This document shows, in pieces, positions 1 through 64,000 of a stretch of DNA of 64,000 bases. This DNA is from Norana najaformis. Its lineage: Eukaryota; Annelida; Clitellata; Crassiclitellata; Hormogastridae. The stretch covers positions 2,727,034-2,791,033 of the forward strand of contig OZ029922.1 of NCBI GenBank assembly GCA_964023275.1. The letters run 5' to 3'. The translations under genes and the position numbers were made by a program. The notes beneath the pieces were generated by a model. The model had not been told where the DNA came from. It saw only the letters and a list, made by a program, of their open reading frames with translations, and made no database searches. Position 1 is the first letter of the stretch, and the number at the start of each line of letters is the position of its first letter.

Positions 1-44
<44 letters not shown>

Positions 45-300
45 GTCTGTCTCTGTATCTTTGTCTCTGTCTCTGTCTGTCTGTCTGTCTCTGTCTGTCT
101 GTCTGTCTCTGTCTGTCTCTATCTCTGTCTCGGTCTCTTTCTCTGGCTCTGTCTCTTTGTCTGTGCCTCTTTCTTTGTCTCTCTTCTCTCTGTCTGTCTT
201 ACTCTCGGTCTGTGTCGCTGCTTGTATCTGTTTGTGTGTGTTTGCGTGTATCTGTCTGCCCATCTCGTATTTTCTTCATGTTCTCTCTCTGTTCTGTCAG
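1..300. repeat. CT / CTGT microsatellite
   Basis: The window opens inside a pyrimidine tract of CT dinucleotides that grades into CTGT tetramers and then decays by about 300, where the reverse-complement type (GA, CAGA) begins and runs to about 470. Open frames across it are Ser/Leu/Val or Arg/Thr low complexity and are not genes. Confidence 0.9.
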
Positions 301-521
301 AAGCTGTGAAAGAGAGTGAGAGTGAGATGGACACATAGAAACAGACAGATACACGGACAGACAGAAGAAAAACAAATGCAGACAGAAGGCATAATAGAGA
401 GGAATTTAACAGTTAACGAATAACACCGACAGAGATAAAGCAAGAGAGAATAAGACATACGCACAGACAGACAGGGTACAAACAGGCTGAAAGAATGTAA
501 AGGAGCTGTCAATGCACCGTG

Positions 522-905
522 TATAGGAGTCGTGTAACAAATGTCAGATTTGAGCTTTATGGGCATTTTCAAAAACGTGCTGCCACGTAGCGAATGCAAT
601 TGAATCTTTCATTAGGCAGATCTGCATAACCGATTGTAAAAGAACGAATGATTCTCTTGTACGTAAGTTCGAAGTTATCCTCCGTCCGCAACAAATTTTA
701 TTAGTAGAAATTGCTGCATAAAATTAGCTAAATTAATTATAAGAAGGGAAAGTGTGGGAGAAAGAAAAATGCATTCTCTCAATTTTACGCTGGTCTACTG
801 ATAGACACCACTATTTGCGTCGTATTTGTCGTGTTGAGCTTAATGGATATTTTAAAAAGTGCTTCCACCTAGCGAATGCAATTGAATAATTTTTTCAATG
901 GGTGC
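522..905. repeat. Direct duplication, two about 90-bp copies
   Basis: The stretch at about 522-610 (gagctttatgggcattttc through gcgaatgcaattgaat) recurs in diverged form at about 817-905 (gagcttaatggatatttta through the same gcgaatgcaattgaat). The two copies are in the same orientation about 295 bp apart. No coding sequence is evident between 300 and 1341. Confidence 0.6.
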
Positions 906-1341
906 GAGTTCATTTGAAAGTGTTCAGCCACCAAGCGATCCTAGGAGATCAGTCAATACGTGCGTTCGAAATTTGTCTTGGTAAGAAGTTTATGTCATGT
1001 TCAGTGTGTGTGTCTGTCTTTCTGATTCATATTCTGTTTCATTTTTTCAACCCTTCCAACACGAAGACTCTTCTTGTCCCAGTTGACAAAAACTTTATCA
1101 GCCAAACAACTGCCATATGTCCACAAGAGCTGATCAGAATAGCGTCATTTGGTCATAAAAAATGACCAGCATTTGGACAGATGTCCACTAGTGCATGCAC
1201 AGGCTAAATATGTAGGCCCACTACAGAGCCCTACTGGAAAGTGCTACATTATAGTGTTTGGTACATACATTGGCCCAATGCAATGCACAGCCTTAAATGT
1301 ATTGATGCAGGCTTTCCTAAGCGGAAAAACTAAAAACAATT

Positions 1342-1425
1342 TGTCAGAAGTGGGATTTGAACCCACGCCCGGAGAACCGGACTGCGACCTGAACGCAGCG
1401 CCTTAGACCGCTCGGCCATCCTGAC
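1342..1425 (-). tRNA. tRNA-Leu (CAG)
   Basis: Read on the minus strand this is an 84-nt class II tRNA. The acceptor stem GTCAGGA pairs with TTCTGAC with one G-U pair. The D region is TGGCCGAGCGGTCTAAGGC (A box). The anticodon stem CTGCG/CGCAG encloses loop TTCAGGT, giving anticodon CAG. A long variable arm follows (GTCCGGTTCTCCGGGC), then T arm GTGGG-TTCAAAT-CCCAC (B box), and discriminator A. There is no intron. All stems are intact, so it looks like a functional gene, unlike the tRNA-derived SINEs elsewhere in the window. It sits about 350 bp upstream of the DNAI1 start codon on the opposite strand. Confidence 0.95.
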
Positions 1426-1652
1426 ACATGGTTGTTGGTGTTACTTGATGCTGTTTTGAAACTAGGTTATTCTGCTACTTTTCTTTTTAAAATTGTAAGT
1501 TGAAATATTCATAAATCAGTTCTGCTTGGTCATTAATATTACAAGTAGACACAGGGTGTGACAACATGCTTTTTATTGAGCCCTTGTACATTATGTGTTA
1601 GTTTCGTTTTACTCGCTAGAGGCGCCTCGTTGCCCGCCACCTGGCGAATATC

Positions 1653-1666
1653 GTTGCGCGAAAAAC
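1653..1666 (+). promoter_or_regulatory. Possible RFX X-box upstream of DNAI1
   Basis: The 14-mer GTTGCGCGAAAAAC has the half-site layout of an RFX X-box (GTHNYY-AT-RRNAAC), with a G for Y at position 6 and CG in place of the central AT. It lies about 106 bp before the predicted DNAI1 start codon. Further GTTGC half-sites occur nearby, at about 1629 and 1671. RFX factors drive ciliary genes in animals, so the place fits, but the match is imperfect. Confidence 0.3.
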
Positions 1667-1771
1667 AATTGTTGCTGTGCTTCAACTGTTGTTGCGTTGA
1701 GCAGACGGAGGCCTGGGTAAACTTTTCAAATTTTTGTTTTAAACTTCGGTTTTCAAAGTTATTCGAGTGCG

Positions 1772-1810
1772 ATGCCACCGAAAATCGGTTCGAAGTTGGG
1801 AACTAAGCAG
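1772..1810 (+). CDS. DNAI1: DNAI1 exon 1 (start codon)
   Basis: Encodes residues 1-13 ([13 protein letters not shown]), phase 0 out. The donor is gtggaa, weaker than the others. A lysine-rich MPPK-like start is usual for invertebrate dynein intermediate chains. It is the least certain exon; a different 5' exon remains possible. Confidence 0.6.
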
Positions 1811-4509
1811 GTGGAATTATTGTTGTGTTTTATAAATACAGTTAAATCAACTATAAATGTATTTTGACAAAAGCCTCGTTTACTCGCTGCTTTAAAAGAC
1901 GCATGGAGAGTCGAAGTCTAATTTTTAACGGTTTGAGAATTTTAATTGCTGTTGGTTATATGTCGGCGCCTTCCTCAGACCGGACCCGTGCATGGTAGAC
2001 GCTGGAAATGCTCATGCAAGCAATCCTGGAGCTGCCTCTGGATGTGTCGGGGCATTCGGCTGCTTATGCCCAGTTTCTCAGTAACGGAAAATGGTGAATG
2101 ATAAGAATTATTTATAAACAGCCTTCCAGAACGCATTTGAACCGTTAGCCCACAAGACAGACTTCTTCCAAACATCCGGGTTGCCAGTACAGAGTCTTAA
2201 CCATGCATGGCATCCATCGCCTTTGGTAGCAGAGAGGCCAGGACCAAGTCTGAAGAAGAGCAGGCCGGAAAAATTATGAAGGCCTCATTTGAGGAAAGGA
2301 CCCGAAATGTCACATAAACAGGGCCACGAAACCCACAAAATTGGTCAGCATCAGAATGCCTGTATTTACATGAAGAGCATTAAAGCAACTATTGCCTTGT
2401 GCATTGTAATAAAGCCACCTTAGAGATCATTTGATTATTAGATTAGCATGTACATAACTGCAGTGCAATGTTTTGAAGAATTATGTAGCTCCATTTCTTG
2501 GAAATCCTTTTCTAAACCGTTTTTTCTTAAGTCCAGACATTCATTCATTCTTCAAAACAGGAAACTTTGTCAATTATTTTATTATAATTGCTTATGGAAA
2601 TTATTACACTTCTAAAGGGGAACAGTGCTCGAATAGCACACTATAGTATGTTTATTTCCATAATTTCTGTCAGCATTTGACGACCATTTTATTCGATGAG
2701 GGTTTTGTGTTGTTATGACAAGAGTGCCTTTGAGGAGTTTCTCTTGAAGAGGTGCTAAATAATTTTGTGATTATAATTAAAATTACTGTTTAACTTTACT
2801 GATGATTTTTTTATTACTTGTTGATGTGTATTGTTTCAGAAATCAACTGTAAGTGTATAAATTTAGATTTCATGATTTACAGAACTATTTAAGATAATAA
2901 CTTAGACTTTTCTTTTGTTGTTTGTTTCTTGATTTTTTCTTTTGATATTTTTAATGTGGTGCAAAGTCTAACATTTGTTTTACTAATTTAACATAAGTCA
3001 TTAGTTATTAAGAGTTGTCTGATGTTGTTAATCTGTTTTACGATGTTCAAAGGCATCTACAGTTCTGCTGAAAGCAAAAAAGTTGTTTCAGTACTTTTGA
3101 GAGGTTCTCAAAGGTGCTATAAAAATGCCCAGGTATGTATTTCCTGGTTCTGTTGCACGAAGATAAAAGTCAAGTCTTGTTTGTGCAGTGAAATAAATGT
3201 CTTTATGTGGTCATCACAGTATGCATGATGATGAGAGCTCTAACAGAGACTTGGAACTCTGAAGCTTTTGTCAGTCACCAAGTCATGGACAAGACTTCAT
3301 TGGTTTGGTTCTGGATGTGTGCAATATGCAAGAGCCTGCTGATGGAGACCATTCCTGCTGTTGGAGCACTCTTCCCCTGCAGTTGAACTTTTTGTTTTGA
3401 CTGAACCACAACATCATTTAAACTGGCGAGGAGTGCCCCCTGGAGGTTTCAAAGGGGGCTTGCAGACTAAGGTCAGATCCATGAGCCAGTTTTAGAAGGC
3501 GCTTACATGATAAGGCCGGATCCTTGGGCCAAATCTGGCCATATTCCCCATCTGAATTTATTGGGACACGTCACTGAGTTGGTCACTGAGTTGCCTATTC
3601 ATTTTGTTTTGACTGAGCATCTGTGAATAAGCTGGTTTCTGCGACTTATCGTCTTTTGGCGCTGTAGAATCTCGAGGTAATGATTATGATTACAATTACT
3701 AAACTTGGTATTTATGAGCTCCTGCTCATTGCAAAGAGGTTTCAGTATAAAAGAACAGATTTATTGATTTCAGTCACTGATTAATTTCGTCTGATTTCTG
3801 ATTGATTAGGATGATGAGAATGCCACTGATACGGTGGACGGTCATGAGGACTATGTAAGCGGACTTGAGGTATGTAATTATAACAATATAAATAAAATAG
3901 TACTTATAATTATAAATATACATGCAATGGAGGACTCTGTGGATGTGACAGAACTGGTATCAACACTATGGCTTGGATGCCTTTCTATGCAGGCGATATC
4001 TACAGTGTCTGCATCTCTGTTCTCTAGGCTGGTCCACATGTGTTAAACCAGTAAGCCAATGTTTAAAATTAATAATTAATTAATTTCATTAATAAAATTA
4101 ATCAATTTCATGATGCTCATGATTGACATATATGGGTACATTTGCAACTGATGTGATAATGGAGCATGAATGAGCACTTGCAGAAACTGACACAAGGTGT
4201 TGCCTGGACATAAAGAGTTCCCTACCATGGAGATCACACCATTTTTGTCATTTCCACGCAGTCTTCCACTACAGTTACTCTTAAGTTGTGTGTGTTTGGC
4301 TAATTTCTGGGTGGCCATGATGATTACTTTTAGTCTTTGCATAGGTTTTGAATAATCAGAATCTGTGCTGAAGTTACAGAATTTTTATTTAGGGTCTTAC
4401 GTTAAAGAGAAATGAGGCAATCGATCTAAATGTATGTTAAGTCAATACAAGGTATGTACAATCAAGAGCATTAAAGTTATTTTTAAAATGCAGAGAGAAA
4501 GAGACATAC

Positions 4510-4540
<31 letters not shown>

Positions 4541-6803
4541 CATGCACACACACACACAAGGAGAGAGATAACTGCATACTGTGTGAACAAATTCAATAGA
4601 CCTGAATCTTATTTAAAACCTGCTCAACTATATGTGACAAAATCTCGATGTTGTTTAACTCGTTTGCAGGGTCGGACGTTGATAAAACCGGAGAATCAGC
4701 TGAAGCTGGCAGAGGCGGTATGCAGGCTTTCCTTTGCCTAGTCTTTCTAAGCTTTGTAATTGTAACAGAAACTTTATATAGAGCCTCTTAAGAATCTCTC
4801 AGAAGTGCTCTATATATGCAACAGGTAGAACTGAAACTCTGGTAACACAGGGTAAGGTAAGGGAAGGAAAGGTTAGATAAGACAAGTTAAGACAAGGTTG
4901 GATGATCACTCATTTATTTTAAGGCAAGTTAAGGTATGATAAGGTAAGGTTAGGTATGGTGAAATAATCAATTATTATGAGGTAAGGTCAGGTAGAGTAA
5001 TCAATCATTTGTTACAGACCTGTACAACGTGTAAGGTAAGGTACGGTAAAGTAAGATGGGGTTCAGTAATTAATTACATGATTTACGACATTAGTCGTCA
5101 GTGGTGTGAACCTTAGGAATTGTATTGTTGAATTTATACAGAGTCTTATTGAGAACTATGCATAGGCCGAGTCATGTGGCTTTAAACCGATTTGGGTTTG
5201 TGGGTATGTTTCAGGAACTGAAGGAGGAATTTACTCGCGTTCTGACGGCTGGTAATCCTCATGCTCCACAGAACATTGTCAGATGGAGCTTCAAGGTTTT
5301 CCTTTCAACTTGACCGCTACATGTGTTTCTTATTATGTTTTATTATTAATCAGATACTTACCCTCGTATATCGTGCTAATTTGTTAATTCACCTCAAAAG
5401 TGTACGTGCACAGCTGGAAAAAGATGTCTTCAATTGTTTGCAGAATGAAGTAAGAGAAAGTGAAGGGTCCCTTAAAGCTGGTGGTTGTGAATTCTGATTT
5501 ACCAATTCACCAAGTTTTGCATAGAACTGATACGTAATAATAATAATAATAATAACAGTGACTTCTAATGATGTGCCAGTGTCTTATGCACAAGGCGTCA
5601 ACCTATGGTGCTCCAAAGCCAAGCCGCAATCTAAAACCAAGCCGCAATCAGGTCGTATGTACATATGCTTGTATCTAGATGGTTAACATAGTGCTTTTTA
5701 AATATCTCTCAAAAGTGCTGTACTGATTGGTGTTAACTAAAGTTCGTTAAGAACAAAAAGTTCATATGTAGGCAGATATAGTTCAGGGCACTAGAAAAGT
5801 AACTGTTGGCATGTTTGTTTACACTTATGGGCCGGAATGAAGTATATGAAGATCATATACGTCGAGTAGGAGATAGTCTGAACCATTGAGTGGAAAGTTC
5901 ACTCAGTCCCCTCTAGAAACTGCTGCATGGCCTCAAAGGGGAAGAAGTCTGGCTGCATATAATTCTGTATGAAGTGTCATCCAACTCTGTCTCAGGTAAC
6001 GGTGATCCTATTATGTTGCTAGTTGATGCGTTTTTATAAATTAATTAATAATGATTTTCTGATTAATGTCTTTTTCATAGGAGAACCAATACAAGCCGTT
6101 GCTAAACATTGACCAGCTGGCAATTCATTTCTCAATGGATGGCAACATGATTCACAGCGAATCAGAGGAGGCCAAGCGCCAGATGCAGCTGCTTGGCGAA
6201 GATGGTAAATCAGTGCTTTAAGTGATTGAAACCATCAGGGACGTTGATCCCTACGTAAATGTAAATGTGCTTGTACGTGGTTTTTTATAGCAACCGTATG
6301 GCCTTGACCCTGCTCATTTTACAATGAATTATTTGGTGAGATCTTTCACCACTGCTGACCATTTGAATGGGATCAGGGATGTGTCCCACTCGAAGGTTAG
6401 AATGAGCAGAACACAAATGATTGTGTCCTGTCCAGTGTTTCTACATTTTTCATACTTCTGTCAACAATTTCTTTGCTGAATTAACTATGACAGCAACAAC
6501 TGGTGGTATTGCAACTGTGTTGCTTGGCAAGGGACCACATCAAGGTCCATACACAGGGACCTTAAATGACATGGTGCCCATTCAGACGGGCAGCAGTGGT
6601 GAAGGATCTCACCCGATAAATTCGTCCTTTAGGGCTCTTCATTTCTCTTGAAGTAGCACCATATAAACTTACAGTTACAACTACAATTTAACTCTGACCT
6701 TTTTCGATTGCACTAATGATGCTAAGTTTGCATCATGTGATAATTTCTTTAATGAAATTTTTTGATAAATCAACAGTTTCATTCATTCCATAATAATAAT
6801 AAT

Positions 6804-6847
<44 letters not shown>

Positions 6848-9800
6848 AATAATAATAATAATAAGATTAAAGATTGGCTATTCCAGAACAATACACTAAA
6901 CTTTTTCAAATCTGTAATGCAAGTAAAAAATAAAAATAATTGTAAATATTGGGACATAAGATATAACATGATGCAGGTAATAGCTAAATTGATGTTTTAT
7001 GGAGGTAACAAGGGAATTTTGTGAAGGGTGGGTTTATGCTCACACCCAATGTTGGGAACCGGTCAGTGTCACTGGAAATCATATATCGTTGCTCCTTATG
7101 AACTGTAAGAAATAAAAGAACTAATTATTATTTTGCTGATCCTCAGAACAGCTTGTGTGTCTTTTTCACCGCTTAGAATTTCATTTTGTTTCCAGTAAGT
7201 TGACTAATCTAATCTAGTAACTTTTATAATGCCGTTATCATAATGCTGAAGGTATCAATTGATGGTTGTTTTAAGTGAAATTGTAATCAGAATCATAATC
7301 CATTGGAGAAGGCAGGTCGAATGATCTTTATGTAAGACACAATGACGTAACTGAAATTTCTGGCCCTCCTGCATATCACCACCAAAACGGACCTTTTGGG
7401 ACTTCTTCATACTTGATCAGGCTCTGAGTGGGCCCTCTCTTTTTCATATTCGGCCCAGCTTCCCGCAGTTGCACACCCGCAGGCTTTTAGTTATGCTACT
7501 GGTAAGGCATGTAAATTGGTGTGGAATTACTATGGCATTAATTATTATCTTGTTCTGTTTTTCTTGTGCAGTACCTTCAAGACAGCCATCAGGCATCTCA
7601 TGTAAGTATCGGAGAAGCGAATAAATGCAAATGATCACAAACTATCGCAAGCCTTAATAAATTTTAATAAGTTCAATAACTAAATAAGAAATGTTTTGGG
7701 ATAGAAACACGTTTAATTTTTTCAAAAAATTTTTTTCTCTAATTACACAAGTCTTTTATGGTTTTACTTCACAAGGATGACTATGATTGCTTGTTTATAG
7801 AGTTTATTAGGTTTCTAAACACATCGTCCATCATTGTTGCTACGTGCTTCAGGATCTCTGAACATGCTGTCATCTTTCAACTCTAGTTGCGAATCTGTTG
7901 ATAGGGCTTTGCGTGTGTGCGTGAGTTTGTCACTGGTGACTCTTCTAGTCATCTGAGCAATGTTTACTAATGGATGAATGTTCTGTTCTTATTGACATTT
8001 AACATCGCAAAGGCTAGCGCAGAGAACATCTCTGATTAGTTTCTCTTGGAGAGGCGCTATACCAATTTCGGATTACAATTTCTAATGTATATTTTCAGCA
8101 TCCCGTTCAAAAGCATCAAAGACTAATCTGGATGTAGGTGAGGAGGAGGAGGAGGAGGAGGAGGAAGGAGGAGAGGAGGAAGTGAAGGAGGAGGCAGAGG
8201 CAGAGGCTGGATCTAGAGATAATCTTGAAACAGAAGTAGGTGCAGACATTTCTCTTTTTCTTATTTAACAGTTCTTTTTGTGCATTTACGTTGTTCTACT
8301 GTTGAAGCTAGTCGGAGCAGAAGTCCCACTTATCTATTTATTTTTTGTTTTTCTTTTATTGTTTATTTTCTTTCTTTTATTGTACCACGACTCTTACCAG
8401 AATGGAAGCAGGTACATAAATCTAATTTTTTATTTAATTTATTTAGCATTTATATTGTACCAATCCTTGAGCTTGAAATAGACTTGGGTACAGAAATTGG
8501 ATTGCACCACTCATTAATCTTAAAACGCAAGCAAGTGCAAAAATCTGAATATGTTTATTTAATTATTTGTTAATTTTCTTACATTCATATTGTATGGTGT
8601 CATCAATTTGCTGTTTTTTAAGTATTTCTTGTGTTGTTTTTGTGCTACCATTGTTTGGTGAAATAAAAGATTGATATTGAACTGATATTTAGTCTCAGAA
8701 AATAAATAAATGGAAAAATCTAAATTTATTAAAGTCATCAAAGGACAGTGCACTATAATCCTGGACCATCCACATCCAAGATCAAATATCCATTCATACT
8801 TTTGAGGCAGAGTTATATCAGGATTTCTCAGATAAGGTAAGGTAGGGTTAGTGTTCATATATTACGTTCATCCATCAAGAATAGCCCTTGTGAATGTATG
8901 TGTGTATGTATCTGGGCACTTACATATTGGCTGAGTTGGTAGGATTTCTTTTGGGTTATAAGGCATAGTAAAGTAACTGTTTGTCACATACACCTGTATC
9001 AATGTATCTGTTTTAGTGCTCATGAACATATGTATGTGTATATCAGCACATCTGATCCATCAAATCTGCTGCCTTTCCATTTCTCTCAGCTTAAACACAG
9101 CCACCCTAACTGCTTCTCTCTCCCTTCTCTCTGGTCTTCTGGCAATCAGATTTAGTTCTTGACATGGCATATTTGAACAACCCCACTGACTTGACGCAGC
9201 ACTCGTGAACAAGCTGGTGCCCTGCACTTGGCTTTTAAGTAACGCTTTGGAAATTTTGAATTTATGATTATGGTGATTGCGATTGTATGGCACCTTAGAG
9301 AACCTATCAGAGTCACTCGTGTGGTTGTATCTGGTCTTTGAATGAACAGGGTAGAGAGGCAGATGGAGGGGTGGAGGCAAGTATGGAAGACGTTGTTGTT
9401 GTAAGAACGCATCGCGGTGGAAAAGAAAAGAAGCTGACGAATCAGTTTAACTTCAGTGAACGAGCATCACAAACTTGCAACAATCCTCCAAGGGTGAGTC
9501 ATTTTGGCTGCACTTGGCACCAGCTCAGCCTGCCATCCCTTACTGGTCGGGTACATGAGTGTCAAACAAGTTGGAAGGTTGAAAGGTGTCCTGCTGCTGA
9601 AAGTACATTATTTTAAATTTGTCCTTTTCTGAATTATCATGGAACAGAATTTCATTGTCTTCAGAAGCCCGGTTAAGCCACAGTCATTATCAGTTCACAT
9701 TTATAATAGCAACTTGTGTTTAAGAAATTGTCCAATGATGCTACTCTCTGTGCAACTCTCTCTCTCTCTCTCTCTCTCTCTTGTAGCTGGAATTAATCCT

Positions 9801-12800
9801 GGGGATGGATCAGCCACACATATCCTTTGTCTCCAGTTGTTTGTGGTTCCAGTTCAGGGCGATCTCTCCGTCCCTCTAGCTCAAACTGCCACTGCTCAGT
9901 GCCGCATCTTTGCTATTGCTGGTCCTGCCTCTTGGAGTGACTTACATGTCGACCTTCGATGGGAGCTTCTCTCCCTCTCCCCCTCCCTCTTCCGTAAGTG
10001 CTTGAAGACCGTATTATTCCCCAGTTCTGGGATGATGGACCGGGAGCACCTCTGATGAGGCTACCTTGAAGCGGCGCTTTACAAATTTACGATTATGCTG
10101 TAATCAGGTGGCTATAATTTATTTCCTTTCTGATGTCAACCTGAATGTGTCTCTAGTTCCTAAACTGCTGGTGATTGATAAAGTACCTTCGCTTCACTAC
10201 TACAATACCACACGTCAATTGTCAAGCTAAAGCTAAGCAGCATTGCTGCTGGATATAAGTTCAGCTCCAAACACCATCTGCCTGTCTGACTCTTGGATCT
10301 TGACCGGAAACAGAACCCTTCCTGCCTATGGATTTTGTTTTGACTGAGCGCCTGTGAATTAACTGGTTCCCATGACTTAGCTTTCGTTGGGCGCTGTAGA
10401 AATCTCAAACTTATGATTATGATTCAGGGCCATGTATGCATGTGAATACAGAATTTACACTGCTTTGTGTAACAGTTCTTACTTGTGAACTTTGATTTCT
10501 GTTTGAGCGTAGGACAGAAGTACAGCAACAGAACCACCCCCGAGAGCTACGTTCTCTGCAAACGTCACGCAGTGGGAGATCTTCGATTCCTATCAGGAAG
10601 ACTTTGCCAAGCAGGTATGCAGTTAACTAACCCTCTGACTAGTAAAACTTTGGAAGTTTTCTAGGATTATCAATATATTTTTTGGTTGAGTTCTGCTTGT
10701 GTGCAAGAGCCCACTAGCTGTGACTTTCTTGTTATATGAGTTATTGTTTGTGTAAAGATGAACTTGCTGTTCATAGCAAAGTTGAACGTAATTTAGACTA
10801 GCAAGCAACACCTTTGAGAGGTTCCTAGAAGGTGCTATAAAAATGTTCAGTTGCATTACATTACATAGTCCATATCTGGTGCTTTCTTACAGGACTGTGA
10901 GGTTGTGACAGGGTGTGGCATAAATGTTTGTGTAGAATAGAATGCCATGCATGGATGAATGCATGCTCTACGATGAGGCCAAGAAGTGTTTGCATGGCAA
11001 GAGCAAAACCAATTGATGGTGTCATAGTCATGGACAGTTAGCCGTGGAAAAGAATTTCCTGTGTACTTATTAGAATGTTGTTTCTTTCTGGGTTTTTCAG
11101 GAAAAGAACAAAGAGAAGAAAACAGCTCCTGTAAGGAAGGATGAAGAGTCAAGGAAGAAGAAGTCTGTCCTTGGTGATGTGCAGGTATCGGAAAATGATT
11201 TCCCTGCCAGCATGCCCATGAACATTTGATGGCTCCTCTAAAAGCCACATATGGGAATATGGGTCCCATATGGACTATATGTGGGCATGCAGGCACTGTA
11301 TATAAATCTTTACAGCCTGTTTTTTGATAACAGACCCTTCACTGGTTTCCCCTTCTACTTCCCTGGAATGTATTTATGTACGTATCTATGTATCTGTTTT
11401 GATATAGTGTTTTAAGAACCTCACGAAAGGCGCTGAGACATATCTATCTAACAGATCTAAACATAATATGATTATTATTTCTGCATTTATTAGCGCCACT
11501 GTCTAATGATTAAGCATCAGTCGATGGCTCTGAGCAGTTATGAGCGAATGACTTGCTTAACCCTTTCGCTGCGGCTAGTGTTTATTACGTCACGCGTCAT
11601 GTAAAATTTAAGAAAAAAAATTTTATGGAACAACTAAATGACGTTTGTAAAACACAAAAAACTATCAGTTATTCATGGTTATTCATAGTTCCTCATAGTT
11701 CCTCTTCCTCAAAGTTTTCTTCAGTATGATATCTCTTGAAACATCCATTTTCCAGGCACAGTCCAGGTTTTGTAGGACATTGAGTGCAATAAAACCGAAT
11801 CCATGTCACTGTCGTCAGTATCCTGGGTAGTTGTCAATATATCTCTAACCTAAGCAGCGGTAAATCTACGTCTCATTGTCGCCATACTTATAACTTTATT
11901 TATCAATATTCACTTTTATAAATGCTTGTATTTTATTTACAGTTTCTAAAAATGTCACAAAAAACAACTTGGTTTTCAGCGATGACATAGACGTAGTACC
12001 TATAACGTCAGACCAATGAATTCATAAAAAATATTTACGCCATCTACCGCATAAAATGTTATTTTCATTTTTCATTTATTATTTTTCATCATTCCAATAC
12101 GCGATGACATTGTATTCCAACACGCTGAGCAACATTTATAACACAGGGGCGTGAACTGTAGTTATGACGAGACATACTCGTCATCCGCGTATGGGATTAC
12201 AATTTTATGACGAGAGGTTCTCGTCATCCGCAGCGAAGAGGTTAAGGTCCCTATACAGTAACCATCTAAGGGGAGGTTCGAACCTGCATTCTCCACGTTA
12301 CTGACCAAACGCTCTATCCAATCAGCCGCCATGCCCAATGATGTAAGATAGGTTTAAAATGTTGCTTGGATTTGTCTGTGGTAGAAGAGTTTGTATATTT
12401 TATGGAAGACTATTCCAGAAGGACAGTTCAATGTATAAGAAAGCTGATTGTAAGATTAAGGGCTCCCCAATCTCCCTTGCCAAAATGGGCCTCTAGAGAC
12501 TGGTCTTCACTCTGCTAGGCTAATAAGAATAGCCGTGACACTGCATAGAACAGAAGGTGTATTTTGTGAAAGACGGTTCCAGTAAATAATTGATGTTCTG
12601 GTCTTATCCTCTTTTCTTTCTGAACAACTGTTGTCTTTCTGAGTAATCATTGGATTGTTCTTACTGAACAACTGTTGTCTTTCTGAGTAATCATTGGATT
12701 GTTCTTCCTGAACAACTGTGGTCTTTCTGATTAATCATTGGATTGTTCTTACTGAACAACTGTTGCTTTGTTCTGTTTTGTTGTTCTTGTGCAGACTGAG

Positions 12801-15800
12801 AACATCATTGATTTGATTGCTCCAGCTGTTAAAATTCTTGAGCGGATGGTCAACCAGAACACGTATGATGATATTTCCCAAGGTGTTCCATTCATTTGTT
12901 ACCTAACTATGATTTTTTACTATAGTTTCACTTGAAGCCTTGTGTATGATAATGGTGCTATAGAAGTCATAAGATTAGATTAGATTGGATTACTGGATCA
13001 CAAAGACTAGTTCGAGTTACTGTTTGTTTTGTTTGTTCTTGCAGATTTCAGGTACTATGAAGACTTGTCAGATGAGTTTCGTGAGCAGGAAGGAACGCTG
13101 CTTCCACTGTGGAAGTTCTCGTATGAAAAGATCAAGAAACTCGCCATAACGTCCTTGTGTTGGAGCCCAAAATACATGGATCTCTTTGCAGTTGGCCATG
13201 GATCGTGTAAGATCGCTGCACTGCATCTGTTGAATTTTTACATTGTCTGATTGCCGTGTTAGTTGCTCCCGTAGCTGGGTATCAGCTGCCACCAGTGGAA
13301 CCACACGGGCCATCTATGGACCCAGTCAACATGGCTGTCTGTGGTGGAATCTCAATATAATGCTTTCTTTGATAGCCATATCAAAAACTACCTTCGTAAG
13401 TATTCATAATTGTAAGCTCGAGATTTCTACAGCACCCAATGAAAGCTAAGTCATGGGATGCAGCTTATTCTCAGGCGCTCAATCAAAACAAATCAATAAG
13501 AAGGAAGGGTTCGGTTCTGTGACAAGATCCAACAGGCAGGCAGTCAGACAGCAATAGGTGGATGGTGTTTGGAATTGAACCGGAATTGAGATGGTGTAAG
13601 AGGAGTGTTTTCAGTTTTAAGTGAGACCTGTGCAGAGATTGCAAGGGGTGAAGTGTTAATGAGTCCATATGATAGGTCAAGTAATTGTAATTCTGGCTGA
13701 AATTTATTCCAGAGGGGTGAGGCCTTAAACGGAGATTGTATTAGAATGAGGTCCTGTTATAAACGAGGTCGAGTCAAAATTTGTGATCCCATGTCCCCGC
13801 CTTTGTTATATCAGTATTTATGTTGCAATTAGCATGCTTCCAGGAGGCTTGGCCTATGTTAACAAAATGTACCATGGATACTGATGCTAATAAAGTTGTC
13901 TTTTTGGAATGCCCAAGTAATAGAGAGGGTGTAATTACAATTACAATTATGAACTTCCTGTGTGACTTTCAGACGACTTCCTGAAGCAGAGCAATGGGAC
14001 CTTGCTCCTTTACACGATGAAGAATCCATCCTACCCGGAGTACATTCTCCAGACAGACAGTGGAATCATGTCACTCGACATACATCCCGATTATCCGTAT
14101 CTCATTGCCATCGGGTTCTATGATGGCAATGTCGGCGTTTACAACTTGGTTGAAAATAAGGAAGGCCTGGCACATCAGAGTTCAGCCAAAAGTGGAAAGC
14201 ACACAGATCCAGTATGGCAGGCAAGTTCTTTCTGTTCTAAACAGAACTTGTAATTTTGTAATTGTAATCACTAATCTGTGTAGTGCCTCTGCATCAGAGG
14301 TGCGTCTGACAACACCAGACTATGATCTTGAAGGAGTGGTATTCAGCCGCATGCAAACAAGGGCAAGAAAGATCAAATAGCTCCTGTCAAAGGTTACAGA
14401 GCTACCTATTCAAGCACTGATGTCCATGTCTATGCATGAGGGCAAGGTAAGGTAAGGTCAATGTCAATGTCTTATGGCTGCCATAAGATGTCATTACTCA
14501 ATGGAAACTACTACTACCTATTCCAAAAAGATAGACAAACCACAATGGTACTTTAGAATAATCATAATATTGTATTCAGGATCTCAAGAAAAAGAAAGCT
14601 GTGTCTCTGGAACCAGCAGGTAAGGTCAGGTTCGATTCCAGGTCAAGATCCATGAGTCAGGCAGGCATACATCAGACGGCTATGGTGGATGGTGTTTAGA
14701 ATTTGCAGCAGTGAGAGTGATAAGGGGGAGAGGAGGAACCAGGATAGGATTTGTGGATGAAGAATGTTTTCAGTTTTGAGTGAAAGACCTGTGCAGAGAT
14801 TGCAAAGGGTGCAATAAAGGATAAATCATAACTATATCAGTTTAGCAGCATGTTAGGTAGCATTGCTAAATTCATATTGATATCCATTTAGTTCTGTAAA
14901 AATCAATCCCTTTGAGAGGTTCTCAAAAGGCAACATGCATACTGGGCTTTTTGATCAGGTTGTAGGAGGTGAAACTGAAAAAATGTTGGTTCCTGTCTCC
15001 AGTACATGTGTACAGCATGGAGGACTTAATTTTTTTATTGTTTCTTACAAGAGCTTTTGATCTATTGACAGTGCATTGGGTTTGTGATGATTGCGGTTTC
15101 AAGCATGGTGAGCCGACTTCATGTAACGACCGTGGACAAGGAGATCTCATTACATTACGTAATATTTTGCTGATTTCTAGGTGAGATGGCAACCTGAAGA
15201 TCTGGATGGCAATCTAAATTTCTATTCGCTTTCATCGGATGGTCGAGTTGTTGCCTGGACCCTGTTGAAGGTATACTTACTCTCTGTCAAGGAACTACTC
15301 TGCCAGCATGCCCATATGGGGCCTATATGAAACTAATATTCCCATATGGGACACTTATAAGGCACATGTGGGTCCTTTCAAATGTTCATGGTCATGCTGG
15401 TAGGGTCAGTTGTATTGTTAAATTTATGTAGAAGCTCCTCTTGCATTTGTCCATTTTCTACAGCAAGTTTTCGGGGCTAACTTCTAACTCTTTTAAATGT
15501 TGATGGGAATTCTGTTCTACTTTTCTAGAATGATTTGCACTTCCAAGACGTAATTCAGCTGACTTTACACAACCTGTCTTCTTCAGGACCTGATGGTACA
15601 CAGCTAGTTACTTTGGGTACGTTTTCCTATTCTTTTTAATAGTCGACTGAACAAATAATTAGTATTGTGACTACTGGTCATATGGACTTTATGTTTTGAA
15701 TTTTTGAATATATAGCTGTTTTTGATGATTATAATGAGGTGACTTTAAATTTATAACTGTAATCGCAAGTGCTCATTTATATAGCGCCGGTCCAAGAAAA

Positions 15801-18800
15801 CGCGCCCAAGGTGCAGCTGACCTGACAACACAAGACCAAGATTGAATAGAATGGTCTTCAGTTGCTGATGAAATAGTGACAAAGAAACGAGAACATTGCA
15901 TGGCAGCGCATTCCAGAATAATAATAATTTATAATCTCTGCATTTATTAAGGACCACTATCTAATGAATAAGCATCAATCGATGGTGCTGAGCAACTGTG
16001 AGTGAAGGACTTGCTCAAGGTCCCTACACAGTAACCGTGTCAGAGGAGGAGGCTTGAACCCATACTCTCTGTGTTACAAGCCAAGCACTCTAACAATTAG
16101 TTACCATGCCCCCACAAAATATAGTGTATAAAGCACTGATAAGAGCAAAGCTGCCTTATTGCTTTGTGAATGTACGAGATGTTTGCGAGTATAGTAGATT
16201 TGTAGCGGCTCATGGTCTAATCTTAAAGTTCTAGAATTAAGGGCTGACCATCATAATGGCGAATGTGTCATAATCGTAAACTAATGATTTCTACAGCTCC
16301 CAACAAAAGCTAAGTCACAGGAACCAGCTTATTTGCAGGTGCTCAGTCAACACAGACTCAATAGGTAAGAAGGGTATGGTGTCTAACCTGCTTCTGCTTT
16401 TGGTGAATCTTTCTTAGGTTCGGGAGTTTCCTTTGATTTTCATCCTCAGAAGCCGCACATCTTCATCATCGGCACAGAAGAGGGAAAGGTCCACGTCTGC
16501 TCCAAGTTCTACTCAAGTACGTTTGTAGATACTTACAATGCTCATCACATGGCCATTTATCGGATTGCCTGGAACCAGTACCATCCAGGTGTTTTCATCA
16601 CCTGCAGTGCTGACTGGACCATCAAGATCTGGGATCGAACAACTGACTCTAAGTACGTACTTGACACTTCTCAAGCAACGTTCCCTCTAAGGTTAGGATG
16701 TTGCTGAGCGCTGAGCAGATTGTACTGAACAAGCATTAAAATGACCTGAGCACAAAATTTTGATCAGGACTTTATTTTCAACTGTTATTTATTAAATCTT
16801 ATTTTTGTTTTGGTATAATATTAGGTATTTTATTACTGGAAGGAATGTCAAAATTAATTTAATAACTTTGATAAAATAGATGTATTTAGATAAAAACTTT
16901 ATTTAAAAACAATAAAATTTCAGCTATTTATAGCTATAGGTTCCAGAAATAGGTAATCATAAAAAATATAGATACCAGTTTTATTTTCTGCAATAAGTGT
17001 CTATAATTATATAATAATTTTAAAAGTAAACAATTGAAAAGTTTAAAAATTGTTTAGAAAATATAAGAATGCTTTTACAGAGCAGTTTTTTAAGTTATGA
17101 ATTTAAAATGCTGTAATTAGTTGTACAAAGTAAACACTTTTTTATTTCAAGTCCTCTCTTGGAGTCTCTCCTATTTTAAACAAGATCAAATAAACGTATC
17201 AACTGTTTTGAAAAATCTTATAATTTTTCTATTCTGATTTTGTTGTTTTTCCAATAATTGTACACCATCTCCACCTGAGCAACTGATCCGGAACAGAGGC
17301 TGACAGGACAGTCAGTGACCCATATATATAAAATGTGAAACAGATGCAAAAAGAGAGCTACAGGGGAAGTGTCAAGGGCTGGATTTATATACAAGCTCAA
17401 AGAGGGCTTAATTATGTCTTTAAACCCTCCTTGTCATGCTCTGCATTCCCGCATATAATTTTATTGGAGCTCGGATATCAAGGCATTCAACCATTACTAC
17501 CTGTTTGGAACTTGGTCTTCGTAGCATTAAGACATCTGTGTCCCAGCTGTTAAATATCAATTACAATTCTTAATTCTATGTTGCTATTCTATAAAGTTTG
17601 CTATATGAAATGATGAAATTTATTCTCCTTGCCAAGAATGAAATTATCTGCGTTGAGAACACTTTTAGTGCGCAGCATGATGAAAGCTGCTGCACGCGCG
17701 CACGCGCGCAGCTTACAGAGAACATTGCTTCTCATACTTTGTTCTAGGTACTTAATATAACACGTATAATTGCCATTTTTCACTCTTCAAGTACTTAATA
17801 CACAGTGTGTAATTATCATTTTTTATACTCTTAGTACTTAACATGAAGTTTGCAGTTGCATTTTTCATACTCTAAGTACTTAACACAAAGTGCATGATTG
17901 CCATTTTTTCTCTCTGGTCTTCAGGCAACTGGACTTGGTTCTTGATATGGCATCTTTGGACAACCCCACTGGCTTGACGCAGCACTCGTGAATAAGCTGG
18001 TGCCCTGTACTTAGCTTTTAAGTAGGGCTTTAGAAATTTTGAGTTTATGATTATGATTTTTGTTCCAAAAATACATAATTTCCAATTTTCAAACTCCAAC
18101 ATGTAAACAAATGTTAAACTTTTATCTTGTACTCAGAATGTGATGACGTGGTATGTAATTGTTTTCTGTCGGTTCTCAGTCTTTCTCTGCCTAAATGGGA
18201 ATGCAATAACCGAACAATTAATACTTCAAAAGTATGAACACACTTCAGATGACCTTACCTTATTGCTTGCCTTACCTTGTCTTCTATTTGAACCTAGTGA
18301 CGTATACCTTACCTTGAGAATTGGCAAATTAACAAGCTCTTGTGTTACCTCAACTGACCTGAGTGCTTGCTAATTAAAGTAATTAATTTTAGGGAGCCAA
18401 TGTTCACCTTTGACCTTGGCAGTTCAGTGGGTGACATTGCGTGGGCTCCTTATTCTTCAACGGTGTTTGCTGCAGTTACGGCTGATGGCAAGGTAAGAAT
18501 GATATAAAAGGGAAGAATGTTGTGCATAGCTATAACTCCTTAATGCATTATCCAATCTGTGCATTTAGTAATTTTGAAGACACTCAAAATCACTGCTTAA
18601 CTTCTGCATTTAAAAAAATTTATAACAGTTAAATCAGTAAAAACACGTTTGTTTATTTATATGTGGCTTACCTTTATCAATAGTTCTGCATTTTAAGAAT
18701 CCATTTAGAATCCGACAAATTTCTTTTTGCAGATTTTTCATTTGGTGCTGAGACTTTTAATTTTTAACACTTTGTTGCATTTTTCATGGTTAGGTTTATG

Positions 18801-21012
18801 TGTTTGATCTCAACGTCAACAAGTATGAGCCATTATGCGAGCAGACAGTCACATCAAAGAAGAAAACAAAGTTGACGCACATCGCTTTTAATCCCAAACA
18901 TCCGGTCATCATTGTAGGTGATGACAGGTAAGATAATGATTTGACTAAGATCAAGAAATTCTCTGTGTCATGCCTTGTAACTGAAAGCTATAAGAAAACG
19001 TTTTTGTAGCGCCATACAAGAGCCTGTGAAAGATTCTGCAAAATGCAGTTTGTTTATTTGTTTATTTATTTATTTATTTATTGAATGTACTTATTATACA
19101 CACAAGGTAGGAAATCTGAATTTGATGAAGCAAGACAACTGCGTGCAAATGACTTGTCCAGGGTCTTACATGGAGTCTGCTTAGCAGAGTTGAACTTGCA
19201 ATCGTTGTATTACAGATACAGTGCACTACTGAATGGAATGTAATATACCTGGACATTTATATAGTGCCTTTCCAAGAATCATTGAAGGCACTCCTTACGA
19301 GCCTAAATGATGTGATAGGTAAACAAGAATGAAAAGTTCATATGCAGCTGAACAGAGTTTGGATAGGTGTGTAACATTGCTTATTCTGTGTTGCAGGGGC
19401 ACAGTTATCAGTCTCAAGTTGTCTCCAAATCTTCGCAAGCAGCCAAAGGTATTGCAAAAAAAATTTATGTCTTACAAGAGGTATGTACTGTTAAATCTCA
19501 GCTATCTTGGGAGATCAGTGTGAAGTTTCTTCTTCAATGCCTCTGCATTTGTGCCCAGCACCGTAATGCAGTTGCCTTCAGAGGCACCTTTATGGTTAGC
19601 CACAAAAACTTAGATGAGACCTTATTTTCCAGAGATCTGCTTTCCACATACTCCTATCATAAGTTTTCGTTCCTAAATAATCATTCCTACCTTGGGTAAT
19701 AAAATTGGACGTTCTTCTAGGGAACACCTTAAGTGCTAAAATTTCAAAAACTTGGCTGAAGTTTAACAGTGTAAGAAAAATTTTGTGAAAACATAAATTC
19801 TAAGTCCAGTTATTAAAATTATTGATGAAATTAGATTAAATTAGAGTCAACTTATGTGCATTTAAAACAAATCAAGGAAAATGGCCCTATTTCACATTTT
19901 TTATTTTTATTTTATTTTTTAATGCACCAGAACCTCCACATAAAGTAGTTCATAAGAATCCAAATTCTGACACTATTAGCTACAAGGACCCTAATTTTAA
20001 TGCAGCTTTGATGTCTTGACATTTGTGCACATATAACATTTAATGATTGCTTAAAATAAAAACCATAGTCAAAAATTGTATTCTTGTTGAAGAAGGGCAG
20101 TCAAGATCTGATACTTTGCTGGCCTGGTTAGCTACATCGGTTAAAACATAAGGCAAGGCGCCTCTGTGAGGATGCTGGTTCGCATATCTGTAGTGGCTAT
20201 ATTTCAGAGATTTAAATCTCGGGCTAGCACGGTCTGTACATGGGGACCTTAAATGGCATGATGCCCATTCAAACAGGCAGCAGTGGTGAGGGCTCTCACC
20301 CTATCAAGTCACTGCAAAATTAGCAGGATCGAGACCATGCAGTTGCTATAGAAAAACGTATACATTTACATCATGGCATGAGGTTGTTCCAAAGCTGCAA
20401 ATATTGCTCATGTAACTAGATGTGTCACCCGGTGCGGGCTCCCGCAACATACACAGAGCCTAACCAATGGATTTGCAACAAGAGTTCACAGTTGAGACCA
20501 TGTTCAGATGGCAGTGATGGTGATTGGGCTGCACGACATTGTGAAAGAACTGAGTAGGCTCTCAAACATAAACCGATTACTGCTGTCTTTGACTCCTGAG
20601 CGAAGTCAGAGACGTGGCATTTGGCACCCTGCGTAACACAGCTTCAGTCGTAAATGCTTCAACACCTAGTGCAAACATTCTTAATTGCTGAGATACCTAA
20701 TGCAAGCATTATTAGGAGCTTTGATAGCCACTGCAAACATTCTCAAATGCTTACTTACCTAATCCAAAAATTATTCAATGTCTATTCAACGTACCTTACC
20801 TTGTGTTTTTTTAGGAAAAGAAAGGACAAGAGCCTGTTAGACATGACGATAAGGAGACCCTGCGCAGAGAATACGAAAACCAGAAGCTGGAAAAGCTGCT
20901 GGCAATGGTACGTCAACCAGACTCCAAGGAAAGAAGTGTCCTCAAACCCACTGCTGTCGCTGCCATTGCCAAGGCCAACGTCAAACAGCAAGAGACGAAG
21001 AAGGCCGACTGA
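1772..21012 (+). CDS. DNAI1: Dynein axonemal intermediate chain 1 (20-exon gene, complete)
   Basis: Outer-dynein-arm intermediate chain. It works with DNAI2 at the base of the outer arm, links heavy chains to light chains and doublet microtubules, and is needed for ciliary beating. Joining the 20 exons listed below (2244 nt) gives 747 codons plus stop without a frame break; vertebrate DNAI1 is about 700 residues. Residues 50-76 hold the conserved LKEEFTR and [10 protein letters not shown] motifs; residues 174-255 hold [14 protein letters not shown] and QWEI; residues about 300-320 hold MVNQNTYDD; seven WD repeats fill about 345-680. Residues 128-173 are a Glu-rich linker, and the C-terminus (683-747) is a basic, charged extension. 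Intron 13 is GC-AG. The window also shows an imperfect X-box upstream. Identity is very secure. The weakest parts are exon 1 (chosen for its Kozak-like ATG and basic MPPKIG start) and the small exon 6. Confidence 0.93.
3595..3700 (+). repeat. Retroelement 3' tail, family B
   Basis: Ends gagcatctgtgaataagctg ... ggcgctgtagaa ... gattatgatt, the shared 3' end of a dispersed family seen again at 10264, 13406, 14625, 16268, 24195, 49279 and 56727. It lies in DNAI1 intron 1. Confidence 0.6.
3810..3869 (+). CDS. DNAI1: DNAI1 exon 2
   Basis: Residues 14-33, acidic ([11 protein letters not shown]...), acceptor gattag, donor gtatgt, phase 0-0. It matches the acidic N-terminal stretch of vertebrate DNAI1 in place and character only. 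Confidence 0.75.
4500..4565. repeat. GA / CAGA / CA microsatellite
   Basis: Runs of agaga, then cagacaga tetramers, then cacaca in DNAI1 intron 2. Confidence 0.8.
4670..4717 (+). CDS. DNAI1: DNAI1 exon 3
   Basis: Residues 34-49 ([16 protein letters not shown]), acceptor ttgcag, donor gtatgc, phase 0-0. It aligns with the short P-x-x-Q-L segment directly before LKEEFTR in other DNAI1 proteins. Confidence 0.85.
4848..5062 (+). repeat. Degenerate TAAGG pentamer region
   Basis: Imperfect taaggtaagg arrays interspersed with atcaat...tttattt spacers. The same motif recurs at about 8834, 14445, 18250 (reverse), 36520 (reverse), 59285 and 59550. Each unit contains aggtaag, which mimics a 5' splice site. 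Confidence 0.6.
5215..5295 (+). CDS. DNAI1: DNAI1 exon 4
   Basis: Residues 50-76 with [20 protein letters not shown], one of the most conserved N-terminal blocks of the family. Acceptor tttcag, donor gttttc, phase 0-0. Confidence 0.95.
5355..5500 (-). repeat. LINE-like 3' fragment (in DNAI1 intron 4)
   Basis: The stretch with cacctcaaaagtg, agctggaaaaagat, cttcaattgtttgca and agctggtggttgtgaattc is repeated, diverged, at 55735-55860 in a MEF2 intron. Both look like 3' ends of one retroelement. Confidence 0.45.
6081..6204 (+). CDS. DNAI1: DNAI1 exon 5
   Basis: Residues 77-118 ([17 protein letters not shown]...), matching the YKP...NQLAVHY block. Acceptor catag, donor gtaaat, phase 0-1. Confidence 0.93.
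6280..6660 (+). repeat. Dispersed repeat shared with 20220 and 21590
   Basis: Holds agcaaccgtatggccttgac (again at about 21600) and gggaccttaaatgacatggt with cagcagtggtgaagg (again at about 20240-20300). Family not recognised. Confidence 0.5.
6791..6864. repeat. AAT / GAT trinucleotide microsatellite
   Basis: AAT units, then about 17 GAT units, then AAT again, in DNAI1 intron 5. The antisense poly-Ser frame is an artefact. Confidence 0.9.
7207..7330 (-). repeat. Retroelement 3' tail, family C
   Basis: Pattern gccgttatcataatgc, aaggtatcaattgatgg, aatcagaatcataatccatt, ggagaaggcaggtc. It recurs at 30290, 36301, 37974, 39078 and 51702, and in reverse at 12912, 35235, 48050 and 62600. Confidence 0.6.
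7572..7601 (+). CDS. DNAI1: DNAI1 exon 6 (30-nt micro-exon)
   Basis: Small exon with acceptor tgtgcag and donor gtaagt, phase 1-1; encodes [10 protein letters not shown] across its borders. It is the only joint that keeps consensus sites here; because it is symmetric it could be skipped without changing frame. Confidence 0.65.
8099..8235 (+). CDS. DNAI1: DNAI1 exon 7 (Glu-rich)
   Basis: Residues 128-173. A GAG-repeat microsatellite (about 8138-8166) is translated as a run of glutamates, followed by [12 protein letters not shown]. Acceptor tttcag, donor gtaggt, phase 1-0. Vertebrate DNAI1 is also acidic here but without so pure a run. Confidence 0.85.
9050..9290 (+). repeat. Retroelement 3' tail, family D
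   Basis: Contains ctctggtcttctggcaatc, gacttgacgcagcactcgtg, aagctggtgccctgcactt and a gattatggtgatt tail. Other copies: 17905-18060, 25255-25345, 30600-30780, 37555-37665. The antisense frames here are not genes. Confidence 0.6.
9350..9493 (+). CDS. DNAI1: DNAI1 exon 8
   Basis: Residues 174-221 including [16 protein letters not shown]. The block is nearly invariant in DNAI1; ASQT resembles an LC8 light-chain docking motif (inference). Acceptor aacag, donor gtgagt, phase 0-0. Confidence 0.95.
9755..10095 (+). mobile_element. LINE 3' end fragment (CR1/L2-like)
   Basis: After a CT microsatellite (9757-9783) the plus frame reads [17 protein letters not shown] and then [10 protein letters not shown], resembling the last residues of many LINE reverse-transcriptase ORFs (AxPxxWNxLP ... 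FKxxLKTxLF). It is followed by the usual tail ccttgaagcggcgctttac. The rest of the ORF is missing: a 5'-truncated dead copy. Confidence 0.55.
10264..10425 (+). repeat. Family B retroelement tail
   Basis: Shares gttttgactgagcgcctgtg, ctttcgttgggcgctgtag and a terminal gattatgatt with the other B copies, in DNAI1 intron 8. Confidence 0.6.
10513..10614 (+). CDS. DNAI1: DNAI1 exon 9
   Basis: Residues 222-255 ([20 protein letters not shown]), continuing the TEPPPR...QWEIYDAY block. Acceptor gcgtag, donor gtatgc, phase 0-0. Confidence 0.95.
11101..11184 (+). CDS. DNAI1: DNAI1 exon 10
   Basis: Residues 256-283, Lys/Glu-rich linker ([13 protein letters not shown]...). Acceptor tttttcag, donor gtatcg, phase 0-0. 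Confidence 0.88.
11561..12241 (-). mobile_element. Internally deleted piggyBac-type element
   Basis: 681 bp flanked by TTAA on both sides (11557-11560 and 12242-12245). Terminal inverted repeats: CCCTTTCGCTGCGG at the left, with CCGCAGCGAAGAGG at the right. CCCTTT-type ends plus TTAA target duplication are the hallmark of piggyBac. Subterminal repeats gacgagacatactcgtcat and gacgagaggttctcgtcat sit by the right end. The minus strand keeps only the two extremities of a transposase ORF (next entry), so this is a non-autonomous deletion derivative. Confidence 0.85.
11693..11885 (-). pseudogene. piggyBac transposase remnant (N- and C-terminus only)
   Basis: From 11885 the minus strand reads [11 protein letters not shown], an early stop, then an acidic [12 protein letters not shown] stretch like piggyBac N-termini. 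Directly afterwards, in another frame, it reads a Cys-rich C-terminus ([11 protein letters not shown], then CFKRYHTEE) ending EEEEL and stop at 11693-11695. This matches the C-x2-C ... C-F-x-x-Y-H zinc-binding tail of piggyBac transposases. The whole catalytic DDD domain is missing. Confidence 0.75.
12617..12775 (+). repeat. 44-bp minisatellite, about 3.5 copies
   Basis: Unit begins ctgaacaactgttgtctttc and continues tgagtaatcattggattgtt. Copies are nearly identical. It lies directly before DNAI1 exon 11. Confidence 0.85.
12795..12882 (+). CDS. DNAI1: DNAI1 exon 11
   Basis: Residues 284-313, with [14 protein letters not shown] matching the highly conserved [14 protein letters not shown] helix before the propeller. 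Acceptor gtgcag, donor gtgttc (weak), phase 0-1. Confidence 0.94.
12905..12995 (+). repeat. Family C retroelement tail (reverse orientation)
   Basis: Contains atagtttcacttgaagcct, gtatgataatggtgctatag and gattagattagattgg, the reverse complement of the C-family end. Confidence 0.5.
13045..13206 (+). CDS. DNAI1: DNAI1 exon 12 (WD repeat 1)
   Basis: Residues 313-367, GTLLPLWKF and then the first WD blade ([19 protein letters not shown]). Acceptor ttgcag, donor gtaaga, phase 1-1. Confidence 0.96.
13406..13740 (-). repeat. Family B retroelement, longer copy
   Basis: Starts with cgagatttctacagcaccca and carries caaatcaataagaaggaagg, the cagtcagacagcaataggtg block, the ttttcagttttaagtgagac block and ggaatttattccagaggggt-like end. 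Diverged; in DNAI1 intron 12. Confidence 0.55.
13973..14220 (+). CDS. DNAI1: DNAI1 exon 13 (WD repeat 2)
   Basis: Residues 367-449, with [20 protein letters not shown] and the [14 protein letters not shown] motif at its end. Acceptor ctttcag. The donor is gcaagt after CAG, a GC-type 5' splice site with otherwise perfect consensus. Phase 1-0. Confidence 0.95.
14625..14830 (-). repeat. Family B retroelement, internal part
   Basis: Matches the middle of the 13406-13740 and 24195-24510 copies (ccaggtcaagatccatgagt, gagtgaaagacctgtgcaga). Confidence 0.55.
15181..15270 (+). CDS. DNAI1: DNAI1 exon 14 (WD repeat 3)
   Basis: Residues 450-479 ([20 protein letters not shown]), acceptor tttctag, donor gtatac, phase 0-0. 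It joins exactly to VWQ of the previous exon, confirming the GC-AG intron. Confidence 0.95.
15300..15400. repeat. Dispersed repeat with cccatatggg motifs
   Basis: gccagcatgcccatatgggg and the inverted catatgggacac... occur here and at 11195-11295 next to exon 10, forming small inverted repeats around cccatatggg. Confidence 0.5.
15529..15616 (+). CDS. DNAI1: DNAI1 exon 15
   Basis: Residues 480-509, the linker between WD repeats 3 and 4 ([20 protein letters not shown]). Acceptor ttctag, donor gtacgt, phase 0-1. Confidence 0.92.
15761..15915 (-). mobile_element. LINE 3' end fragment
   Basis: Minus frame reads [10 protein letters not shown] then [15 protein letters not shown], the FWNxLP ... 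LKTxLF end of CR1/L2-like ORFs, with a cgctatataaat-type tail at its low-coordinate side. Confidence 0.55.
15917..16113 (-). mobile_element. tRNA-derived SINE copy
   Basis: Near full length: tail ctgcatttattaaggacc, core gacttgctcaaggtccctac, tRNA-like head with B box ggcttgaaccc. It lies directly beside the LINE fragment in DNAI1 intron 15. Confidence 0.75.
16268..16383 (-). repeat. Family B retroelement tail
   Basis: atttctacagctcccaacaa through ggtgctcagtcaacacagac; truncated copy, immediately upstream of DNAI1 exon 16. Confidence 0.55.
16418..16652 (+). CDS. DNAI1: DNAI1 exon 16 (WD repeats 4-5)
   Basis: Residues 509-587. Two blades: [20 protein letters not shown] and [16 protein letters not shown], the latter a textbook WD ending. 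Acceptor tcttag, donor gtacgt, phase 1-2. Confidence 0.96.
17690..17712. repeat. Alternating purine-pyrimidine tract (possible Z-DNA)
   Basis: tgcacgcgcgcacgcgcgca alternates strictly for 20 bp in a very A/T-rich intron and is nearly self-complementary. Confidence 0.6.
17746..17912 (+). repeat. About 50-bp minisatellite in DNAI1 intron 16
   Basis: Units begin taagtacttaa and end attgccatttttcatact. About four diverged copies run in tandem, then meet a family D tail. Confidence 0.7.
17905..18060 (+). repeat. Family D retroelement tail
   Basis: tctctggtcttcaggcaact, gacttgacgc-type block ggcttgacgcagcactcgtg and gagtttatgattatgatt end. Confidence 0.6.
18393..18492 (+). CDS. DNAI1: DNAI1 exon 17 (WD repeat 6)
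   Basis: Residues 587-620, [20 protein letters not shown], nearly identical to vertebrate DNAI1. Acceptor ttttag, donor gtaaga, phase 2-0. Confidence 0.96.
18794..18927 (+). CDS. DNAI1: DNAI1 exon 18 (WD repeat 7)
   Basis: Residues 621-665, [13 protein letters not shown] then [17 protein letters not shown]. Acceptor gttag, donor gtaaga, phase 0-2. Confidence 0.96.
19040..19240 (-). mobile_element. Diverged SINE-like copy
   Basis: A tttatttattta tract followed by gacttgtccagggtctta, gttgaacttgcaatcgttgt and ttacagatacagtgcactac. The order (tail, core, tRNA-like head read in reverse) is that of a SINE, but the sequence differs from the main family. Confidence 0.45.
19397..19448 (+). CDS. DNAI1: DNAI1 exon 19
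   Basis: Residues 665-682 ([17 protein letters not shown]), closing the propeller. Acceptor ttgcag, donor gtattg, phase 2-0. Confidence 0.95.
20215..20645 (+). repeat. Dispersed repeats, partly shared with 6540
   Basis: 20220-20330 copies the 6540-6640 repeat. 20410-20645 (gtgcgggctcccgcaacata ...) is unique in the window and I do not recognise it. DNAI1 intron 19. Confidence 0.4.
20815..21012 (+). CDS. DNAI1: DNAI1 exon 20 (stop codon)
   Basis: Residues 683-747 and TGA at 21010-21012. EKKGQEP matches the family; the rest is a charged coil-like tail ending KQQETKKAD. Acceptor ttttttag. No clear AATAAA is visible in the following 200 bp. Confidence 0.93.
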   Translation, partial: EKKGQEPVRHDDKETLRREYENQKLEKLLAMVRQPDSKERSVLKPTAVAAIAKANVKQQETKKAD

Positions 21013-21184
21013 TTCTTACAGTGTAGCAATTTTTTCACTAGTCACATTTCTGTTTTTTAATAATGCAAACTGTGATGAAACATGAAAATTGTTTGCAAGT
21101 GGTTATCATTTATTAAGCAAAGTTATATGCTGTGTGTAATATATTACTGTAGTTGCTCCTTGTAATGGTAATAATAATAATTAA

Positions 21185-21440
21185 TATTAATAATTAGTAA
21201 CTTCTAATGCACTAGTGTCTAATGCACAAGGCTTCAGCTGATGGCGAACCAAAAGCAAGCTGCAATCAGGCCAGTATCCAGAAGGACAGTCCACAAGACA
21301 GAGAGACAGCCTACGGTGGATAAGCAATTTGAAAAGGCAAGTCTTAAGTTGAGCACAGAATGACAGAAGCAGCTGAGCAGAATGAACTGACACAGGAAGG
21401 GAGTTCCAGAATGTGGGTCCAGTAACCAAAAAAGCCCGTT
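21185..21440 (-). mobile_element. LINE 3' end fragment downstream of DNAI1
   Basis: Minus frame reads VTGPTFWNSLPVSVHSAQ then FCAQLKTCLFKLLIH, the AGPxxWNSLP ... FKxxLKTxLF end of LINE ORFs. It begins only about 170 bp after the DNAI1 stop codon. Confidence 0.6.
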
Positions 21441-23240
21441 CACCGAGTAGTGGTAGTTGTAGTGGTACTGTAGTAGCCTGTATTATGTAGCATGACTATT
21501 TCATGAGAAAGTATCAGTCAATTAACGGTGCTAAGTGACTGAGTGAAAGACTTGCTCTAGCTTCCTTAAATGTAATATTAAATGTATATGTTTTTCTAAA
21601 GCAACCATATGACCTTGACCCTGCTCATTTTTCTTATGGCTGGCTCAAACCCATACTCTCCACATTACAGGGTGAGCATTTGACCATCCTATACTCGCAT
21701 GTCCCCATCTAGTCTCCCGTCTAATGCCAACAGTATTAGCTGATGGCGATATGTTTGGGCATATATCCAGTTTTATGCAGAGGAACTGCACTGATTGCCT
21801 ATGCAAAAACGCTTCAATGCTTACGTGTAACTCCCTTGCAGGCAGCACTCTATCTTGCCATAAGGAGTTTCAAATCTTGGTCTCATCTATACTTGTCTGC
21901 AGATCCCTTTGCTTTGCTGTGCAAGTTGGCCTGGTTTGTCTGCTGGTCCAGACTTCCACCATGCAGCATAGAAGCTTTGCTGTGGTCTGTCCATCTTTAT
22001 GGATTGTGTTTCCTAGTAACATATAACACGAAATTCTTAGCTTTTCTATGCCTCTTTTCCATCAGTTTTTGAAAGCCATTCTGTTCGATCAAGGTTTTGT
22101 GTTGTCAGGTCGGGAGTGCCTCTGATGAGTCTCTCGCTAAAAGTCGCTTCATAAATTGTGACTACAATAAGAATTACAAAATTACAGTAGTAGTTTATCT
22201 CTCCAGTTAACTACCATCAACTTTCATAGTCAGTGAGGATTTTGAAGATCCAGTTAGTAAACTTTCATGTACTGAAATTATCTGACAACTGTTTTTAGTC
22301 TCCAGCATATTTTTGACAATATCTTTTTCACAGTAAGCCATATTCCAATGTTAGCCATACTCCAATGATAAAAAGTGGCCATACTTTTAGGGGTACCTGG
22401 GAGAGGAAGAAAGAATTAAGTTGGGATGAGCCATGGCCCCTCCTCTCCACCTCAGTAGAGCTGCTTGTTAAAAAAATGACCTATGATGTTTTTGTGGAAT
22501 GTGACATATGTAAGGGCAATGGCTTAGGGGTCATGGTCCTTGGATGTACTGTGGAGCCTTCACTGTACAGTCGGATGGCATGGTTCAGATTTGTTTGCAT
22601 TTGATGTCTGCAACATTTTTGAATAATCATAAATTTCATCAGAAACATGCAAAATTTACACCACGTTGATTGTTGCGAACTGACAGTAAAGGCAGTTTTT
22701 ATATGATCTGCAAATGGGCTCTATGTTGCCTATCTGCCAAATCACACCCAAGTTCCTACTCTAACTAGATTGCCTTTGAGCGCCAGTGTGTCTTGGTTAA
22801 CTCTTCTGACCAATGAGCTTGGTATTATAGTTGCATGTAAGGTCAAGTGAGGTGAGTGTTGTGGTAACCATAAGAAGCAGCAAAAAGTGGATACTTTACT
22901 ACAGTGACCAGTTTTCTGGAATAGCCTAATCTCTTTTGAGTTTAGAAGATTCTTCAGATATCGGAAGACGCCCAAAACCCTAGCCTAAGTTTCTTGGGTG
23001 AGTACCTTCACCAAAATTGTCCATGTCTGGGCCGGTTCTAGTTCTCGGATTATGATATCATCATAAATGACGCACCACTAACCGATCTTAACCTGTTACC
23101 TTCACTTTCACCCAAGACTGAAAACAAAACCAAGCTATCCTATTCTGCTTCCATTTCTGCACCATCATGCGGTCTATGTTGGATGTAGCGCCGGTTGGGT
23201 GTCTCTAACGTGGCTTTTGTGGGGGGTGAGTAAAGAAATT
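21441..23240. other. Intergenic stretch with old repeats, no gene seen
   Basis: 21488-21705 is a decayed, interrupted minus-strand SINE. 22060-22170 carries a LINE-like tail (aagtcgcttcataaattg). 22360-22600 and 22690-23240 hold only short frames without family resemblance or splice-supported exons. Confidence 0.5.
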
Positions 23241-23425
23241 TAGATTTACAACATTTACATAGCACAAATTTGCGCTGGATTTAATGTGGTTGACGTGCTA
23301 GACTGTCAACCGCGAAGTCTTGGGTTCAAATTCTCAGCAGGGCAGAAATTTGTGTTGAGACTTCGAGTCCACTTGTGCCCCAGCCAACTCAGCTGTATTG
23401 AGTACGTTGATCGCACACTGTCGGT
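23240..23425 (+). mobile_element. Second tRNA-derived SINE family
   Basis: A tRNA-like head (tggttgacgtgctagactgt, then B box gggttcaaattc) followed by cttcgagtccacttgtgccc. Related copies at 26665-26850 and 37668-37910. The head differs from the main SINE. Confidence 0.5.
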
Positions 23426-23463
23426 TTTGTTGATTTCGTTAAATATGTTTTATTTCATTTGTA

Positions 23464-23545
23464 TTTTGTGAAAAAAAAGAAAAAAAGGAAAAAAAGAACT
23501 AAAAACAAAATACGGAAAAATTACCGAAAATATATAAATACGCTA
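23464..23545 (+). repeat. A-rich tract
   Basis: Nearly pure A with scattered G and C, perhaps the expanded poly(A) of a retroposed element preceding the minisatellite. Confidence 0.6.
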
Positions 23546-23569
23546 AAAAGCCTTTATGGCAACTGAGAA

Positions 23570-23800
23570 GAGCCTAAATGGCCACAAAAAAGCCTTGACG
23601 GCCACAAAAGAGCCTTGACGGCCACAAAAGAGCCTGACGGCCACAAAAGAACCTTAACGGCCACAAAAGAGCCTGATGGTCAAAAAAGAGCCCGATGGCC
23701 ACAAAAGAGCCTGATGGGAAAAAAAGAACCCAATGGCCACAAAAGAGCCTTAAATGGCCACAACAGAGCCTGACGGCTACAAAAGAGCCGAATTGGCCAG
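23570..23800 (+). repeat. About 19-bp minisatellite
   Basis: About eleven copies of ggccacaaaagagcctgac with spacing variants. A diverged, longer copy resumes at 23850-23905 (agaagagccttaatggac). Confidence 0.85.
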
Positions 23801-24194
23801 TGAAAAGAAACAAATTACAGAAAATTTATAAATCAGATATTGAAAAAAGGCTTTATAGCAACTGAGAAGAGCCTTAATGGACACACAAGAGCCGTAATGG
23901 ACAGTAGACAGTCTTCCAACAAGAAGAGAACCAATCAGTTAAAAAAATACATACATTACCTACGGCAACAAAAAACTTAAAGGAAATAATAAGAAGAAAG
24001 AAATGAACTTATGGACAGCGTCAACAACATTTTCATATCGTAGACGTCAACGGCCTTAGTTGCCATAAGATGTCGTTAAACCCATGGACAAGAAGAAGCA
24101 CACTGTCGGTTGGCAACCGGCCCTCATACCGAGGATAAGAAAAATGAAGTCGATAACACTTTATTCCATGGCTATCTCAGAGGGACCTGATATC

Positions 24195-24770
24195 GTAATC
24201 GTGATCTCGAGATTTCTACTGCGCCCAACGAAACAGGCGCTCAGTCAAAACAAAATTGATAGGCAAAAGGGTTCGGTTCCAGGTCAAGATCCAGGAGTCA
24301 GACAGTCGGACGGCTACGGTGGATGGTGTTTGAAACTGAAGCAAGAAGATAGACAAGAAGAGGAATAACCAGGATAAGATTTCTGGCAAAGAAATGTTTT
24401 CAGTCTTGAGTGAAAGACCAGCGCAGAAACTGAAAGAGGTGAAGTGTCGGTGAGTTCGTATAATGGATCAGATAGTTGTCGTAATTCTGGCGGGAATTTA
24501 TTCCAGAAGGGTGGGGCAGCTATGGCTATGGAGCGTTTTCCAAATTTTAAGTATGAGGTGACAGGAGGGCGAAGAAGTGTTAGGACAGACGAGGAGCGGG
24601 TTGAACGGAGTGGTTGGATTGTAAGTAATTGACGAAGATAGGAGGGTTGAGAGGACTGAAGTGTGTTGTAGGTAAGGGATAAGGAACTGCTCTTGTTTGG
24701 TTTTGACTGAGCGCCTGTGAATAGGCTGGTTCCTATAACATGACTTTCGTTGGGCGATTACGATTAATCA
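24195..24770 (-). mobile_element. Family B retroelement, longest copy
   Basis: Opens with gtgatctcgagatttctact, runs through aaaacaaaattgataggcaa, aagatccaggagtcagacag, the gtgaaagaccagcgcagaaa block and gcgggaatttattccagaag. A second, inverted B end follows at 24692-24770 (actgagcgcctgtgaatagg). The frame through it resembles no intact protein. Confidence 0.55.
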
Positions 24771-25254
24771 AACCAGCGCTCAATCATAGAGGTCATCACA
24801 GAGTGACGCTTTGGGATGTCGACTCTGCACGTCGCTACCAATGATATATAAATTCTATGGTCGCTACTTTATATGGCTTTACTAAAACGATGAAGGTTAT
24901 ATTTCTTACCTACCTCGATGCTTAAATAATTATGTTTAATTTTTTTCCAGACAATAGTATATTAAACTTTTAAATGTTCTGATCTCGCTGTTTTGTTTAT
25001 TAAATAGCCGGTCGAATCAAATTTTTGTTTTAAAACGTATGCAAAATTTTATTGCATTACGAAAACGCGTAGTTTGTTAAAAGCGAAAGTAATTGGGCGC
25101 TGTAGAAATGTCGGAATTACGATTACGATCGTAGACGTGAGATGCTGTAGCGCCTAAGCTACGTTAAATGGTGGGAACCGCCTTATACACCGGCGCTTGC
25201 TCTGAACAGAATCGATAGCAGCAGCGTAATGTAATGAAGACTTTGGTAATCGAC

Positions 25255-25345
25255 GCAGCGCACGTGAATAAGCTGGTGCCCCACTTAACTTCTACTTGGT
25301 GCTTTAGAATTTTCGAATCTACGATCATAATCGTTATTTTTACTC
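25255..25345 (+). repeat. Family D retroelement tail
   Basis: cgacgcagcgcacgtgaata, agctggtgccccacttaact, gaatctacgatcataatc; truncated copy. The rest of 24771-25915 shows nothing I can name. Confidence 0.5.
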
Positions 25346-25933
25346 GTTAGTGTGTTAAAAGCGTATGAAGAGAACCCGCTTACAGCTGGCTCAACCAGGA
25401 CAAAATTGATAAGGCACTAGGGGTGTTCAGTTCCAGTAGAAGGACATTTGAATGTGCTGTGGTTGGTCAGTTTGACCATGCCTTATATGTTTTAAATTAA
25501 ATTAACAAGAGTTATCGGATTTCATGTATTTTAATAAATGAGACACCCAGACACTCTGATCAGTGATGTGTTGCACAGTATTTTAGCTCCATTATATTTG
25601 CATTTATGCACTGGTGCCACTTGCAGTTTTTCAGAGTATTTTCTCTGGAAATGGTACTTCAAATACGAGAACAAAGAATGGTAGATGGTAAAGTTATCAC
25701 TCCGTACCACACTTGCTCGTATGTGTGTCCACGCATGTTATATGTTTAGATACATACATATGTACATACATGTATAGATACACGCATACATACATATGGT
25801 AGTAATCCCATGTAAATGTATCACACGGAATTATGCAGAGCTAAAATCTCAAGTCATTCTGCCTTGTCTGATTAGGTTAATGAACAAATTGTAAAATTGT
25901 TTTTGTTTGTTTTAGGAAACTTGGATAGTCACA

Positions 25934-26063
25934 ATGTTGATGTCGTTTTCAGTATTATTGCTCATACAACTGTCAGGAGCAGCTCCACCATGTAACGCCC
26001 CTGAAGTTTGGCATGATGATGGCACAGGGGGTCGATGTTGTCGATCAGTTAACTGCACACCTG
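25934..26063 (+). CDS. TNFR-CARD exon 1: signal peptide and first Cys
   Basis: Residues 1-44. Acceptor tttag precedes 18 nt of 5' UTR (exon starts 25916), so at least one non-coding exon lies upstream. Hydrophobic SVLLLIQLSG core, then CNAPEVW, GRCCRSVNCT. Donor gtaatt, phase 1. Confidence 0.82.
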
Positions 26064-29000
26064 GTAATTTGTCAATTTACTGTAATGTACTTAAGGTCAA
26101 TTAATTGCTTTATTAATACAATATTGTAATAATTACATTAATTTTTATTAAGTAAAACAGTTACTGTAATCATTATTATGATACTAAGGTATTTTAATGT
26201 AATGCTTAGTTTTTGTTGTTGCTTATCCCCTGGATTCGTTTTCTGAATTTACAGGGTATTTTGGTGTGGGGCACTATTGGTTTGAGCGTTTAGCTTGTAA
26301 TGCGGAGAGTATGGGTTCAAGCCTCCCTTGAAATGGTTACTGTGTAGGGACCTTGAGCAAGGCCTTCACTCACAGTTGCTCAGCACCATCTACTGATGTG
26401 TTGTCATTAGATAGTGGCACTTAATAAATGCAGAAAGAATAATAAAATAAGTGCAAAAAATTTATCTGAAGGCTAGTGATGTTGCAATAACAGGAAAGGC
26501 TGCATGTTCATTCATTCAGAACATCTGTCTATGTCCCTTCGAGATGTCAGCTCGGAGAAGTTTAACCACACTGAAGCATTCTCGTCGATATCTGACTGAG
26601 GACAGGTCAAGAGTTTTTTGATTGTGCTGCACTGAAGATGACTGTTAGACTACGCCCGTGTAATAATCTGCTGGTTAGCATGCTGAACCATGAGCTTAGA
26701 GGTCTGGCATTCAAATGTCTACCAATGCCCCCTAGTGAGTTCCACTGTAAATGAGCACATCAACTGTAAACTGTTGAGAATACCAGGTTCTGAGGAAAGG
26801 GACTGGCCACCCAAATGAATGCAATGAGGGTAAATAGTGAAGTCACTAATATGTCATACCTATCGCTTCCGCTTGGGATTGGTTTAAGGGAATGCAAATT
26901 ATCTTTTTATGGTAATAATAAACTATAATATTAATTAAGGTAACACGGTAATTTTTCTTATACTTACAGGAATGGAACCAAAGGTCTGTAGTGATTCCAG
27001 TCTTGAGGCAGTTTGCGTCCAGTGCCCTGCTGGAACTTTCAATGCTGAGTATCTTTCATCAGCCCGTGGTAATGGCAGCATGCCCAAGTGTAAGAGGCAC
27101 AGCACTTGTGACTCCAAATGTAAGTAAAAATTCAATTAACGTTATGATAAAGATTTTAAATGTTTTAGTCAGTCAGACTCTAGCGATTTTTGGCATGACA
27201 TTCGAGCCGTACAAATAGGAAGCCAATAACTTGATCAAAATAAGTTGGCCAAATGACCAATTGTAATCACAGAATTATATAGCACCTCTTCAAGCTCTCT
27301 TGAAGAGGTGCTATATAATCATCAGAAGTGCTGCTGTCCTGACAACACTAAACGACAAACAAAGATCAAGGAGCTCATATGGTAGGCTGCTGGGCAACTC
27401 ATTTAGGAAAGTTGGGCCAATGGCTGCAACTATACTTGGTTCGTGCTTCTATACTGCATTGTGGAAGTTTGGATCAGGTGGGACAACCAAGTCATCGCAC
27501 AGCAGAACGAAGGGATTTGCTGCCAGGAATGGTGAAACCAGGTCATATAACTCCCTGAGATAAGGTAAAACACAGCCTGCAAAACAATTACGCAAAAGCA
27601 TGAAGGTCTTTTGCTCATTGTGTTTTTTCATTCAGTGACCTGTGCAATTACTCGTGCCCTGAAACTGGGCAGATGCCCAAACCTAGGTATACATCTATTC
27701 AGTTGGGCTGCAGTTTTTAGCATGGATTACAGTTGATTACTTCAGGAAGGAGTTTGGCATGCATAAATAGCAATCAGCTCTGGTAACCTTGGCAGCTTGA
27801 GTTAAGCGAGCATCATCTTGTTCAAAAGTGACACAGTTGGTAGCAGACATTCAACATACTCTTCAGATGCTCTGAGAAGGTCAGTTCATGGTTCCAGGTC
27901 ACACATGCTACAAATTAGGCAGTTTGATGTTAGAGATCTGTCGACAGCTAACAAGCTAGATGAACTGGATTTCCTGGGATTCGGCCAGAGGTGATTGGAG
28001 GACATCAGTTATCGAGAGACTCACTTCATTAAGGACTAACTGGTCAGAACTCAATTTGTCTAAAGAATGAATGTCAGTTGATCAGATGACATGTTGGGCA
28101 AAGAAGAGAACTAGATACAGACAGTAAGAAATTTGTGATGTTGAATTCTCTTGCTGTTTTGGCTACTTGCTCATTCGACATCTAATTTTCTAGCATCATG
28201 TTGCTTAACACTGTGCTTGTGATTCTGGACCCGATGCTGCAGTATCTTCATTCTCTTCAACTGTAATTCAAATTTTGTTGACTACATTTATGAACCTTTA
28301 AACAGTTTGTGTGCTTGGCAGTTTGTATTTAGTAACTTTGTGAAATTTGGTTTCTTTTTTACACCTTCAGGCACATGAAATGCTTATAATCTTTAGAAGT
28401 TGTTTGAACTTTCTCTGTTTCTGTGCTGCCAGATCAATACGAAAAAAGTCATGGAAGTGCCACTCAAGATGTTGTATGTGGGTGCTTCAATGAAACATAT
28501 TGGCAGCTGGCACCTGATGGAAAGTGTCACAAAACTTGTCCACCAGGCGAACACTTGCCGACAGGCGAAGGTGTGTTTGAAAACATGAAGCACGAACTTT
28601 GATGACGCATTGGCTATTGTTAAATGCCTTTACCTCTGAACTCTTGCTTTGAATCTCAGTACATTATTTGTCGCTGAAAATTGTTGGATTGCTGTGTTTG
28701 CACTTTGGCTGAAATATTGCTTCTGCGTTTATTAAGCACCACTGTCAAACAACTAAGCATCCATCAGTGGCACTGAGCAATTGTGAGTGAAGGACTTGCT
28801 CAAGGTCCCTACGCAGTAACCATCTAAGGGGAGGCTCGAACCTGTACTCTCTGCGTTACAAGCCCAGTACTCTAACCAATCAACTTCTGTGCCCCAATTT
28901 AACTTCTAATCTTGCTTTTAATAGATGGAAGGCAGGAGCCTTAATAATGTTGACAGTGTATTTTTAATATTTTATTATTTCTGCATTTATTAAGCACCAT

Positions 29001-32000
29001 TATCTAATGATTAACATTGATTGATATTGCTGAGCCATTGTCAGCTCAAGGTCCCTCCACAGTAGCCACCACAGGTAAGGAGGCTTGAACCCATACTGTC
29101 TGTTATAAGCCAAGCTCTCTAACCAATTGGCTGCCATGCCCACGAAATATAACCCGTAAATAAATGTAACCATAAGAACCCATGATAAAAATCATGGATC
29201 CTTTTAACCTTTTATAGTCTGAGACTATTCTCTTCAGAACTAGAAAAAAGTTTGAATATTTGAGTGCCTTTTGGCTGTTTTCATAAAGTTTTTCTTGTCT
29301 GTGATTCTGTCATGGTTTTTAGCAGAAGATTTTCAGTTATCAAGCCGTTAGCAGCAATAGGCCTTAGAATGTGTGCAGTTTTGTAATCTGTGCAATAGAC
29401 TTATTTTTCAGTTTATTGAAGTAAGTAAACAGGTAGATAAGTAAGTACGAAACTGAACATTGCCATTGCACTTTTAAGATGCTCTTGACGGTGCTTCTTG
29501 CAAGTCTAGTCAAATCTACTTAATTGTCAATCATAAAAACAGCCAGAGGGTTTTGCTTTGTGTGACATGGTGGAGTGTTTGCCTTGTAGCTGGAGTGTTT
29601 GCCTTGTAGCCTGGCCTTTGCAGATCTGATTGTCACTGTATAACAATCCTAAGAGTCAGAAAGTTTATAGTGCACATTGGAAATTCTTGCTTAATATGGA
29701 TTTTGCACATACCATACATCATCTTGTTCTCTTTGTTTTAACATGTTCTGTTAGCCACTCGCATACTTGTAATACAGGAACAGTTTCTCCCTTTTGGATT
29801 CGACCATTTGACACCTTGACTGTGAAATCTTGAACGAAACTAGTTTGTACCAATAGGCAACAGTGATCAAAAGAGCTTGAGTTGAGTTGCTAGTATCACT
29901 CATGCCTTTTTAATTATTATTATTATTTTTGCATTTATTTAGCAGCACTGTTTAGCGACTAAGTACCAGTTGACGTTGTTGAACATTTTTGAGTGAGGCA
30001 CTCGCTCAAGGTGCCTGCAGTGCAGAGTGATCATGTCAAGGGAGGAGGCTTGAACCCGCACACTACGCATTACAAGGTGAACATAGTGCAGCTGACTGAT
30101 GCCTTGACTTGGTTGTGTTATATAGGTAATTGGTGTGTAAAACTACTGTTGATTATCTGAGTGAATGTTGCTGTTTTAGAATTATGTGTCCCATGTGTTA
30201 ATGGAACATTTAAGAATGTGAATGGAACACATGAGTGTTCACCATGCACCGTGTAAGTATATTTAATTTATTCTTATCTAATAAAATCTACTGACTTTTG
30301 CAGCGCCATTATCATGATGCACAAGGGATTATTTTATTAATTGACGGTTGCTTCAACTGTAGCAAAACTTCGTAATCCAGTGAAGAAGCTCAGTGAGGAA
30401 TCCAGAAGTTAGGTTAGGTTTTCCTTTTGTTCAGTTTCCTTTGTCAGAGTTTCTTAATTTTCTCATGATTGTTAAAGTTTCTCTAAAGACTTTGAAGTTT
30501 CCAAGAATTTTTTACCTGTGTGTTAGGCAAATCTTTCCCAGACCAGTTTGGGCAACTCATTGGTATGCCCCAGATGATAGGGAACATGGGCAGATTGTGA
30601 GTGCTACCAAGAGTCAGCTGCATTTTCCGTTTCTCTCAACCTCAATACAACCCTCCATAACAGCTCCTCGGGCCCCTTCTGTCTGAGGTCTTCTGGCAGC
30701 TGGAGTTTTTTTCTTCCCATGGCTTCTTTGGACAACCCCTCTGACTTGATGCAGCACTTGTGAATAAGCTTAATACATTATTCGTTGTTTTAATATTTAA
30801 TATTTAATGCCATGATATAACGACACCACATCCTAAAAGAATCATCATGCATAAATGATATGAAAAGTGGTCACGGACCTGTACATAAATCAGTGAAATA
30901 AATGAATGATTTATTGAATATTCTGTGTTGTTTCTTCCAGGTGTAACAAAACTGAAACTGAATGCAATGCAATGCAAGACGCTGCGTGTGGACTAGGTAT
31001 TTAATGATTAGTCCTGGGTCTTCTTCTTGGGGCACTGTATCAAATTGATTTAGAGTGCTTGGCTAGTAGCACCAAGTGTATCGGTTCGAGCCTTCCTGAG
31101 ATGGTTACTGTGTAGCACCTTGAGCACATCCTTCACCCTCAGTTGCTGTGCACCATCGATTGGTGCTTAGTCATGGCGCTTAATAGGTGCAGAAATAATA
31201 ATAGTAATAATTGTTTGTCCACAACTTCCGATGTGCCCTGCTTAATATCCTTTTTGGGTCATTTTTGGTGTCTTTCATCACATGTCTTTAGTATCTCCGT
31301 TACCTGAATTTCCTTACTTTTCCTTAGAGAACAGCAGTCTAGTGCATATGGTTGGTGTGCTTGTCTGGATAGCTTCTTGAGTGTTGCTCAGTTTGTCTGT
31401 GTAACTTTTACCACTTCCATTAATATCTGTTGTAATGCTGTGCAGTGTTTATCTCATTTCAATTTATGTCGTATAATTTAATGTAACAGGCTGTTTACAT
31501 CAGCAACTTTTTGTGACCTCTCAAAACTGCTTTCTTTTTTGTCTCTTTGCATGATGTTGTCCTGTTTTCTCTCTGGAACTGTTTCCATATGTTTGCTCTG
31601 TTCATATTGCAACTACACTAGCCCCTTTGTAAAATGCTTCATCTGAATGTGAATTTGTCGTAATGTTACGGATACATACCAACAGATCCAAATTTAGTTC
31701 AGCTATATAGTGCTCCCCTGTTATGACATGTCCTTGTTATGAAAGAGGACTTGGTGCAGCTCCTTGCTTGTTAAATTCACTAATGCTATAAATTATACGT
31801 TAAATACACTGATGCTATAAATTATACGTTAAATTCACTAGTGCCATAAATTATCTCCAGAATTAAAGTGATAATTTGAATAAATATCAGAGATATTCTG
31901 AATTTTATACGTTTTTAGAAAGCATGTCACCTGTGGAAAACCAGAATAATGCTGGCATGATAATCGGGCTTGTTGTTGGGTAAGTGCTGTTTTGTGCGCA

Positions 32001-35000
32001 TACAGTGGTCTTTAAAGTAAACTTTATTCAAATCAAAGCAGGAAGCTAATTTGAAAGGTTTCTTCTGTATTTATAGAGTTCCTTTCATTTGATTTCTTTT
32101 CGAAAACTTGTCTGATTTTACTGTTCTTTGCAATACTTGTCTGTCACCTGTTGAATATATATCTTTGAAGCCAATTTTAAAATATTTTTTATCAGTTGAA
32201 GATACTACTACCTTCTGATACAGTATATTGCTTTAAGTTACACATTTATTCATTTAGTCAACTTTAGTAGCACCTCTTCAGCATATAATACTCGGATGCA
32301 CTCCTTGATCAGATGTTAGAATCTTTTGGCTGAAGCTCAAACATGACAACAACAATCCAGCAACTATACAAAGTTTCCATTTTAGTATTCTTATGCAGAC
32401 TGGTATTGAAAATCATTGCTACTGTGAGTTTATGCTTTATGAGAAAGAGATTTAGCAAATGCAGTTACGTTCGCAAATTGTGGTGTCGTACAGTTGACCA
32501 GTAACAGGTTTATCAAGGGTTACTATGCCTTTGTGGATAACTAGAGGCAGTATGCTGTTCAACGTAAAATTAGACTTGATTTTCAGTTTTATGTTATCAA
32601 GACAAATACAGATAACTACTTTGCATTTCTATAGCGCAGTTGATGCCTTTAGTGGCCTATGACACATGATATTGTCAGTCATTGAAAGCTGTTGCTGAAA
32701 TGTTCATTTTTAAGCTGGTACTTGAAACTTCCAGTGCCCAGGTTCTGCATGGCTGGGCTGTTTAGGGACAGATGTTTTTGAAAAATAGAGTCAAGAGTTA
32801 AATGCATATTAGTTTTTGGCTGTGGCAAAATGTGGTTGTTTCTGTTGTTTTTCAGCTTCATAGTAGTCGGACTATTTGTGGGGTTACTTGTGTGTTGGCA
32901 GCAAGGATACATTAGTGAGTCAAAAGATTTTTCTTTAAATATTTTAGCCACATCAGTTTTCATTCAGTGATTTGCAGAGTATTTCAGTAGCAACCTTTGA
33001 GGAATCTACTTAGTAGTCCAGGCCCAGGCTGTGACAAAAGATATTGATAGAGGATCTCTAGACAGACCTAGACGAAAACTGTGCACATTACAAATTTCTG
33101 TAATATTAAATAGCAGTAGTGATAAATTGTAATATTAATAATAGCCCCTCTGCCAGAAAATCATGATATTGCATTTTATAACACATACAGTAAGGAGATG
33201 TCTATACAAGCAGCTTATTCTTTGCGTCAGAATGTCATTAGACTATGGATTTTGATTCGTATAAAAATTTTATTGTTTTAGATTGTGGAAGCTACAGTCC
33301 TCGTAGAAGTTCTGACAGACCTAGTGAGTGCTTTGATCTTTGCAAGCAGCCCTTAGTGAAGGAGATACCGTATAAACGCGACTATAAGTTGATTCAAGTA
33401 TAAGTCGAAGTGTACTTTTTTGAGAAAAAAGCGTCCAAAATCGACGGCTCGGATATAAGTCGAACCCATATATACAGCCTTATAATATGGGCCCATCCAT
33501 ATATTACGTATGCAAAGAAAATTATATTTTCATACCCCTCATATATTTAACAGAGGGAGCGTTCTTCGGCTAGCATGCAGAGACTGTGTGGGGAATATAA
33601 TTATAAAGGGCGACTATACGAATATGGGTATATATGTATCCACCTCATATTTACAAAACCATATGTACATAAGGTACATGTATATGGTTTTGTAACTGAA
33701 GGAACTGATTTAGCAGGTTGGCTTACACCCCTTAGTACTGCCTGACTGGTCAAAGATGACATCCAGATGGCGATGGCAGTGATACGAGTTGTCTGACCTG
33801 CATTCCATTAATTTTTCAGGGTTCTGTCAAATCTTGCTATAGTCGCTCCCTCTGGCGACCTTTCTGTATGACCGACTGCCTGTGACTCAATTACCTTGGT
33901 CGACCTGGTTCTCAGCACAGAATAACTGCACATGGCTTTTATATAGTGTAATAAATTCCATCGGACGACTATAGGATAATGCAGTGTTATAAATAGGCTA
34001 ATGTGGAAATTTATTTTGCGTACATACACATTTTGTCGAGACCCACCCCCTCGCCATACGCACCCATATGCAAAATCGCCTAAATCTGATCACCCTCTCC
34101 CCCCTCATTGCATATGTAATATGCAGCGACTTTCCCCTTTCAAATGGTTTATCAGCTAGGCTCGCAGCCTGACTCCCTCGTTTTGCACACATCTCTACAC
34201 CAATATTTTAGGTCTTTCTCTTGCTCGACATTACTGCGCGTATCCATGATATTTAATTTCTTTTGGCGGAGGTCTCGGTAAGCGATAATAAAGGACATCG
34301 CTTTCGATGCATGAAATATATGGTAGAAGTATATAATAACGTTGTTATAAGAGAAGAATATTTCGTTTTGATCTACATGTAGTCAGTAATTTGTTGAAAT
34401 GTGATTTTTCTTGAAAAACGATATAAAAACAAAGACAACTAAAATAAACTGAGGGTTTAATGTTTAAGTCCATTTTAGTACTGTTGAATATTCAGTCCGA
34501 AAATCTTCCGTCTATTTTGTCTCTCGAGTATAAGTCGAAGACCTTTTTCGTCGCCCTGAAGTAGACATAAATTTCTCGACTTATATTCGAGTTTATATGG
34601 TAATGCTTGACCATGTGCTGGTGCCATTGTTTTGAGAATTTTGCACAATCCATCAGCAATGCAAAAGATGTAGTAATTGCTAGAGTGTGAATGGTGATCA
34701 GCATATTGGTGATAACACTAGCTGGCATTACCAGGCTTGCTTCTCATACTAGCTTTTGCTTGACATACAAGTATAAATTGTGTTGGGATTTGATGCGAGT
34801 AATGATGGTCTGCCCCACAGAACTGCACTGTCTGATGAGTGCTTCGAGGTCTTGCAAGTCCTTTCATTTTGACTGTGGTTCAAAAGTGTTAACTTATGCC
34901 GGGCGGTAGAGTGTTCCTCTGAGCCACTGTAAAGGGGCACTACCAAATTTTAGTTGTTTTGTATGGTTTGTGTTTATGCAGTTGATGCTGCATGTCTTTT

Positions 35001-38000
35001 AATGGTTCTGCAAGTTAAGATACTGGTAGATTAAGAATGCCAACAGCATAAGTTTCAGGATAGAATGCGACAGATTGCAAGCCAACGTCTTGGCACAGTG
35101 ACTGGGTGATTGATTACATAAACCTTGCGAGTAGCTTCTTCATTGAGTTCAGAAGCACTTTTAGCAGCTTAGCATTCAGGTCTAAACTTAACATATGTCT
35201 GTTTCTACTTGCTTACCAACTGTAGCTTGACTTCTGGTTCCCCGAGTTCTTGAATTTTGACTAAGCTTCTCCAACAGATTGTGATGTTTGACTGGTTTTG
35301 CTTGATGTCTTGGGCATTATAATAACGGTGCTATGGAAGTCATGATTGAGGCTAGATTAGATTAGATTGAATTGGATTAGACAGGTCAATTGGCATTTCC
35401 TGATTCAATGAGCTGAAGGCATAGGAGGCAACAAGAAATGCAATTTTGTATCTTGTTTCATTGTTGTGCTAATGAATGCAGCCGTGAGAATCTTTGTGGA
35501 TGTCAGGTGGAGACAGGACATTCAGATAATCATAGCAACTAAGGTTCTAGATAAGATTAGTTATGACTTTACATTACATTATTGCTTTTGATATGGATTG
35601 TATTCATATATGGTATTGTATTGTATTGTATTTGATGACTTATATAGTGCTTCTTACATAACAAACTACTCAGAGGCACTTCCAGCATGAGAACCCCTGG
35701 GAAATAAAATTGTTTAAACAACGAGCTGACTGAACTCTATCACCAACAGAGCCCCTTGCACGAAATGAGAGCAGAAGTCCATTCCATAGAGATGGGCCAA
35801 CAACAGCAAAAGCCCTCTGCTGTGCAAGTGAGGACTTGATATGGTAATTTTTGTATTGTATAGTGTATGTATTGTATCTGGTATTTGTATATTTATGAAC
35901 TCCAGATTAGATGAGATTAGTTACGATATTTTAGTGTTGTATTTTAATTTATGTTTTCATTAGTTACGGCATCTGATCATCCAGAGAGTGAACTGAGTAA
36001 GCATTTCACTGTTATTCTGGATAGGTTTCTTAATGCTAAATACTACTTCTGTATTCTGTTTTGTTCATTCATTTATTCATTCATTCAGAGCATTTATGTA
36101 GCACCCTTTGAAGATGCCCACCCTTTGGTGCTTCGAGACAAGACTTAGCAAAGGATAAAAGTTTTCAAGTGTTGGTGAAAGGTGCTCTAGCTTTCCTGGT
36201 CAGGAGGACATATAGATCATCGCAATTATAAAGCGAATGTCGCTAAGCAACTGCATGTTTCTTGGTTTAGGTCCCTGCAAGTGGAACCATATTACATTAT
36301 CTAATCTAATGACTTCTATAGCGCCGTTATCATAATGCCAAAGGCATCAATCGATGATCACTTTGGGTGAAATCATAAAGTATTGGAGAAGCCAGGTCAA
36401 ATTCCTATGGATCGAAGTTGTTGAGCTGTACAGTGTGTAAGTTGTGTGATCATTGTATTATTTTGATGTTTGGACTTCACTGTTCTTAAGTCCTGAGCCA
36501 CACCTTGAAGGTCAAATATAGAAACAGGCTTACTTTACCTTACCTACCTTACCTTAGTATACCTTACCAGTCTGTTCTGTTCATGAAACTATCTTTTGCC
36601 TTTCTCTGTGTATTAACTTTCTGTACAAAAAGCACTTCAAGGCACATAAATTTATTCATATTTGTTTTTTTAAATCAATAAGGTACAGTAAATCTGTTCA
36701 TTGGTCAGGAATAGGCATACTATTTCATTTTCTAGATTTTTTGGTGGCATATTTATGATGACTTTTCTGCTTTCAATGAATTTGTTCATGTTTTGTGACT
36801 TCAGTGCCTCCAGATGACAATGTTAATGCAAGCAGTGGTCAAACTGCCAGCAGCAGACAACAAAGAAAACTTGATTGTTTTAAATGCTGTGGGCGTAACC
36901 TAAGTGGTAGTCGATCACACAATAAGGAAGAAATAGTGTCACTTACTGCACCTACCAATGGAGAATCTGTTAACGACAGGAGGCCAAGTGGTCCAGAAAA
37001 TGATACAACGCAGCCTACTGTTGGGAATGGTCATGCCACTGATGTTGTAACACAGCCTGATGGAAGCAACAGTCACCTTTCTGGTGAAAGAACTCAACCT
37101 GCCAGTAGTACATCTCTGGCTGGTGCCAACTTGGGTCAACCTGCCAGTAGTGCATCTCAGCCTGGTGCCAACTTGGGTCAACCTGCCAGTAGTGCATCTC
37201 AGCCTGGTGCCAACTTGGGTCAACCTGCCAGTAATACACCTCAACCTGGTGCCAACTTGGGTCAACCTGCCAGTAGTGCATCTCTGCCTGGTGCCAACTT
37301 GGGTCAACCTGCCAGTAGTGCTCATCAGCCTGGTGCCAACTTGGGTCAACCTGGTCCTTTGAGCAGTGGTGGCTTGGGCGTTAGTCAAGAAGGAGTAGAC
37401 CCAAGAAATGGTAAACTTTATGTAATTTTTCATGAATTCCTAAAGTAGGTTTTTTCAGATAGTGCATTTTTTATTTGTGTAACCTTTTTAGGCTGTTATT
37501 TTTTAATCCAGCGACTGCATTTTGTAAAAAATTGCAAATCTTCTCTGACCTGCCTGCATTCCGATCATGTTCTTCATGCTGTATTTGTGGACAACCCTTC
37601 TGACTTGACGCAGCACTTGTGAATAAGCTAGTGCCCTGTGTTTAGCTTTTAAGTAGCGCTTTATTGTGCTGAACTGTCAATCGTAAAGTCATGGGTTCAG
37701 ATCCCTGCCCAGGCTTACATTTTTTCAACATTTCGGCTCCACTTGTATCTCAGAGTGAACTCGACTATAATGAGCACACCAGCTGTACACTGTCATTTGA
37801 AGATGACAGGGTGAGCGATAAGGCTGGTCACTCACCTTCATGTGCTGAGGCTAAGAAAAAAGGAAGTTACTAGCAGTTCCCATGGCTGCCTATTGGGGGT
37901 AGCTCAGACAATTGCCCTACTTAGTATTATTACTACAAAATTTCTAATGCGCCCAGTCACACAGAAATGTGAATCTAATCTAATGACTTCTATGGCGCCG

Positions 38001-41000
38001 TTATCTTAATGTCCAAGGCATCAGTCGATGGTTGCTTCAAGTCAAACTCGTAATCCAGAATCACAATCCATTGGAGAAGCCCTGTTGAATTCCGAGGCCT
38101 GGTTAGCCAGCTGCCAGGTAGAAGTGGTGGAAGTGCAGTTAAATATCGAGACGTTTTGATTCTTGATGATTCATCTCTAAATCATAAGAATAGTTATAGT
38201 TGTAATATCTGTAGTTTCCAATGTGTTCTTTGTAGCTAAGCAGCAGGGTAGTAGTCTGTGTTCGTATATTCCACCCGTGGCAGTTCAGTCAACATCCCAA
38301 GGTGCTCATCGTTCATTGGTTTCAGAGGCACCGCATTCCGGAACACTTCAGGAACCTGATTTTGACTTACAGAGTGATGATCCATCTGTTGGTAATTTGT
38401 AAATTTTACCTCTTTTTTATGTGTGTGTACCAATTTTGAAGAATTATTCATAGGACTCGGTTGTTGTTGCTCAGATCTGCTGGCCTTGTTAAGACATTAT
38501 ATTTATTATGAACAGTTGCTCAGTAGGTCAGCTACTTCCTGTGTTAATTGCTCACTATGCTTGTTGCTCTCTAGGTCAGTTGCTCACTAAGTCAGTTGCT
38601 GACTCGGTCAGTTACTTCCTATGTCTGTTAGTGTCTAAATTAGACACTCACAATTAAATTGCTCACTAAATCACTTGCTTACTAAATCAGTATGAAATTT
38701 CTGAGGTATTTTAACACCAGGTAATTGTCAATGTTGAAGCAACACCTACCAATACTACACACGTGATATGCTTGAAACGAAAGTGGGGCTGTGAAATCCT
38801 GCTACAAAGTCTACTAACTTACTGCAATGGGTCATTTAATTAAATCTAAGTAAAAGTATCACAATTTTACTGAATGTCAAGAGAATGTCTTTCTGGTAGT
38901 GTACTTTTGAAAATTTTCACTGAGTTTGCTGAATGAAAATTGTTTCAAATTTATGTCTTTGAGTTAATAATTTTACCTGGATGAGCTTCACATTTGCATT
39001 TGACTTGACATAATGTGTGGAATTCATGGAAATGCACATATCAAGAGTAAGTTGTGCACAGTTCAACAGTGCAATTCTAATCTGATCTAATGACTTCTGT
39101 AGAGCTGTTATCATAATCCCCAATCGATGATTGCTTCAGGTGAAATCATAATAAAAATCGTGATCTAATGGAGAAGCTGTGTCAAAAAAAACCAGAAGTT
39201 AGGCTATGGTGGGTAAGCAAGTTGAAACAGATTCGTTTTGATTTCACTTGATGGGCCCCGGGATTCAGACTGTAGCCATTAAGGTGAAAAGTGAACATGT
39301 ACCTATATCTAGTTCTAGCGCATATTGCTTTGGTTCAAGCTACATGTGTTTGCATCCTTTGTAAGGTGCTATATAAATTGCCAGATCTTTGAATACATAT
39401 ATACACGTGTTATTTCTCTTTATGGTGAGCAGTTGACCTAGTGAGCAGTTTTTTTCTTTTATTTGGTTTTAAGTTAAACTTTGAGCAAAATCAAGAAAAT
39501 TAAGTGTCATCAGTAGAAAGATGCTCCTTTGGTTGGGCTCTACATGTGTGCAAGAGCCTGCCAGTGGTGACTTCTCCAGTTATCTGAGCATAATTTTCTT
39601 ACCAATGAACATTTCTGTTTTGCAGAAACTGTGCAACCACCTATGCCAGTGGGCACAGCACTTTTCAAAGGTACTTGAAAGGTGCTATATAAAGATACAG
39701 GCATGCATACATACAAACATACATGTATACAGACATTCATGCATACATTTATACATACATCTAATTACTGTTATTGTGATGATCACTTTTTGTGAAACCA
39801 TTTGTCAAATATCATTATCATATGTCGTAACAATGGGAATGTTCTGTTGCAATTTTCAGATGAAGGCATAGTCAAAAAGTACATTAGTAAGATCCAAAAA
39901 AATTACACCAAAATAATGAAGATGTTCAGTGTAAGCAATGGTTTGATTAACTACCTGTATCAAGAAAAGTTTCTGACGTTTGAGGAAATGACTGAACTGC
40001 AGGTAAGCGTATGTCGGTTTTTAATGAAATAACTTCACTGTTTAATTACAAGTGTTCAGAGCAGAACATTCTAAACAATGCACTGAATGCCAGTGCTTGT
40101 CAAACCCTAATGCTGTATCAGGGGGCCAGTCGGAAAATTCAGAAATTAATGGTGCTCAGGTTTTGCTACTCTGTGTTATTTTGACTGTATGGCCCTTCAT
40201 GCTTATATTTTTTAATGTATGGCCCTTGATGCATATCATATTTCTTTTTCCACCATAATTGGCCGAACTTATCTCATCACTTCTGCATAACATAATTTAA
40301 AGTCAGCTGGTGCTGGTGTTTCAAATTTGCAGAGTGTACAGCACTGCCTTTTCCAAGCATAAAGCTTGTCACCCTTAATGCTTGGCAGCTCTTCTGTGGC
40401 ATCTGTGATGTTCAGTGTGGATTTAGGTTAATGTGGTTTCTTGTTAAAATGATCCTTAAAAATTGATGAGTTTTCAACTTATTAGTCTTAGTCAGACCAT
40501 TATTAGTAGCTATTAAGCAGATTAAGGTATATTATTTTGTGATATATGGATAAGAACTAAACAAGTTGATAATGTAAAGGACAGTTTAGTTAAGTCCTCT
40601 GCCAAACTGTATGCATGGATCCCAAGCTCACTATTCCATATTTGCCGTTAGTGGTCCACAAGCATCAGCGTAAAGTTATTGCCGGTCCCTGGCTTAAGGA
40701 AGTTTTAGAACCAGTTATCTAATATGTGATTTATATTGCACAGATTTATAACCGCATTGTCTACAACTATGTTTACTCCTCAGACTAATCAAATCCAGGC
40801 CTTAATCTGGTTGTAGCACAAGTGGAAATTGTTGTGGGCTAGTCGGCCTTTGCACCAAGTTTTTCGGAATGTGCTTCTTTACTCTCTTCTGAGTTCTGTT
40901 GTCCTACTGATCCTGACCTGCCTGTTCTTTTCATCTTTTGGATGTCTTTCTGTCTCACTGACCTGGAATTCCTTCAATTTTCCTGTTATGTGTGCTAGCG

Positions 41001-43800
41001 CATCATCAAGAATTGAAGCCTAATGCATTATCTGAGCCTAGCTATGGCAATTATCAGATTGGAATAGGTTATGTGAGCAGTGAATGAGGAAACTTTTATC
41101 CACTTTTTTAAATGTTTCTGTTTGCAGGAACTAAAGAAAAAGGCGAACGGTGACGCAGAAGCCTTTCGTAAGATCCAAGAAAGACTGCAACAACGTGGTG
41201 ACAAAGCAGCCAAAATTTTCCTGGAAGCCTTGGTACATCCAGAAACCAGACTAGACGCACTCGCCGAGTTTATAGATCAGGAACGAGCAGAGGAGCTAAT
41301 TAAAAAACGAGGTTAGCTTTGTTTATGATTCACAACCACTGTGTTTAGGCCAAGCTTTTTCACGTTCAATTGTAATCATTGTAACTTTTTATATAGCGCC
41401 TTTTTGAGAGAAACACCTAAGATGTAACAACACAAAACCACAATCAAACAGAATGGTTTTCAAGCGCTTGTTGAAAAGTGGCAAAGAAAGACAACGGAGC
41501 TCATGTCGTAGGTTGATAGGCAATAATCTATTCCAAAAAGATGAACCAACCAAAGTGAAGTTCATACATACATACGTTCTTTATACTGCGCTGTGAAATT
41601 TCAGGTCAGAGGGACAACCATGTCACCTTGTACAGCAGAGCAAAGGGATCTTCTGCCAGGAATGGTTGAGACCAAGATGCAAAAAGCAGCTTTGCCAAAG
41701 AAGGCAGAAGAGCTGGACAAGATGAACCAGAAATATGGCCTGAGCAAACCAGACATCAAAAAGTAGTTGTCAGCGCTAGAGAAGTAGTTGCAGGACTTGT
41801 AATCGTTGCTGGCTGTAAATACGTTCCACTCTGAAGTTAAAAAGAATTGCAGTTTCTTCCACATGAACTGGATATATGTCTAAACCTGGGTATACTGCTG
41901 ATCAGCTGAGTCTCAGCATTTAAAACAGATTGTAGCTGATTAATGAGGGCAAGGGTTATGCCTACATAAATGGCAGTGTCTTAATCAACCCTGGTGTATA
42001 TGAATGTTTGCAACGGGGTCATGACGGCTTGAGTTGTAAGCAAGCAGTGTGCTGTCGAATCTGATGCAAGTGGGGAAAAGCAGATTTTATATACACTATT
42101 CACATGCTTTAAGACAATCAGTTAATGTTCCGGTCACATCCAGATTACAAAAAGTAGTGTTGCATTAAGGTTGTGAGGGTCTGTAATTGAATTTTGCAAA
42201 ACAGAATACCCGAAAAAATTCTGGATTTTGACTTTAAAATTAGATTATTATTAATTTTGATTAGCGTGTTCATATGTAAATAATTACTATAAATGTCTTT
42301 TTTTGGATGTGGCCATGTCTGGATTGACACCAATTCTGATTTCTTCTTTTGGATTCGACTGCTTGGTTTACTGATTCTGTTCATGATCTGAGAAATTTTA
42401 AAAAAATATTTTGGTACAAATTTGAATTGTAGGAGACAGTGCCAAATGAAATTGTTTGGGCTGCATGTATCTGGTTAAAGTGAGTAGAATGTCCTGCTAG
42501 CTAGTAACCTTAGAATACACGTCTTAATTTTCTTTGTTGTGTTATGATTTGCAGGTGATCCTGATGCCAATTCTGTTTCTGGTAAAGAAGTTTCCTGATC
42601 TCGTTATAGTTAATTAACAGCATTATGTTTGTATGAATGTATGTATGTATATATGTATCTAGACAAAGCAACTCATAGAAGCTGAGGCTGTGCTGTCTAA
42701 GCGGTGTTAAAACTCTACCATGGTCGTATTTGGGTGGTGCCAGTCAGAAGCCTGGATAAAGGAGGAGGACGATGCTAATCGTTTTTGTTATAACACAGCA
42801 TCTTTAAACAGAAACTGCATACACACACAAATGACGTTAACGTTGTTAAGAAGAAAAGTTGATCATTAAGCCAACAATGCTTAGATAACTAGAAAAATCA
42901 CAATCATAATACATACTCTGCTTGAAATTACTTGCCTTTATTATCTTAATCAATAGCATATATATTTAAATGGGACTAATTTGGACATTTGCCTGTATTA
43001 GATGTTCAGTTATATTACCTGTATTCTTATGGATTGTTCTAGACTGGTTCTGTCCAAAGGATTGTGGTTCAGAATTGCGCTTTTGCTTAGAAGTGACCGA
43101 CTGTTGATTGATGCCTCAGCGTGCATTTTGTTAAGGCACAATAGAAGTTTCCAGATTAGAATAGACTGGACTGTCTTACTTTACTTTATCATCCCTGTCA
43201 TTTAGTATATAACTACCCAGTAGATCTCTTACTGGTTACATTCAAGTAAATGTTATTTTGGGGTTATGTTTGTTTTAATTTAATTTGTTTGCATGTTTGA
43301 TCGCCTTTTTCTTACATTAACGTTTTTGTTTTGTTTGGCGTATGCAGTTTGAGTTACAGTGTTTGCTTGTTCTAGACTTTTTAGATGGCAGAGAGCTTCC
43401 TAGTAATGGGGATGTTGTAGACAGCCCTAAACGTGAAACTGGCCCAGATAAGACACACGTAAAAATTCCTTCCAACACTGCAATTGACCCAGGCAAAACT
43501 CAAGTGAAAATTCCTTCCAACACTGCGAACGACCCAGATGAGACACTTGTGAAAATTCCTTCCAACACTGCGAACGACCCAGATGAGACACTTGTGAAAA
43601 TTCCTTCCAACACTGCGAACGACCCAGATGAGACACTTGTGAAAATTCCTTCCAACACTGCAAACGACCCAGATGAGACACCAGTGAAAGAAGTTGATGC
43701 CCCTGTTGTTCCGCGCACACCGCAGACTATTCAGACGAAGAAGGCAGATGACACTGGGGAGCTCTGGGCTGATCATCCATGGCCTGCATCTACATGTTGA
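25934..43800 (+). CDS. TNF-receptor-like membrane protein with intracellular CARD (15 coding exons)
   Basis: Predicted type I receptor of 760 residues; exons listed below sum to 2283 nt with no frame break. Layout: signal peptide about 1-17 (MLMSFSVLLLIQLSGAA); Cys-rich TNFR-type repeats about 20-180 with six N-glycosylation sequons; transmembrane helix about 194-217 ending CWQQ; Ser/Pro/Gln-rich tail with six 14-residue repeats; CARD about 502-610; tail with five 15-residue repeats and stop. Known of the families: TNFR ectodomains bind TNF-type ligands, and CARDs pair with other CARDs (caspases, RIPK2/BCL10-type adaptors). Inference: ligand-driven clustering would recruit a CARD partner directly. 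TLQE (38343-38354) fits the TRAF2 consensus. Start chosen because ATG 25934 has A at -3 and heads the signal peptide; the 5' UTR exon boundary is just upstream (25916). Ligand and orthology are unknown. Confidence 0.8.
26267..26447 (+). mobile_element. tRNA-derived SINE copy (full length)
   Basis: Sense copy: head ggggcactattggtttgagc, loop gcttgtaatg, B box gggttcaagcc, core gggaccttgagcaaggcc, tail cttaataaatgcagaaagaa. In TNFR-CARD intron 1. Confidence 0.8.
26665..26850 (+). mobile_element. Second-family SINE copy
   Basis: gttagcatgctgaaccatga, B-box-like gcattcaaatgtc, then gagcacatcaactgtaaact; matches 37668-37910 in order. Confidence 0.45.
26970..27119 (+). CDS. TNFR-CARD exon 2: Cys-rich repeat
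   Basis: Residues 44-94. CVQCPAGTF is the C-x2-C-x-x-G-x-[FY] signature that opens TNFR repeats; GNGS is a glycosylation sequon. Acceptor ttacag, donor gtaagt, phase 1-1. Confidence 0.85.
27274..27319. repeat. Perfect 21-bp inverted repeat
   Basis: attatatagcacctcttcaa-g and its exact reverse complement are separated by only ctct. It joins two copies of the LINE-tail sequence cttgaagaggtgctatata head to head; the right copy continues as the next feature. Confidence 0.9.
27299..27605 (-). mobile_element. LINE 3' end fragment
   Basis: Shares ggagctcatatggtaggctg, the gtgggacaaccaagtcat block and ctgccaggaatggtgaaacc with 41369-41690. Minus frame carries FYLISGSY-type debris only. Confidence 0.5.
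28433..28570 (+). CDS. TNFR-CARD exon 3: Cys-rich repeat
   Basis: Residues 94-140, CGCFNETYW ... CHKTCPPGEHL, another CPPGE-type repeat. Acceptor ctgccag, donor gtgtgt, phase 1-1. Confidence 0.83.
28719..28895 (-). mobile_element. tRNA-derived SINE copy
   Basis: Full order tail-core-head in reverse. On the minus strand the tRNA-like head has loop CTTGTAA (anticodon TGT) and B box GGTTCGAGCC. Confidence 0.8.
28971..29142 (-). mobile_element. tRNA-derived SINE copy
   Basis: Tail ttctgcatttattaagcacc, shortened core, head aaccaattggctgccatgcc. It lies 75 bp from the previous copy in the same orientation. Confidence 0.75.
29913..30103 (-). mobile_element. tRNA-derived SINE copy (diverged)
   Basis: ATT tail, tttgcatttatttagcagca, core gcactcgctcaaggtgcctg, head ggcttgaacccgcacactac. 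Third copy in the same intron. Confidence 0.7.
30180..30252 (+). CDS. TNFR-CARD exon 4: Cys-rich repeat
   Basis: Residues 140-164, LCVPCVNGTFKNVNGTHECS then PC, the most typical TNFR repeat of the protein. Acceptor ttttag, donor gtaagt, phase 1-2. Confidence 0.87.
30290..30400 (-). repeat. Family C retroelement tail
   Basis: gcagcgccattatcatgatg, then ttgacggttgcttcaactgt; truncated copy after TNFR-CARD exon 4. Confidence 0.5.
30600..30790 (+). repeat. Family D retroelement tail
   Basis: ttctgtctgaggtcttctgg, ctgacttgatgcagcacttg and gaataagctt; directly upstream of exon 5. Confidence 0.55.
30941..30996 (+). CDS. TNFR-CARD exon 5
   Basis: Residues 164-183, VCNKTETECNAMQDAACGL, closing the last Cys-rich repeat; NKT sequon. 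Acceptor ttccag, donor gtattt, phase 2-1. Confidence 0.85.
31029..31210 (+). mobile_element. tRNA-derived SINE copy
   Basis: Sense copy from ggggcactgtatcaaattga through gttcgagccttcctgagatg and cgcttaataggtgcagaaat to an AAT tail, right after exon 5. Confidence 0.78.
31769..31852 (+). repeat. About 29-bp tandem repeat, three copies
   Basis: Unit gttaaattcactaatgctat followed by aaattatac, in TNFR-CARD intron 5 just before exon 6. Confidence 0.8.
31919..31979 (+). CDS. TNFR-CARD exon 6: stalk and start of membrane helix
   Basis: Residues 183-203, polar stalk MSPVENQNN then AGMIIGLVVG. Acceptor tttttag, donor gtaagt, phase 1-2. Confidence 0.83.
32856..32914 (+). CDS. TNFR-CARD exon 7: membrane helix
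   Basis: Residues 203-222, FIVVGLFVGLLVCWQQGYI; it completes a helix of about 24 residues with the previous exon. Acceptor tttcag, donor gtgagt, phase 2-1. Confidence 0.85.
33282..33323 (+). CDS. TNFR-CARD exon 8
   Basis: Residues 223-236, membrane-proximal CGSYSPRRSSDRP, basic as expected inside the membrane. Acceptor ttttag, donor gtgagt, phase 1-1. Confidence 0.75.
33366..34602. mobile_element. DNA transposon-like element with TA ends
   Basis: The left end taccgtataaacgcgactat and the right end, read in reverse, TACCATATAAACTCGAATAT form terminal inverted repeats, and both sides repeat ataagtcga motifs further in (33390-33465 and 34530-34590). The TA at each end suits a Tc1/mariner or pogo-type target. 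No transposase frame is left, so it is a 1.24-kb non-autonomous copy in TNFR-CARD intron 8. Confidence 0.65.
35235..35390 (+). repeat. Family C retroelement tail (reverse orientation)
   Basis: cttctggttccccgagttct, taataacggtgctatggaag, then a gattagattagatt tail. A LINE-like tail with tattgtattgta repeats follows at 35600-35850. Confidence 0.55.
35964..35996 (+). CDS. TNFR-CARD exon 9
   Basis: 33-nt exon, residues 237-247 (TASDHPESEL), acceptor cattag, donor gtaagc, phase 1-1. Short, so supported mainly by splice sites and phase. Confidence 0.6.
   Translation, partial: LRHLIIQRVN
36085..36410 (-). repeat. LINE-like tail and family C copy
   Basis: 36090-36195 (gcatttatgtagcacccttt ... gttttcaagtgttggtgaaa) matches 61655-61770. 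36301-36410 is a family C copy (tctatagcgccgttatcata). Confidence 0.5.
36805..37410 (+). CDS. TNFR-CARD exon 10: 14-residue repeats
   Basis: Residues 248-449. A Cys cluster (CFKCCGRN) is followed by a polar disordered region and six tandem copies of the unit QPASSASQPGANLG at 37095-37346 (42 bp each). Acceptor ttcag, donor gtaaac, phase 1-1. If not spliced the frame would stop at 37446-37448. Confidence 0.85.
37095..37346 (+). repeat. Coding 42-bp tandem repeat, six copies
   Basis: Six in-frame units caacctgccagtagtgcatc...; two adjacent copies are identical and others differ at a few bases, so the array is recent and still exchanging sequence. Confidence 0.95.
37555..37910 (+). mobile_element. 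Family D tail followed by second-family SINE
   Basis: 37590-37665 is a D tail (gacttgacgcagcacttgtg). 37668-37910 starts tgctgaactgtcaatcgtaa with B-box-like gggttcagatccc and the tgagcacaccagctgtacac block. Confidence 0.5.
37974..38110 (-). repeat. Family C retroelement tail
   Basis: tctatggcgccgttatctta, aaggcatcagtcgatggttg, aatccattggagaagccctg. Confidence 0.6.
38236..38391 (+). CDS. TNFR-CARD exon 11: possible TRAF motif
   Basis: Residues 450-501. GTLQEPDFD contains TLQE, which fits the TRAF2-type consensus [PSAT]-x-[QE]-E. Acceptor ttgtag, donor gtaatt, phase 1-1. Confidence 0.75.
38515..38700 (+). repeat. Degenerate about 18-bp tandem repeat
   Basis: Variants of gctcactaagtcagttgct about ten times in TNFR-CARD intron 11. 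Confidence 0.65.
39078..39240 (-). repeat. Family C retroelement tail
   Basis: tctgatctaatgacttctgt, gttatcataatccccaatcg, aatggagaagctgtgtcaaa. Confidence 0.55.
39860..40002 (+). CDS. TNFR-CARD exon 12: CARD, first half
   Basis: Residues 502-549. Helical, with KYISKIQKNYTKIMKMF and LINYLYQEKFLTFEEMTELQ, matching CARD helices 1-3 (I-x-x-N...; LxxYLxxExxLTxEE). Acceptor tttcag, donor gtaagc, phase 1-0. Confidence 0.82.
41128..41311 (+). CDS. TNFR-CARD exon 13: CARD, second half
   Basis: Residues 550-610. RKIQERLQQRGDKAAKIFLE then ALVHPETRLDALAEFI is the diagnostic CARD ending (LLxxLxxRGxxAFxxFLxAL ... LAxxL). A basic KKRG end follows. Acceptor tttgcag, donor gttagc, phase 0-1. Confidence 0.85.
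41369..41690 (-). mobile_element. LINE 3' end fragment in TNFR-CARD intron 13
   Basis: Tail atatagcgcctttttgagag at the low side. Minus frame holds VSTIPGRRSLCSAVQGD and an FxxRLKTILFD-like end, matching 27299-27605 and 15761-15915. Confidence 0.55.
42555..42581 (+). CDS. TNFR-CARD exon 14 (27-nt micro-exon)
   Basis: Encodes DPDANSVS across its borders; acceptor ttgcag, donor gtaaag, phase 1-1. DPD echoes the DPDET repeats of the next exon. Symmetric, hence skippable. Confidence 0.6.
43376..43800 (+). CDS. TNFR-CARD exon 15: 15-residue repeats and stop
   Basis: Residues about 620-760 and TGA 43798-43800. Acceptor ttctag, phase 1 in. Five tandem units VKIPSNTANDPDETL (43459-43683), then a Pro/Thr tail ending PWPASTC. 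The antisense strand is also open across the repeats, which is only a consequence of the 45-bp periodicity. Confidence 0.82.
43459..43683 (+). repeat. Coding 45-bp tandem repeat, five copies
   Basis: Unit gtgaaaattccttccaacac followed by tgcgaacgacccagatgaga and cactt. The central copies are identical over at least one whole unit, pointing to very recent duplication. Confidence 0.95.
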
Positions 43801-44574
43801 TGTAACTTTGGCATCGGATGGTACAGATCCATGACCCACTGCAAAGTAAGCAACAGCTGAAGAGATGCAGTTGATTTCTTGAGCACCCCGGTTACAAGAG
43901 TTTACTTATTAATAATAGATAATATATCTGTAGCTCAACACTTAATGCAGCACCTTTACATACTTCTGAAAAACACTGCAATAATGTTTGGCATTAAAGG
44001 GTTTTTGAAGCAGATCCATCATTGTAAAGGTATCAACCTCTGTACTTTCAAGATCTGCTGGACACAGAATGGAATGATAGCAGATTCCAATTTGCCTTTG
44101 TTTTTGATTAACTGTAACCACCATTACTTGCCTTGTACTAAAGGTAATGTAAAGGTTTACGTGCTTCAGTAGAAACTCCTTAGAAGCTGAGGTTGAAGGA
44201 TCATTTGGCCAAGGCACAGATGCAGCTATCCAACGATAGGTTGTCTTCATTAACCTCCCGTTTAAAACCTCCAGACTTAATGCTGGTAGTCATTTACTAA
44301 CCCTAAAGGTGGAGACTGCATTTCAAAATGTCATGACACCGAGTTGCATTGCAGTGGTAGCTTGCATTTTGAGTTTTTCTTTGACACTTCTCCCTTGTTT
44401 TGACATTATTTGATTTCGTGTTTTCTGAGTCATGTTGAATTTCACTTCATGAATTGCATCCTTTTCTTTGGCCTTGGTGATGTTGCACTATTATATTAAT
44501 AATATCATTTCTGTTTAAATGAAATTAAAATTTTAATTCTTATTTTAATTTTTTATATATAAAATATGCAATAA
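43801..44574. other. Probable 3' UTR / flank of the receptor gene
   Basis: No AATAAA is seen; ATTAAA occurs at about 44523. 43879-44172 is open in one frame but has no domain likeness. Confidence 0.4.
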
Positions 44575-44945
44575 TAATATGATTTACATAGCGCCATTGC
44601 ACGGTCAAGGATGAAAACTTGGTGCTGTGCTTGAATTAAAAAATCAACGACAGTCACATGAATTCTTAAAATGATGGGTTTTGAGCCATGACTTGAATTT
44701 GTCCACAAATGGTGCATACTTCACATGGTCAGGAAGGCTGTTCCACACAGTGGGTCCAGCCACATAGAAGGAACATGCACCAAACCTCGTGGAAGACTGC
44801 AGACATACAGTTGATTCCTCAATGAGGTTGTCTGCTACTCGACTGTAGAAGTCAGAAATACAGTCTGGGATAAGACCATTCAGTGCCTTGTCAGTAATTA
44901 GGCACAGTTTGAAGGCAGTTTGCTGAGGATCGTACAACCATGGTT
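44575..44945 (-). mobile_element. LINE 3' end fragment, best preserved
   Basis: A 97-residue minus frame reads KLCLITDKALNGLIPDCISD ... FYVAGPTVWNSLPDHVKYAP ... FKSWLKTHHF, the conserved end of CR1/L2-type reverse-transcriptase ORFs, with tail tacatagcgccattgcacgg. 5'-truncated, one frame intact. Confidence 0.75.
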
Positions 44946-46670
44946 GTGTACATGAGGTGGAAATGATGCCTTAACAAAACCTCTGGGGGGGTAAACAATT
45001 TTCAATATTATTTCTCTTTATTCCAGTATCTGATGGCTAATAATTAATATGTTTTTTGCATTTCTAGATTAAAGTGCCACAGCCGCGAACACAAGAGACA
45101 ACATCTACCGATGATATTAACAATCTCTTGAAAAAAAAACTAAGCTATTCTCGCCGACTGCTCAATTTAATATAATTTCTGGTCATATATATGAAGTTGC
45201 TCAAGTTGGAAGTCTGGAAAGTTGGAAGTTAATTTTCTCTGCTGCTGAACTCAGGATTCAACTTAATTCTCAGTGCAATAACTGCTGTCCATGTCTTAAA
45301 ATTAAGACTGATTTTAAATGAGCTTAGAGTTTCTTGGTTGAAGTTGGTTCTCTATCTGAACGATTTCACCGCTGTGTGAAAATTGGCAGTAAGAAGTGGA
45401 ATTAGATCTCAGTTCAGTTGAAATCAAAGTTCAGGAAGTAAGAATATGCTTTTCTGGAATTTGTTTAAATGATCCTTTAATTCTACTTTGATCGAGTTCT
45501 GATTTTTCCAGGTATCTTGATGGTTCTGCAGGCTTACTGTGGCATTTTTGTGGCAAAACGAACAATCGGAAACCACTGGTTTGACTTAATCATGTACACT
45601 GTTGAACTTTTTTCTTGTTGTGGACTTCATGATTATGAGTATTTCAGGTTTAAGACTTGATGAGATTTAAAGTTTGAGAAAGAGCCGTTAGTAGGATTCT
45701 AGTTAATATTGTTAGCTGGCTTATACTGAACAAAAACCTGCATTTGATGAATTGAGAGGCATGTATATAATTATAAAGCAGAAAAGAGTTTTTTATCTGG
45801 TTTTATTGTACAAATAGAATTTTTATTATTTTGTAAGAATTTTCCTCCAACTCTGTATGCCATTATCTGCAATTAAATTGAAGTTAGGCAAACATTATTT
45901 ATCAGCTTGCAATCCGGTATTTATATAGCACCGCTTAGCGCCAGATGTTTCATGCACATGCCTGTCTCATTTTGCTCTGGCGCCGTTGTAATAGGATTTG
46001 AAGCAGTTTTCTGGAACAATTACAGCAAAATGTTTTACATTTTCTGTCTCATGTGGAGGTGACTTGAGAATACGTGAATTTTGAACATTCATGCTTTTAT
46101 ATGCTTTGTAGTTACTCTTATTTTATATGTCTTTGCTGCTTCGGTGCGTAGTTTGAATGTGTTAAGGTATGGTGACTAGATGTTTTTGCTGACATTTTTT
46201 GTCATTTGGCCGTGATATTTCCATGCCTTGCAGTTATTATTATTAATAATTAAATCTGGCCACTGTTCTTTTGAGTGTATAAGGGTGCAGCCTTGCATAC
46301 ATGGGAAACATTTTATTTGGGACAAAAATGTAATTCCTCTGTATGATGATGATTTAATACTTAATATACTTAATATATTAATATACTTAATAATATATAT
46401 GTTAAATATACTTATTTAGTACTTAATCTTTGAACCAAGTTCATTAAAAACTGTTTTTATTAGAGCTATTATATTATATTGGTTTTAGCAGAGTTAAGAT
46501 GCGTTGTGTCTTTCACAGTATTAACGCTTATCTGTTGAGGTCTATTGTGCCTTTATTGTTAAACAAATTCACACACTCGCAGGGTTTAGCCAAATGTGTT
46601 GTCTTTAAGATCTGGACTATTTGGAATGTTCATTTAGTGCCTTCCTCGTTGCACAAAACCATGGAAATGT
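44946..46670. other. Intergenic, no gene seen
   Basis: A/T-rich. 45067-45174 is a splice-acceptor-led open stretch (acceptor ttctag) of 36 codons that could be an alternative last exon or chance. 45920-46000 has an imperfect inverted repeat around agcgccagatg / ctctggcgc. Otherwise nothing recognised. Confidence 0.45.
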
Positions 46671-46727
46671 TGCTACTTAAATGTCTGACTCCATGTACTG
46701 TATATGGAGCCAGACATTTAAGTAGCA
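46671..46727. other. 24-bp hairpin with 9-nt loop
   Basis: Left arm tgctacttaaatgtctgact-ccat and right arm atggagccagacatttaagt-agca pair over 24 positions with one mismatch. The loop is gtactgtat. It could be a small-RNA precursor, the middle of a fold-back element, or a cruciform. Confidence 0.85.
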
Positions 46728-48540
46728 GGTATGAAGGGAGGATCGGGAGCCATTTCGGCCGTGCTTCTTGCCTTAAACTCATGTGAGAGGGATATTGCCC
46801 CTGGATCTGCTAGTGTACTTCTGTGGCATGGAACTGAGATTTCGAGAACAGAGGGAGCTTTCTTTGAGATAAATAGAAGTGTATAAACGGTGTTGGCAAA
46901 TATTCCTAGATACGCAGTGTAGCCCAAAAGCACGGAACATCTGACAGTTGTACGTGTTTGCAGGTCGTCACATTTTATGTTTAGCTGTTGGCCTATATTA
47001 GGAAACAAGCCTGGATACGTAGGTTATGAATAGATGCAAAAACATAGCCAACTGACTGATTATTTTCAGTGATATTTGTTGGCATTTACTGTTATCTGTT
47101 GCTGTGACAAACTGTGCAAGTAGAGTTTGAAATTCCACTTAATTTATGATTATAGTTGATGGGTTGTGTGGTTTATACTTTGTTGATTTAAGTGATACGC
47201 TTGTGATATTTACAGCTGCATGCGATACCTTGTGTTATTAATACTACATTTGTACGTTTGATAAAATAAGGATAACTACTGTTGACAGTTGATTGATTTG
47301 ATTTTCTGTTTCCTTAGCATTGTGATTGCAATTGTAATTTCAATTGTAGCATATGTTTCCAGAATTATGATTGTAATTAGAATAATAAAATTGTTTATTA
47401 TGTGGACTGGTGTACGCCTTGATTGATGTCACGCATTTGGTCTGATTACTCGGTCTGTGAAATTTTTCCTATGAAATAATTTCGTAATGGTGGTCCGATT
47501 GGTCTAGCGTATATATTTTTGAGCCTTCCGTGATATAGTTACTGCGTTGTGGTCCTTCATACACTGTTGCCTTATGCCCTGATTCTTGGTTAGAAGTCTG
47601 AAGATCTAAGTTTGGTCATTTGTTTTGAATGTTAGATGGTTTGTTGTATGGTCAGGGATGTTGAATCTTGGGTCCATCTTTTAATAGTTCTTTGCTGTAA
47701 ATGTTCTGACGTTAACATGCATTCATACCTGCTGTAAAGATGTTTTGGACAGTTTCTACCAGTTGGAACAGTTTATATGAAAATGGTCTTAAACTGAGAA
47801 AGTGTGGTCTGTGAATTATATGCTTTTTCACTGGCAGGCTTAAGTTGTTTCTGTTTTACTTCTGGATCACGCTTTAAAGTCGCTTTATGTTCTTCGTGAA
47901 ATTAGTAATTCACGGTTGAACCATGAGATTGGAAGCCATGAATACCAGCCCACGTTGGGTGTTCCACCTCCAGCATATCTGGTAGCAGACCTCTCCACTG
48001 CAGAGCTGGGGCAAAATCATTTTCCATGAAGGCCTGACTTATGTTTTCCATGAGCTATTTGATTCTGACCGAACTTCTCCAGTGGGTGACAATTTTTGAT
48101 CATGGTTTCATGTGAAGCGTGCTTCGATTAATGCGTTTGTGCATTATGGTAGCGGCGCTTTTGAAGTCATTAAGAACAACCAGGGTTCAATTTGTTGGGG
48201 AACTTTGCTCCCACTGCTCAGGGATACCCATTTTCCCTGGCATTGCTTATTCTAGGAAAGCACAGGATCTTATCCATAGGTCATTAGCCTCGAGAATCTG
48301 GTGGCGCCTGCTAAGCCGGTAAAATCCCAAGAGTTTTGTCCGGCCTCAAACATGTCATTCTTACCCCTTCACAAATGAACAAACCTTTTGAAAGAACAAA
48401 AACTTATAATTTTGCCATTAATTTGTCATTTTTAAAAGTCTTCACTCAATTGAAAAAACCGGACACATTCAAAGACATCTCTTAAATTAATAAATGATAC
48501 TTACTTACATACATATGACATTAATAAATGCTACTCACTT
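46728..48540. other. Intergenic with a family C copy, no gene seen
   Basis: 48050-48180 is a family C tail in reverse (gaacttctccagtgggtgac, gcattatggtagcggcgctt). 47290-47400 has short attgtaatt-type repeats. No splice-supported coding segment found. Confidence 0.5.
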
Positions 48541-48544
48541 ACTT

Positions 48545-48815
48545 ACATACTTAACCTCGCGGTGAACTCGGCCTTGAGTGCACGCGACCTCGCGGTGCAC
48601 TCAGTGAACTCGGGGTGCACTCAATGACCCCGCACCAGTCGCTTGCCAAAAACGTCAATTTTGGCATGCACTCAGTAACCCCGGTTTGCACTCAGTGAAC
48701 CCGGTTTGCACTCAATGACCCCTGTTAATAACTGAAAACCATTGCTTGCCAGAAAAGTCAAATCTGGCAGCACTCAATAACCCCGGTTTGTACTCGATGA
48801 CCCCACCTGGGTGTA
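48545..48815 (+). repeat. G/C-rich tgcactca-nnn-accccgg repeats
   Basis: About eight imperfect units of tttgcactcagtgaacccgg / ggtgcactcaatgaccccg, interrupted twice by a cttgccaaaaacgtcaattt-type block. Base composition is unlike the surroundings. Confidence 0.75.
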
Positions 48816-49014
48816 ATTAACGGCCGCCCTTAACAACCCCCTTAATTGCTGTCTAGGGCCATTAATGACCTGACCTACCGGGAGGGGGGTGATGTCTAAA
48901 AATAGCTAGTGCCGATGACCCGTATATACATACACATATACATACATACCTGGGGTATATATAAATATACATGCGTGTTCTTGTGATCTGTATGAGTGTA
49001 AGAAGAGTTGTATG

Positions 49015-49145
49015 TAGGTTCGTGTCGTTTGAGCAAAAGCGGTGGAAGGAGTACACGCACACACAGAATTCCCAGGTTCTTCCAGGGTTCCATGTAGGGC
49101 CTTGTACTACTTCCACCGCTTTTCTTCATACGACACGAACATACA
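49015..49145. repeat. Imperfect inverted repeat, about 32-bp arms
   Basis: gttcgtgtcgtttgagcaaa-agcggtggaag at about 49019-49050 faces cttccaccgcttttcttcat-acgacacgaac at about 49110-49140. About 28 of 32 positions pair around a 60-nt centre that itself has cccaggttcttccagggtt. Confidence 0.75.
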
Positions 49146-49278
49146 GCGTCCTTTTCTCGACCTCGGTTGTGTTATGGGGCCATGTAAATTGTCCTATTAT
49201 TATACATACACTATGGAGGGATGTAAGTGCGTGTGGCTGTGGTCTATAAGCGCGTATGAGGTGGATCGCAATCGATCA

Positions 49279-49510
49279 TAATCTCAAGATTTCTACAGCG
49301 CCCAACGAAAGCTTAGTCGCGGGAATCAGCTTATTCACAGGCGCTCAGTCAAAACAAAATCGATAGGTAAACGGGTTCGGTTCCAGGTCAAGATCCAGGA
49401 GTCAGGCAGGCAGACACGTCGATGGATGGTGTTTGAAATTGGAGAGAGAGAAGGGGAAAAGGAAGGATAAGATGTTTGGAAATGTAATGTCTTCAGTTTA
49501 GAATGAAAGA
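49279..49510 (-). repeat. Family B retroelement
   Basis: ctcaagatttctacagcgcc, caaaacaaaatcgataggta, aagatccaggagtcaggcag. A 182-codon frame that starts here (49503-50051) runs through repeat sequence only. Confidence 0.6.
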
Positions 49511-50245
49511 CGAGCGCAGAAACTGGAGAAGTGTCCGATGTATCGCTGTGTTGTGGTTTCAATGGAGAACAGATGCATGTAGGTCTGTAAGAGCGTGTGA
49601 GGTCGATGTAGGCCAATGTTCGTGTCGTTGCAGTCCGAGTGCGTGGAAGCGGCGAGTTGTTGATATCTGCGTTGATAGGAAGAAGGATGGGCGCCGACTG
49701 AGCCTTGGTCTAAGACACAGCAGAGGGAAGGAGAGCGAGGGAGGCGGTCGCTGCTTTTCAGGCCCGTTATTATTAGGTATGCAAGTGAACATTTATATAG
49801 CGCCTTTCCATGACGTCACTGGGACATTGAGACGAACAGGTGTGTCGCAAGATAAGTTCGCACTCAAACGTCCAGGCTTTACGAGCGGAGCTCCACCTTA
49901 TATATATCTATACACACTAAAACGATGTTTATGTATTCCAGGCTATATGTCGGTAAGCTTCATAAACTGGGCCTATGCGCAGGCGAGGAAGGGAGAGAAA
50001 GAAGGGCAGACGGCAGAGGGAAGGGAGAAGTTGTTTCAGAGGCATAACTGACTTCTGGGTCCTGAACTTTGTCCTATAAACAGTTGTTCTCACAATGTAC
50101 CCTCCATTATTAGTTATCCGGCACCTTTCCATCTCATGTGGCCAAAAATGCTACAATGCACCATTGGTTAACATTTAAAAACTGCCCTCATTCACTAAAA
50201 GTGGTTTTCTAAGCAGGTGATCATAAGTGGGGCTATATGAATGGA

Positions 50246-50650
50246 GCATAACATTACACTACAGAGCCTAATCTGCATAACATTACACAATGTAAAGAAA
50301 TTCACATTACACAGGAAAAATCTTCATAACATTACACTATGTAAAGAAATATATTACACTGGGAAAAGCTGCATAACATTACATAATGTAAAGAAATTCA
50401 CATTACATATGGCAAATCTGCATAACATTACACAACATAAAGAAATTCACATTACATAGGAAAAATCTTAATAACATTACACAACGTAAAAAACCTCACA
50501 TTACATATGGCAAATCTGCATAACATTACACAACATAAAGAAATTCACATTACATAGGAAAAATCTGCATAACATTACACAATGTAAAGAAATTCACATT
50601 ACATACACAACATAAAGAAATTCACATTACCCAAGGAAAGCCTGCGTAAC
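50246..50650 (+). repeat. About 48-bp minisatellite, about eight copies
   Basis: Unit tgcataacattacacaatgt followed by aaagaaattcacattacata and ggaaaaatc. Copies vary by a few bases; some are shortened. Confidence 0.93.
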
Positions 50651-51252
50651 ATTTCCTTACAGAAAATCTGTTGCTGAACTACTGCTTTCATGATTTGCTT
50701 TCAACCACACGACCCTACATGTGCTCTATTCGCATTCAAGGCATTGGGTCATGTGTCAGAATGAAAAACTGGGGCTACATAAACCTCTGCTTAAAACACG
50801 AAAACCTGAGACTTCATAAATAAAAGCTGAATCCATGAACAATTTTTTTCTCATTTGAGTAATTCAAATTTCAACCACACATCACATCTCAGCATCAACA
50901 CCGTAACAAAACAACACGTAGTAAAATCAACAAGGAAAGCAAAGTCATCATTCTCAGTCCTAACAATCACTTCAGTGACCATCTGGTCCCCCTAATTTAC
51001 TTAAAATCTTCCAATAACAAGGTTTTGGTTAGATATACAACTACAGCCCAATTCAACATCGATTTCGGATTTTCGTTGATAATAACGTTAGGCCGTTGAA
51101 ACAACGACAGCCTACGTTTTGCCCAAATGAAAAATAACTACAACTTCAAAAGTACAGATCTACATCTAAAGCACCAGGAAGTAAAGCAAAACAAAAATTC
51201 GCTGCATTAAACAAACATCAGGATGCGATTTATAGAAAGATTTCACATACAC

Positions 51253-51574
51253 CAGCGGTTCTCAAAGTATGGTCTGGGACCCAAGGGTCCCTGAGACCAT
51301 TTCAGGGGATCCACAAGGTCTAAACTATTTTCATAATAATACTAGTTTTCTGTTTATAAAATAATGACTTTTCATTAAAATGTTATTTATGTCAACACGT
51401 AACAGGTTTATTATCATTATTTTGTTACGAATTAATACATTAATTTCTCAGTTTTCATTTCTAATAATGGTAAATATCAGTAGATATAACTCACATAAAC
51501 AAAAGCTCTTTGGGGCCCTCAGTAATTTTTAAGAGTGTAAAGGGGTCCGGAAACCAAAACTTTGAGAACCGCTG
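51253..51574. mobile_element. hAT-type MITE with 8-bp target duplication
   Basis: 322 bp with inverted ends CAGCGGTTCTCAAAG and CTTTGAGAACCGCTG, flanked by acatacac at 51245-51252 and gcatacac at 51575-51582 (7 of 8 equal). CAGnGGTTCTCAA ends and 8-bp duplications are typical of hAT elements. No coding capacity. Confidence 0.85.
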
Positions 51575-51701
51575 GCATACACTACATTCCTGCCCACTGA
51601 TCTTCAACCCATTGGCTCAGACCACATCATATGATACATTCTCCCCATACATTCGCTCCAACCCACAATTCTTTCCCTTCACTGCTGCCAAACTAATTTT
51701 A

Positions 51702-51850
51702 ATGACTTCTAGTGCAACATTATCATAAGTGCACAAGGCATCAATCGATGGCAGCTTCACGAGAAATCGTAGTCAAATATTATAACATGTTGCAGAAGTC
51801 CAGTCAAAATCCAACAAGCAAGATGAAACAGACGAGTCTTAAACTTTAAA
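51702..51850 (-). repeat. Family C retroelement tail
   Basis: aatgacttctagtgcaacat, aaggcatcaatcgatggcag, gttgcagaagtccagtcaaa. Confidence 0.55.
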
Positions 51851-52197
51851 CCCTAATGACTCCCAGTTAAAATATGTTTTCCAATACACACTGCTCCTGT
51901 CCATCTATGTATGTGGTCTTTCTCTCCCCGCTGCCGCCAACTTCAAACCGCACCCTGACTAATAATGCCGAGTACCACGTCCATCTTCAGCCCCTTCCAT
52001 TAGAAGATGACGGTTCAAACACTGGATCAGAAGTTAATCTCTGTCCGTGTGCTATGCCACTCACACATTTACAAACTTTAGTTATCAGTAATACTTTCAA
52101 CAGTATTTTTTAAAGTCAAGAATACAGTAATCCTGATTCAATGCCCTTTAGATTTGACCACGGCTGCTCCTAACCGTGGTCACAAAACCACTAAATT

Positions 52198-52316
52198 ATC
52201 ATCATCATCATTATTTCTGCATTTATTAACCACCATTATCTAATGATTAAGCATCATTCGATGGCATTGAGCAATAGTGAGTGAAGGACTTGCTTAAGGT
52301 CCCTACACATAAACTG
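52198..52316 (-). mobile_element. tRNA-derived SINE, truncated
   Basis: Tail and core present (ctgcatttattaaccaccat, gacttgcttaaggtccctac), tRNA-like head missing. Its core has the TTAA form that was hit by piggyBac at 11557. Confidence 0.7.
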
Positions 52317-54291
52317 TCGCAGTTACTGCGCCGGGTATTTAATTAATGTTACTAATCTCCAAACCACTGTTTAAAAATCGATCTATCTGACGTCTTTTCC
52401 ACATTGCCAATCATCTGTAGAGACACTACTGCAAAAGCCTTGCACTGTAATGCTGTTTCCGTCTTCAAACTGCCACAACCAATGCACTGAAGTAAGTAAG
52501 CAAACGAATTTTTATCATACTTTCCAGATCAAAACAGGTCAACTCAATCTGCAGCACATAAGTGATTCATTAAGTCCAAGAGAAATCAAGACAACGGCCA
52601 AAGAACCAACCAGGGAGATATTAACACCAAATCCAAGTTCATTTCTTATACATAGACCCTTCTTATAACACCCTTCATTATGACATAAACGCTGGTATAA
52701 CGCAATTAGGTACACGGACCCCAAATTTAGCTCAGCTTTAGAAAACGACCTTACCATAACAAAACCTTGCTATACAGCAGTCCTTGACAACGCTCCAAAA
52801 ACATCATTAAAAGAAGGTTCTAGTGTATTACTAACAACCTGCATAGCACCAGCGTCCTGTGCACAAGGCGTTATCCAATAGCACGATTTTTCATTTTAGT
52901 CGGCCTAAAACAAGAGCCAAAGCCGTAGAAAACTTAAAACAAATGACTAAAAATTAACAAATGAAACAATAACAAGGTAATTTATAAAGCGTTAGTCCTG
53001 CTCACCGCATCCTTCACCCAACCTTTCAACAGCTCGGTCATCACTGTATATATACGCATGTATATACACACGAATATATGTATATATATAGCCAATAACA
53101 TAAATCTCTTCAGTATCTCTCAAAAGCACACTTCCATCAGCATTACATAATGTAAGTTATCGATATATTTTGAGTAACGTAGTCATTAGAGTAAAGAGAA
53201 AATTCATTGATCTCTGCTGAAATTCATTACAAGCGAATTGCAGTCAACAGCAGTTTGCCTCGTGTCCCCCCAGCAGCTCATATGACATTTACATGGACTG
53301 GTTTAATTAACGAACCCTTCGTATCCATGAACACTAAGTTACGCACATTTACCCTGAAATTTGCAAACTGTCCAGTCTCAAAGGCCATTCAGTGTTGCCT
53401 GCCACCAGACAGTTTTGTTTGATTACTTCAGAAGGCCACAGTAATGTTGGGCATTGGGCTACTATACTACACATTTGGTTTACAAGCATTTAGGCTACAT
53501 CAGTGTCTGCCGTTCTAGACAATACTTTTCAACAATACTTTATTAAGAACTTCCTTGGATCACATTTCAGGCTTACGTGCCATAAATGCGACACAAATAA
53601 CTAGCATTCGTAACAAGTTACGCTCGGCCAAAAAATCTCTGTGAATGTCCAACACTCGCTCCGAGTATCTTTGCAAATTAATCCACCAAATAAAACAAAG
53701 CAGATCAATGTACCATGAACCCTACGTGGCACAACTTCTTCCTGTCCAGGGCCTCTTTCTCTGCACTTGTTCAGCACAAGTCAACCATCCATGTCCTTCC
53801 ATATCCCTTCCTGCTGCTCCGGTCCAGGTGATTCTGGGTCTACCACATGGGCTCTCCAAGTCCTTAGAGGCTTCATTCACTTCAGACCTTATTCCTTGAA
53901 TTGATACTCTGATCTCTCTTCCCCCCCATCCTACGGTCCTCAGGCAGATCTTGTACAACACAGCCATACAACCACACTTTGGTTTCTCAAAAAGCCTAAG
54001 AAATCTTTCAATCGGACAACTTCAGTGATATGTGGGCAACACGGACTGTATTCAAACCTAGCAAACTCACTAATATTATAAAAAACAGGAAACTTGCACA
54101 CGGAAACACGGGTGGGTGTCTGAAGCTACGTCATGCATGGGTTGACAAAAGTGGAGAACAGATATCATCATCAACACGCTTAGCAGTCTTCCATTTGACA
54201 AGTAAAACTGCTAATCAATTAGTAGCACGTTGTTAGTAGCAAATTCTGTTAGCAATTAAACTTTAATTTACTGCACAGCCAAAGCCCATCA
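52317..54291. other. Intergenic / MEF2 3' flank, no gene seen
   Basis: Short tata microsatellite at about 53045-53095 and LINE-like debris at 52840-52930. On the minus strand an AATAAAG occurs at about 53537-53545, a possible MEF2 poly(A) signal some 750 nt past the stop. Confidence 0.4.
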
Positions 54292-62198
<7,907 letters not shown>

Positions 62199-62371
62199 CT
62201 AAGATGGAAAGATGAAATCTGAAGCTTTTGTTTTAATCTACATATGTGTCGTGGTGCGAGTCAAGTGGACGGTCAAGGCCAGGGATTCAAAAGTCTGCCA
62301 GGACAGAGATATATTTCTAGTTTGGTCTGTTTCGTTGGCGGTGGTGAAGACACTTGACTCTGTTGCATTTT

Positions 62372-62550
62372 TCTGATTATTTCCGCATTTTTCAAGCGCA
62401 TCTATCCAGTGACTACACATCAGCTGATGGCGCTGAGCAGTTGTTAGTAAAGGACTTGCTCAAGGTCCCTACACAGAAAACATCTGAGGGGAGACTCGAA
62501 CCTGCACTCTCCACGTCACAAGCAGAGCGCTCTATCCAACTGGCAACTTC
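62372..62550 (-). mobile_element. tRNA-derived SINE copy
   Basis: tccgcatttttcaagcgcat, core gacttgctcaaggtccctac, head with B box gactcgaacctgc. In MEF2 intron 1. Confidence 0.75.
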
Positions 62551-62599
62551 ATAAGCTTTGGGCTCTTGGCGCTGTGTGTTCTGTCGATTCTTTAAAGTC

Positions 62600-62785
62600 A
62601 TTCAAGTCCAACTTTAAGACTAATCTGTTTCCACCTACTTACCAACTGAGACCAGACTTCTGGTTTCCCTCACGCGTCAGATTTTGACCAGGGTTCTCCA
62701 ACGAATTATGATTTTTCAACTATGATTTCACCTGAATCTAAATTGTGCATCATAATGGCACTGTAAAAGTCACTAGATTATATAT
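62600..62785 (+). repeat. Family C retroelement tail (reverse orientation)
   Basis: aagactaatctgtttccacc, cttctggtttccctcacgcg, catcataatggcactgtaaa. A related start appears at 63700-63760 (cttaagacccatctgtttca). Confidence 0.55.
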
Positions 62786-63261
62786 ACAAGTTTAACAGTT
62801 AACCCAGCAGTTTGGGGTTCAAATGTCTGCTTGTCACAGAAAGTTATTTCAAGTATTGTCGTATGCCTACCTGCTTATTCCTTTCATCCGTTATCTTCAG
62901 AATCTTGATCTTTTTCCTTCCCATTTTTCAAGTAACGGTGGAAGACAACAAACGACTTGTGCAACTTCCTGATGTTTTCGTTAGGAAGTCTAGCTAACAT
63001 AACAAATAAAAGCTTTTATCAGCACTCGTAACTTAGCAGTTGCGGAAATGGATAACATGGATACTACATTAACCGCCTAAAGCCACATCATTTCACATGC
63101 AGACCTTCCAACATAGCCCCCTTGGAGAATTTCAACTATAAAATACTCGAGTACTCGAACATGTTCCTTAACTTAGCATTTGTGTCTTGCCAGAACCGGT
63201 GAAGCAGTTGGTGCTAGGCTGCACATGCTAGCCTAACATCATTTAGTGTAGCACAGATCAG

Positions 63262-63550
63262 TGGTTCTCAAACTTTTATGACTGTGGCACACTTGGCAAT
63301 GCAAATTTCTGTCACAGCATACTTGTGTTCTTAATGCTGGACCTTCGTGTAATTAACTGCAAATTTATAGTATCTTACAGTATACACTCCACTGACTATA
63401 TTCAGATTCTATTAAAATATATCTAATGTTACAAATTATTAGGCTGGTGAAAGTTTTTATACAAATATAATTGTATAAATAGGCAAATGTGCATTGTAAT
63501 TTAGATAAAAATATTTTTACTATCAAAATTTGGCAGCACAGCTGGCTCTC
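63262..63550 (+). mobile_element. hAT-type end, partial
   Basis: cagtggttctcaaactttta at 63262 is a typical hAT-like inverted end; I cannot find the matching right end, so the element is truncated or decayed. Confidence 0.4.
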
Positions 63551-63554
63551 TCAA

Positions 63555-63685
63555 TTTCCTATACTGAAAATTACACCAACCATTTCTTATACTGAAAGTT
63601 ACACCAGCCACTTCTTACACTGAAAGTTATACGAATCATTTCTCATATTGAAAATTACACCAACCATTTCTTACATTAAAACTTT
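63555..63685 (+). repeat. About 30-bp tandem repeat, five copies
   Basis: Variants of tatactgaaagttacaccaaccatttct in pieces of about 30 bp. Confidence 0.85.
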
Positions 63686-63909
63686 CATGTTACTGTCATT
63701 CTGGTCTAAACTTAAGACCCATCTGTTTCAGTTGCTTATCCACTACAGCCTGACTTCTGGTTCCAACAGTGTCAAGGTCCTATCATTTATAAGACAATCC
63801 GTGCCACCACAACAGATGGAATTACATCTCAAGCATTACATTTTCACAGCACAGACAGCCTAGGCTGATAGCTGCTTCATATTTAATCTTCTGAGTACTG
63901 CAGATGCTA

Positions 63910-64000
63910 CTATTTCTGCATTTTTTAGGCGCCACTATCTAATGACTTAGCATCAATCGATGGCACCAAGCAATTGTGAGTTAAGGACTCGCTCAATGTC
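63910..64000 (-). mobile_element. tRNA-derived SINE, cut by the window edge
   Basis: tatttctgcattttttaggc through gactcgctcaatgtc; the head continues beyond the window. Confidence 0.7.

Follow-up and report, generated by a model that had tools for sequence, protein, structure and literature searches.

Is a TNF receptor with a built-in CARD encoded by a single gene in the annelid Norana najaformis? Vertebrate TNF receptors are linked to caspases or NF-kB by TRAF adaptors or by adaptors with a death domain, and CARDs are located on cytosolic sensors, adaptors and caspases. The first-pass annotation of a 64,000-nt window (C10:2727034-2791033, within an assembly of 608 Mb in 17 contigs that we searched as a whole) had proposed a receptor in which a TNFR ectodomain, a membrane helix and an intracellular CARD share one frame. 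The joined reading frame and the Pfam matches support this architecture. We consider it very probable that one gene, as predicted from the DNA of one genome, encodes all three parts.

The gene model comprises 16 exons on the forward strand (25934-43800), one more than the 15 counted earlier, which join in frame to encode 775 residues with GT and AG at 15 of 15 introns (Table 1). The start codon lies at 25934 and the final base of the stop codon at 43800. Directly upstream of exon 1, the acceptor-like TTTTAG suggests a possible 5' UTR exon farther left. Splice sites were scored with a leave-one-out weight matrix derived from the gene's own sites, by which donors ranked 1-11 locally except that of intron 14 (27/111), and acceptors 1-14 except that of intron 8 (32/192). 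Both the donor and the acceptor of intron 13, which splits the CARD, rank first locally. Past the donors of exons 1-15, the open frame extends only 1 to 149 nt before a stop.

Table 1. Exons of the predicted TNFR-CARD gene and the neighbouring genes, in window positions.
Feature	Position	Strand	Content
Exon 1	25934-26063	+	Start codon, signal peptide by eye, start of ectodomain; hydrophobic MLMSFSVLLLIQLSGA
Exon 2	26970-27119	+	TNFR cysteine-rich repeat; TNFR_c6 match together with exon 3, residues 62-109
Exon 3	28433-28570	+	TNFR cysteine-rich repeat; Pfam TNFR_c6
Exon 4	30180-30252	+	Cysteine-rich repeat; within phmmer TNFRSF9 match
Exon 5	30941-30996	+	End of cysteine-rich region
Exon 6	31919-31979	+	First part of membrane helix (hydropathy)
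Exon 7	32856-32914	+	Remainder of membrane helix and juxtamembrane region (hydropathy)
Exon 8	33282-33323	+	Cytoplasmic linker
Exon 9	35964-35996	+	Cytoplasmic linker; weak acceptor, rank 32/192
Exon 10	36805-37410	+	Linker; about six in-frame 42-nt (14-residue) tandem repeats
Exon 11	38236-38391	+	Linker
Exon 12	39626-39670	+	Short linker exon; frame kept if skipped
Exon 13	39860-40002	+	N-terminal half of CARD; CARD profile positions 3-38
Exon 14	41128-41311	+	C-terminal half of CARD; CARD profile positions 43-73
Exon 15	42555-42581	+	Start of C-terminal tail; weak donor before this exon, rank 27/111
Exon 16	43376-43800	+	Tail; about five in-frame 45-nt (15-residue) tandem repeats; stop codon
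DNAI1-like gene	13011-21012	+	Exons 13011-13250, 13966-14253 and 20815-21012 ascribed by eye
MEF2 gene	57986-62198	-	ORF 57986-58441 holds RPNLRVVIP; that ORF has no Pfam match

Codon usage was trained on exons 2-4, 13 and 14 together with six trimmed ORFs ascribed to the two neighbouring genes (704 codons); these six ORFs may contain some intron. By this measure, exons 6-12 (log-odds -15.6 vs an intron mean of -96.4, sd 23.6, maximum -35.9 over 2,000 stretches), exons 10-12 (-6.4 vs a mean of -78.7, sd 21.0, maximum -21.6) and exons 15-16 (19.3 vs a mean of -43.7, maximum 15.0) look coding as blocks. Taken singly, exons 1, 4, 6, 7, 8, 12 and 15 were indistinguishable from intron in the same test. 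In both tandem-repeat blocks the unit length is divisible by three (exon 10, 42 nt; exon 16, 45 nt).

The gene is flanked on the left by an axonemal dynein intermediate chain on the forward strand (exon 16387-16707, E 4.3e-31) and on the right by MEF2 on the reverse strand (MADS exon 61959-62198, E 4.4e-41); the motif RPNLRVVIP is presumably a stretch of MEF2 C-terminal regions. Besides the receptor, a partial scan recognised no further gene between these two. A dispersed repeat of about 90-180 bases occurs in both orientations across the window (at 15929, 26276, 28714, 29920, 52208, 54604, 59363, 62374 and 63908). It corresponds to the families D3, D5, D7 and D9 and several inverted pairs, carries a GGTTCGAACC-like box and looks tRNA- or SINE-derived.

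The predicted protein begins with a hydrophobic N-terminus and an ectodomain of TNFR-type cysteine-rich repeats. A single membrane helix at around residues 193-217 leads to the cytoplasmic part, which consists of a linker about 307 residues long, the CARD (about residues 525-627) and an acidic tail of 148 residues. The signal peptide, the TNFR-type cysteine-rich repeats and the single membrane helix reported earlier are all present, the first judged by eye and the others by Pfam and hydropathy. A single hydropathy segment exceeds 1.6 (about residues 191-222), with its peak of 3.05 in the 19-residue stretch that starts at residue 197, and the putative signal peptide falls below the 19-residue threshold used for the membrane segment. 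Together, the putative signal peptide and the one membrane helix give the predicted protein a type I topology. The ectodomain contains 20 cysteines and six N-glycosylation sequons. Pfam TNFR_c6 scores 30.3 bits on the ectodomain alone (residues 1-226, two stretches), above the cut-off of 29.4, and the best solved-structure match of the ectodomain in phmmer is TNFRSF9 (residues 40-167, E 0.0021). By its predicted extracellular cysteine-rich repeats, the protein is a predicted member of the TNFR superfamily. A further cysteine cluster, CFKCC, lies in the linker at residues 272-276.

The CARD in the cytoplasmic part, as claimed in the first-pass annotation, was borne out by the family profile. 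Pfam CARD matched a 115-residue region with 29.2 bits (E 9.8e-7, cut-off 23.9, profile positions 4-73 of 85), whereas neither of two shuffled versions of the region nor its reversed copy gave a CARD match in Pfam. The region is predicted to be a CARD. In these controls, noise matches to other families went up to 16.9 bits; the reversed copy also gave a weak Death_MADD match (12.7 bits, cut-off 27). When the joined protein was searched as a whole, CARD stood with 24.2 bits over its cut-off, TNFR_c6 fell with 25.0 bits under its own cut-off of 29.4, and Death gave no match at E up to 10; matches to NACHT or LRR were likewise absent in Pfam. Exons 13 and 14 contain both CARD peptides quoted earlier, in frame. 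Exon 13 alone scores 13.4 bits at CARD positions 3-38, a score exceeded by another family (16.1). For exon 14 alone, CARD is the best match, with 14.1 bits at positions 43-73. The two halves are weak singly, but they are co-linear and complementary over the junction. Two details had to be revised: the CARD does not lie at residues 500-612, and the protein does not end in it, as the 148-residue tail with its 15-residue tandem repeat follows.

A profile made with ten CARDs from eight other loci of the same genome likewise supports the CARD, giving the real sequence 25.3 bits and none of 2,000 shuffles more than 10.4. On the other side, the sequence is only 14-26% identical to six further CARDs of this genome and differs by an insertion of about four residues. 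In a phmmer search of the single sequence against solved structures, the CARD of RAIDD (3crd) was matched at residues 28-85 of the 115-residue query with E 0.45, as the sole CARD among five matches. An unrelated LRR protein (E 0.28) outranked it, and the single-sequence similarity to solved CARDs is therefore not significant. A profile of this CARD and six genome CARDs, which consists mostly of those six, retrieved RAIDD, Apaf-1, NOD1, CARD9, caspase-9 and CED-3. Because TAL effector repeats and a designed protein came up as well, weak matches in this search mean little.

With the whole protein as a query, the 608 Mb genome gave no sign of a second copy: nine of 45 matches were its own exons. 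The other 36 were rejected as low-complexity matches to the repeat regions of linker and tail (query positions 311-448 and 658-754). Five TNFR_c6 exon matches occur at three other places in the genome, as found in profile searches that did not list the window's own TNFR or its own split CARD and can miss divergent or intron-split copies. Downstream of these three places, the local CARD profile found no convincing CARD (best E 0.075) in 20 kb each (six 10-kb loci) together with L018, L020 and L021, comprising 1,416 ORFs. Scans of viral contigs with the CARD (17 pattern matches) and of prokaryotic contigs with the whole protein (14 pattern matches) yielded no relatives, which says little for a eukaryote gene.

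Possible partners of such a receptor exist elsewhere in the genome, where exon matches were found to TNF homologues (14), Death (36) and caspases (55). Of 507 candidate CARD exons, 150 were scored; all 150 exceeded the cut-off, mostly on C2 and C8 as judged by eye, and the split CARD of the window was not among them. At C1:39325536-39326567 (L004), a CARD exon (51.4 bits) is followed about 0.6 kb on by a Death exon (29.0 bits). This locus looks like a putative CRADD-type adaptor and could serve as an adaptor for the receptor. None of the 55 caspase matches lies within 100 kb of any of the 150 listed CARDs by eye, and hence a CARD caspase was not found by a search that misses intron-split CARDs.

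The CARD exons form arrays on C2 at about 5-16 Mb and on C8 (L003, L068, L069), often paired 1-2 kb apart, a pattern suggesting that tandem-CARD genes have expanded specifically in this lineage. Downstream of one pair, at L069, lies a long coiled-coil-like ORF that has no Pfam match. Caspase-like genes form a tandem cluster at C3:48643636-48753013 (L054 to L057 and L059), and at C9:23876750-23889948 a caspase-like match lies about 12 kb from a TNF-homologue exon. Several similar death domains, which we take to be of the ankyrin type, occur at L038, L040, L041 and L042, and seven let-7-like hairpins are dispersed over C3 (two), C5, C7, C8, C15 and C16, two of them over the Rfam cut-off. The scattered let-7 hairpins and the similar ankyrin-like death domains may reflect an old large-scale duplication in the lineage. 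Annelid erythrocruorin linkers gave 29 exon matches, with an array of many linker-like exons at C5:34.4-36.9 Mb. The best linker exon matched linker L1 of PDB 2gtl, presumably from Lumbricus, with E 1.4e-54, above linker L1 of 4u8u, presumably from Glossoscolex (5.2e-46). The let-7 hairpins fit a bilaterian, and the linkers a clitellate annelid probably related to earthworms; molluscan haemocyanin gave no match here or in any control genome, which is no proof of its absence.

How does the predicted receptor compare with known systems? The vertebrate death receptors TNFR1, Fas and p75NTR are type I receptors with cysteine-rich repeats and an intracellular death domain. The annelid protein shares this layout, with a death-fold domain on the intracellular tail, but carries a CARD instead. 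With no intracellular death domain found by Pfam over the whole protein, it falls outside the death-receptor subgroup, and its predicted architecture is a TNFR-superfamily layout in which the death-fold module has been exchanged. The ectodomain resembles that of TNFRSF9 (4-1BB), which, unlike the annelid protein, signals through TRAFs and has no CARD. RAIDD, also called CRADD, is a cytosolic CARD and Death adaptor that lacks receptor parts, and the match to its CARD is not significant, as described above. MAVS likewise has a CARD, a membrane helix and a long low-complexity linker between them; however, its parts stand in the opposite order, it sits in the mitochondrial outer membrane and it has no ectodomain.

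The nearest described system is the TNFR-caspase receptors of amphioxus. According to passages of the source paper (PMC2575513), cDNA confirms these hybrids, which are proposed to shorten the path between a signal and cell death. Like the annelid protein, they are predicted transmembrane proteins in which a TNFR ectodomain is joined directly to a cell-death module. The amphioxus module is the caspase itself, whereas the annelid module is a CARD, which recruits other proteins but has no enzyme activity, and the amphioxus hybrids are backed by cDNA, whereas the annelid receptor is predicted from DNA alone. In a paper on sponge NLRs, the legend of the figure on NLR categories includes both TNFR and CARD in its list of domains, and one predicted protein with both may therefore already exist (PMC12909245). 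The sponge proteins are NACHT-LRR proteins, whereas the annelid protein has neither a NACHT nor an LRR match. In oyster, according to passages of the respective surveys, TNFRs occur with and without a death domain (PMC4346834), and IAPs have been surveyed (PMC8917759). The relevant passages of two papers on annelid immunity (PMC8460440, PMC9756803) contain no TNFR-CARD. Among the matches listed from the open-licence PMC literature, no title or abstract opening described a TNFR-CARD receptor, and phrases pairing TNFR with CARD were absent from open-licence PMC papers.

As a whole, we somewhat favour the reading that the locus encodes a type I protein of the TNFR superfamily in which a CARD replaces the usual death domain and would seed the recruitment of CARD proteins. 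We give about even chances to the part of this reading in which the CARD is a recruitment platform driven by ligand. TNF ligands form trimers and cluster their receptors, and CARDs signal via helical assembly with other CARDs. A TNF-family trimer would thus gather the receptors, and clustering would draw together the CARDs held on their long flexible tether. The clustered CARDs could then act as a seed for cytosolic CARD proteins, which might be a CRADD-like CARD and Death adaptor, a CARD-bearing caspase or other CARD proteins, and the outcome would be caspase activation or NF-kB-type signalling. The inference in the first-pass annotation that a TNF-type ligand is coupled straight to CARD-CARD assembly with no adaptor reaches further than the sequence data, and the genome contains L004 as a candidate adaptor.

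Two adjacent genes could have been misread as one, with a TNFR gene reaching to about exon 11 and a CARD gene starting from exon 12 or 13. The join of the two parts is read from genomic DNA; an in-frame ATG in exon 12 could start a CARD protein, and intron 11 contains AATAAA/ATTAAA poly(A)-like motifs. Such motifs are present in 7 of the 15 introns, however, and are therefore uninformative, and the length of intron 11 (1,234 nt) lies within the range of the other introns (189-2,640 nt). Moreover, introns 10, 11 and 12 are all of phase 1, and the reading frame is therefore kept whether or not exon 12 is included. As the frame of exon 11 runs only 8 nt past the donor to a stop, a TNFR terminating there would end almost at the donor. 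We regard two genes as quite improbable and retain the single gene.

Given a single gene, the CARD could have other roles than that of a platform. Held at the membrane, it might sequester cytosolic CARD proteins and so serve as a sponge or brake instead of starting signalling. CARD-only regulators such as ICEBERG, itself present among the solved CARD structures, provide a precedent, and the genome is rich in CARDs open to regulation. The ligand-binding type of ectodomain on the same chain nevertheless suggests a signalling receptor, and we deem a brake unlikely. Alternatively, the receptor might signal mainly via TRAFs bound to the linker, the CARD being accessory. The loose TRAF-binding pattern [PSAT]x[QE]E is matched twice, at residue 486 in the linker and at residue 556 inside the CARD, but in a tail of 559 residues chance alone can readily produce matches to four letters, and the stricter patterns PxQxxD, PxExx(aromatic/acidic) and PxQx(S/T) have zero matches. 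We regard this route as rather improbable. The recruiting CARD remains our preferred reading.

A wider proposal, which we consider somewhat less likely than not, is that at least some annelids possess a separate class of TNFRs in which ligand binding would seed CARD assemblies at the plasma membrane and recruit CARD caspases or adaptors directly, without a death-domain adaptor. If true, this class would be the surface-receptor counterpart of CARD signalling by NLRs and of the MAVS type. A receptor with its own CARD would represent another animal wiring of surface cytokine signals to CARD platforms, beside the TNFR-caspase fusions of amphioxus. By such wiring, a surface signal might reach the machinery of cell death and inflammation more directly than in vertebrates.
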